A DNA stretch of 64,000 nucleotides from Owenia fusiformis. Lineage: Eukaryota; Annelida; Polychaeta; Sabellida; Oweniidae. Of the stretch, positions 1 to 64,000 are shown piece after piece (positions within the stretch are counted from its first letter, which is position 1; each line of letters begins with the position of its first letter). The stretch spans positions 8,020,366-8,084,365 of the forward strand of contig CAIIXF020000008.1 of assembly GCA_903813345.2 (NCBI GenBank), read 5' to 3'. The translations under genes and the position numbers were made by a program. The notes beneath the pieces were generated by a model. It saw only the letters and a program-made list of their open reading frames with translations. It did not search any database and was not told where the DNA came from.

Positions 1-670
1 TAGTAGACGGATTTTCTTCATATTTAGTGGAAAGATGTATATTGGTGAATAGTTTTACGCAAAAAAAAAAATTTTCAAGATGGCCGCCGCTTTAAAAATG
101 ACGGGACTTTTTCGCAAAAATCGTAAATTTTTCATTCTGAACCAAAGTAATTAATATTATTGTTTGAAATTTTCGTAGTATATTCACAACATTTATCTAT
201 TTCACATATATTCCGTGTTTTTCATCCCGACCCCCAGGGGCTGTGTATGGGGGGCAGGAAAACAGAAATTTTCGCTAATTTTTAGATCTTTCTAAAGTAT
301 AGCTTTATTATACTCAAATGAAAGGCAATTAAGAGTAGATTGCAAATATTGTATCTTTTTTCTGATTCGAGCCTCGTAAAATTTAAAATGGCCGTCTAAT
401 GGACGATTTCGCAATAATTTTTCGATCCCTTCAAAGTATGGCTATATTATACTCAAATTGAAGGAATTTTGGAGTAGATCACAATTATGGTATTATTTTT
501 CAGATTTGTTTCTCAGAAAATTCAAAATGGCTGCTTTGCAGGAATTCGTAATTCTAAAATCTAATTTTTTCAATTTTAACCAATGTAATGAGTATAATTG
601 ATTGGAATTCGCTAATTGATATTTTGTTCGTTGGGATTTGCTACTCCGCGGAGTTGCCGTTATCTAGTTG
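1..670. repeat. Dispersed repeat (left part outside window)
   Basis: Positions 1-215 match 15655-15868 closely, including the 'aagatggccgccgctttaaa' segment. The stretch 280-540 holds two diverged tandem units with 'aaaatggccg/ctgc' and 'tatattatactcaaat'. The right end, TTTTGTTCGTTGGGATTTG near 610-640, is the inverse of the AATCCCAACGAAC-type head at 15571. It ends only a few bases from the exon 9 donor of gene 1. No coding potential seen. Confidence 0.7.
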
Positions 671-675
671 AATAC

Positions 676-3600
676 CTGAAATCCTTTGTATTTGATTAAT
701 TCTTTGAGCCTGTCAACCACATAGAAATATCCATCATGGTCATAGTGTCCTATATCACCTTAAATGAAGACAATTTTATTATTATTATTATTAAAAGTTT
801 TATTTTACTACTCATTTTGATTAATGGTAATCTGATTTTAGAAAAGTCAAATGGTTCATAGTAGTGCACATGTATGATCCACACTTATCAACAAGTTAAT
901 AGTACCAGAGACTATTTTGTGGATTTTGACCCCTTTTAAACCAAACCTTCCTTGGTGCCATACCTGTGTGCAGCCAGCCATCCTTGTCAATTGTGTTAGC
1001 AGTTGCCTCAGGGTTGTTCAGGTATCCCTTCATAACTTGTGGGCCTCTCACACACACCTCACCATCAATATGAGGACCTAGTGCAATACCTGTGTCTATG
1101 TCTATAATCTAAAGAAACATCTAAAGACTAGAAGACAATAAACAACCCATACACTACATTAAAGCAATTCAAAAATAAGTCAGCAATAAGTTAAACAAAA
1201 ATTATAACTGTCAGCTATAGAATGCACTTACTTAAAAGTGAATGGATTATACAATTGTAATCACTGCTTATACCTCTCTACTTACTTTGCTTTCTGAATT
1301 AGGTAAGCACAAGCCAACTGCATCATTTTTCCAACATTTGTTAGGGGAAACATGAGATCCAGGAGAAAGTTCTGTCATTCCATACCCTATGGTCAAAATT
1401 TAGAAAAGCATTATTTGTCTACCAACCAAAATCATAAGATTATGGAATAAACACTGAGATTCTATGATTTATGGTGCAATATATTACCAAATGATATTGT
1501 GTTCACTGTTAAAGACCGAAATCCTGTAATGTCTAACTAAATAACTAGAACTATAATCAAGTATGTATGACTGCTAAATTTTACATAACCGAAAGTTTTA
1601 TTTTGTTTATTGTTGTTTGTGTAACAACTGAGGTCTTTGGCAATGGCCAGAATAAATCAGAGGCCACATATTTGCCATGAATCATAAAATCAAGGTCTTG
1701 TGTGAAGATTCTAATATGATTCTAATAATATGATAAAAAACAACAAATCTATTTACATCATGATATTTAGCGATGATCATACATACTCGATCGATTATAG
1801 ACCAGTAATTCAATTGTTCTAGTTATTGTGACATCATGTATCATATTCACAGTGCGGTATCCAAACTGCGTGCATAACAAACTGACAAACTGTGCACATA
1901 TTTTAAAAATGGCCCTTGTGTTTGCATATACTGAAAGATACAGGATTGCTGCAAATAGTTGAAGTAATATAGTATTTTCTATTTCTGTGAAAAGTGCGAC
2001 ATCTTAACTTATGTGCTGGTAATCGAAAAACAGATGACAATTTTTTATTATCTGCTTATATTTTAAAACCTATGTTCATCTAGATGATCTTAAATGACGT
2101 TTGAAAACACTTGTATGATGCAATGTTGATATACAGGCAGTTTTTCAGTGCTACAAACTGCATAGTATGCACATAGTTTGGATACCGCAGCGTGATATAA
2201 GAATATAGACTATTTAGTGAAAGGGGATGAACAAACATGGAGAAGTGAGCATACTGCATTAGTAAATTCATTACTACACTTCAAACCTTGTACTATATTG
2301 CACTTCAATCTGGCCATGACATCCACTTGCAATTCTCTGCTCAATGGAGCAGCTCCACAGAAAATTTCCTTCACACTTGAGAGGTCATACGTATCCACAA
2401 TGGGGTCCTTTGCTAGGAATAACATCATGGGAGGAACAGTGAACAGTCTTGTTGCCTGCCATAAATTGAAATCTTAGTTGTTTTGCTAGCTTTATGTATA
2501 ATAGACTGTACTGTTTAACCAGAGACACTATATCACGGGTAGTATCTAAAGCCCCGCTATGATTTAAAAATCGCGAGCAAGTTCCCGCTGAAATCGCGAG
2601 GAATAAAAAGAAGTCATGGGTTCTTTTTTGTGTTCTTGAATTGTATGATTTACAAAACGTTTTCTTTTAATTTTTCCCAATGATTACATGGTATTGAGAC
2701 TAAAAAAGCAACTGCTGGAAAAAATGTATCACGAACGGTCGTTCTGTGGTTCGTTATTTGTCAATTGAAGAGAGAAAGTATCATTTTGAATCTTTATCTT
2801 TATATTTCTATACGTTATTGGTGAAGAACGATGTTGTCCTGTGGTTGAAATAACGATAGTGATATGAAATAAAGATGTACCGAGTTTCGCTTCCTAAAGC
2901 TTTACAGAACATTTTATATTTAAATTTTATCATATCCCTCAAGGCCCCGCTTCTAGCAGGAGCAATAAAGCAAAGATCCCGCTGAAATCAGGAGGAGGCC
3001 CCGCTGAAAACATGAGGAGGTCCCGCTGAAAACAGGAGCAAGTGTCTCTCAAAAATGGAGTGAATCCCGATTATACCCTGAAAATCTCCCACTTTCGTAC
3101 CCACCTTGATCCACTATTGTAACCAGTTTGATGAATACATTATTTGTCAATACAATTCTCAATAACAGCAAATACAACTGTTAATATAGTTCATATTATG
3201 ATACGTTGTTATGGAAAACTGCAGTATCATATTTCCATGCCATTTTACAGAATAAGAAAGATCATCTGAGAAATGTGAGTATTAGATCGGACGAAATGTT
3301 AAACATTTAACCTCATTTTCATAATTTGAAGTAATATAAGTTATTGAATGATTTGAAGTGCAATGTAGGATACATTGTGCTCAAAAAATTCTGTATTGGC
3401 ACGAGATGAAATCATTTGGAAATACAGCATATCGAGAGCACAATATATCATATGTTGCACTTCAAATCGTTGTATAACGTTTTTTATCGTGTGATCTTAC
3501 TACATAGTCCATAGGAAATATTCTGTATTCTCTGTATTGCAACTGTCCCCTCTGTTCCATCTTTGAGTAAAAGTCGATATTCAGTAAGATACACGAATAA

Positions 3601-6600
3601 GCGTGCGTTTAGGTCAACATAAAATGATTTAGTCAGAACAATGTTTATGAATATTATTCCGACATCAATCTCCTGTTGCTTACTTGCTTGCTCGCTTCCT
3701 CCCTTCCTTGCTTCTGTGCTTCCTTCCTTCCTTGCTTCCTTCCTCGCTTCCTCACATCCTTCCTTCGTCGCTTCCTTCCATCCTTGCTTCCTTCCTTCCT
3801 CGCTTTCTTCCTTCTTTGCTTCCTTGCTTCATTCCTTCCTTGCTTCCTCACTTCATTCCTTCGCTTCCTCCCTTCCTTCCTTCCTCACTTCCCTCCTTTC
3901 TTTCTTGCTCCCTTCCTTGCTTCCCTCCTCGCTTCCTTCCTCGCTTCCTTCCTTCCTCCCTTCCTTGCTTCCTCGCATTTTTGCATCCTTCCTTCCTCGC
4001 TTCCTTCTGTCCATCCTTGCTTCCTTCCTTCCTTTCTTGCATCCTCCCTTCCTCGCTTCCTCCCTTCCTTGCTTCCTCACTTCCTTCCTTCCTCGCTTCG
4101 TTCCTTCCTTGCTTCCTCGCTTACTTCCTTCCTCGCATCCTTCCTTCCTTGCTTCCTCCTTTCCTTGCTTCCTCCCTTCCTTGCTTCTTTCCCTCCTTGC
4201 TTCCTCGCTTCCTTCCTTCCCGGCTTCCTTCCTTCCTTGCTTCTTTCCTTCCTAGCTTCCTACCTTCCTTTCTTCCTCGCCTCTTCTTTTCTTGCTTCCT
4301 TCCTTCTTTGCTTCCTTCCTTCCTCGGATCTTTCCTTTCTCGCTTGCTTCCCACCTTGCTTCCTTCCTTCCTTCCTCGCTTCATTCCTTCCTTGCTTCCT
4401 CGCCACTCTCTTTCATCGCTTTCTTCCTTCCCTCCTTGCTTCCTCGCCTCTTCTTTTCTTGCTTCCTTCCTTCCTTGCTTCCTCGCTTCCTTCCGTCCTC
4501 GCATCTTTCCTTCCTCGCTTCCTTCCTACCTTGCTTCCTTCCTTCCTTGCTTCCTCGCTTCCTTCCTTCCTTCCTCGCTTCCCTCTTTCCTTCCATGCTT
4601 TTTTCCTTCCTCGCTCCCTTTCCTCCTTCTTTGTTTCCTCGCTTTCTTCATAAATTTCTTCCTCACTTCCTTTCCTCCTTCCTTCCTTGCTTCATTCCTT
4701 CCTTCCATGCTTCCTCGCTTGCTTTCTTCCTTGCTTCCTCGCTTCCTTGCTTCCTTCCTTCCTCGATTCCTTCCTTCCTCACTTCCCTCTTTCATTCCTT
4801 GCTTCCTTCCTTCCTCGCTTCCTTTTTTCCTCCTTCCTTGCACCCTCGATTCCTTCGTTTTTTCCTCGCGTCCTTCCTTTTTTGCTTCATTCCTTCCTTG
4901 CTTCATCGCTTCCTCCCTCGCTTCCTTCTCTACTCCTTCCTTGCTTCCTCGCTTTCTTCTTTCCTTGCATCCTCGATTCCTTCCTTCCTCACTTGCATCC
5001 TCCCTTCCTTGCTTCCTCACTTCCTTCTTTCCTCCTTCCTTGCTTCCTCGTTTCCTTCATTCTTTCCTCGCGTTGTTCTTTTGTCGCTTCATTCCTTCCT
5101 TGCTTCCTTCCTTCCTTGCTTTCTCGCCTTCTTCCTTACTTACTTCCTTCCTTGCTTTTTTCCTTCCCTCCTTTCTTGTGTCTTTGCTTGCTTCCTTCCT
5201 TCCTTGATACATCGTTTCCTTCCTTCTTTGCTTCCTGGCTTCCTTTCTTCCTCGTTCCCTTCCTTGCTTCCTTCCTTGCTTCCTTCCTTGAAGGAAAGAT
5301 AGAAGAAAACAATTTACAAAAGATCGAACCCACGCACGCAAGAACGTAGTTACAAACGAACGCACGAATGAACGCACGCACGAACGAACACACAAACGAA
5401 CGCAAAAAGAACGAACAGCTAGACGAACGCACGCATGAATGGACGGTTGAACGAAAGCACGCACGGACGAACGGACGGTTAGACGGACGAACCCACGAAC
5501 GAAAGGGCAGTCAGACGAAAGCAAGCACAAACGGACGGTCAGACGAACGCATGCGCACACAAACGGACGGACAATCGCACGAACGGATGCACGCACGAAC
5601 GAACGAATGGTCGGATGAACGCACGCATGAACGAACGGACCGTCGGACGAACGCACGCACGAACGAACGGTCGGTCGAATGCACGCACGAATGAACGGTC
5701 GGACAAAGAGACCAATGAAATATATGTGTCCTCAGAAGTATAATCCTTGGAATAGTTAATTATCTAGAATGTACATTAAACTCCGAAATGCACAAAGTCT
5801 ATTTACATATAAAAATTTGATCATGCCGCTGACAGATGGATTAGACTGCCTGAAGTTGAAGAAGAAATATTTGTGATGTTGCCATAGAATGATATATTAT
5901 GTGACTGTCATTAATACGTTATTTGCACATTCGTGTACGTTCATATAAAGAAGCTCACTATATTCATGGAATAATGATGAAGCTTTCCTCGTGATCGAAG
6001 CGGGTAGTCGTGAAATTTGCTCGTGTTTTCAGCGGGGTCTCCTCATGTTTTCAGCGGGGCCTCCTCATTTTTTCAGCGGGGCCACTGGAACACCTTTAAT
6101 CATGTATTTCGACCCCCATGGCAGGTGTCATTGTCCAGTAACTTATCAATACAGACCATCTTGATCCGATATTTATTATGGAGTATGTAAATCGTATTTA
6201 TTGCCTTTATTTTAACGATAAAGGTAATATATGAGCAGTAAATTATGCAAACGTGCATGTTGACGCCCCTTTCCTTCATGCAAGTAAAAAATAATCATTT
6301 TTCATGTCATTTTTTGTCAAATATATCTGTTTTCAAAGTTTTGCCGGAGTATCAAAGAACGGTAATAAGTATTTTCATCCTTTTGGTTCATTTTCCAAAG
6401 TTATACAAATAAACAGGACTATGCTCGCGATTTCAGCGGGAACTTGCTCGCGACTTTTCAATCATAACGGGGCTTTAGATACTACCCGTGTATATATTCT
6501 TATTCATGGTCTCTCAATAGGACAAATTTTATGTAAACTTCAAAGTCATAATATGTTTTTTCCCACACCTTTGTTGAAGTAGACATCACTTACTTTATAT

Positions 6601-9600
6601 TTCTGTATAGCACTCAGATACAGTTGAGGGTCAAACCTTGGCATTGTAACAACAGTAGCACCATCACATAAACCCCCAGCTAAGATAAGTATTTGACCAT
6701 ATATATGAAAGAATGGCAAAACTGCAATATGGTAATCTCCTCTAAGAGTAGGCAGAAAATAGGGAGTAGCTCTGAAATGTATCACACAAAAGAATTTTTA
6801 AATGCATGAAAATAATACATTAACAGTTTGAAAAGTAAATTTTTCTTAACATGGTGATTCGATTATTTTATATGGAAATAGCAATAATTGTTTTTAGGTT
6901 ATTGTTATTTATTTCCATAATATTCAACACAATTATTAATATAGATTGTGTGGGGCCGAGGCTATATAGCATTATTGGCCCCCCTGAATAGTTAATTAAC
7001 TTGATATTGGACAGCCAAGTAAAATACTCTTACACAAGAGCTTACTTAAGTTGTTGTATGTTTGCAACGAGATTAAAATGGGTCAGCATTACACCCTTTG
7101 GTAGCCCTGTTGTTCCACTTGAATATGGCAGAGCAGCAATGTCCTCCTTTGCATTTATTGTTGGCAACTTGAAAGCATCACCTTTGTCTCCCATAAGAGT
7201 ATTAAAGCTAATGCAATCAAACAAAGCTTCACCACCAAACACAATGATTTTCTGAAACATTTAATAATTGCAATTTAAGTCAGGGGGCCATAATACAATT
7301 ACATGTATGAAGATCTGTTTGTCTTGACTGGAATAACAAATGTTTTTTGAATACCATGTGTATTTTATCTTCTTTTATTTTATGATATTGTAGTTATTAA
7401 GTTATAATTTCTCCAGAATGTATTTTTTATTGTTTATGATGTTTAGTTAGTTGTATACTGGCAATAGATGGCTCCATGTTATAGCATAGGAGCAATGATT
7501 GGACAAATGTGTAGCTTTAGGAGAAATTAATTTTGTGATGTCACACTTTTAATAAAAGAGTTTCTTACGTTATATCATTATGGATATACAGTTTTGATGG
7601 ATTTAACCCTTTCACGACGATAGGCTCCATATGGAGCCCTATTATGTAATACCTTTCAGGACGATAGGCTCCTTTTGACACCATCATTTTTATTCATATA
7701 CATCAATAAAATGACAATATCTCCAGTTCTATTGAATATTTTTACACCAAATTTTGACAAGTTGTTCTAATGTGATAGTTCTTACTAGAAATTGTATTTC
7801 AGTGATAAAATATAAGGTATAGGTTCCAGGGCGAAGGTAATTTGCAGTTATCGCCTAAAAACTGCTCTTACTTATCCGTCACGAGGGCCAACTTTTTCCT
7901 CTTATATTCACGTCGGGAAAGGGTTAATCAGTTATACCTTTTTAGTGTATCCTTGAGGCACTTGGTACATAAATAGCAAAATTTTCAACAAATTGAACTA
8001 TTTAGGTGTGAATATTCTCGAAACAAATGTGTGATATATACACATATTTTATACCAAATGCGTGACATAAACGGCAATCGCGTGCAAAGACCGAACAGTT
8101 TTGATGGATTTAATCAGTTATACCTTTTTCAATAGTAACAATAGGAACAATAGTAAAAAACAAGGTCAGTGACAACTGATTTTTTCTTAAAATTAAATTT
8201 AATTACAAAACTTTTCAGTGTGCACAAATTTAAAATCCTGTCATTGTATTGTATTGTATTTTGTTTACCACCAATGAAGGTGAGCAATACCTCTTGGGTA
8301 TGTCCCGTATATATACGGTCATAATTTATGTAATTAACATGGAAGATAGACCCAGAAACCCCTCCTTGAAGGAGCCCTGTGTTCTTTCATGTGCACTTAT
8401 ACATAGACATATAAGTACACACCACAGCCTTTTATACGAGTTGTGGACCACTCAGTCAAACACCCTGAAGTACTTCACGCAAACAAGCAAATTTAGTCTT
8501 GCCTGAACCGGGGATCGAATCCGGGACCTATTGCGTAAGAGGTACCTGCGCTTCCGCTGAGCCACACGGGTGGACTTACGACTTGGAAATAAAACACTCT
8601 CTCAAACCCATTCAAACATATTTCTTAAACACTGGGGACAAAACATTTTCTAGCTTGATTGCCTTATGTTTAATTTTGTATTATTTTATTATGACACATA
8701 ATTATGTATTGTATTGTTGGTCATTTTAATATAAAGATATATTTACACTATATATTGTAGTTATTTTTGGCCTCCTGGTATTCAAATACCTTAAAATATA
8801 TTCTACCTTGAGTTTAGTGTACTTTTTGGCAGCCTGCTTGACTTTAGACACAAGTTCAATAGGTGTAGCAATATATGTTGCATGGGCATCTTTTAGTTGA
8901 TGTTGAATCTCATCTGTAACAGTAAATCTAGGTTAAATGAAGGTAAAATGTACTATATTGAAAGTTGTGTGACTCGAGTTTTTGTTAAACATAATATTAA
9001 GGACATCACTGAAAAAATGTGATTTTCGATTTGAATTCAAATTTTTAATGAATTTCATTTTCAATATTCATAATGTGCCAGTACCTCTATTGTGCTCTTG
9101 AAATACTACTATTACACCCTTGGTATACGCAGCTAACGAAAATTGACCGGTACGGGTCAAAAGCTGGACCGGTACGGGTTAACGGTTTTATTTGAATTTA
9201 AAACAGCCATAACTTGCTCAATATTGACTTCCTCGTGTCTAATTTGAAATATATGATGCCTCCCGATGCTCTTAAGTACCCCAATTTTTTACAGATTTTT
9301 AAACGGACCAAAACTCTCTAAATGCGCATTTATATAAGAACGACTGTCTCATTTTCACGATAACTTTTATTTAGTACTTCTAACATATAAGATCTATTTT
9401 TCCCCATCAAGGTATGATGTAAATGACATGCTATTTACATCTTGTGAGTTTCAATGACGCGCATTTGATTTTATAAAAAATGCCAAACTTAAACTCATGT
9501 ATAAAGATTCCTAAATTATGTTCATGCTATTGCCCCGAACCGGTCCGTCTTCTCGCTGCAAGCAGGATGAAATTCTTTGTCACAAAGTTTGGCATTTTTT

Positions 9601-12492
9601 TATAAAATCAAACGCGCGTCATTGAAACTCACAAGATGTAAATAGCATGTCATTTACATCATACCTTGATGGGGAAAAATAGATCTTATATGTTAGAAGT
9701 ACTAAATAAAAGTTATCGTGAAAATGAGACAGTCGTTCTCGAGAGAAAAGAGCATAAATGCGCATTTAGAGAGTTTTGGTCCGTTTAAAAACTGTAAAAA
9801 ATTGGGGTACTTAAAAAATGTTTAAATTGGTTGAATTTTGATATATATCCAACAGCTGACTTTATTTATCTGCAAATCATTTTAAATATATTTAAAAAAT
9901 ATTTTGTTCATTGGGATTTGTTACTCCACTGAGCTGTCTTGTATTTTCTGCTAATCATGGGCAGAGTAGATTGTATATTACACTATGCTACACAGATTTA
10001 TGAATATTGTCTTTGTTACGATTTGCTACTCTGTAGAAAAAAGTCAAAATGTAAAAAAGTCAGTTAACCTTAGTGGGGATCGAACCCATGGCCCCTCACC
10101 CATTCTGATTCAAGTGTCCATAGTATGGAGTACAAATGAAAATAAATGATCTCATAGAATAGACAAGAAGCAAATAAACATATGATTTGAAATTGATGAG
10201 ATGTGGAGGAGAGAGGGAAGGAGAGAAATTCTAGACTGAAATGGTGATATATGAGCCTCCCCATAGGAAAACCGGTCTTATCACAAAAATTAAAATTGTG
10301 CTACAGAGCCAAAAATGTGCTTGCGATAAGAGGAAAATATGCTTAATTCAAAAATTGTAGACATAAGCCATGTCTCATTTGGAAGGTCTCTTTGTGCTTT
10401 TACATGTATATATATACCAGCAGTGTATAATGGATTTGCTGTAGTGGCAATCCCTCCTATGGCAATAACTGCAAAGTATGTGATGGCCCATTCTATACTG
10501 TTTGGGCTGTAGAGACACAGTACATCTCCCTTTTTGAATCCACGTTTAATGAGTGCACTTCCAACACGCTTTGTTGCATTTACAAGTTCTGTGTAGGTGA
10601 AAGATGTTCCAGATATAGCATCAACCTTAAAAAGCAAGGAAGATAATAAGGTATTTATTTTTCACAGGGTGCATACCAAATTAAGCCTGACAGTTGAACG
10701 TTCAGGGTACAGTACAACACAAGGGTGATGAAATGTTAGCAAACAATGTTTTCATCATTTCATAAAGATGTGGTCTATAGTTTATAGATGTTTTTATATG
10801 TAAATGTCTGTAACAACATCCTAGACAGTGAACTTGACGGTGGATTTCATAGTTAAACCTACACAAACCTGGAATATATGGTATAATGTGCGGTAAAGGT
10901 GAGGTACAACACAAAGAATTGGAATTTGAGTTATACCATATCGTACCCTTATGTTATACCGTTTACAACATGCATTCAGAGATTTTATGGCTATTTTACA
11001 AAACATTCTCAAAATGCTGGTCTCACCTCTGGAAGCCAATTTCAACATACCATGTGAAGTTGTTCTGACTTATGCTCAAAGATATCTTTTGTAATCATTC
11101 TTCTTATCTCTTCAACTATCTGATGCTTGTAACAGGCATAGCCAGGATTAACCAAGGGGAGTTCAATTTTTTCCCCTGCCTGGGGGTTCATTTTAAAACA
11201 AAGGGGGGGGGGTGGTTCAAGGCGAAGAGGGAGGGGAGTTGCAAGACGGAAACTGTTTTAACTTACCAATGAAATAACAGAATATAGTATGGGCATCATC
11301 AATGAATAAACGCAAGGAGCACACGCGTCTCGAACTCGCAACCTCATGGTTACAGCCCCAATCACCTAGCCTAAACGTGCTGGCGCTCAAGCCCTCTCTG
11401 CCAACTCGACAACCCCAAAAAAGTTAGTAGCTAGAATAAATGTGTGATTCATTGTTCGCTCAAAAATAGTCACTTTCTAAGAGTGTTTTTTTCCGTGTCT
11501 GCGTGGTTTGTTGATCTCTCAGAAAGGGGGTTGTTCCCAGCAGGGAGTTAGTTTATAACAAAAGGGGGTTTGAGGTAGTGTTGTTGCGATTAATCGATAC
11601 ATCGCAATACATCAAAGCTGATTCTGGCAATATGCATAGATGTCTGAAACAAAACATCGATGTTTTTTAAAAAATTAAATTTGCTAAAAAATCACTGTAA
11701 TTGCAGTTGTAATCTGTAATCTCATTTTGACGCGAATGTCTTACCTTTCATGTCCTAGTTCATATTCCAATGTTTTCTGGTATCCTTTCACTTTAAAAAT
11801 GTTTTAGTTAGTTAAAATGAAGGATTAATCTAAAAACTTATTTTACATTCACTTCACTGTTACCTATTATTTATTTGCTGCATTTGGTATTTTAGTGCAT
11901 TAGCATTCAGTATTTCAGTGCACGTTTCTCAGACTTTTTTCTTGATGTACATCGCGATGTGTATCGACGTTTACTCCTGAAAATTGCTGGTGCATCGATG
12001 TACGATTATGGCACATCGGGACAACACTAGTTTGAGGTGAATGGGGGTTTGTACAAGCCCCATGAAACCTTTCTCACTATTACTTTGCTTCTAGAGTTAA
12101 GTGTGGACAATATCTTTGGAATAGCTCAGAAGATTAATGAGATTCATATTAGATGATTTTTCTGCATTTGGAGCATGTTTTGTAAATTGACCATAAAATC
12201 GTGACCATTAAAACTAGACCAATGAAACTTAGTAGAATGAAAGCTCACCCTGGCTCACCCTGTGGGGCCTGTAGTTTGTCAATGCCTGAACAAATGTACA
12301 TTTTATACCTTATTGGACAGTTTAAGCAACAATGTAAAGAAGAACAATTTAAAAATGATTTTAAATACTCACCAGAGCAATCTTATTAGGAAAATCCTTT
12401 ACTCTCTGGAATATTCTTTCATAGAATGACTGGTTTTCTGGTATCCTGACATCAGGATATGGACACCTCACAATGTTATTTGTATCTGCCAT
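676..12492 (-). CDS. 4CL/luciferase-like acyl-CoA synthetase, gene 1 (exons 1-9; 3' end outside window)
   Basis: Predicted to activate a carboxylic acid with ATP and pass it to CoA (ANL superfamily). Exons in transcript order: 12373-12492, 10418-10625, 8807-8913, 7046-7251, 6594-6771, 2287-2455, 1286-1386, 964-1108, 676-758. Each join has AG/GT borders and keeps frame (439 codons). The start is the ATG of MADTNN, shared by all three paralogs. Visible motifs: P-loop [10 protein letters not shown] in exon 4, GYGMTE across exons 6-7, GEVCVRG and WLHTGD in exons 8-9, and [13 protein letters not shown] with the usual hinge Asp in exon 9. The last two exons, with the catalytic Lys and any targeting signal, must lie left of position 1. 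Intron 5 (about 4.1 kb) holds the element at 2534-6490. No break is seen in the nine exons. The acid substrate cannot be inferred. Confidence 0.92.
1846..2196. mobile_element. MITE in intron 6 of gene 1
   Basis: The ends are inverted copies of GCGGTATCCAAACT followed by GTGCATA (about 28 bp, few mismatches), with AT-rich flanks compatible with a TA target. About 350 bp, non-coding. The short ORF reported across this stretch has no recognisable similarity. Confidence 0.7.
3345..3480. repeat. Imperfect inverted repeat inside the 2534-6490 element
   Basis: Arms of about 36 bp reading GATTTGAAGTGCAA...GTGCTC and its inverse enclose a loop of about 60 bp. It would form a cruciform or RNA hairpin and is not coding. 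Confidence 0.7.
3665..5295 (+). repeat. Degenerate TTCC/TTGC/TCGC tetranucleotide tract (polypyrimidine)
   Basis: About 1.6 kb of CTTCC, TTGC and CTCGC units with almost no A and few G on the plus strand. Because A is nearly absent, stop codons are rare and long open frames appear in all three plus frames (Ser/Phe/Leu/Pro-rich) and on the minus strand (Lys/Arg/Glu/Gly-rich). These frames are artefacts of composition. The tract ends in a small palindrome, CTTCCTTGAAGGAAAG, near 5280-5296. Confidence 0.95.
5325..5705 (+). repeat. ACGA/ACGC/ACGG tetranucleotide tract
   Basis: About 380 bp of ACGAACG(C/G)ACG-type units, purine-rich on the plus strand and directly following the pyrimidine tract. 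Apparent Asn/Glu/Arg/Thr-rich frames here are by-products of the 4-bp period. Confidence 0.95.
7603..7927. mobile_element. piggyBac-type MITE (TTAA target) in intron 3 of gene 1
   Basis: Bounded by TTAA at 7603-7606 and 7924-7927, with inverted ends CCCTTTCACGACG and CCCTTTCCCGACG. The flanks rejoin to a sequence found unbroken at 8097-8131, so an empty-site copy exists 170 bp away. Confidence 0.85.
8240..8577 (-). mobile_element. tRNA-derived SINE
   Basis: On the minus strand a tRNA-like head carries an A-box-like TGGCTCAGCGG (near 8560) and a B-box GGATTCGATCC (near 8515). About 250 bp of unrelated body follow, ending in a short tail of ATACA repeats near 8250. This is the standard SINE layout. 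The head lacks a full cloverleaf, so I do not call it a tRNA gene. It lies in intron 3 of gene 1, in the same orientation as the gene. Confidence 0.75.
9274..9812. repeat. Long foldback (hairpin) element in intron 2 of gene 1
   Basis: Arms 9274-9490 and 9584-9812 are near-perfect inverse copies, beginning AAGTACCCCAATTTTTTACA and ending at TGCCAAACTT, with a loop of about 93 bp. The intron transcript could form a double-stranded stem of more than 210 bp. No ORF. Confidence 0.9.
10252..10397. mobile_element. Partial MITE adjoining exon 2 of gene 1
   Basis: Shares TGAGCC...GGAAAACCGG, CACAAAAAT, CAGAGCCAAAAATGTG and AGACATAAGCCATG with the complete copy at 20292-20522. The right end seems to be missing and the similarity stops about 20 bp from the exon 2 donor. 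Confidence 0.7.
11300..11405 (-). repeat. Possible tRNA-like SINE head
   Basis: The minus strand reads TAGGTGATTGGGG (A-box-like), then GAGTTCGAGAC (B-box-like) at tRNA-like spacing. No cloverleaf or defined tail was found. It lies in intron 1 of gene 1, next to a G-rich run at about 11205-11240. Confidence 0.4.
11576..12029. mobile_element. hAT-type MITE in intron 1 of gene 1
   Basis: Ends TAGTGTTGTTGCGAT and inverse TAGTGTTGTCCCGAT, flanked by a perfect 8-bp duplication GTTTGAGG (11568-11575 and 12030-12037), the size made by hAT transposases. 454 bp and non-coding. Confidence 0.88.
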
Positions 12493-13311
12493 CTTAGGCT
12501 TACATATACTTCTATATTTGTACTGTTTCTGGTAGTTTCTAAAGTCTCGACATGTGTTGTCCTGTATTTAGATTATGAGTATGCCTGGTTTAGAATTAAT
12601 GTACTTTAACCCCAGTTGCCTTCTTGTTATTTATGTTTAAATGTTAGTTCATTTTAACCTTGAAGGTTGAGCATAAATGAAACATAAAAAATACAGCACT
12701 TGATATACAAGAAAAATACAAACTTGATATCACTGTTTACTTCTATTTTTGTAATGCTCTGTCATGCTCATGCTTGGTGTAAAACAGCTTGAATGTATAG
12801 GGTGGGCAAAAATGTATTATTTTGGAGACCTGATATTTTATCTAAACAATTCTTATCTATGATATAAAATTGTACACACATTAAATTAGAGAGAATGTTA
12901 CATTTAATTTTATGAATAGGGAATGACATCTATTCTTGACATTTTTATTTCAATCAAATGGCTTAGTAAAATATTTTAGAACCTTACAGGACAGGCAGTT
13001 TCGGTAGTGTATAGTTGGGGACTAGACCCCAAGAAAGGTAAGAAAATGTTAGGGCCGAAAATCTCCTCCCAACATAGATCAGGCATTTTAGGTAGAACAA
13101 ACTGGCATTATTCTTTAATGTTGGGCGTATTCATTATAAATTAGGCCTATAAATTTTCAGATTTGGGGCCCAAAATTCCAAAATTGGGGCACTCTCCACT
13201 AAGCCCCTCCTTTTGATGTTCAGCTTTACACCATTATACCCTCTAGGATATTGACATCCCCTTGATGATTTTAATAGACTGTAGAAAGTTTAAACCACCT
13301 TTATTTATGCA

Positions 13312-13531
13312 TAGTGGCCTGAAAGTAGGTTTACAGTTATTCGACAATCTGTAAACTTTAATTCATAGGCAAAGGTCGATAGAAATAATTTTTAAAATAA
13401 AGATGGCAAGGTAATCGATCTGTGATTATTTATAAATAGAGAAAAAGATAATACTGGATTATGTTGGTGCTGCCATCTTTATATCAGTCCAGAACCTATG
13501 CTTTAACTGTAAACATACTTTTGGGCCATTA
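13312..13531. mobile_element. Short MITE with TA target
   Basis: Inverted ends TAGTGGCCTGAAAGTAGG and TAATGGCCCAAAAGTATG, both running on into TTTACAGTTA; about 220 bp. It lies upstream of gene 1, where I see no gene between 12493 and 13940. Confidence 0.75.
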
Positions 13532-13940
13532 CCAGTATTATAGTGTTTTTATTCAAAATTAACACCAAAATATTTACTGTACATAATATTACAGTGTGTG
13601 ATGGAAGAGCAGTAACATTTTCAAAATAATCAGCAATTACAGTTAATTTTATCTGCTAAAATACTAATGATGCTGGTTTTGGTCTGTTTACAACAGTTAA
13701 GTTGTATGATCTTTTAATACAACCTTGGTTGTCTAGGATTACCAAGTAAAATGTCATCACATCATATACCCGGGTAATGCTTATCTCATGAACACTTTAC
13801 TTATTTGCACTCATAAAAATAATTTTAGATTGTCTTGTACTATACAGTTTTGATAGAGTGTCTTGTACTTCTTCAATTTGATACTTATAAATCAATTTTC
13901 TGGTTCAAAATATACTATGCATAATTTTCCATTGTCATTC

Positions 13941-14636
13941 TATCATTTTTATAGTCAGGTTACCAAGATGATATCTTTCCTACTGTATCTAGCATATAGC
14001 TTATGTTGTGTTTTACCGTGTATTTACAGCCAGTATAACAAATAATGGTATAACAAAAATGTGTCTTCTGCGCATGTTGAAACTTTTCACTCAATACTTA
14101 ACTTCACTTTGGGTTGAATCGATTGTCTCTCAAACCACAGACTAATGCCTCATTTAAAAGATCCGAGAAGACTTTATCTATACTGAAAACCTAGGATCCC
14201 AGAATGGTTGAGTATGCTGTCTGTCCTCTCTCTCTTTAGTTTCAAATGGATATTTTTTTTGATTGCCAACCTTTTGACAGCAAAATGCTCTGCTGCAAAT
14301 GGTTTAATACCTTTGCATTTCTGCACTTTGTTTCAGGGGCATGTTTCAGGGGTTGATAATTATCCTGGGCATGAACACAGACTGATGAGCATTGCTCCAA
14401 AAAATGTATAGTAAGTATTACTAGGTCTTAAACTAAATTCAAAATTGTTAACAAAATGTTTTCTAAATATTCACAATAAATCTCCCTCAGCAAAATTGTT
14501 TAATGAAAGGATGTAGTTTCTTGTATCTCTTGTGATGGATCCTTCTTTACTTTAGACAACAGTTTAACGAAGGGTAAAAGAACAAACTTGATTGGACATA
14601 TTTCCACCTTGAATTTCACTAAGTATTGTTCAGAAT
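13941..14636. repeat. Uninterrupted copy of a locally duplicated segment
   Basis: 13941-14410 matches 15866-16320, and 14405-14636 matches 21135-21358. The second copy is therefore the same segment split by about 4.8 kb. The right part equals the 3' flank of synthetase gene 2 and similarity ends at the position of that gene's stop codon. On the plus strand a short frame after a TTTCAG (GHVSGVDNYPGHEHRLMSIA) is shared with the other copy. I do not recognise it and it may be a fragment of another gene. Confidence 0.8.
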
Positions 14637-15570
14637 ATATTAATATGATTAGGCTGGATCTAATTTCAGGAACATGCCTCATTTTTGGAAAATGGGCCTT
14701 TAGAAAAAATAGGCCTAGATTTTAAAAGTTGGGTCCATATTTTTGGGTTAAAACTTTCAACGAGCCAACATTTTAGGACTCTCTTTTTTCATCCTAGCAT
14801 TTTTCCAGCAAAATTTTATATTTTGAACCCTCTCTTGTGAATTATAAGATCATAAAACAAGCGATCTCGGGTAGCCCAGAACAGTTGAGCTTCCACAAAC
14901 GTTCTTCAACTTAAGATACACATATTTAAGGTTATTATTATGTGGTAAAAGGTTATACATCTGCCAGAATGCAAGACGTCTGTGCGCTATTTCAAATAAA
15001 TTTGCATTAGCCCTATTTACACTACACGTGACATTCCAAGATGTCTTGGCGAAAACGAATTAGAACTATCATGAGTTTACACCATGTTGATTTCAGTGCA
15101 AACCTCCGAAAAATGCTAAAAGAGTGGTCGTTTTTATATCTCAGATTAACATTACCTCAGATCTCCTAGACTACTTGTCATAATTTAGGAAAGTGATTTG
15201 AGACATTCTCTCCTCTAGGGGTACTTTTACAAGATATAATTTGAATCTTAAATTCTTTACGCATTTCATATTTGAAAGTGCTCCGTCACAACCGACAAAA
15301 AAATTAAACATTATTTTTTGTAAAAAAAATGAAAAATAACCAATACATCAAGATCTCATTAATACCTTCAGAGTTATGATGAAAACATATGTAAATATTA
15401 TTGTGTCATTATATTGTACCATTAAAAAGAAATAAAAGAAATGGTACATTTTGGAGTATGATACTCGGGCGCCGTTTTTAATAACTTTTACTCATAGCAT
15501 TGTTGGACTTCAAACAGAAGTTAAAATAAGCGGCAAATGATATATCCATTGCATGGTGTAATGGTAATTA

Positions 15571-15868
15571 TCCCAACGAACGAAGTTCGGTAGGGATATA
15601 GTGAAGCCCTCCGTCCGTCAGTAAGTCTGTCCATCCATCCGTCCGGAAGATAACTCAAATATTAGTTGACGGATTTTCTTCATATTTGGTGGAAAGATGT
15701 ATATTGATGAATAGTTTTATGCAAAAAAATTTTTTTCAAGATGGCCGCCGCTTTAAAAATGACGGGACTTTTTCGCAAAAATCATAAATTTTTCATTTTA
15801 AACCAAAGTAATTAATATTACTGTTTGAAATTTTGGTAGTATATTCGCAACATCTATCTATTTCACAT
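15571..15868. repeat. Dispersed repeat, head end
   Basis: Starts ATCCCAACGAACGAAGTTCG, followed by TCCGTCC microsatellite units, then the block shared with positions 1-215. The abrupt stop at 15868 against the duplicated segment shows truncation. The same family is present at 31776-32632. Confidence 0.75.
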
Positions 15869-16328
15869 AGTCAGGTTACCAAGATGATATCTTTCCTACT
15901 GTATCTAGCATATAGCTTATGTTGTGTTTTACCGTGTATTTACAGCCAGTATAACAAATAATGGTATAACAAAAATGTGTCTTCTGTGCATGTTGAAACT
16001 TTTCACTCAATACTTAACTTTACTTCGGGTTGAAATGATAGTCTCTCAAATCAGAGACTAATGCCTCATTTAAAAGATCCGAGAAGACTTTATCTATACT
16101 GAAAACCTAGGATCCCAGAATGGTTGAGTATGCTGTCTGTCCTCTCTCTTTATATTTTAAATGGATATTTTTTGATTGCCAACTTTCCTGACAGCAAAAT
16201 GCTGCAAATGGTTTAATACCTTTGCATTTCTGCACTTTGTTTCAGGGGCATGTTCCAGGGGTTGATAATTATCCTGGGCATCCACACAGACTAATGAGTA
16301 TTGCTCCAAAAGATGTAATAGTTAGGCT
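15866..16328. repeat. Left part of the interrupted duplicate segment
   Basis: Matches 13941-14410. The plus-strand frame after a TTTCAG acceptor-like site (from 16249) reads GHVPGVDNYPGHPHRLMSIA, then PKDVIVRLNHLKNPPNNSFY, and ends at TGA at 16408-16410 inside the inverted arm that follows. Its partner at 14337 stops earlier. The product is unknown and the coding status doubtful. Confidence 0.7.
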
Positions 16329-18364
16329 GAATCACTTGAAAAACCCTCCCAATAATTCTTTTTATGATAGAAGCACCAACATTGGTACAAGTGTAGCTTA
16401 TTGTAATTGAAAAAAATTGGCTCGAGGCAGCAAGTGATCCGGAGCCTCGTTTTGGAAAAAATTCAAAATGGCCGCCCGTCTATTTGTGATTTTGCCGATT
16501 TCTATCAAAATCTCAAGATCCTCTAACATATTAATGAAAACTGCATAGAAACCTCAAGAATTGGCTTTGAAGTGAATCTTTATGATGAACTGACATTTAA
16601 CTTGAGTTTCAAATTTAAAACGGCGTAAAACAAGGGTCAGTATTATGACCTGTACTATTAAGTTCATAAATGACATATATTCATCAAAAATAGTTTAACC
16701 AAATACTGAGTACTTACATAATATTGGATAATAAGATCTCTTACTTCTACTGAACAACTTGTATAAGAGAATATATTCAGCCACATATCCAAAATAAGAG
16801 TGTTATTGTTACAGTTCTAGTTAGATGGTGCTACAATGCGAAAATTTCAACGCTGGGGCAATTTATGTTTGATAAATTGTCGCAATTTATGGTTGATAAA
16901 TTGTCTATGTTTTACATTTTTGATCACCATCTTTCTCAAATCTCAAATATTTTATCCTTTATTGTTACTCTCACTAATCAGTGCAAAGCCCACTGCACTT
17001 ACAAAGGTCTGTGCATTTTGCCCAGGCAGCTTTTTTACATGAACAATACTAAGGACGACACCCCTTGCTGCATTGACACTTTATGAGTTCTCTGCATGCT
17101 ATTGACGCTTGCTGAAGAGTAGACCAAAGTGGAATCACATGATCACCATCATCTTCCAGCCAAACTTCAAATAATCCTGGACACCACTTGGGCGAGGATC
17201 CAGTATTTGGCCCCAAACAATCCCTCCTGTGAAGGCCGATCTCCTAATATGCTGCTCCAAAGCTGCCTTAGTCGGAGGTATCTTGTCAATCTGTCTTCCC
17301 TTCTTGGTGAAAAGATATTTTCTGGTTGAGTTAATATCAGTTGTTGAACTTGTCCTGTCATAGAGAATAATGACAAAACGTTCCAATAGAGATAGAACTT
17401 CTTCTGCTATGTGGTGTGGGTTTTGTTTTAAAGCGAGGAATGCTTCTGTTACTTCTGGATATTTATTCCATACTGTCCAACATTGTTTTTTCCATGGCCA
17501 AAGAATGACGATGTGCTATCACACCAAGTAAATGCATGGAAAACAGGGAGACATTCAGATTTGGTAGGTCCAAGAGCTCTTGCCAACTCATGAGCAGACA
17601 AATACCTATAGTTTTTCCCAGTTCCAAATGCAACCCATACACTGTATGCTAATACCTAGTTAGGCAGAGGCAGCTACAGCAAGGACCACTATATAAGTAT
17701 CATTGCATCTGATAAGTATTCTGGCAAACCCTCTTCTAGCCATATGGGCAATGTGGACAAACATTTTGGTATCTTTTTCTTTGTGAGAACATGGCTCCAA
17801 GTCATTTGTATCACTAATTGCAGGATTGCAAATCATCTTCTCACCAATGGTGGTCACAATCTGTTTATTTGCATCTAATGGAAGACTTGATAGTTTGTAG
17901 GCTAAAATACCAAACAACTGTTGCTTGTTGAAGTCATCTCTCAAGTAAGACTGCCAGTTTCTAGGCACAGTGTTTCCAAGATATGTGTAGGTCATCCTTC
18001 TGTCACCTTTCCCACACTTCTGTCATGTCATCGTCTTCAGGCTCCTTGTCAGGTACTCATCCCAAATTATATCGAGGCGATCAACATGTTGCAGCTGACC
18101 TTGGATGTAGGGAAGGAAAACATCAGTGGCATAATCCTCAAAGGTCCTTGCTGTTGTTGGTTTTAGAAGGTGTACTGAACATGCACCATCTATTATTTCA
18201 GCAACGACAGGCCTATCTGTTTCCCTAGGGACAATATCCACCATGCAGTCAAGTAGCTCTGATTTGTCACCATTTCTGAGGACACCATACTTTGCCAGTG
18301 AAGGTGGATACTCCTGGTTCTCATGCATGAAAAAATCATCAAGATCAATGTTTCTTGTCTGGCA

Positions 18365-19154
18365 CTGTGCTTTCATTAACGCCGTCCCATAATGGAGAGG
18401 ACCCGGTTTTTATTATAGGGACCCCAAACAATGAAAATGAGGGGTCACTTGGACGCAGTGCAGGTCATATCAAAAAATCATCTCTGGATGAATGGATTGA
18501 TAAAGATCTTACCTTCAGTCTTTTATTTGGTCAAAATCCGCTAAATAAACGAAGGATATTCTATTTCTAAAAGAAATAAAATTATCTTTTGGACTTTCTT
18601 TCCCGGAAGTTGATTTCCGATCAATATAGTATGAGGTATGTGATAGGACAATCACTAGTAGTTGATTTCCGAGCGGTAATCGGTACGAGTCCTATGATTG
18701 GCCGTGATTATTAATCGCGCATGCGTCTTGATAATTTTGACTAATCAAATTGCTGGATTTGTTGCGCATGCGCAAAAAACTGAACCAAAGAATTGAACCT
18801 CACGGAGATTGCTCCTAATCAAACTTTCTGAGCGATCAAAATCAATAGCAAATTGCTTTGAAATACGCGAAGAAAAACGGTATTTAATGGTTGAATATTA
18901 GTAACCTCTTTCAAATGAAGGTATCTGCATCATTTAATGACCTACTAGACGTGTGCAGAACACTGATCTGGGCCAAAAAATAACAAAACTGATGCAAACG
19001 TTTCATCAATTTTTTTTCGTTCAGTGCAAAAATGTGACATTGAATTCCCGGGAACCTTTTTTCATGCGGACGCACTTTTTTGAGGGGGGACGCAATTTTG
19101 GAAAATCAATCCGTCCCAGGGACGCACTTTTGGACAAGCCTACTGAAAGCACTG
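18365..19154. mobile_element. DNA transposon insertion inside FEN/PIN-like copy 1
   Basis: 790 bp with 11-bp inverted ends CTGTGCTTTCA / CAGTGCTTTCA (one mismatch) and a 6-bp direct repeat CTGGCA on both sides (18359-18364 and 19155-19160). Removing it with one repeat copy restores LYITCQTRNIDLDDFF, colinear with [16 protein letters not shown] in copy 2. No transposase frame seen. Confidence 0.85.
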
Positions 19155-20291
19155 CTGGCATGTGATGTATAATTTGGAGAATAAATCACAGTCATTTCTC
19201 ATTGAGATTTCTGATTTGTTCTTACTTATGGGTATTTTGCTGCTAAACATTGCGAGCTTGTGGCATTTTATGGGTGTATCCAATGGTTCAGTTCTCTCCA
19301 CAAGACGTTCAGTTGTATACTTAGTGAAGCTTTGGTTGCCAATGTCTTCTATACTTCTGATGGTGTCACTTACTGATACATTTACAACATCCTTTGTGTC
19401 AATACATCTTGTTAATACATCTTCACCTGACACAAGGAATGGATTGCCTAGTTTATCAATAGTAGTCACAACAGCAAATACATCATCTCTTGATTTCTGT
19501 TGGATGCTTGCTGTTTGCTCGTGGTGGCTAAAGTCTTCTTGGCTTTCATGTCTTCTATACTTGAGACTTCTTCAAATTCTTTGATGATCTGGGATATTGC
19601 AGGACCTATCATCCATCGTTTCAGTGCAGTAGGATTCTCTGTTATTCCTATAGCCCCACCAGAACCCTTAATCAGATTCAGAGCATTATTTTGCACATGG
19701 GCCTGGTCTATAGGGATGGTAGGGAATGAACTGGGTGTCTTCTGAACTGTAAAAGTGACCTTCATTGAAACGCTGATACAGGTCAGGGTGAGTTGTCTCC
19801 AATTGGACCATGTCCCTTAGGTGTATTGGGAACCATCTGGAATAGTGTGTATGATCCAATGTAAAATAAAAACAGGGCATCATCTTGGTCAAAGCAGATA
19901 TGTAGAGTTGCCTCTCTCAGGGATCTAACAAAGATCATAAGCAGCATTTCAAGGCGCCGTGTTATAGCCCAGTATTTGAAATGGGGGGAATTATCTTCCC
20001 CTTCCCTTTTCCATTCTTCAAAGGATAGGGGGGCTACATCACTGAGTTCGCCAACAGCTAGGTATATGTTGAAAGTTTTCTTAATTAGGATGTGGATTGC
20101 TGCCAACGTAATTAAACGTGCTCTTCGAGTCTTGATTATATGGCTTCCCTTTAGGAAGGACTCTGCAGTACCAACTGATGCTGTATTTGACTGAACAATT
20201 CGATTTACCCAACCGCTGTCTGTCAGCCAATCACCAATCACCTTCTGGAATGCCATTTCTATATGGAGACCTCCAAACATGATCAAGTATT

Positions 20292-20522
20292 TGAGCCTGG
20301 CCATTGGAAAACCGGCCTTATCACAAAAATACAGAGCCAAAAATGTGCCCAAGATTAAGAGGAAAATGTGCTAAATTCAAATCCCACTTTTTGGTCTATA
20401 TATGCAAGGAAAAATTGTTAAGACATAAGCCATGGCTCATTTGAAAGGTCTCTTTGTGTTAAACAAAAAATCAGAATACTGAAAAAAGCTATAATAAGAC
20501 CACTTTTCCTGTGGCCTGGCTC
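20292..20522. mobile_element. MITE inside FEN/PIN-like copy 1
   Basis: Inverted ends of about 30 bp (TGAGCCTGGCCATTGGAAAA / TGAGCCAGGCCACAGGAAAA). Excision with loss of a 2-bp duplication restores GEDKYLIMFGG. A partial relative lies at 10252-10397. Confidence 0.85.
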
Positions 20523-21226
20523 ATTTATCTTCCCCATGTGTATCAGGGTATATCCATTGAATGGTTTTCAGGGAAGCAAACAATGGTTGGTCAGCCGCAA
20601 GAACTGGTATTTGACCAGGATTTACTATATGTATGTCACGTTTGACTGTGTCCATACCATGTTTTAACATGGCTAGAGATTTTTTCCAAAATATAAGATA
20701 TTTAAAATCCCTTCAGTGCAGAGTCTATTCAGCATTTATTCTCAATCATATGTGTGACTCTCATATTGATATGTATAATTATGAGTAACTCAATAAAAGC
20801 TTATAAAATAGAACATGGCTTAATACTGAACCTTGCTGAACACCCGTTTTAATAGTTAAATATATTGTAAAGTAGTTCCTTTATCACAAGCAACTGTCTG
20901 GAATTCCCTTAAACAAATACAATTGGTTTAGAGCTAAAATACAACATTAATTCAAAGATAATTCAATTTTTTTCTTAAAAATCTATATGTATTGGCGGCC
21001 ATCTTGGTTTTTTCAGAACGAGGCTCCGGATCACTTGCTGCCTCGAGCCAATTTTTTTCAATTGCCTTCAGTTACACTTGTACCAATTTTGGTGCTTCTA
21101 TCATAAAAAGAATTATTGTAAGATGATTAGGCTTAGCTATAAGTATTACTAGGATCTTAAACAAAATCCAAAATTCCTAACAAAATGTTTGTAAATATTC
21201 TCAATAAATCTCCCTCAGCAAATTTG

Positions 21227-21232
21227 TTTAAT
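21227..21232 (-). terminator. Possible poly(A) signal ATTAAA of gene 2
   Basis: ATTAAA on the minus strand about 120 nt past the gene 2 stop codon. It is the common variant hexamer. No AATAAA lies nearer in the sense strand. Confidence 0.4.
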
Positions 21233-21353
21233 GAAAGAATGTAGTTTCTTGTATCTCTTGTGTTGGATCCTTGTTTACTTTAGACAACAGTTTAAAGGTG
21301 AAAGAACAAACTTGATTAGACATATTTCCACCTTGAATTTCACTAAGTATTGT

Positions 21354-24300
21354 TCATAATTTTGATTTCATTCTATTCATTATCAGTTTATTTAGGACGT
21401 TTCGAAGAATTTTTCCACTTGTCGATTTTGGAATTTCTTTGAGAAACTCCACACCACCTCTTAACTTTTTGTGTGGTGCAACTCTTTCTGGAATTAGAGC
21501 ATGAATATGACATTTAAAATCTGGACCTGGTGCACAAAATATACTGTTTGAAATGGCTGTTTTGGAGTATTTTACCTGTCACTTGATAAATATATGCTCA
21601 TCTTTGCTGTTTTTGGGGTAATAAATAAATATGTTGGATTCTTTGAAGGATTCAAAAATTAGGAAATTACAAACTATGACATCAGACAAGAACTTACATA
21701 GAAACTTAAAATCTGAACAAACCTCCAACAAATTGACAAATCTGCTCCTCTGTTATAGTTGCAGCTGGTTTCTTTACAATAAATGCTTTAGGCAGTTCCC
21801 CAGCTACAATATCAGGGACACCCATGACTGCAGAGTCAGCAATATCTGGATGTGTTGATAACAATCCCTCTAATTCTGCTGGTGCAACCTAGAATGTCCA
21901 TGGAATGTTCTTCAATATACATTTGATATTCAATATTATTGATTATTTTGAGATGCTGATGAACTTCTTTTAAAATCACTTTCTTTCAGTTTTTATGACT
22001 AATATGTCAGGTCATGACATCTAAAGAGTCAATAAAAGATATATATATAGTTTTGAGATGCTGATTAACTTCTTTTAAAATCACTTTCTTTCAATTTCTT
22101 GTTTGATTGAAGACCTTTGTGCTTTCCAATTACATACCTGATATCCTTTGTATTTGATTAATTCTTTGAGCCTGTTAACCACATAGAAATATCCATCATG
22201 ATCATAGTGTCCTATATCACCTTAAATGAAGACATATTATAAAAAGTTTTATTTTACTGCTCATTTTGATTAATGGTAATCTGATTTGAGAAAGGCCAAA
22301 TGCTTCATAGTAGTGTATGATCCATTCTTAATCTAAATTGGTTCAAACGTCATGTTTGTGTATGATATGGATAATCAACAAGTTATTAGTACCAGAGGCT
22401 ATTTTATGGATTTTGACTCATTTTAAATCAAACCTTCCTTGGAGCCATACCTGTATGCAGCCAGCCATCCTTGTCAATTGTGTTAACAGTTGCCTCAGGG
22501 TTGTTCAGATATCCCTTCATAACTTGTGGTCCTCTTACACACACCTCACCATCAATATGAGGACCTAGTGCAATACCTGTGTCTATGTCTATAACCTAAA
22601 TTCAACATCTCATATGAACATGAATAATATATATTATAATATTCATGTGGTGAAATAAAATGCCTTCATTAGAAATTTGATATACACCAATCAACAGAAA
22701 GAAGAATGTGCTGAAACATATAATTTCTTAAATATATCAGTTGCTCAAAATACAACTTACTTTACTTTCTGTATTAGGCAGGCATATGCCCACTGACCCA
22801 TATTTCCAACCTTTAATAGGGGAAAAATGACACCCTGGAGAAAGTTCTGTCATACCATATCCTATAGTCAAAGTTTACAATATTAGGTTTTACAATTTTG
22901 AAATCAAAAAGCAATCATTTAAGACTACTAATTGTCACCTACATTAAGTTTTAGCATCATCAGGGTTTCATATAAGCATAACATTAATGAACTCTTCCAT
23001 ACCAACCTACACACCCTTTTTAGGTCTACATGTATATTCGAAAAGGCCCATATTCAAAACAAATTCTTATTTCTGCACAGATTGACCAGTGATAGATGGT
23101 GCTATTTAAACATGTAGATATGAGTGTTTTACATACCTTGAATTATGGTACATTTCAATCTGGATTCAACTGCCATTTGCAATTCTTTACTCAATGGAGC
23201 AGAGCCAGAAAATATATCTCTCACGCTTGTGAGGTCATATTTTTCAATCATGGGGTCCTTTGCAAAGAATAACATCACAGGAGGCGCAACATACAGTCGG
23301 GTTGCCTGTAAAAAGTAAGATATATATCTTTGTCTTTTAAACTGCCCTTTGAAACCTGCAAGACTACAGTTTAGTGCACAAACCTTAAGGGCATTGGTTC
23401 AATATAAATGTATATCATTATGGCAACTGACTAGCAAATATTACATAAGGGACCCAGTCCCTGTGCTATTTTTGACACACGGGTTCAATTTATATTTGTT
23501 ATATTGTAAGTCCTTACTTTGTATTTTTGTATAACACTCAGATATTGTTCAGCATTAAACCTAGGCATTGTTACAATGGTGGCACCCTCACATAATCCCC
23601 CAGCCAAGATAATAACTTGACCGTATATGTGAAAGAATGGTAGAACTGCAATATGACAGTCTCCTATTAGAGTAGGTAGAAAATAGGGAGTACCTCTGAA
23701 ATGTATCATACCAATCAATGAGAATTTTCAAATACATTTTCATATGAATAATAGTGTTAGTTTATTGTGAAGTATTTTACATGATAACATGCACATATTT
23801 TCATATCATGCATTTTTGGTATTTAAACTACATTAGAATACTCAGGAGTTTGTTAAAAGTTTAAAAAATTAAATTATTTGAATATGAATGTTACTCAAAC
23901 AAATAGTGGCTTACCTAAGCTGTTGTATGTTTGCAACTAAGTTGAAATGGGTGAGCATTACACCCTTGGGTAGCCCTGTAGTGCCACTTGAGTATGGTAG
24001 AACAGCAATATCTTCTTTTGCATTTATTGTGGGCAGTTTGAAAGCATCACCTTTGTCGCTCAAAAGGGCATTGAAGCAAATGCAATCAGACATATCTCCA
24101 TTACCAAACACTATGATTTTCTGAAACAAATTCCTTGAAAATTAGCAAAGGGATTATCACTATTGTAATATGATGAATTGCTTGTTGTATAAACTGATCT
24201 TCAATAACAAGTCCGATTGACAAATTATTTCGAACCTATACCACGCTAACCTTTTCTCAACCAATCAGAGATCTGGAGGGAATATATGCTATATGTGTGC

Positions 24301-25811
24301 TCATTAAATCTACGATGATGTCAGGCGAGTATAGAGTCAACTTTTTTTCGACAATGATTTCTGATTTGCTTGGTGAGTTTAGAAAATTGCAAACTTAAAG
24401 ATTGACGAGAAAGCTCTCTTTAAAGAACTAATGCAAATGTTAAGTGTTGCTATATTTTATTTATGCGTTTTTAACAGTTGCTATCATGTTTGTTTGATGT
24501 TTCAAATACTGTATTTAATGTTTTATTGGTCTATGTCTTTGTACCTTGAGTTTAGTGTACTTTTTGGCAGCCTGCTTGACTTTAGACACAAGTTCAATAG
24601 GTGTAGCAATATATGTTGCATTTGCATCTTTCAGTTGATGTTGAATCTCATCTGTAACACACAATCTCAGCTATAGTAATAATTAATGTTAATAAATGCA
24701 TATTTATAGAGGACTTCTTTTTCACTTTTTAAGGTTCTCCTACCAATCATACTAGGTTATGTCATCATGCAACATTGATAGGAGGGAAAGTGAGAGGAAA
24801 TTAATAAACACAAGGAAGATAGAGGACAGACAGGCAGACATAAGTGAATGACATCATTCCATGACCAGGTTAAAATTTTGATCTAGTCTCATTTTAAAAT
24901 TGATTACATTTTAGCATGTTTTTCATTATCCCTCTTACGCTAAATTTCGATTCAAAGTCAAAATCACACCTTTTAATGATCTGGGATTGCATCAGTATAG
25001 TTGACCTTCTTTTTCTATGTTTTACAAAAAAATCAGATTAATTTATATATCATGCCAGCTTCATAAATTAAATGTATTTTCATTTTAAAATTATGTAGAT
25101 AAAAAATACTTTACATGTAGTATATAATGGGTTTGCAGATGTGGCAATCCCTCCAATAGCTAAAACTGCAAAAAATGTTATGGCCCATTCAATACTGTTT
25201 GGGCCATAGAGACAAAGTATATCTCCTTTTGTAAATCCTAGTTTGATAAAAGCACTTCCAACACACTCAACTGCATTTATAAGTTCTGTGTATGTGTAAG
25301 ATCTACCAGATATGCCATCAACCTGAAAAGAGAATATGGAAGAAATGGTTGCAGGGAATAATGTTTTATCAAGAACTATCTAAATATTTTATATTGATTT
25401 TCTGCATAATGTAGAAATGCAAAACTATAACATAACAAGCTCTTCGGATGCTTTGTGGTGCAAATTCACGATTTTTACTGAAAACAGTTGTATGTCATCA
25501 GGAAAATATGAGGTAGGAAGATCGGACACTAAATGAAAAAAATTAAAGAACTGATTGCTGTAATTTAATGACAATTCCATGGGGATTTTTGAGAGGGGTA
25601 CAGCTGATGCACTACAATGTACCCTTCCCCCATCTTATTGGTCTGTAAAATCATGAAAAACGTCGAAAATGTCCTAATTCACCATACTTACAATAGCAAT
25701 CTTTCTTGGAAATTCCCTTACTCTCTGGAAGACTCTATCATAAAATGACTGATTTTCTGGAATCTTGACATCAGTATATGGACACCTCACAATGTTATTC
25801 ATGTCTGCCAT
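21354..25811 (-). CDS. 4CL/luciferase-like acyl-CoA synthetase, gene 2 (complete, 538 aa, peroxisomal SKL)
   Basis: Complete ANL-superfamily acyl-CoA synthetase. Exons in transcript order: 25692-25811, 25115-25322, 24545-24651, 23915-24120, 23518-23695, 23137-23305, 22761-22861, 22451-22595, 22138-22220, 21723-21888, 21354-21487. They total 1617 nt with stop, giving 538 residues, the usual length for 4CL and firefly luciferase. Motifs by residue: P-loop [10 protein letters not shown] 189-198, GYGMTE 330-335, TGD 411-413, hinge/ribose-binding region around R428, catalytic-type Lys520 in PKSTSGK, and C-terminal SKL at 536-538, a type-1 peroxisomal signal. The HIYG region resembles 4CL more than luciferase, so light emission is not implied. 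Residue 427 is Asn where genes 1 and 3, and luciferase, have the hinge Asp. Short introns make this the most compact of the three genes. Substrate unknown; fatty or aromatic acids are both possible. Confidence 0.94.
21946..22100. repeat. Direct repeat in intron 9 of gene 2
   Basis: Two copies of about 50 bp starting TTTTGAGATGCTGAT, at 21946-21994 and 22051-22100, 105 bp apart. Apparently a small tandem duplication. Confidence 0.8.
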
Positions 25812-26716
25812 TATATGTGCTGTAAAATTATGCATATTAGTCCTTTTAATCTTAAGTGAATGGCATGGAGTAATTAACAATCATAGTAAGTGAATATGAG
25901 TGTGCCAGCAATTCTTTAGATTATGAAGCATTTCACTTTCAACATAACATCATTTGTGCTGTACTGATATTGATAATATATATGTTCTAGTTATTACTGT
26001 ATTATGTTTGCAAGTATATAGCTGCTCTGCCACAGTTCAACTAAGGCCATAATATACTACAAAAATAATTTCTTGATGCTGCATACATACCTTTATATCT
26101 GTATACCTTAGTTCAACATTTGTGTTTACCATTAGAGCGAGGTAACCTCTACATTCTATCCCTCTTCTGTAGTTTGAGGTGAAATTAATGTTTACTATAG
26201 ACTGTTAGCAGATCACGTGACATTGTTGTTTTCATGGCTATGTGGTATAGAAAAAGTAGTCTGTTTTTTCACAGTATGGCACAACTTCACCGTCTAAATT
26301 AAATGCTTATTTCTGTTTGGCATTTAAAAATAGATTACTATTAGGAGTGTTAGAAAATGTTTGCAGACAGAGTACAACTTTAATAGAAGAATATTGAAAT
26401 TATTGTTTTGGTTGATTAATAAAACAACATTCCACATGTTATTTAGTCCCAAAAATTAATGCCCGAGAATGTAGCATACTATTGTGTTGTACTTATTTCA
26501 GGTCCATTCTCTTAGTAAATGCCTGCAAATTAGTCTTTACCTAATGATATGCTTTTTAATGGGTTTTGAAATCATATGGTTATAGGGCCTTTATGATTAT
26601 ACATCTTCTGTTGTGCGACACATTCACGCTTCATCCTAACCTTTATGGCTTGATAACTTTTTGACTTATAGATGTCAGACTGATATTACAGTTAGATGCA
26701 TGTAATATTTTGGAAT

Positions 26717-26974
26717 TAATGCCTCAGTCACATTTGCTTTCAGTGAACATGTGGCGGTCTATAGCTCCCCAAAAATTGAAAAATCACCTACCATACAGTA
26801 TGTGACCTATGGCTGCTGGAGAACTTAAAGGTCGTCCAAAGGCTGGTGTGCCCCAATTTTTACCATCAAGATACCATGGCATATGTGACTGCTAAAGTAT
26901 GTGACCATGGAAATTCTACGGCAGATGTAGGAATACTGTTGGCCATAGAAATATTAATTGTGACTGAGGTATTA
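26717..26974. mobile_element. MITE between genes 2 and 3
   Basis: Inverted ends TAATGCCTCAGTCACA and TAATACCTCAGTCACA; about 258 bp, non-coding. It occupies part of the 1.4-kb interval between the gene 3 poly(A) region and the gene 2 start. I see no other gene there. Confidence 0.8.
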
Positions 26975-27253
26975 CTTTATTTTCATTCTCGCAGACTCAC
27001 TGTTTATAAACCTTGCGGTTGATCCTTGGCACATCTTTTTTACCATTTGCTATTACATCATCATTTATTTTTTTCCATTGGGGTAGTAATGGGTAATATT
27101 ATAGAATATTATATTATAGATATTTATTTTGTTAACTAAATTCTAACAAAATTTACTACAGTGTACAGCCAAAACAATTTCTTCATATTTTATTTACTGA
27201 ATTTAAAGACATTAGATTCTTGTTCAGTGTAAATAGAAATAGGATAATGTGTT

Positions 27254-27259
27254 TTTATT
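27254..27259 (-). terminator. Possible poly(A) signal AATAAA of gene 3
   Basis: AATAAA on the minus strand about 114 nt downstream of the gene 3 stop codon, at a distance similar to the candidate in gene 2. Confidence 0.5.
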
Positions 27260-27372
27260 TGTTAGTTATTGTAAATAATACTGCTTCATGTAGGTTCATT
27301 ATTTATACAATTTCAAAGAAACACTAACATATTATATGGTATGTAGGAATATCATAAGTTTGATTTCATTGA

Positions 27373-30300
27373 TCATAATTTAGATTTCATTCTGTCTCTA
27401 ATCATCTGTTTTAAGGTCCTTCGAAGAATTTTTCCACTTGGTGATTTTGGTATTTCGCTAAGGAACTCCACGCCACCTCTTAACCTTTTGTGTGGTGCAA
27501 CTGATTCTGAAAGGAAATTAGTAAGAGCATGATAAAACCATAAATAGTCCAAAAATAAATTAATTATGAGATCATACTGAACCATGAGGCTAAAACTGAT
27601 TGGAATGTGGTCTGATAAGCTTATAACTTCAGTAATACAGTTAAAGTGACATCTTTATGTTATTTCATACTCTATCATCACATGTAGAGCCAGAATCAGA
27701 GATATACATAATATAAAGGATGACAATATTGCAAGCAATATAAGTTACCCTTATGGACAAGAATGTGTGGATCCCCCAAATAATAAATATCGATGTCAAC
27801 ATTTAAAGAAAAAAAAGTATGACAAGGAATTAAATGATGAGCCAAAAATATTCTGATGTTTGTAAACATTGTAAGTTAATCATTATATCTGATTCTGCCT
27901 TTTAAAGTGCTCCCAAACTACAAAATTGGTTTAAGGATTGAGGTTAATTTGTATTAGAGTATTAAAAATATCTACACAAATGTTATAAATAATTCAGTAC
28001 TATATCATATGACAAAGAGTTAAATGAATGAAATTAATTCTCAAAGATAATCCACCCATGGAATGATATTGGTGTCAGTAATAAAGGTGTAGGTTTCTTA
28101 TAAGGAAATTAGTCCAAGATATAGGCCATAAAACATTTGTATTAAACCTTGCAAATGAAACATCTTATAAATAAACCCATACATCCGAGCGCTCTTAGGC
28201 CTGAATATGCAAGACTAAATGAGAAAACTAAGACAGCAATGAAAAAACAGTAAAAACAGTAAAAGTCTGGAACACCTATGACTGCAGAATCAGCAATATC
28301 TGGATGTGTTAACAACAAACCTTCTAACTCTGCTGGTGCAACCTAGGGTATGAATTGTATATTAAGGCTTTTTACACTTTTCTGTTAGTGTTAAAGTGTC
28401 TGTAGAATAGAATCTAGCAGCTCATAAACAATTAAGATGGATCATGGCAAAAATAATAAGAAAGTGACATTTTGATAGGTTAATTTGGTATTTAAGTCAC
28501 AGTCCTTTTAGGTTATGAAGAAATCAACAATGAAATATTTAAGCATGAGTACCGAAGGGAGAGGGCCAAAAACCTAGCTATAAAAGCAAATATAAAACAT
28601 ACCTGAAATCCTTTGTATTTCACAAGTTCCTTGAGGCGATCTACCACATAGAAGTGTCCATTGTGATCATAGTGTCCTATATCACCTACAATAAATGACT
28701 GATGTTATATCAACAATTCATTTAAGGGAATGAGAAAAATGACTACATTGACCTGTCAGGCAGATTTGACTGAGCATGAACTGATTTTCAGACCAACTTA
28801 CTTCATTTTTTGGTCATTTTTATGCTCCAATCATAAGAATTTGGTGAACATTAATCAAGTTTTAATTTACTAATGGAACATCCCAGGTCCTTTTTAATAA
28901 GTATAATATTACATTTCAGAACATTTAAGGGGGGTGATTGCATCTTTGATCTTTTTAACAGGAATACTATGACATTAATCAACTCCTAAATCATTCCATT
29001 TCAGCAGGATTTGAACCTGACACCTTGATCTTAACATATTGTATATTTTCTTAGTGTGCCATTTTATTTTTTCTCATTTCATGTGATCTGTTTTTAATCT
29101 CTTTAATTACATTTTCAAGTTTATGAAAATCATGTATATTTACAGTATTGTTATTTATAAAATAATATTTTATCATGTCATCATATGAAAGGCCAATCAA
29201 ATGAACAAGAAAAGCTCGTGAACATTATATACATTAGCAGGCCCGTAAGACACTTTTCCCTAAGGGGGGTGCGGTTTTTACTAAAGAGAATATAAAATTG
29301 TAATTTTTTTGCCGCGTAAATCAAATCGCGTAAGTCAGAGGGGGGTGTCGGTTACTCCCTATATTGGTTTGGAATTAACTAATGCAACTTCCAAATGTTC
29401 CAATTGTTTTGTGGGGGGGGGGTGTGAGGAGTGGTCCACTCCCCATAGAAAAATTTACAGTTTTGAGATGCTATTTGGTGCTTTCTGGGCACTTTCAAAG
29501 TGTATGAGTCAATAAGATTGATGTGAATTTTTTTTCAAATTTTTTTAGGGTTGTCAAAGAGGATGAAGTGGGGTGGGGTGCCAGAGGGGGAGCAAGGGGC
29601 TGTCCCCCAGAAACATTGACCATATCAAGGTACTATTTGATGATGTCTGAGACAATACATGAAATTCAGAATATTTTCTTTTGTTTTGTGGGGTATGTGA
29701 GGGGTGGCTAACTCTCCTAGAAATTTTACAATTAAAAGATGATATTTGGTGCTTCTGGGCACATTTAAAGTGTATTAGTTAATAAAAACATTGAAAAACA
29801 ATCACAATTTTTTTATCTTATCTTATCTTTTTCAATTTTTTTTTGGGGGGGGCTACCAGAGGGGGAGGTGGAGTGGGGATGCTAGAGGGCGAGTAAGTGT
29901 TAGTCTCCCAGAATCATTCACTATATCAAGGAGCTATTTGATGATGTCTTGGCAATTTAAAAGTGTCTGAGGCAATACATAAAACAGATTCAGAACTTTT
30001 CCATTGTTTTGTTTGGGGTGTGAGGGGTGGCCCACTCCCCCTAGAAAATTTTACAATTTTACGACGCTATTTGGTGCTTTCTGAGCACTTTCAAAGTGTA
30101 TGAGTCAATTAAAGAATTTGAAAAAATCACAATTTTTATCCAATTTTTTTTTTGGGGGGGGGTCAAGGGGGGGGGTGACAGAGGGGGAGGTGGGGTGGGG
30201 ATGCAAGTGCAAGATGCAAGAGGGGGAGCAAGTATTAGTCCCCCAGAAACACTAACTGTATCAAGGAGCTATTTGATAATGTCTGGGCAATTTAAAAGTG

Positions 30301-33300
30301 TCTGAGACAATACATAAAACAAATTCAGAACTTTTCCATTGTTTTGTTTGGGGTGTGAGGGGTGGCCCACTCCCCCTAGAAAATTTTGCAATTTTACGAC
30401 ACTATTTGGTGCTTTCTGGACACTTTCAAAGTGCATGATTCAATTAAAGAATTTGAGAAAATCACAATTTTTATCCAATTTTTTTTGAGGGGGGAGGGGG
30501 GGGGGGGTACCAGAGGGGGAGGTGGGGTGGGGATGCAAGTGCAAGATGCAAGAGGGGGAGCAAGTGTTAGTCCCCCAGAAACACTAACTATATCAAGGAG
30601 CTATTTGATGATGTCTGGGCACTTTAAAAGTGTCTTAGACAAAACACTAAAATAAATTTAGAACTTTTCCATTGTTTTGTGGGGGTGTGAGGGGTGGCCA
30701 ATACCCCTAGAAAATTTTACAATTTTAAGATGCTATTTGGTGCTTTCTGGGTACTTTCAAAGTGTATGAGTCAATGAAAATTTTTTTTTTTTTCAAATTT
30801 TTTTTTTCAAATTTTTTTTGGGGGGTGACAAAGGGGGGTGCGGTCGCACCCATCGCACCCCCCCCCCATCTGACGGCCCTGATTAGTGCCCATGTCTCAC
30901 TACATTATATACCATAGATGTAGATTTAGTACCTGTATGCAGCCAACCTTCTTCGTCAATTGTGTTAGCAGTTGCCTCATAATTGTTCAGATATCCCTTC
31001 ATAACTTGTGGGCCTCTTACACACACCTCACCATCCATATGTGGACCAAGTGCAACACCAGTGTCTAAGTCAATAACCTAAAGGAAAGATAATGGGGTAT
31101 TGTTCATGCTTTGTTTGTCACTATTTATCCAACATTGCCTCTTTTATTTGGTATTATTGTTGAGCATTGTCAATTGTCTTTTCAATTACTTTCTGGTTCA
31201 TATTAGTTAATTTCTATGTTATAAGGCTTAAATGTAGAATGTGATAATTTGAGAATTAGAGACTGAGTCAATCATATCTTACTTTACTTTCTGTGTTTGG
31301 TACACATATTCCTGCTGCCCCATATTTCCAGCCTATCTTAGGAGAAATATGGCTTGTTGGAGATAGCTCAGTCATTCCATAGCCTGAAATCATAGTAAAT
31401 AAATTTTACCTATACATAACCATAATAACTAAATGAATATTCTAAGTTCAGGTGACAAAATGGACCTGCAACCTGTAGGTTTAGATCTTTGATTTCTATT
31501 GCCTATAGTTTTTGAACAAGGTCATCATCCCAGAATGCTCAGACAAATTCACAACCACAAATTTACAACCACATAATGTTGATGTGAAATACTTGATTTG
31601 TTCACTATGAATCAATTGACTTATGGTTTAAATAGTCTTTGTTTTCTTAATTTGTAGATATTGCCCTATTGAATTCTGTTTTGGAATGAAATCTTCAATG
31701 TGGAACCATTGCACTTTGATTTTAGTATGTATTACATGTACCTTTTATTTATTTTAATAAATTAAAGTAATTTTTATCCCACCGAACGAAGTTCGAGGGG
31801 GATATAGGAAAGCCTTTCATTCACCTAGGGACAAAAAGCTATGCTGAAGAAGAGTTTTTCAAGATGGCTGCTGAATTTCAAAATGGTGGCCGTTTTTCTT
31901 AAAAAACATAATCTTGAATAACTCAAATACCAGTGAATGGATTTGGTTCAAATTCTATATGGTGATGCCTAGAGACAAAGTAGATTTGTTCAAGAAAGAA
32001 TTTTCAAGATGGCGGCTGAATTTCAAAATGACCGCCATTTTTAATAAAAAATGTAATCTTTGATAACTCAAATAGTAGTTGAAGGATTTGGTTCAAATTT
32101 TAAATGCTGATGCCTAGGGATAAAGGAACTACGCTGAAGAAGAGATTTTTAGAATGGCTGCTAAATACCAAAATGGTGGCTGATCTTTGATAATTCAAAT
32201 ACCAGTTGAATAATTTGGTCTAAATTTTATATGTTGATGCTCAGGGACAAAGAAGCTACCCCGAAGAAGAGATTCAAAATGGCTGCTAAATATCAAAATG
32301 GCAGCCGTAATCTTTGATAACTCAAATAGCAGTGAATGAATTTTTTTGAAATGTTATATGCTGATGCATAGGGACACAGTAGCTCTGTTCGAGAACAATT
32401 TTCAAAATGGCTGCTGAATTTCAAAATGACTGCCATTTTTGTAAAAAATGAATGTAATCTTTGATAACTCAAATGCTAATTGATGGATATGGTTTACATT
32501 TTATATGTTGATGCCTAGGGACAAACAAGCTCTGCTCAAGAAGGAATTTTCAAGATGGCCACTAATAAGCAAAATACGTTTTGTTCAGTGGGATTTGTTA
32601 CTCCGTGTTTTCTAGTTATCTCAGTGTCACAGTGGTTTAATGTATTTACTTTTTCTTCTTGTTGCCCTAGCATTCTCTTATTTGTACTTTCAGATTCCTA
32701 CCTTGTCTAAGTTTGCATTTTAATCTTGCTGTAACTTCCTCCTGCAGTTCCTTACTCAATGGGGCAGCCCCACAGAATATTTCCTTTACACTAGAGAGTT
32801 CATATTTATCCATGCGGGGGTCCTTTGCCAGGAATAAAGCCATGGGTGGAACTACAAAGAGTCTTGTTGCCTGAATATGAATTAAGGAAATGTAAGTATG
32901 TTAACCTAATCTAAATAAATAGTGTCATCATTTTTTGCCTGAGGTGAAATGTAAGGATTATTTTTAGTTGAACATTCACATTATTCTTTATGGCATTCTC
33001 TAAGGATGTTACAATAACAAAAAATCGATTAGAAAAGATTCATGCACAATATTTTCACAAATGGATTTCTGCCAACCAGATGTCTGCTTTTAGGTTAAAA
33101 ATTAATGTTAGGATACCACAATTAGGTCAAGAAGAAAAACTGAGTTTTTGCTGATGTGTGAATCAAGTACAGTATAAGTGTGGCAATTTAGAAGGTATCA
33201 TATGTCAGTGGGAAAAAAATATAAATTAAGCCAATATTTTCTAGGTGAAAGCACTCTATGTAATTGTAATTTTAAGGCAGAAATAAAGCAAATAATCATA

Positions 33301-36300
33301 ACAATTACATAAAAATGTCATTACTGATAACTCAATTATTAGTAGCTGGCTAGTGCCCTCGGGAGAATAGGACCTCTACACATGAAAGGAATTTCAGTAT
33401 GGTGGCTTAAAAATATAGTAAAGAATGGTCACCATTATTAAATGTATTTTCGGCTATACTTTAAACACCTCTTTATCTTTTTGAATTGTTTCTAAGATTA
33501 TACTACTTCATAGATTCATATGCTCTGTTCAAGGAAATGTGTTAAATACTTTGCATGTTTGATTGATTTATGAAATTTTAAATATTAATGATTGTATAAC
33601 AAGTCTACATTAATGATTTTCTGTTTTACATTAATTATGGAATGTGTATCAATTGATGAATGGAACATCAAGTGACAAATTCATCTCCCCTGACTGATAG
33701 ATTCCTTGTTCTGACTTGTTCGCAGAGAGTTTTAAGGATTAATTCAAAAGTCTCTCGACATTGTCATCATAAATAAATCTAAAAGTCATTATATTGTAGC
33801 TATATGGCTAGTGCTAACCTTGTATTGTTGTATTGCATGAAGGTATAACTCAGGCTCAAATCTTGGCATTGTAACAATAGTTGCGCCATCACAGAGTCCC
33901 CCAGCTAAGACATTAATTTGTCCATAGATGTGATAGAATGGCAGTACTGCAATATAGCAGTCTCCTATATGACTGCTGAGGAAATATGGTGAGCTAGATT
34001 AATGAAGAAATAATAATTAAAAACATTCTTAGTGTTATGACCAGCAAAAATGTGCAGGAAATTGATTGCAGAAAACCATCACCAGAATTGTTTTCAATAA
34101 CCTTTAGTTTTTTTAAGTTTTTTTTAACTGATTGAAACAATAAAGGCACCAAATTGTTTTAAATGAAAATGAAATGGTACATGAAAAAACAGAATAACTT
34201 GAAATTAGACATCATTTATCAAACAAAGCTACATGGTAAATAATAAATAGTCAAACTAAGTAAAGGTCTATGTGAAGTATGGCAAGTGATTTCAGACAGT
34301 CATATATTTCACCATGAGTACTTTCTGGGCATAAATACAGTGTGTTACAATATGTTTTCTTTCAAGTGAAGTCCCCATGATGATAAAAATATCAATCGAA
34401 CAATTCGAAAAATTATAAATAGGGACCCCAGGTCAACAATTCTTTCAAAATGTTGAACTTATTTGGTCAAAAGAGGATCTTCTTTTTCTGATTTTTATTG
34501 CATGAAAACATTATTCAACAAGGAGTCTTAAACATCTTCAAAAGTAGAATGGTATTGAAAGTCTAGTTTTGAAGATATCCATTTTCGATGACCAAAATCA
34601 TGCTGAAAACAATGGATAGCATGAGCTTTCCCTATGGGAAATGTTGTTTTTAACTTAACGCATTTCAATACCCATCCCCTTTTCAGAAGTTATTAATATA
34701 GTGTAGAAGAAACTTCTGATACATTTAAATTGAGAAAAACAAGATCCTCTTTTTAGAAAATAAGCCTTACATGTTTTAAAAAGTGACACGGTAGGGTCCT
34801 AATCCATAATTTTTCAGAGAGTTGGATTGATATTTTACTATCATGGGGATTTCACATTGTTTCAATAAAAACCACTGTATTTATACCCAGAAAATACTCA
34901 TGGTGAAATATATAACTGTCTAAAATCACTTGCCATACTGCACATGGACATTTAAGTCAGATAGAAAAAGAAAGTCATTAGACTTCTAAGAATGTTTCAC
35001 ATATGATGGCTCAGTCATATTCAAGCATAACTGTATAATATATGGTTGTTTTATGGCTAATTAGAGCCTCAGATTATGTTTGATTTATCCTACATGCCAT
35101 GTTAAAAACAAGGGGTTTTAAAGGATTAGACAGTTGATCATCAGGTATATTCATTGTCTTCTTTTACTCATCCTAAGATAAATGTCACTCTTGTATTATA
35201 TCTCTGGTTTATTATTCATTCTTATTTTTTGCCATTTAAATAACATGGGTACTTAGTGATTGTCTTTAGATCTATAAACATATTATATGCTAGGATACCA
35301 GCAGAAGTATGATTTGCGGTTTTGAAATAAATCCATGCAAATAAAAAATGCTGTGACTGTGATACACATTAAAAGGTGCCAATTAAAACAGAAAATAAAA
35401 CAGAAAGTATCACATATCATTGATTTTGTCACATACTTGAGGATAATTGCTCTATGTTTTAACCCCATTAAAACATAAAACAGCTTACCAAAATTGTTGT
35501 ATGTTTGCAACTAGGTTGAAATGTGTGAGCATAACACCTTTTGGTAGCCCAGTAGTACCACTCGAGTATGGAAGAGCAGCAATGTCTTCCTTTGCATTTA
35601 CTTTTGCTGCTTTGAAAGCATCACCTTTGTCTTCCATGAGGAGATTAAAGCTTATACTGCCTTGGGTATTACCATTACCAAATACTATGACTTTCTGGAA
35701 AGGTGAGTTACCAAATTAAAAACTGTATGATAAAGCAATTTGTGCAAAATAAGCTAAAATTAAATATGTAAATACCAATATACTATGAAAAAATATTTAC
35801 AAGCATTCTTCTGCAGGTACATGTACTTGCTTTTTGGCTGTTCAAATATTACAGAATGTTCAGAGTTAACTTATAAGGTATTGCACACAGTAAAATTTAT
35901 TAAAACCCATTTTGAAAGTTAAGAAGTTGAATCATGTACCATTTTAAAAGATATCAATATTTGATATTTTCCAGCATTTTTACCACCAAACTATTGGCTT
36001 GAAATTATCATTCAACGCTTGCATCTAATTGATCCCTAATTATAACACTACCTTAAGTTCAGTGTACTTTGTTGCAGCCTCTTGGACCTTAGGCAAGAAC
36101 TCAGCTACAGTTGCAATATACGTTGCTCCAGCATCTTCCATCTGATGTTGAATCTCTCCTTTAACACAATTACCAAAGTGCCAATAAGTATCAACAGACA
36201 CTTTTCATGATTTTATAACATGGGATCTATGGAATCTACTGACCTAGAATTCGCATATTCCATGGGATAATCCCTCAAGCAATTTTCCAACTAGATTATT

Positions 36301-39300
36301 TGAAATAATTGATTGCATATAGTTCAATCCTTATGCTAATGGGTATTCAATAAATGTGTAGTAGTATAGTATTGTTATGATAAGCAAGGTGACAGTGTTG
36401 TGAGTTTCTTTGGATTTTATCTTTACAAAGCGTTAATTTTTCTTTATCATTAGATTATATTAAGAGAGGGGTTTAATTGTTTTGATTCCATCATTTTAAG
36501 ATGAAACTGTAAAATAATGTGATAAAATTCCCTTATTGTTTTAGATACACAATCTTTTGTCATCCCATTAAATGAAGTTTGGGGGATAAAGAGAATGAGT
36601 TCATATGTCCTACTACTAGAAATGAGCACTGCATTTCTAAATGATTAATTTTGAGCATATCAAAATGATTTCTTCATATTTTGCTAAATATGAATAGTAG
36701 GCTATATAAATGGTTATAGCTACATCAAGAAGGAATATTCCTTTAATATAATGTGTCCATATGTTTGGACTTCATCCTTATGTCTAAAGTTATTCATTTG
36801 TTTGAGATTTGTTGTGTCTGAATGTCAGACTTATTCTGGATTGACCAGTTTGTAAGATGACAGATATGGAGACCAAATGCGATTATTGCACAGATTCCAA
36901 TTGACAGATAGTGATATTAAAGGCTTTAGACTTTCTAACTACTGTAGCTTCTACTGTTGTCAGAATCATCCTTCTATAAGTATAAGCTAGCAACAAATTA
37001 AGGCATATTTCTTTTCTTCATAAATATTAGATATTTAAATTCACAGTTGTTGTCTTAAGTTGCTGAGGGTTTGTCCCGCTCTAGGCTTTTAAGCAACTCT
37101 CTGCCAATAAATCATGAATAAGTCTAGCAATTCTGGTACTAGATTGTGATATTGGCTCTCAAATGGAGGGGGAAGGGGGGGGGTGTTAGACATTATTTAG
37201 TTTGACATTAGATAATTTTTTGCATTGTATAGGCTATATCTTTCTTATGACAATTTTACACTTAGAGTTTTTGGTCCTCTCCCTGTGGCACTTGTGCTTA
37301 GATATCAGTATTTTAGGAGTTAGATTTAAACTCAGGTTGTTCCTGAAAAAAGCAATACTGTACCTTATTAAAGGTCAACATCAATGTATTACAGGAGACT
37401 TTCAATAGAATAGGAAATAAAGACTAAGATTACTTAATAAGAGATGTTAAAGGGTGACACATATCGTTTAGCAAATCAACGCTTGATTCTGGTGTTGATC
37501 ACTGTTTAGTATAAAAGCCCTGATCCCGGAATAATACTCAATGGTTCACAGGCTCGAGGTTGTTGTGTCAACACCTCTAACTGTTATATAGCATGAGTAT
37601 ATTATTGATCGTCACACGTTTATAAAAGGGAGATTTTTATCAATTTCACATTTATGGGTGAAGTTTCGGGATCTTCTATTTGTCTATAATAAGGAAAAAT
37701 TGACATCTAAATTTCCCCATAACGTATTGTTACACAGCTTGGCATATGAAATATTTTCCAAATGAAACAAAGCAGTTCTAATACAAGGTTTTATATTGGC
37801 TGTTGCACATGTATTCTTTGAACAATCACTCTCTCAATAATGTTTTCAGAATCATTATAAACGGATTCCTTTATCTCCAAGAAAATTTAAATTAACTGAA
37901 TTTTACAAAACTCCCCTTATTTCAAAACACAGTAAATAAGATCAAAATCTAAAAGTATAACCAGTCATGAAAACAAACCCCCAATATCCCAAACTATGAT
38001 ATACACCCCCATTTCAAAATCTATTTCACAAAGCTATGTACAGGGTGTCAAAAAAATATGTTCTCTCCTCTTAGATTTAACTGACCCACAAAATGTGGCA
38101 TACCTTTTATGGCATTATATCTGAATTTTTCTTTGGCATACTAAAACTAGGCTTCACGGAGCTACTACTACAAGAAGTTCCAGATGATTAACTCAAACAG
38201 ATGCACCTTTAAGCACAAAGTTCATACTTTTAAAATTTGGGGGAGAACATATTTATCTGACACCCTGTATACAATTCATTAATAATTTAATAAATAAAAT
38301 CAACAACCAACATTTGAATCAATGCACAACTGTATGGTATACCTGCTGTGTATAATGGATTTGCTGTAGTGGCAATTCCTCCGATGGCTATAACAGCAAA
38401 GTATGTGATAACCCATTCTGGACAGTTGGGGCTATAGAGACACAGAACATCCTTTTTCTTGAATCCAAGTTTTGTTAGGCCACTTCCAACTCGTTGGATT
38501 GCTTCAACAAGTTCATTGTATGTATACTTTGTACCTGATATTCCATCTACCTGAATGAGTAAATTCATGATTTTAATGCCTGGAAAGATTAATGGTGAAA
38601 ACATAGCAATGAAAAGTTGTTTCTATATACTATGACTGTGAAATACAATAGCCAAACCATTGGAATATTGCTTTTACTTTTTGTCCTAATGACACACTGT
38701 TAGAAAATCATGTATGTGAGTGGATCTGATCTGAAAATAATTTTGTCAGACACTTCATTATCAAAATCTCTAGTAAAAAATGATTATAGCTCTGGCAGAC
38801 TATTAGACATTTGCTGAATAAGGCTCTTTCATGACATTGTGATGTACATTTATATCCAGTAAGAATCATCATAATATTTGCCCCCTATTCATGAAAAACA
38901 TATTTAATCAACTGTTTAACAATGTAAGGTATAGATTAGTATTTTAATTTTATTATGATTTCTTGAGTTTTTATTCTCATGACTGAAGACGTGCATATTT
39001 TGTTGAGATGAAAACCCATTTGCCCAAAATTCAGATTGGCAAGAATTCATTTTACCTAATAGCGGGATAAATAGTGTAAAGTAATCGCCGTTTGCGGAAC
39101 AAATCGTGAAACTTTCCTCAAATGATCACTGATTGCTACTCTTTAAATAAAGCAACTGTGCCAAAAAATCGCTCCATAGGAACTGCCCTAATTTTACAAT
39201 TCTTACCCCCCCCCATGGTCACGGAGGGGGGGGTGCATAAAAAAATTTTGACACAATTTTTTTTACTAAATTATGCTTAAACTTCAAATTTAGTATCACC

Positions 39301-42300
39301 TTATCATGTTAAGAAGTTAATGTTGAACTAAAAATATGAAATACCATTGATTTTCAATTGCTATGTTAAAGGGTGGTGATGGGCGACGCCCACTTTTCTT
39401 GTATTGAATATTTTGCACCATATCACAGTTGCAGGAGTAAATCAAATAAGTGATATATGATTGTAAAATTACATCAATATCTAATGGTTCACATGACTAT
39501 TATTTTTCACCTTTTTCACTCTTAAAGGCTTGTTTTGAGTCACACCCATCTTTTAGACATACAGAAAAAATAGAAGATACGGTTTGACTTGTGGTTTTTT
39601 GGGCTTCCAAGGGCAGTAAGACTCACTTGCATCGTGTTGATATGCATTGGTTTTTGCAGCTACACTTTATGTGAGCCTGGCAAGCGTCTGATGCTTGAGG
39701 TAAAGTCGTCCACCTTGGTATCCATTTGATGTCTTCAAATATCCAGCCCCACTCAGCTGGGGAAGGAACTTGAGGATTCGCTGTAAGTGCTTGCCCCCAA
39801 ATAAATACAGCTTGGTATATGACTCTCTTCATATGCTGTAACAGGGCTTCTGATGTTGGAGGAATGTGTGATATTATTGAAGTCCTCTTTGTGAACATCT
39901 CCTTCCTCGCAGCATTGATTGATGTTTCATTGCTTGTTTTGTTGTAGACCAGAATAATAAACCGCTGTAAAATAAGCATGGCATCAAGCAGGGTATTGGG
40001 TCGTATGGAGATTTCTTTTAATACTGTAGTCAATTCAGGGTAGGTACTCCATTGGTTCCAGGCTGATGTCTTAAACTTTCCATTAAATCCTGATGTGGTG
40101 TCACATCCAGTCATAGCATGGAATATTGGGAAACATATAGCTTTCTGAGGAGTCATTTCATGGGCAATTTCGTGGGCTGGAAGGTATCTATAGGACTTTC
40201 CCTTGCCAAAGGCGAGCCAGATTTGAATGTTAAGTTGTGCAGCTATACTAACTGCCAGAACAACAATGTCTGAATCAACTGTTCTAATCATCATTTTTGT
40301 GAAGCCTTATTCATTACATCATATATGTGCAGAAAGATTCAGGAATCTGCCTTTTCATGGGATGATGGTGAAATCTCAGAAACATGCTGCTTAGGATATG
40401 CCTCTGCAGTATTCCCAATTGTTGTAATCAGGATTTTATATTCTCTGGTACTGGAATGGCTGAGACATTTGATGCAAGGAAAGTAAAGAGATCACTTTTG
40501 TTGTCATCCGAGCATAGAAATTCTGGCCAATTCCCTGGCAATTTGTTTACTGGATAAACTATTTGACGCTTTCCAGATCCACGCTTTTTTCTTGTTGAAG
40601 ATTTGAGACTATTTGGTATATATTAATCCCATACAATATCAAGTCTTTGTACTTTATTAAGTTGATATGCAACATACTTATTAAATATGTCATCTGAAAA
40701 TTGTAGGAAGGTTCTTGCTTCTTGAGTTTTCAGCAGGTGGACTATTATGGCACCATCAAGAAACATGGCTTCAACATCTGGTGTATTGATCTCTCTATTT
40801 GTAACAAGGTCTTCCACTGGTTTTAAGATATCTGCTTTGAGTCCAGTCTTGATTGTGCCATCTTGTGAAAGGGATGGAGGGAATGCCTGGTTCTCATGTC
40901 AGAAAAATTCATCTAAGTTGCCGTCTCTATTCTGGCACGCTATGTATAGTTGTGAAAATAGGGCAGTGTCATTTTTCAAGCTTGCTAGCTTTGAACTTGA
41001 GTTAGATTTCTTCTTTTGTTGTTTGAAAATCTTGAAATTGTTTCTCTTGATAGGGTCTGTGATGGCTTTTGATCTTTCAATAATTCTCTCCTTTATATAT
41101 ACTTCACATTGACTTTTCCCTTTTTCCTCAATTGTGTTCAATGTGTCAACAGCACTGTTTGACATTACATCTTTAGTATCAAGTGTCCAAAGTTCCTTTG
41201 ATGTTGGAATAAAGGGGTTTCCTAAATCATTGATAACCTCAGTAAGGGAATTGACATCTTTCTTGAAACTGGTTTGATAACTAACACTGTGCTCATAGTT
41301 TGCAAGGACTTCATCATCATTATCCTTCATCTCATCCTCAAACTCAGTTAACATTATTGCCATCTTTGGACCACCGACCATCCACTTCTGTAATGCGGTT
41401 AGATTGTCTAAACCCCACAGCTCCACCCTCACTTTTGATCACACTATTATTTAGCTCATGGGCTTGGTAATTGGAGTACCATGTACCAGAATTTGAATAT
41501 AGGCAACCCTGTTTCTTAACTCTGCTGGGTATCTATCCAAGATTCAAAATCAAGAGACAAAATTGAATTGATTGGCAATCTACCTGAAATCTACCCAAGT
41601 AACAAGAACTGTATTGTATTGATTGGCAATCTACCTGAAATCTACCCAAGTAACAAGACCCCCCCCCCCCCGAACACACACAACACTCCTTCTTAATTCA
41701 AAACTGCCCTTATTAGATCAACAATATCATATTTTCAAACATAACTCAGTTCAGCAAAATAAGCAGAACTACTTCTTGATTATTTTTATCAATCATTTAG
41801 GTCAAAATCATACAAGGGTTCATCCAAAAGTCTTGGACTACCTGCTCTAATTTTGTTGGTTTTTGATAAAATTACTTTAAACTTTCCAATAATAAAGTCC
41901 AACAGTCTAACTACTTTGTGTATTAATTTCATGGAGAAAGGATATATTTTATGTAGTTTTCTAGATAGTTGTTAATATAGGGACCTTGCCACCCGGAACA
42001 GTATTCGCACATGGCAACTTTCAGCCTCAAATGTTGCCGCCATTTCACTTGTTTCTGCTGAAATGCAGAACATGAAAGAAATCAAAGTAGAACAAAGAAA
42101 ACGACAAGATATTTTCACTATTATTGAACTTGAGCAGCTACCATATGCACGATACAGCCTAGCCTCCGTGTGATTTTCCCTCTTTTCTCCAAGTTGAAAA
42201 GGAGGGTTGAAAGAAAATATTTTTTACTCATTGGATGAGATTTAGAGTGGCACTCCAGCAGCATTTGTATAACATAAGCAATGGCGGTTTCATAAATGTC

Positions 42301-44340
42301 TTCCATTCATTGGTAAAGCGGTATGAAAAATGTGTTCAAATTCGTGGAAAATATGTTGAAAAGTAGGTCTTAATACGTGAATATGATGATGGCAGATGAC
42401 ACTCAGACTGAAAATTGGAAATTCTCTCATATCATGACTGATGTTAGGTTGCGCATCTGCACCTAAAGTATTTGCCATATTATAACAGTTGTGACGTAAT
42501 TTGCTATATTTAAATACCATTCTGTGTGGCCGGGACCCAGTATTAAGAATTATTTGGAAAAGTAGCTAAAATATATCATTTTCTGTTGAAACTTATACAC
42601 AAAGTTGTTAAGATGTTGATCTTTATTATCTGAAAATGTCATGTAATTATATTAGAAAATAGCAAAGTTAGAGCGGGGCGTCCAAGACTTTTGGATCACC
42701 CCTCGTACTTACAAAAACTGATCTAGATTCTATCCTAAACGTTGATGCTCATTGTCACTCAAGCATGACCTTGTCAAAAACAAGAAGTGATTTTGGTAGT
42801 TGTTATAGTAAGAAAGATACACTTTTTGCTAGATTATTCTGTATTTGGATTCAAGTCACTCATCAGATGTCACATAGTTTGTCAAACTTTATTTTCAATT
42901 AAAATTACAATGTTTATCATGTCGAAGTATATGCCACTCTGGCAAAGAGATAAAAGGAATTATTAAAGATAAGTAGATATTCATTTTACTAAAAATTGAC
43001 TGCAATCTCAATCATTATCATGTGTATCATGGTAGAAGGTCCCAACATTGAAATTATGATACTATTTAATGATCATCCTAAAATGTTATGGCTGGTCATT
43101 AAGCCTACCCCTATAAATTTTAGGGGTAGGGGTAAAAATTGCGAAAAGTCGATAAAAAATGGAGGAAATTTTCAGCACAGTTGCTTTTTACACCCAGGAA
43201 GGTTGCCTGGTCATATCTGGAAAGTTCCACGATTTGTTCCGTTTTCGGCGCTTTCACCCTTTTTTATGTCACTATTTATCTCGCTATAAATCAATGACTT
43301 TTGGAGAAATGTTATTTCATCACCTATGATGATTAGGCATTTCTTTAAGATTATATAATCACTTCTCATAACAGTCTACGCTCACATCATTCATATTTAC
43401 CATTCATATTTTTTATTTAGTTTCATTCATGGATCACTATTTTCCTTGAAGAATTGATAAATATTCCTTCAATGTTAACCACAAAATTAGCACTAGGCCT
43501 ATGTTTGTCAAAAATATGAATGGATTACAACAGAGAGGCATCATAAGGCAGCAAGAGGTGAACAAAAGAACTGTCTCTAAGACAAATAATACCTTGTAAA
43601 AGCATGAAAGATACCAGGTAAAAGAGATAGCTGTCCCTTTAAAAAATCTGCCAGGAATGACCAAATGCTCATGAGCTTGGTGACCTCCATTAAGGCATTA
43701 ATTTTGTAAGTCAGCCAAGGGGATGAAGCAAATACCATATTGAAAGCTCAATATCATGGGTATAACCATCAATAGATGTAAATTCAGTCAGGAGTTGTAT
43801 AAAGAGACCCTTGAGTAAACCAAAACCAATACAGCCGTCCAAGCAGGGACAAATCTTGACTGATTTATGATTCACAGCCATGCAGGGATGAACGCATATC
43901 ACACAGAGAAAGATGAATCCGCTTGCCAAAGGCATGTCCAGATGAACCAATGCCTCAGTCAGTCCAAAGGGAACATATTTATGATTTATTGATATATCAA
44001 TTGAGAAAAATTAGCGGAACAATTCTTACTTCAAACTCAGCAATATTGCTCCATTGAAAAAGATGGACAGTGTATTTCAATTTTCTAGTTAGGAGTATCA
44101 TCTATGGTACACTTTACTAGATGATTAATATGGACTTAATGGTGTATTCTTATATATTTCAAGTCTTACAGGTTCTAACAGTGTGCTTAAAACTGGAAGA
44201 AATCTATTGAACTGACTTACCAAAGCTATATGTTCAGGAAACTCCTTTACTCTCTGAAAGACTCTTTCAACAAGTGACTGATTTTCAGGAATTGTGACAT
44301 CAGGATATGGACACTTCACTATGTTATTTGTATCTGCCAT
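27373..44340 (-). CDS. 4CL/luciferase-like acyl-CoA synthetase, gene 3 (exon 10 damaged)
   Basis: Third paralog. Exons in transcript order: 44221-44340, 38343-38550, 36052-36158, 35489-35694, 33819-33993, 32702-32870, 31283-31383, 30933-31077, 28603-28685, 28265-28342 (truncated), 27373-27506. Phases match gene 2; exon 5 is one codon shorter. An in-frame ATG lies 8 codons upstream (44364), but MADTNN at 44340 matches the paralogs. Motifs seen: [42 protein letters not shown] and terminal SKL. The second half of exon 10 (about 30 codons after GVPD in gene 2) is absent from the intron. A donor-like ATAG/GTGTTC at 28276/28275 would rejoin exon 11 in frame and give about 504 residues lacking part of the C-terminal domain. 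It is therefore either a shortened functional gene, a recent pseudogene, or a local assembly deletion. Introns carry at least six mobile elements. Confidence 0.87.
28265..28342 (-). other. Truncated exon 10 of synthetase gene 3
   Basis: The exon opens normally after an AG acceptor and encodes [20 protein letters not shown] followed by VIGVPD, matching gene 2 exon 10 (21723-21888). Similarity then stops. The next bases continue an open but unrelated hydrophobic frame until a TAA near 28143. Normal donor positions that would keep phase with exon 11 either form a stop at the junction or are absent, except the candidate at 28276/28275. No separate copy of the missing 88 bp is visible between 27507 and 28264. 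Confidence 0.8.
29238..30881. mobile_element. TIR element with five ~330-bp tandem units in intron 8 of gene 3
   Basis: Ends CAGGCCCGTAAG and inverse CAGGGCCGTCAG, flanked by ATTAG at 29233-29237 and 30882-30886. The interior repeats five times a unit marked by TGTGAGG(A/G)GTGG at 29423, 29696, 30019, 30354 and 30686 (spacings 273, 323, 335, 332), with G-runs and a G-rich GGGGGAGGTGGGGTGGGGATG block. The Gly-rich open frames here are repeats, not genes. Its edge lies 51 bp from the exon 8 donor of gene 3. Confidence 0.82.
31776..32632. repeat. Dispersed repeat with five tandem units in intron 6 of gene 3
   Basis: Head ATCCCACCGAACGAAGTTCG and inverse tail TTTTGTTCAGTGGGATTT. The interior units contain AAGATGGC(T/G)GCTGAATTTC and GATAACTCAAAT, with the latter at 31918, 32063, 32190, 32318 and 32464. 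Same family as 1-670 and 15571-15868. No ORF. Confidence 0.8.
34263..34953. repeat. Long foldback element in intron 4 of gene 3
   Basis: Arms of roughly 320 bp with about 85% identity are inverse copies. The outer edges read TATGGCAAGTGATTT and the segment TTTCACCATGAGTA occurs in both. The centre lies near 34600-34640. Non-coding. Confidence 0.85.
37450..37875 (+). repeat. Dispersed repeat, copy in intron 2 of gene 3 (holds an empty insertion site)
   Basis: An inverse copy of 45655-46073. Conserved blocks include TTATAAAAGGGAGATTTTTA and AATTTCCCCATAA. Its edge, GGGTGACACATATCG at 37447, is the intact form of the target cut by the element at 46074-53452. Confidence 0.85.
38039..38269. mobile_element. 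Mariner-type MITE next to exon 2 of gene 3
   Basis: TA-bounded, with inverted ends CAGGGTGTCAAAAAAATATG and CAGGGTGTCAGATAAATATG; 231 bp. Confidence 0.82.
39623..41490 (-). pseudogene. FEN1/XPG-I-like (PIN-fold) multicopy gene, copy 2 (5'-truncated, partly intact)
   Basis: Starts within the family near [18 protein letters not shown] (about 41470), then a frameshift, then a 177-residue frame (41432-40899) ending [19 protein letters not shown]. The TGA replaces one codon and the frame resumes as [10 protein letters not shown]. Further damage: a stop after DIVWD (40623) and frameshifts near 40440 and 40310. The last 223 residues (40294-39623) are open: D7 and D9 in [11 protein letters not shown], then TGCD with D65, then [19 protein letters not shown] and VWGQAL-like IWGQAL, ending in CKCSCKNQ-type cysteines (KCSCKNQC). 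In FEN1 the DxD pair and the later SD aspartate lie about 54 residues apart; here about 56-58. It is a passenger in intron 1 of synthetase gene 3, on the same strand. Confidence 0.75.
41568..41658. repeat. 51-bp tandem duplication
   Basis: TTGATTGGCAATCTACCTGA starts at 41568 and again at 41619. A poly-C run follows at about 41660. Confidence 0.85.
41811..42707. mobile_element. Mariner-type element in intron 1 of gene 3
   Basis: Bounded by TA. The ends CAAGGGTTCATCCAAAAGTC and inverse CGAGGGGTGATCCAAAAGTC, both running into TTGGAC, have the form of mariner terminal repeats. About 0.9 kb. Two short minus-strand frames inside (42121-42306, 42290-42520) show no transposase motif I can recognise. 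Confidence 0.78.
43105..43131. repeat. Short perfect hairpin
   Basis: CCTACCCCTA and its inverse TAGGGGTAGG are separated by a few AT bases. Function unknown. Confidence 0.7.
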
Positions 44341-45654
44341 CCTCGGAAATTGAATCTTTATCATGTAATGTGATATTGAGTGAATTGAGCTTTATGTATC
44401 TGCTCTCTTATATCAACTATATCTTATTCATGACCTTGTAAAGTTGCATCTTTTATTCTTCAAGTTTATGAGATGCTTTCATATCTTGCAAATAAGTACA
44501 CTTTGAGTTCTATAGCTACATAATTCACACTGTGAGAAGATTATTTATTAACTACATGTTTAAACAATTACCAGTAGTGTAGTGGATGTAAGAAAGGTCA
44601 AAGGGCAACATCACAAGTACAAAGTCAATCAATCTTCTCTAACTGAGATGACATAGAGAAACAAACTAAGTTTGTTTTTGTTTGAATGGTTGACTCGCAT
44701 TTGATATATTGCATGAATAAAACTTACCGACACATTTTTATTCATATATAAGGCAAACAATAGATTTAAAGTAAAAAAAGTTCAATATATCCCACATTAT
44801 TTAGAAACATATTTAAATAAGGCAATATGTAACCATATTTGTTGAAATATATTGCCAATGGTATGAAAACATGTAACCTTGATCAATAGAGGCTACAAAC
44901 ATAAATAATGTTATCTTTATTCATATTCATGTGTATCTAAAAAATGACTAAAAGTTAGGAAAGCCTTAATATATTCCCACAATGTTAAATTCAGAAATGA
45001 ATTTGTCCGCAGAAAGGTTCAGCTCATATTCAGTGTATATGTAAAAGAATGCCTTCGGTCATTTCTTTGATGTGATTGTTGTTTTTAAGAAAGTTTAACT
45101 TTGGATATTGTCTTGTTTAGAAACTATCAATTTCTCTTGTGATATTTCCATCATGATTTTGCTCTGGGCATGTTCCATGTTTTGTTACTATCCTGTTTCC
45201 TGTTCATAATGATGCCAAGTGATTGGGAAACTGATAGTTTGATTCATTCATTAAAAGTATCCTGTCAGATGCTGGCCATTCATTCTGCCTTATATAACTT
45301 GCATTGAATCATTGTAGATCACCCCCACTGTGCTTCTTCATGTAGTTGTGTATGCATGCACTGAGTGTTAATTGAAAAGACTCTTCTTAATATATACTTT
45401 AGTTTTTGCATAAAAGGATTTTGTTCTGAGGGGGAGGGTAAGGATACATCATACATGTGATTAATTATATTTTTGTCGATGAATGCTGACTCGACCTTTT
45501 TGTGAATTTGTTGCTATGTTGTTGATGTTTATAGACCAGTGATGTCACAAGTAAATCTCATCTTACACATGTGACTTTTTAGGCTGAAAGATGCCAATAT
45601 CTTGCATGGGGTAAAAATGGCTGTATCTTGGCTAGGCATATGAGAAAAAGTAAT
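44341..45654. other. 5' flank of gene 3, no feature recognised
   Basis: AT-rich sequence upstream of the gene 3 start. I found no convincing TATA box, coding exon or RNA gene. Confidence 0.5.
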
Positions 45655-46073
45655 CCGTTTATAATTATTCTGAAAACATTATTGATAGAGAGATAGTTCA
45701 GAGAATGCATATACAACAGCCAATATAAATCCTTGTATTAGAACTGCTATGTTTCATTTGGAGGATATTTCATAAGCCAAGCTGTGTTCTGATACATTAT
45801 GGGGAAATTTATAATGTCAATTTTTCCTTACTATACACAAGTAGAAGATCCTGAAACTTCACCCATAAATATGAAATTGATTTGTCAAAATAAAAATCTC
45901 CCTTTTATAAATGTGTGACGGTCTATATTATACTAATGCTATATAACAGTGAGAGGTGTTGACACAATGACCTTGAGCTGTGACCCCCATAGTATTATGC
46001 CGGGATCAGCTAGCCTTTTAACAGTGAGCTACACTAGAAACAATTGTTCGATTTACTAAACGATATGTGTCAC
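45655..46073 (-). repeat. Dispersed repeat, inverse copy of 37450-37875
   Basis: About 85% identity to the reverse complement of 37450-37875. It is cut at 46073, within TGTGTCAC, by the nest at 46074-53452, and its continuation CCTTTAA appears at 53461. Confidence 0.85.
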
Positions 46074-46137
46074 CCCGGGGGGTTCACTATATATAAACCT
46101 TGACGGGGATCCTCGGCGCATGTGGGGTACCTTTTTA

Positions 46138-47415
46138 TTATGTCCCCACCACATAGTGTGGGGCCATATTGTCGGCCTAGGCGCGTCCGTCTGTCTGTCC
46201 GTCTGTCTGTCCGTCCGTACGTCCGGCAGTTTTCTCCAAAACCGCTACAGATATCACCTTCAAATTTTCAGGGATAACTTATGAGTGCATACAGATGTGG
46301 ATGAAAAAAAATTATCTCGATACCTACTTCCTGTCGGCCATTTTGAAGTCAAATGCTAAAATCCTTGTCTGCAAACTTTAAGAAAAACGGCTTCACAGTT
46401 GCTTTTAAAACTTTAACATCTTGTTCAGCTCACTTCATTCTAGATCTTATTAGGTTTTAGACCTGTTAGCTCAGTCATGTCAGCCATTTTTAATGTTTTA
46501 AGAAAAGTTTGCGCACGATAATACTTTGTATCATATTGAATGGTGTTTTTCAGTTTTCATACTTTAACTATTTAGTAGCTTTATAAATAATTTCAGGTGT
46601 ACTTTGTTGTAAAAGCCTATGTTATTGTTAACAGTAGTTATATGTGATAATTTTGTAAAAAGAAATCAGCAAAAACTCATAATCACTTTTTTATTGTCGG
46701 CCATTTTGGATTTTTCTGTCCTAAAATCTTGTCTGTAAAGTCTTGTCTACGCGTTTTCAGGTGAACCGTTTGGTAGATCAATTTCAAATTTTCAGGGATG
46801 ATTCTTAGTATGAAAATCTAGATCTGATTAGTTTTTATGCATTCTGGATGAATGTCAAGGCAGCCATTTTGGATTTTCCATCTTAAAATCTTGCCCGTAA
46901 AGTCTTGTCTACGTGTTTTTAGGTGAACCGTTTGGTAGATCAATTTCAAATTTTCAGGGATGATTCTTAGTATGAAAATCTAGATCTGATTAGTTTTTGG
47001 GCATTCTGGGTAAATGTCAAGGCAGCCATTTTGGATTTTCTGTCCTAAAATCTTGTTTGTAAAGTCTTGTCTACGGATTTCCAGGTGAACCGTTTGGTAG
47101 ATCAATTTCAAATTTTCAGGGATGATTCTTAGTATGAAAATCTAGAACAGATTAGTTTTTTGGCATTCTGGATAAATGTCAAGGCAGCCATTTTGGATTT
47201 TCTGTCCTCAAATCCTGTCTGTAAAGTCTTGTTTACATGTTTTCTGGTTAACTGTGTCACGGATCAATTTCACATTTTCAGGGGTGTTTCTTAATATGAA
47301 AATCTAGAACTGACTAATTTTTGGGCATTCTGGGTAAATTTTAAGGTGGCCATTTTGGATTTTCCGTCCTCAAATTGTGTCGGTAAAGTCTTGTCTACTC
47401 ATTTTTTTTAGGATA
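46138..47415. repeat. Nested repeat with four 162-bp tandem units
   Basis: The head near 46140-46230 has GTCCCCACCACATAGTGTGG and CCGTCTGTCTG units. GTGAACCGTTTGGTAGATCA or its variants start at 46761, 46923 and 47085, with a diverged fourth at 47247: exact 162-bp spacing. Each unit carries a GCCATTTTGGATTTT segment. It interrupts the host element near its left end. Not coding. Confidence 0.85.
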
Positions 47416-48433
47416 ACCATTTGACGGGATCACCCATAGGTGTGGACATTTTGTACACATTTGTGTTCTTGTTCAACGTTTGGTATGGTAATGGACCCAT
47501 ATTTTAGGATTTGGTATGGGAATGCCCGGAAATTTCTGACTTCTGAGGTATGGCAATGGTCGGACTTTTGCTCTTCTGGTATGAGAATGGTCGTTGTAGA
47601 TACGTTACCTAACATTCGTGGTATTATATTACTGAAAAGGGGCGTGGCACTTCTTGAGAAAGAGTTGATGTTAATCATTTCAAAGTACAATAACTTCCAC
47701 AGTTTTGGGAATTGAAAGCTGTAAGTGGTACCAAAATGGAGCTATTATAATATACTTATAAAAATGCAATAATTAAGCAAATTTTCCCATTTGCATAATA
47801 TGTGACAACCTCTATCATTTTTGGCTTTTTTCAAAGGTAACGACCAACATCTCTCCTCTGGGTAATGTCTTGGTTATTCATGAGCATTTATGCTTTTGAA
47901 TATATAGGCACATTAATCTTATTAACATATTTGCAATTGAAATTTTGGAAAAACTTTGTAAGAAATTAAGTGTTGACACTTCACACGATTATGTAACTGA
48001 AAAGGGGGGGGGGTGGTACTTGTTGTTCAAAATGTTAACTTCTAAACACTAATGTCAACTTCAAAGGCTGGAGCTGCTCTAGCAGAGTCATGTAGATAGA
48101 GTCCGATGTTGCTTATTGGTGAAATGTTGGCCAAATTTTGCAGCTAGTGTGCACTGCTTACAAGTACATGAAGTGATCATTATGATAATGTAATTCCAAT
48201 ATGACAGCACAATACAAGTCAGGCTACTTTATTGTCACATATGCAAAAGTCGATCTGATGAGACATGTTAGAAGTGGTAGTGGTTAATAATGCCCAGATC
48301 AAAGAAACACAAAATATATTGAAGATAGGCCCAGATAAAAGTATGGTCATCCTCAGCCTCAATTATGACGCCATCTGTAATGTATCAGTGGGAGCTGTAA
48401 CCCAAATACTTTATGATTTATGACTTTATGAGT

Positions 48434-50221
48434 TTATGATTTAATGTATGTGTCATTCAGTTGCCATGCACTTGGTGCAGTTGGCGGTTTCTTCCTTGCC
48501 CCAAAGTCTGAGGTTTGATGGAGTTGAGACGTGGTCAGGGAAAGCTCATATAAGAAATTGAGCCCCCCTTGGTCCATGGACCAAAGGTCATTCCATTTCA
48601 AGAAGTGCTGGGGTGCAGGTTCCAAGGTAATGTCGTAAATCTGGAAAGGCCACTGAAATTGGGGAGTTATGTCATAACACCCCGATATATGACTTGAGTC
48701 AATGGCTTTAAGCCACTTGTCCAGGTCCCTTGAGACTTCAGCTGTATTGTTCAAATCCCGTAAGGTTTTGTCATAGTTCTTCACTAGACATTTGATTCTT
48801 TTATCTTGCACTGTTATTTGCTTGCCCTTTATTTGAACTCTATTGGAGAAAGCTTGCCGTCAACCAAAACCATGCTTCTTGACCTGGTTGGTTTTTAACT
48901 ACATGAAAGTCCAGTTTGCCATTCTTTCCATAGTTAATAGAACCCATCTGGTACCCACTACTGAACTGGTCATAAATGAGATGTCATCCATGAAAGCTCT
49001 GTATGGTAGGTGTTTTGCACCTTCATTTGCTTGTGGAACCTTACACTGCATCATCCCTGCCTTGAGCAGTAAGTTCATGGATGTTACGAAGAGAACTACT
49101 GATACGGTGCAGTCTGCCACTATGCCTTTCTCCGAACTCTGCTAATTAGTGGTACAATTGCCAAATGTATTGTGCAACTTCAAGGAGTTTGTGTGTCCAA
49201 TTGTCAGATTGACTACATCTGTTGGTTTTGGTACGTGAAAGTGAACTTGTACCTCTAGTATCAGTTGGTGGGGGACACTAAGTAGGCCTTAGGTCCAGCC
49301 AAACTACTGATTCTCTTTCTTGGCTTCCTTCACAAGTTGGCTTATTGCTGCTATATGCACCCTTTATGTCTTGGGATACCACTTTTCTGAAATAGCTGCG
49401 AGGCTTGACCACGATGGTGCAGAAGATCTTTCCCTCAGCATCCAATAATGATGTCTACCTGAACTGGTTCAGTCCCTCAAATTTTAGCTCAATCGGAATG
49501 AAGCACCTTTCCGCCAAAGCCCAAGTCCTTCCTAGATTTTTCTTGTTCTGGATGCTTGTTAGCAATCGCCATAGATGTATAAACAGCTTACGGCAGTTCT
49601 TGTACACCCTGTATGTCACACCTGTTGGACCTGGGGCCGAGACTTCCTGATGATTGTTCTTACCTCATCAAGCTTGAAATATGACTGGTCAAACGGTTTT
49701 GATGATAAATCTGGTGGGATGTCAATTGGAATATTACCCAATGGCATCTCTCAATCTGGGTCACTGTATGCTGCCAAAGTATTTGTTTCTGCTTGATCCT
49801 GCGTACATGCCATACGGGCACTCTTTGGTTCCCTAACAAGTTTGATGTGAGCCTATAGAGATTTTCAAAGAATGTCTTCTTGGTCCTACTCTTCTCTTTT
49901 CCTGAGTGTTTCTATCTTTGGAAGAAGAATCTTTGGATGACTAAGATGAAGTTATCTCTTAAGAAGCATCTGTTGGAGCTCTCTGATCTTTTTCACTTGC
50001 CAGTGATGAAGCCGTCCACTAACACTGCTGGCTTCATCTCTCCATCCAAAGAGAAGCTTTTGTCTTCTACTTGGCCTTACACAATGCTGTCTCACAGATG
50101 TTTCCTCCACTCCTTGTCCTCGCATCTGGGATGGAAATCGATCTAACTTGGACAAGAGGTAGCATAGTGAAGAGGCTGGGCTCTGCATCCCACTTCTATT
50201 GGGTGCATAACTGCATACCAC
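48434..50221 (-). pseudogene. Decayed non-LTR-type reverse transcriptase
   Basis: Minus-strand fragments in order: LSSKPFDQSYFKLDEVRTII near 49700, then a catalytic-core segment YRAFMDDISFMTSS with the FMDD box at 48994-48983, then WVLLTMERMANWTFM, then a 125-residue frame (48811-48434) with DKWLKAIDSSHISG and QFQWPFQIYDI. Stops and frameshifts separate the pieces, so it is not functional. The spacing and the thumb-like downstream segment resemble RTs of non-LTR retrotransposons common in aquatic animals; the clade cannot be settled by eye. No endonuclease or gag-like ORF was seen. Confidence 0.65.
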
Positions 50222-50642
50222 CCTCTTGTCTTAGCCTCATCAAATAGGTCTTGGATTTTTAAGCTGATGAGATATTTTAGTCGGTCTCTGAAAGTACCGT
50301 GAGCTCATTGAAGATGATGGTCCTACTGTGTTTTGACATCAGCACTGAGTTTCTGGAAGAGGTCAGTTAAGAGTCCAGTTGGATGTCTTGGATAAAACAT
50401 TGGACTGAGGTAGAGGCTTAATACATATTGAGTTAATTATATAGCTTTAACAACTAAATACTATGGGTACCCATTTCAGTTCATTGCCTATCCTAAAATG
50501 ATATGGGGATGTGTGGTTATTCCTATCTGTATAGTACTTAGTCCAAAAGTGATACAGATCATATATCTTTGGCTGAAATTTAAATGTCTGCCAAACAGAC
50601 CAACAAGAATTTCTGAACAAATTAGGAATAAGGGACATCTCT

Positions 50643-51170
50643 GGGGGGGGGGGGGTTCACTGTATATAAACCTTGACAGGGGGTACCTCTTTTAACATTT
50701 GGTATGGCAATGGATCCAAATTTTATGATCTAGAATGAGAATGCCCCAGAATTATGACTTTTTAGGTATGACAATGGTCGGATTTTTCTACTTTGTCGTA
50801 TACAAGAATAGTCATGGAGAATATATTACCTCTCACTTGTGGTATGGGATTGGTCTAGTTTTTACAAATGTCCTTAATTTGAGGTTGTTTTGGATCATTT
50901 TCCTAAAAGTTATGCCTTCTTCCAGGGGCTTTAAACATTTTGCATTCCCTTGGCCTTATATCTTTGGGATATTTGGTATGGCATTAGTCCTATATTTGGA
51001 CATTTGGTATAGCATTGGTCTTTTATTTGGATATTTGGTATGGCTTTTGGGCGTTATTTTGGTTGGTGTGGGAACACATTGAAATTTTACAGATTGGTAT
51101 GGGAACATCATGATATCTGAGGGCTCAGCCTAAGACCCCTACAGAATTGTGTATTCAGTGAACCCCTGGG
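50643..51170. mobile_element. Smaller relative of the 46074-53452 element
   Basis: The left end, GGGGGTTCACTGTATATAAA, and the right end, CAGTGAACCCCTGGG, are inverse. The interior has tandem TTTGGTATGGCATT-type units. The plus-strand frame at 50735-51082 is a by-product of these repeats. Confidence 0.75.
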
Positions 51171-51577
51171 TATTTTACAGATGATACATTGACTATATAA
51201 TAACATTACAGATTTTCAACAAGTTCCACTCCCCTTTTCAGAAACATAATCATTTGAAAGGTCATACTTTAATTTCTGACAATGTTTTTCTAAAACTTTC
51301 AATGCAAATATGTTCAAACTTTCAATTGCAAATATGTTCAAAATGAATGTTTACATTAAATATCTTTAATGTTCATGAGAGCCCAAGACTGGTCACTCAA
51401 AGGAAAGGGCAATATGCATTACCATTGAAAAAGGGAACAAGTAATGATTGATGATGCCATATTTCATAAAAATATGGTAAGGTACATTATTATTGTATCT
51501 TATAATGTAGGATATTGTGATACCTTGAGTTTGGTACCACTAACAGCTTTCAACTCTCAAAACTGTGGAAGTTATTG

Positions 51578-52542
51578 TACAGGGCGTCCACAAAAAAAGT
51601 ATACCCAACTTCAAAACCAAATTACTAGAATCCTGAGCAATCTTTTTGAAATCCAAAGGCAACAGCAAAAAAAAACCTTATTTGTCCTCCATCAAATGGT
51701 ACCTAGATCATTTTGTAACAGTTACGTATGACTGAGCAAACATGACCATTCTGATAGGTGGTAAATTTAGCACTGTGCCAAGTTATCTTCCTCGATGTGT
51801 AATTGGCTTAGTATTCTTTTTCTGTTACATTATGTTAGATGACAGGACTTTCATAATGAACTGGACTGGGGGCTGAGTAGCTCTCTTATGATAAAAAGAT
51901 TTGGCAAAAAGCTTAATTACTCTAAAATAGGCCTGAAAACATGGTTCAACTGACACCTGAGCAGAAGAGCCAACAAAAAGCGAGTGCAGTGTACTGTTTA
52001 AGAATCCCTTCTTCTTACTTCTTCTTACTATTGAAAATGGATTCTAGCAATACTGTCCAACATGAATCTACTTGTTGAGACTCAATCAACTTGAGTTCTT
52101 CTGAGAAAAGGAGGATTTCAACAAGTGTGTATTGACTTCAAGGCTGCATATCATCAAGTAGAAGTTTCATTGCTGTTCAAGAAGCTCTTGGGATCCAATT
52201 CCCGCGAGGGAGGTAGCAATAAAAAGTTATGGAAAATTATGCAAAAAGGTTGAAGAACATGGAACAAGTTTGAATTTGAACATTAAAAATGTTTTGAACA
52301 CAAAAAAAACATTCATTGTGTCAATCCTACTTGAATGCTAACTTGGCACAGTGCTGATTTTACCACCTTTCATGAAGTCTTGATTGCTCAGTCATCCATG
52401 ACAGTTACATGATGATCTAGGTACCATTTGATGGAGAATTAACTAGGCCATATACTGCAGCCTTTAAATTTAAAAAAAATTGCTCAGAATTCTGGTATCC
52501 TGGCTTTGAAGTTGGGTATACTTTTTTTGTGGACGCCCTGTA
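51578..52542. mobile_element. Mariner-type foldback insertion
   Basis: TA on both sides. The ends CAGGGCGTCCACAAAAAAAG are identical in inverse orientation and similarity continues inward for about 220 bp. The flanks rejoin to GTTATTGTACTTTGA, present unbroken at about 52888 and, inverted, at about 47680. Relics of a plus-strand frame exist in the centre but no intact transposase. Confidence 0.85.
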
Positions 52543-53039
52543 CTTTGAAATGATTAACATCAATTCTTTCACAAGAAGTGCCACGCCCCTTTTCAGTAAC
52601 ATAATCATGTGTCTGACAATGTTTTTCCAAAACTCTCGATTGCAAATATGTTCAAAATTAATGTACCTATATATCTAAATTCATTTATGTTCATGAATGA
52701 CTAAGACTGAGCACTCAGACGGAAAGGTATAATGCGATACCGTTGTAAAGAGGCAAGAATTATGATTGATGATGTCACATTTTATGCAAATGAGACAATT
52801 TGCATAATCATTGCATCTGATGATAAAGGATACTTTAATAGCTTCATTTTGGTACCACTTACAGCTTTCAATTCTCAAAACTGTGGAAGTTATTGTACTT
52901 TGAGATAATTAACATCGATTCTTCCAAAAATTCAAGATGGCCGACAAGATGGCCGCCAATGGATACCATGGGACAATATTTCATTCTGGGAACATGCAAA
53001 AATCTTTAGTATGGACCTTTAGGATTACAAAAATGTACA

Positions 53040-53400
53040 TTAAAAAAATACATCTTTCGGGTGCATGGGGACCATACCTTCCTACTAGACTAGTATGGCA
53101 TTGGTCCAGTAGTTGCAAATTTGTATGACATTGATCCTATATTTCATTTACTTTGATTTAAGGTATGGCATTGGTCCCATATTTGGACATTTGGTATAGC
53201 ATTGGTCCTACATTTTGACATTTGGTATGGCATTGGTCCCATAATTGGGCATTTGGTATGGCATTGGTCCTATATTTGGACATTTTGGTATGGCTTTGGT
53301 CCTATATTTGGACATTTGGTATGGCCTTTGGGCATTATTTTGGTTGGTATGGGAACATATTGAAATTTGACAGATTGGTATGGGAACATATTGATATTTG
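53040..53400 (+). repeat. ~30-bp tandem repeats
   Basis: At least six units of GGACATTTGGTATGGCATTG followed by GTCC and TATATTT, at the right end of the nest. Confidence 0.8.
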
Positions 53401-53460
53401 AGGCTTCAGCCTAGGACCCCCGTCGAGTTTTATATACAGTGAACCCCCCGGGTGTGTCAC

Positions 53461-56455
53461 CCTTTAAGGTTATAGTTGAAAAAATTAGATGATAACTTCA
53501 AGAACAAGGCTAATTTAACTTACTGACCCTTAGTTTCAATCATTATAGTCACAAAAAGAAGTCAGGAAAGTGCATAAAATGATTTGTCCTTTCTTGAACA
53601 GAGGGAAATTTGATCACTTTTCTTATAGTTACCTTAATATACAGTGATCTCTTCAACATTGAAACAAGAATGATTTTAATGGAATTCCTCTCATTGTTAT
53701 ATTGGTTAAATGTAACATATTTTAAGGACTAAGGATGGACTGGAAACTCAAGAAATGAAAATTTGTCTTGTCTTATGTATTTACTTAACATTCTTTGTTG
53801 TTTCAAAATGAAATTAGTAGTGATTTGACAGAATATGTTTTGTTCAATGAGATTTTCTACTCTATGGATTTGGTGTGTTTATTACCCCTACAAAGAAAAT
53901 ATATGGAGAATAAAATACATGTAAAAGATATTATACTTGGTAGTCAATGTAATAAATGACTTAGTCTTGATGGTGATCTATCTAACAGGGATGTTAATAG
54001 TATGTTATCATGCAAAAGGCTTTGTTAAAAAATGTAAGTGATTTGTGACATGGTAAATATAGTCCCTTTGTGTCAGTTTGGCCCAACACATTGACCTTTA
54101 CCTTTAAGACTTCATTATTTATTTATATTTCATGACTGTAATTGATCATACTGGAGGAGATTATTAGAAGATGACATGCTGACAAAAAGGAGAAAAATTC
54201 TCTTTTGCTTAAAGACAAGAAGGATAAGTTCATTAGATATGTAATGTTTCACAAGAAGTTTTGTACATTTTAGTTCAGTACAGTTTGTCATTTTTTTGGT
54301 CAGACATATGGTATCATTAATTGTCACCCTTTATTCTTGACCCCTTCAAAGATATCATGAATAGAAATTACCTGTTCTATCGTTTATATGGTTTATGTTA
54401 CATGTCCTTAAAAGATATTTTGTTGTTAGCTCTGGTTACATCTATGTTTGGCCTGAGGATTTCCTGTAACAATATTTACTCAATTCATAATCACAACTAT
54501 GAAACAATCAATATGAACAACTAAAGCAACTTATGCAAACAATGTTTCTTCAGCAAAGATGATCATATAAAAAGTTGTTTGTTATTTTATAGAAGATAAT
54601 GAGATAAAAGTGTATTGAATTGATAATTACGAATTTTGAATAAATACATTATTCTAAACGTGGGATATGTTTAGCTTGTTTTCTATGATTTTTGTGTATG
54701 GTCAAACATTTCTCAGTAATATCATGTTGTGGATATCCAAACACATTCTTCAAAAATCAAGAGATGCCTTCTTAACAGTATAATTCATTTAAACCTAATT
54801 CATCATGGCTTTGTTTCTAGTTGATCCCCAGTGCATTTGTGATCAAAACACATTCTTGAAAAGTCAAGGGATGTCTCCTTAGTAATATAATTCTTTTAAA
54901 TGTTATTCACAATTCAAATTGAGTATAATACTTATAAGTATATAATGAATCATGAATTAAAGATAAATCCAAATGATATTCACTTGAAATGACAATCAGA
55001 ATACGAATCATGATATCATTAATGATTTGCTAATAGATTTTTAGACATAACTACCTCATTATGTTATCACTTATTCTTCTCAATTGATTCCCAAATCATT
55101 AACTTAGTTAAGCACTGATAAGATGGACTTAAAAACAACAGATATGTTATACTCTGGTAACATTTGAAGAGGTAAACACGCAAAACATCCAATAAGGCCA
55201 TCACTCACATTCTGGTTTACTATACCCTCTTATCTGCTACTTTGGAAAGTTCAAGACAAAGGAGAGACATTTATCATGATGCATCACTCATATTTATATA
55301 GAAATTCCCAATCATTACATCTCAAGATCAAAAAAGTAAAACAAACAAAAAGGAGCCAGTATCATGTGAGATGGGAATCATTCAAATGATGATACAGTGT
55401 AATAAGTAGTCATAAAACAAGATAAAATGACTTGTTAAACACCTAGAAAATGAAATTGTATAAAGAATACTATGTCTTAGTGTCAATTTCATCTTCCTAA
55501 TGCCAAGAGCAGAGAGTAATTACCAGTATTAGAGGCATCTTTTCACCTGCAATCATTTCTACAATTATAGATAATGAATGAAAAAGCTGTATTATATAAT
55601 TTACATTTGACATGTTTGAGGAGCAGATTTCTATTGATTAATGTGTTTTGTAAGATAGCACTATCATAGTAGCTATCTCCTGCCAGGGTGACATTTTCCT
55701 TACACCAATTAAACCTGACTGTTATATATTTTATCAAAAATAAAATTCATGTTGTTTAATTGTTTATATTAAGGAATATGATGGTAGAATTAGCAAAACC
55801 TGAAACATTTCACAGTAAATTAAAGGGGCAACAAGGACTGTAGAGAGAAAATTCCATATTTTTTATTTTTTCTAAGCTATCGGGTCAATATTTGGCTTAA
55901 CATCTTCTTTGACATTCCTATTTCTTAAAATGTATGAGTAAATGCTCAATTTCAGCATTAAGAAGTAAATTCAGTTCAAAGCTTCTATAAAGGGAGTATA
56001 GATTTTTAAGATTCACCATATTTCAATATCAGCTATAATGTTCAAAACCTTCAGAGCATTGAGTATCATTTGAAAGGGTGCATCAACAGATAAATGGAGA
56101 CAATAGACTAATCAGAAGACTTTGAAATTCTACTTTAATCAGGAAAAACCTGACGTCTTCATTTTCTAAATGCCTCGATCCATTGAGATCATTGTTACAG
56201 TAGGCGTAATCAAGATACGCTTGTTCCTACTATCACATGATGCCCTGACACCTTCAGCATTATCTGACAATTCCCTGAAAATCATTACATGGGCAATTAT
56301 TTTACTATGTTATGTTAACTTATGTTTTAAAAACAATTTTTTTCTGTCATGTCCATCATACAGTCATCTTTTCAGCTTTATTTATGTAAAGCAAATGTAT
56401 GGTACTATGTATCTCATACTTGAGTGGGTTTGGGGTAGATATACTTGACAATATA
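53461..56455. other. No gene recognised
   Basis: AT-rich. A diverged direct duplication of about 110 bp lies at 54730-54900 (CACATTCTT and AATATAATTC blocks). Short frames at 54130, 54321, 55543 and 56170 lack splice context or recognisable motifs. Confidence 0.5.
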
Positions 56456-56459
56456 TATC

Positions 56460-56830
56460 ATATCTGGGGAGTGGCCTACGGCCCTCGGGCAGGTATATTA
56501 TATTTGCCTCAGGATAATCCCAATATCCTGAACAGACTATAGGGTAATATGTTTATCCCATACAAATCTTGGTCATCGTTTCTCCCCATTGTCGTTTACA
56601 GTTATTACGCAAACGCCAGCAGCGATTATGACGTAGCGGGCAGATATACTATATCTGCCCGCTCGGAGCAGGACGTAAAGCTTTATCTGCCCGCTGATAA
56701 AAATATAAGTTTTTACACACCGACTTAATGTACCTGTAACACGTCCAAGTATGGGATAAATTGTTTACCCCTCAGGATATACCTTATATCCAAAACCTCC
56801 CAGTACATAACATCTCAGTAGCTAGGGGAT
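56460..56830. repeat. Palindrome-bearing repeat
   Basis: GC-richer than its surroundings. It contains AGCGGGCAGATATA, then one base, then its exact inverse (56635-56663), and further CAGGATA and TGGGATAA blocks in inverse pairs near both edges. Probably a foldback or MITE-like unit. Confidence 0.6.
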
Positions 56831-58082
56831 TTTTTAACATTTTGTATCTTATTACTGGGCTTTATGTAGAGTGATATATGTAGAGTAGATAAATGGGTAA
56901 ACCAGACACTTCAATTCAATTCAATAGAAGCAGGACTTTCCATTAACAATAATACAATCAGGTTTGTGTAATTAATACTATTATATGATAATTAATTTGA
57001 CAGTTTTGAGGGCTTATGTACTATTTCAAGAAATTATTTCTTAGAACATTTGCTCTAATTCATATTGGTGTTTTATTTCATATGGTGTATATGAATTCTG
57101 AATAATTGCTATACATAGTCTTTTAAAAAATAGTTAACGCTTAATAGAGCAGGCATTAAATGTTGTTTGTTCTTGAAATACTGCCTTTACGATTTTGGAA
57201 AAATTGTTGCACTGCTTTATCCATAAATAATGTTATGAGGTAAAATAGTTTCATCATAATTTATTGCAATTCCTAGTTATAATCTTATAATGAAATCATG
57301 AAAGTGGTTTAATTAAAGGAAATTGCCTCAGCTCTAGTATACTAAACAACATAATTTTTCGAATACTGTGTTTTACACAGTTTTTACATTCTCTTGTATG
57401 CAGTATATCTTAATTCAGCTCACTATCAAACAAAATGGGCCTTTAGAATATCAATATTTTGATTAGCAACTAGCCAGTCAATTTTAAGTCGATCATATGC
57501 ATGAAGTTTAATCTGTCACCAAGTTGCTGTGAAAATCTAAGGCAAAGAAAAGAATCTATGCAAAGTTCATAATTATAGATGCCAGTTTGTAGTTTTGGCA
57601 CTATAAAATACAATATATGTAATTGGAAAAATGTTAACACAGTTTTTTACAAACCCTTAACTGTTTTTATTAGAATTTAGCAAATATGGTTTTTGGTGTC
57701 ATTTCTCTCTGAAAGCTTAGGTTAAAGCAATCTCCGATGTTAATACAAAATTACTTAATTTATAATACATGCACGTAACATATTTGGAAATATCTTTCAA
57801 GATATAACTTCTCCTGTGAAATAATAATAATAATACATATTTATAGACTAGAACAAATTTTTGATTCGGTTTTTAGTATGAAATTTCAACTTCAACTTTT
57901 TGAATGATGGCTTATTATAGCGTATTATTATTTGTTATCGTTTTATTATATGTATCCTTCAATTTGAAGTATTTCGCTATTTCATCACCAAATACCTACC
58001 GCATACTATTAGTTAGCAGGCAATTCAATTGAAGAGCATTGATTTCATATCAACAACATAACGTCACTCAGAACTCTGCGGC

Positions 58083-58171
58083 TATATAAGTCTGCTATAG
58101 AATTGGAAGGCTCTCTTTATAATATAACAGTGATTCAAGAGACAATATAGGATCAGTGACAAGGACAAAAG
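58083..58171 (+). promoter_or_regulatory. Candidate promoter and short leader exon
   Basis: TATATAAG at 58083-58090 lies about 80 bp before a strong donor GGTAAGAAAG (exon end 58171). The stretch between has no ATG and could be a 5' UTR exon of a plus-strand gene. No downstream coding exon was found before 64000, so the idea rests on sequence alone. Confidence 0.3.
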
Positions 58172-61100
58172 GTAAGAAAGAAAGTAAAATTCAAATGTTC
58201 ACTATGTACAGTAAAAAATTTAATTATTTAGATATGTTTGGATCCTGTTTAATTATGTAAAATATTTCAGATAATATATATATATACATATATTATATAT
58301 ATAGTTATATGAAGATTTAAAATGAAACTAGTGATAACTGAATTTCTTCTTCGTTTTTTTATTTTCTTTAATAATTTCACATATATATATATATTTTTAT
58401 AAAATATTATTAAAGTTACTTAAAATTGTTAAATAGTATTATATGTTTTCTTAACTGCATCTTGAGATTATTTTGATTATTCAGTAGAAATTTGTATTTT
58501 TAATGACATACAGAAATGATGACTATTTTCTGTATGATTGAAATGTTCCTTGGTGTTATGGTCCTGGATTGTGAAAATTAAACTTGAATGGTGGGGGGAG
58601 GGGGTATTAGGCATTGTTTCTTTTCACATTGAATTATGGTTTAGGATAGTTTAGGGGTTTGTTTTCCTTATGACTGGTGTACACTTAGATGTTTTCTTTT
58701 CATCACTGAGTTCCTTTACAATTCTTGGTCCTTTCCCTGTGACACTTCTAAATTATTTTTCATTTACAACAAACACTCATCCTTGTAGATTTGGGATTTC
58801 ATTTCATGTAGACAGTACCAATTGATGTCAACTGTATGGCATCACATTGAAATCATGTTTCCGCAATATTTTTTCTTGTCTTGATATGTTTCAACTCAAA
58901 TCAGATATCACACTTAAGGTTATATATAACAATGAACAATGATTGCACAAAGGAAAACAGTTGAACAATCAGCACACTATAAGGACCTATTTATGATAAC
59001 TGATATATTATCCTCTTCAGTATGACTGGTATTTGAAAAATGGCACCTTTTGCGCAGCAGTTTTTGTCCATTAAAGTATTATTAGCAATGTATGCTAATT
59101 CAACCAGTGTTACAGAAGTTACAAAAGTGCATATGTAGTAACTCATATTAATATGATAAGGAATATCTGATATCTCTATGATGAGCAAGTCACAAACATA
59201 TTGTATTCTTACTTGAAAAATTTCAATTTAATTGATCAATGATTAGTTTTGAAGTTAATGATGCTGGTATCTATACAAACATCCAATTATTTATATATCA
59301 GTTATCGTAAAAAGACCCATAAATCATATGAATGTCTGTGAATTTTGTACATTACAGCCATCAAGAGGATCCAGATCTCAAATTATATAGTATATGTAAT
59401 GATGAATTTAGTATTACATTTATGATGATACCATTAACATGGTTGAAAGCATATGGAAAATAACAGTTTCAAATAATGTAACTATGATTGAGGGAATAGA
59501 AAACAATATGCTAACAGTTAATGTTTTAGAGCATTTAGCTTGAAGTCTACAAGTCATAGATATTAATGGTTTTGATTGGCTTCAATGGTTCCTATGGTTT
59601 ATTAATATGAGGACTGCCTGACTGCTGATATTTAAATGTCATCAATAGTAAGTTTTACTTTGTTTACCATGGCTCAGTTTAATTGACGATATATTTGAGC
59701 TAGAAGCTTGTTACTCCTACTACTACTTGACCACACACCCTCTCACACTTGTGGGGAGGTGTGTAGGAGGGGAGCTCACAAGGGTGTGTAGCTAGACTAC
59801 TGTAGAGTAACACCCTAAAGTTGCTGGTACAAGGACCTTTTTAAGAAATATTCACATTGATAGGTGTTCATATTAACAAGTTATATATTAAAACTGTAAT
59901 AAAGTACTCACATTACTTGAGGGGGTGCTAACATTACTTTAGAGAGGTGTCAATATACACAGGTTTTAATGTATAAAATTTCCATGAGATTTACACTTTA
60001 AGTAGGTCTCAGGCACATTTCATTTTCAGAAAATAGAAGCATTAAAAGGCTGTCATTCTACGTATTAACCAATTTATTATTTATTTATTTTGGTAGAACT
60101 TTTTTTAAAGATTTTTGTAGAATGATAAGCATTTATTCACCTTAGTTACAATAAATGTGACTGAGCTAAAGTGAAAGAGGTTTGTAAAATCAGTTTTCCA
60201 GGATTGGAAATGGCTTCTTATTGTATTTTGTGTATATGCTCTATAGACCAAATTGTAACACTGTTAACAGATTAAAATCAAATCTGTTAAGAGATTCTAA
60301 TCAAATCACAAACTAAGAAAACTTAAAAGGCCTCATCTGATGTATGCCTCCTACATAATTCCAGTTTTAAGAGAATTTAATTGATTGAATAGATCAATGT
60401 AACATTTTCTGCAATTTTGGGTTTTCTGTTAAGGATTATTTTTTGTTGACATTTGACTTACTTCATCTGCATGGTACTATTTATTCCATAGTTACAATGA
60501 TATTCCCAGGATTTCATGTCAAAATTGGTATTTATATCAAATTTTGACAAATTTTTAATAATGATTTTTTTCTAGTGGCACTATGATCACTTTGAGGGAT
60601 GCTAAAATCAACACTTATCATTCTTTATTCATGCAATGTCCTTTTTTACATAAACAAATAGGTCAACATATTGTACTGTTATTATCATATTTTGTAACGG
60701 CATTCATCATAAATAATTTTGCATCATTGTCTGTAGTAAAGTCAGAAAGTTTTGTATTGCTAGAACTAATCATCTATTTTACTGTATAGGGATATTTTCA
60801 CACTCTTGTTAATTAATGTTGAGGTGAATATAACCTATAACTAGAATCACCATCAGAATAGGATGTATTCATAAAAGTTTTATCATAACTCTTAGAATAC
60901 ACTCCCTCTCATGAGTTTGGCATTGGTAGGGTCTGTATGTTAGCATATTGAAGACTGTGTATGTTAGAATCTTAACATAGTTCTCCTCATTAAGTTATTT
61001 CATGATAGACGTCATTGATAAATCTAACAAAAATGTTAAACTCCCCAAACATGGCAGGCTTCCATTCATAGTCAGGAATAGGACTTTCGTTTGCCAAACT

Positions 61101-61353
61101 TAAGCAGGGGAGTGTACACATTGTGGAACAAGAAAGTTACATTTACCCTCATCTATCTAATGCACATTACCTAGAAATGTCTCAATCTGAAGATAAATCT
61201 CCTCTAACTTAACATTGGCAAGTTACACAATGAGTCCTGTTTTCTCAAGTCTGTGTGCTAGACTTATGTTGTTATACCAATTTATATTAATGTGAACTCT
61301 GTGGGCATTTGTCTTATACCCTATTGTTTTGCAAAGGAATGTCAACTTTAATC
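58172..61353. other. No gene recognised
   Basis: AT-rich. 58590-58760 resembles 37160-37300 (G-run, then TCCTTATGAC and TTGGTCCT(T/C)TCCCTGTG), so a dispersed repeat is present. I see no coding exon. Confidence 0.5.
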
Positions 61354-62167
61354 ATTACCCAAGTGAAAAAAACAGCTTGCCATACCATTCTAATAAACCA
61401 CACTAATAGACTACTAATACTCAACTAGTAGAACATGATATATTAGTGATTTGTTAGTGGTCATTTTTGTTAACAGATCACTTTTTGCCATTGACTTAAC
61501 AGGTGGTTTATTAGTTGAAAAAATTACCATGCAAATGAGATAAAAATTATTGACCAATCAGAGAGCATGTAATACACTACTAATAGATCATTCCTGAAGT
61601 CTCAAGTATTACTAATAGACCACTAAAACATCATTTCCTGAACTCTAATACACCACTAATACACCACTACTAGTCTACTAATAGACTACTAACAAATCAC
61701 TACTGAAATCTCAGAATTTTATACATCCACAAGGTACAAAATCTCTATAGTGCTAAATTCAGTGAGAAATTATGAATAAGATTCAACATGTATATCTTCT
61801 ACATACCTTTTATGAATATGCTGAGCAAGATTCAATAATGTCCAGTCACCCCTCTGGTTGAATGCTACATTTCATTGGAGAATTAATTCCCTCACATTTT
61901 AACTATTTCCGCCATTTAAAAGGGGTTTCTCATTCTAATCAAGGATCAGTTTTACGCACTACTAATAGACCATTCCAGAAAAATCAAGTTAATACACAAC
62001 TAACAAACCACTCCACCTAAAAACCTTACAGTGGTTTATAAGTTGAGTATTGCCAGTTTTAATACATAACTTATTAACCACTTGACTAAAGCACTTTTCA
62101 TGGTGTATTGGTGATCTATTGGTGATGTATTAGTGGTACATTAGATTTCTTTTTTTACTTGGGTAAT
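61354..62167. mobile_element. MITE with many internal ACTAATAG/ACCACTAATA motifs
   Basis: TA-bounded, with inverted ends CCCAAGTGAAAAAAA / CCCAAGTAAAAAAAG. The interior is filled with both orientations of CACTAATA, ACTAATAGACCACT and relatives, a density far above background. 814 bp, non-coding. Confidence 0.8.
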
Positions 62168-64000
62168 ATCCTATTTTTTGGCTTGTACCATTCCTTATTT
62201 TAATAACTCCAAAAACATTTTCAAGTATGTACCTTATTTCTTGGATGCACATCTTTGCATCTTTATCAGCTGAAAAATTATTTTGAAATAACATACCAAA
62301 TATTGATTTTAATTACTAAATCAATGTACCTTGTTGTTGTTGTTGTTGTTAATGTAACACGTGAAATTGGTTAACCCAGTTACCTATAAAGCTGACACCC
62401 TTAACCCCCCTATTCCACTGGTAGATTAAGGGTTGAGACAAGGGCCTGGACCTGGGCCGATCCCCCTAAGATGGGCCCAGATTTTTAGTGCCTTTGTTAG
62501 TGAGCTTTTTGGCCTTGTTTTTAATTTAAGGCTTTAGGGGCCCAACATTTTTTTTCTGCAACCACCTTGTTAGTTTGCAGATCCGCCCCTGCAATGCTGT
62601 ATGGGAACCTTTTGGCGAACTGTGCCATTTATCGCACCTCAACTGAGCACCTTCTTATCAAGTATATTGTTGATCATACTGAATCCATCAATTGGCTAAT
62701 TGAAGAAACTGAAAATACTGATTGACAGTCCCCCGCTTATATCAGCAGATTCTACCTTCAATGAATTGCACTGTTAGGTATGTCCAGCTATATTTTTAGT
62801 CCACCACAATCTTTGATGATGTGAAATAACTGTACAAACACTACATATATTTGATAAGGCATATTAAAGGTAAAAATACCAAAAGTCCATCAATTGAAGT
62901 CAAAGTTAGCTAAAGATAATATCTTATGAATTAGTAGACTAGCATTCTAATCAATACCTTCTAATCTTCTTGCCCAATCTAACTTGATTGTTGTAATTAA
63001 ATGTAGAATACAGAGATGAATTGCATTCAAGCTTTTAGTGCCATAAATAATATAATATAATGCCAAAATGAGAAAATACCAATGAAACAATTTATTTTGT
63101 ATCACTATTATTGTAGTTTACAGATATCGTGGGTGTAGCCAGGGGGATCGCACCCACGTACTCACTCCCACTCGACAAAAAAAGAAAAAAACATTGATAA
63201 AAACATTAACAAATTATTTTTTGAAATCCTTTGAATGCACAACATACAATGTAAAACATATTTAAAGTCTATTCATGATTTTTTTATAATTTCAACTTAC
63301 CCATTCAATAATTTTATGAAGGGTGACAGGATGTGAGTAACATGACCTGGTCAAATTAGCTGTACTAGCAGATATGCTGAAACCATGACATATTGTTTGA
63401 TATAGAATATAATGAATCTACAAGACTTAATTACTGATGCATATAGTAATTACATTCTTCTCAGCTCTCAAGGGACGTATGACATTCCTTGATAAACATA
63501 TAACGGATGCAATTTCATGAAGGTTAGATTTGAGATTTCTTGTATTTTGTAGCTATAGTTTCTATATTTTGCAAGAACTATGATGGTATCAATTATTTTA
63601 TACATTACATACTCAACTTCTCTGCACTGCGCGAAAAAGCAAATTTGCAGAAATACACATTTTTGTGCCCAGATATGCATCCAAATGACAACTGAAAGTT
63701 AAGAATTGTTATCTTCGATCATGTTTTAGTGAAAGTTTCTGGATTTAGAAAACATTGATCTCAACTCCAGTATTGTCTGAATAAAAAGTTTTTGTGAACT
63801 CAATTGGTGTTTCACTTCATCAGTCACTCTCTTTTTATTATATACTTTATATCTTATAGCATTTTTTTACTATTTGATGATGTAGATAGACAACAGGTTT
63901 TGTTTTTAAGCTTGTTTTTTCACCCTTCTTATATTGGGTCCCCTGGGAGGATGTTAAACATATGATTAAAAGCTTGAATGGCCTAAGTTGCAAATGACAT
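62168..64000. other. No gene recognised
   Basis: AT-rich. It contains a short TTG microsatellite at about 62333. The minus-strand frame at 63468-63680 has no recognisable motif. Confidence 0.5.

Follow-up and report, generated by a model that had tools for sequence, protein, structure and literature searches.

A nuclease-bearing inverted-arm block in Owenia fusiformis is very likely a decayed, non-autonomous DNA transposon of the AcademX type

RESULTS

An element with inverted ends at a site that has an uninterrupted paralog

The window analyzed here, a 64,000-nucleotide stretch of Owenia fusiformis DNA, holds an inserted block, called F1 below, that is bounded by terminal inverted repeats and flanked by a short target duplication (TSD). 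The features of the element and of its insertion site are the following.

13951-14636, plus strand: uninterrupted host paralog of the insertion site
15867-16318, plus strand: left host flank, matching 13951-14415
16316-16318, no strand: left TSD copy, TAA, 3 bp
16319-21139, minus strand (gene on the minus strand): F1 element, 4,821 bp, whose ends are those of 13 other copies, each with an exact TSD
16319-16476, plus strand: left terminal inverted repeat, outer motif TAGTTAGGCTGAATCA, with the inner 127-column arm starting at 16350
20994-21139, minus strand: right terminal inverted repeat, outer motif TAGCTAAGCCTAATCA read inward, with the inner arm at 20994-21118
21140-21142, no strand: right TSD copy, TAA, 3 bp
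21140-21360, plus strand: right host flank, matching 14412-14636

The terminal inverted repeats are imperfect, and the true ends (16319 and 21139) lie outside the inner arms, having been placed through the other genomic copies. The inner arms (16350-16476 and 20994-21118) align over 127 columns with 90.6% identity, with an ungapped stretch of 111 nt at 93%. Inverse arms enclosing a minus-strand gene copy, as described in the original prediction, are indeed found at this locus; the gene homology is present, but broken.

The flanks of the element align with the paralogous segment at 93.6% and 91.2% identity without interruption in the paralog, which confirms that the segment around the block exists unbroken nearby. 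At the site itself, the paralog is 5 bp longer than the F1 flanks when these are joined across a single TSD copy. On a different contig, a locus with 74% identity (L024) aligns to the paralog gap-free at these 5 bp, which suggests that the extra bases are probably ancestral, a point left not firm by the distance of this outgroup. An excision footprint in the paralog was also considered and is disfavored on the same alignment.

F1 ends recur as facing pairs with exact target duplications

Searches for the F1 ends covered the 498-Mb assembly, with 40 of 49 left and 40 of 48 right candidates scored, and the resulting counts are lower bounds. They reveal at least 23 ends of the left type and at least 19 of the right type, which form at least 16 facing pairs spaced 4-9 kb apart by hand count. 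Arms found mainly alone had been named beforehand as the refuting outcome. This did not occur; among the ends listed, 7 of the 23 left and 3 of the 19 right ones are partnerless.

Thirteen of the 15 pairs outside the window were read, giving 14 copies together with the one in the window. Exact TSDs flank every copy; they are 3 bp long in 11, 4 bp in two (L004 and L005) and readable as 3 or 4 bp in L009. When the right end is set one base earlier, five of the 11 (L001, L003, L008, L010, and L012) read 4 bp. The duplicated sequences vary (for example, TAA, TTA, TCA, CAA, CTT, and AGAA), and the flanks of the 14 copies are not mirror images, with 1 to 6 of 10 positions matching. All 14 copies have an identical end type, lie at separate sites on eight contigs and contain remnants of one common gene.

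Gene remnants between paired arms, together with 3-4-bp TSDs in 14 of 14 copies, provide evidence that the arms are true terminal repeats, which the original prediction had left as a condition. Its view of the block as a mobile unit is likewise borne out by the recurring ends, the exact TSDs and the uninterrupted paralogous site. The arms could otherwise be a product of chance or an assembly-made inverted duplication of local repeat DNA, in keeping with the host sequence around them being itself duplicated 1.9 kb away; this explanation is refuted by the same ends and exact TSDs recurring at separate sites, and we give it practically no weight. F1 is treated below as a family of mobile elements.

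The window copy carries a broken gene

The gene homology of the window copy, on the minus strand, is disrupted by frameshifts and by two nested insertions. Its remnants were delimited by tblastn to L019, one of several long relatives described below.

20524-20682, minus strand: coding remnant with the second conserved Asp region (L019 residues 63-115; D93 in L019)
20293-20522, no strand: nested insertion of 230 bp with inverted ends, not present in any of the 13 other F1 copies
19155-20304, minus strand: coding remnants in more than one frame (L019 residues 111-496; GGxH at 121 and Glu 244 in L019)
18370-19154, no strand: nested insertion of about 785 bp, its ends overlapping by 10 bp, not present in any of the 13 other F1 copies
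16980-18364, minus strand: coding remnants in several frames (L019 residues 495-953), covering the end of the core, the FEN/XPG-like domain, and the Cys-rich tail

Positions 20293-20304 are shared by a coding remnant and the nested 230-bp insertion. About 456 bp are missing from the window copy that are present, fully or nearly so, in 11 of the 13 other copies. Moreover, a one-base difference breaks the frame in a conserved motif in 12 of the 14 copies, the exceptions being the window copy and L009. Programmed frameshifting was considered for this difference; no typical slippery site was seen by eye, and inheritance from a broken source is therefore preferred.

Long relatives join a transposase-like core to a FEN/XPG-like domain

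Relatives with much longer frames were found in the same genome. Four loci have uninterrupted stop-to-stop frames of 1,602, 1,573, 1,526, and 1,435 residues, and long frames in one or two pieces each are present in L018, L019, and L020. Cys/His motifs are visible by eye in the N-terminal parts of these proteins.

The C-terminal domain of seven relatives was aligned over 485 columns (alignment A1). Exactly seven acidic residues are invariant in all seven proteins (D9, D54, E151, D153, D177, D179, and D234), and their order is that of the active-site residues of FEN1: D34, D86, E158, E160, D179, D181, and D233, the last five of which were placed by comparison. Pfam XPG_I matches occur at four host loci, whose exon pieces we read as probable FEN1, XPG, EXO1, and GEN1, the label having been checked for FEN1 only. 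In hhalign comparisons of the A1 domain with these host exon pieces, which may contain a few intron residues, P-values of 0.0024 (local) and 0.0004 (global) were obtained at a probability of 12-15%, as against 0.26 and 0.31 (local) and 0.75 and 0.76 (global) for two reversed controls. The comparison pairs the E.D, D.D, and G.D motifs and a subsequent G/A motif between the relatives’ domain and the host family. The domain thus resembles FEN1, XPG, EXO1, and GEN1 in its seven acidic residues in the same order, followed by the G/A motif, and differs from them in being part of a mobile element, where a transposase-like core is joined to it, and in lacking a significant HMM match: the nuclease-domain and core alignments returned only chance-level rows against Pfam and PDB sequences. 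A Cys-rich tail follows at the C-terminal end in five of the seven aligned proteins and is missing in two, and three of the seven give weak TCR/CXC rows in Pfam (best E = 0.045).

Upstream of this domain, the core alignment of four relatives (A2; L014-L017) has invariant D8, D177, H206 (GGxH-type), and E360. We take the core to be a putative DDE-type transposase. As A2 also contains invariant D11, D381, D430, and E434, the D/D/E triad is our own choice and should be taken as a reading. The FEN-like product had been put forward as a candidate for the mobility enzyme. It is not supported as a stand-alone enzyme: in four relatives, it is a C-terminal domain that shares one long frame with the transposase-like core.

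Searches with the 223-residue frame at 39623-40294 found nothing in phage records, Pfam or PDB sequences, and an AlphaFold model of it was unusable (mean pLDDT of 35.5). None of 10 pattern matches was confirmed as a relative in viral contigs, and none of 45 was confirmed as a prokaryotic relative of the host FEN1-family exons.

Four further families share the same design

The 223-residue frame is carried by a second element in the window, F3, which is related to F1.

39060-43286, minus strand: F3 element, 4,227 bp, with ends TAGCGGGATAAATAGTG and TAGCGAGATAAATAGTG and TSD TAA
39626-41466, minus strand: F3 coding remnants in several frames, matching L019 residues 315-933 and including most of the 223-residue frame

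Two further F3 copies are 97-98% identical, and each of the three has its own 3-bp TSD. Family F2 comprises L016, L025, L026, and four more copies; it is 6.43 kb long with 521-bp inverted repeats starting TAGTGGAATGGG, and three of its copies are 99.6-99.7% identical, each with a 1,526-residue open frame. TSDs of 3 bp flank six of the seven F2 copies. In the remaining one, about 12 bp of one end are missing, a long duplicated piece of host DNA lies at the flanks, and there is no normal TSD. Such a shortened end with a long flank duplication would fit an insertion finished by repair, as a single case and no proof.

F4 (L046, with L017) is 6,604 bp long with 674-bp inverted repeats (97.9% identity) starting TAGTGCAGTCAGAATG and a 3-bp TSD (n = 1). 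A 4-bp TSD at inner points of F4 was also considered and set aside, as the inverted repeat extends past those points and the 4 bp are only its mirror image. F5 (L018, with L045) is 7,570 bp long, with a 30-bp inverted repeat (96.7%), a 3-bp TSD (n = 1) and two frames, of 592 and 870 residues. The F5 end agrees with that of F3 at 17 of 20 positions, a score reached by none of 200 single-base shuffles, with one strand scanned.

Across F1 to F5, exact 3-4-bp TSDs are present in 25 of the 26 elements with both ends read, the exception being the one F2 copy, and both ends start with TAG in these 25. In the sequence read around L014, L015, L019, and L020, no ends of this type were seen. The end scan of the relatives gave one shuffle match in 20 for each of L015, L016, and L017, which makes it weak evidence on its own.

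F1 and F3 were probably mobilized in trans

N-terminal queries of 465-640 residues were taken from six relatives (L014-L018 and L020). In all 30 ordered pairs, the query from one relative finds the locus of the other at E of 1e-3 or better; with matches admitted up to E of 1, none of the queries hits any of the 14 F1 and three F3 elements. This N-terminal part includes the first Asp conserved in the core (in L018, within a motif at 498). A genome-wide search with the N-terminal frame of L018 gave 35 matches, none of them within the 16 F1 pairs. In F3, the only match before L019 residue 315 is a weak fragment (residues 197-231) in two of the three copies, and consequently neither D93, the second Asp, nor the Glu at 244 is covered by any F3 match.

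The window copies of F1 and F3, being broken and without an N-terminal match, are not expected to make a full enzyme. Since the N-terminal part with the first conserved Asp was found in neither, the two families were probably moved by an enzyme supplied in trans; for F1, this is further strengthened by the frame-breaking one-base difference in 12 of the 14 copies. Both families have kept the FEN/XPG-like end. There is a slim chance that the nuclease domain alone acts on or for elements shortened in this way, perhaps by processing their ends or repairing gaps, and if its retention is not incidental, the domain would act separately from the DDE core.

Broken window copies in which no N-terminal half was found could also be expected of a duplicated or captured host gene hitchhiking between the arms of an unrelated transposon. 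We hold this to be highly improbable, given that five families with differing terminal sequences have the same type of gene between TAG-ended inverted repeats flanked by TSDs and that the core holds conserved D, D, and E residues. Of the two possibilities raised at the outset, a mobile gene or a hitchhiker, the former is favored: the gene looks like the transposon’s own.

DISCUSSION

An XPG-type nuclease, a Cys8 zinc finger, and a DDD/E transposase of the RNase H fold are features of AcademX transposons. The Academ superfamily and its AcademX lineage are covered by Kapitonov and Jurka 2010, as cited in PMC4455052, and by Kojima 2020, as cited in PMC10045372. A passage of PMC10045372 describes AcademX as encoding a nuclease and having TSDs of 3 or 4 bp and places in the same superfamily AcademH, which encodes a helicase and has TSDs of 9 or 10 bp; it links this difference in TSD length to the two enzymes. 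In a passage of PMC10294476, Academ elements are reported as long (mean of 5,565 bp) and amplified in bivalves, with a few frames in “ringworms.”

Against this background, the window block is very likely a cut-and-paste DNA transposon of the AcademX type that has decayed and is not autonomous. The elements described here share with AcademX, as far as Academ is compared by description, a large nuclease-bearing protein, TSDs of 3 or 4 bp, a transposase-like core and terminal inverted repeats; they depart from it in that no N-terminal half was seen in F1 and F3 and two of the seven relatives are without the Cys-rich tail. AcademH differs through its helicase and its longer TSDs, whereas the TSDs here are 3-4 bp and Pfam rows for eight proteins at E up to 1 include no helicase family, with one weak AAA_22 row at 0.091. 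Judged through architecture and TSD, F1 would add a new family to a kind of element already known. The gene family had been called uncharacterised, which does not hold in view of the AcademX combination of nuclease and short TSDs already described in PMC10045372.

An unlikely but real competitor is a nuclease-carrying DNA transposon from a different superfamily, such as Kolobok or one still without a name, as Academ was compared by description and the sole Pfam row under E of 0.01 among the eight proteins is DUF6589, in one protein, at E of 0.0019 and short of Pfam’s cut-off. Set against this, a nuclease together with 3-4-bp TSDs is how PMC10045372 describes AcademX, and the varied 3-4-bp TSDs found here contrast with the TTAA-specific 4 bp given for Kolobok in a passage of PMC9587614. 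The AcademX assignment is, thus, retained.

In the mechanism that we propose, the longer relatives would encode one large protein in which a transposase-like core is joined to a nuclease-like domain. The DDE-like core may cut the element out at its terminal repeats and join it to the target with a 3-4-bp stagger, which repair would turn into a target duplication of the same length. The fused FEN/XPG-like domain may act on the opposite strand, or on flaps, while the element is excised or the gap is repaired. The terminal repeats, the target duplications, the many copies with their common gene content, the uninterrupted paralogous site and the invariant acidic residues are observed; catalysis, the nuclease role and trans mobilization are the parts that we infer.

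Overall, what appeared to be an uncharacterised nuclease gene is explained as transposon coding sequence, which makes it less likely to be mistaken for a host DNA-repair gene in annotation. The window element itself is unexceptional, a decayed member of a kind already known. More useful is the young F2 family, whose near-identical copies and open 1,526-residue frame would allow the nuclease’s role in this kind of transposition to be tested.

A frame break shared among copies of the window's transposon family

The reading frame of the large transposase-like gene, which carries a C-terminal FEN/XPG-like nuclease domain, is broken by a one-base difference common to 12 of the 14 copies read of F1, the probable AcademX-type family of the window element at 16319-21139, at a gene position equivalent to about residue 319 of the protein of a relative (L019). 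That so many copies have this break in common suggests that their source was already broken when it spread. A segment of about 456 bp within the nuclease coding region, at about 1070-1524 in the element coordinates of the copy L004, is present in 11 of the 13 other copies and missing in the window copy; it could be a GT-AG intron, read on the gene strand, or an insertion.

Repeats elsewhere in the window

The second, related element, F3 (39060-43286), is enclosed by a larger inverted repeat (37452-37877 and 45642-46075) whose pieces are 88-96% alike. This repeat may represent another transposon into which F3 was inserted; no clear target site duplication (TSD) was found for it by eye. Three tandem arrays were also observed:

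3676-5289, imperfect pyrimidine-rich array of 1.6 kb, yielding long low-complexity frames
29878-30779, array of 335-bp units
46700-47405, array of 162-bp units

Related families in the host genome

The family F4 (L046/L017; contig C2 of the host assembly G000, ends at about 26424508 and 26431111) measures 6,604 bp, with 674-bp inverted repeats that are 97.9% identical and a stop-to-stop frame of 1,435 residues. F2, a family of 6.43-kb elements with 521-bp inverted repeats, includes the following copies:

L016, G000:C8:28981651-28988079
L025, G000:C1:31430899-31437327
L026, G000:C8:34479040-34485467
L035 with L036, G000:C11:18485386-18485486 and G000:C11:18491834-18491934, copy with shortened left end

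The left end of the last copy is short by about 12 bp, and in place of a 3-bp TSD this copy has a long stretch of host sequence directly repeated on its two sides. The first three copies are 99.6-99.7% identical to one another and hold an open frame of 1,526 residues. F2 is a young family that appears to have been active recently.
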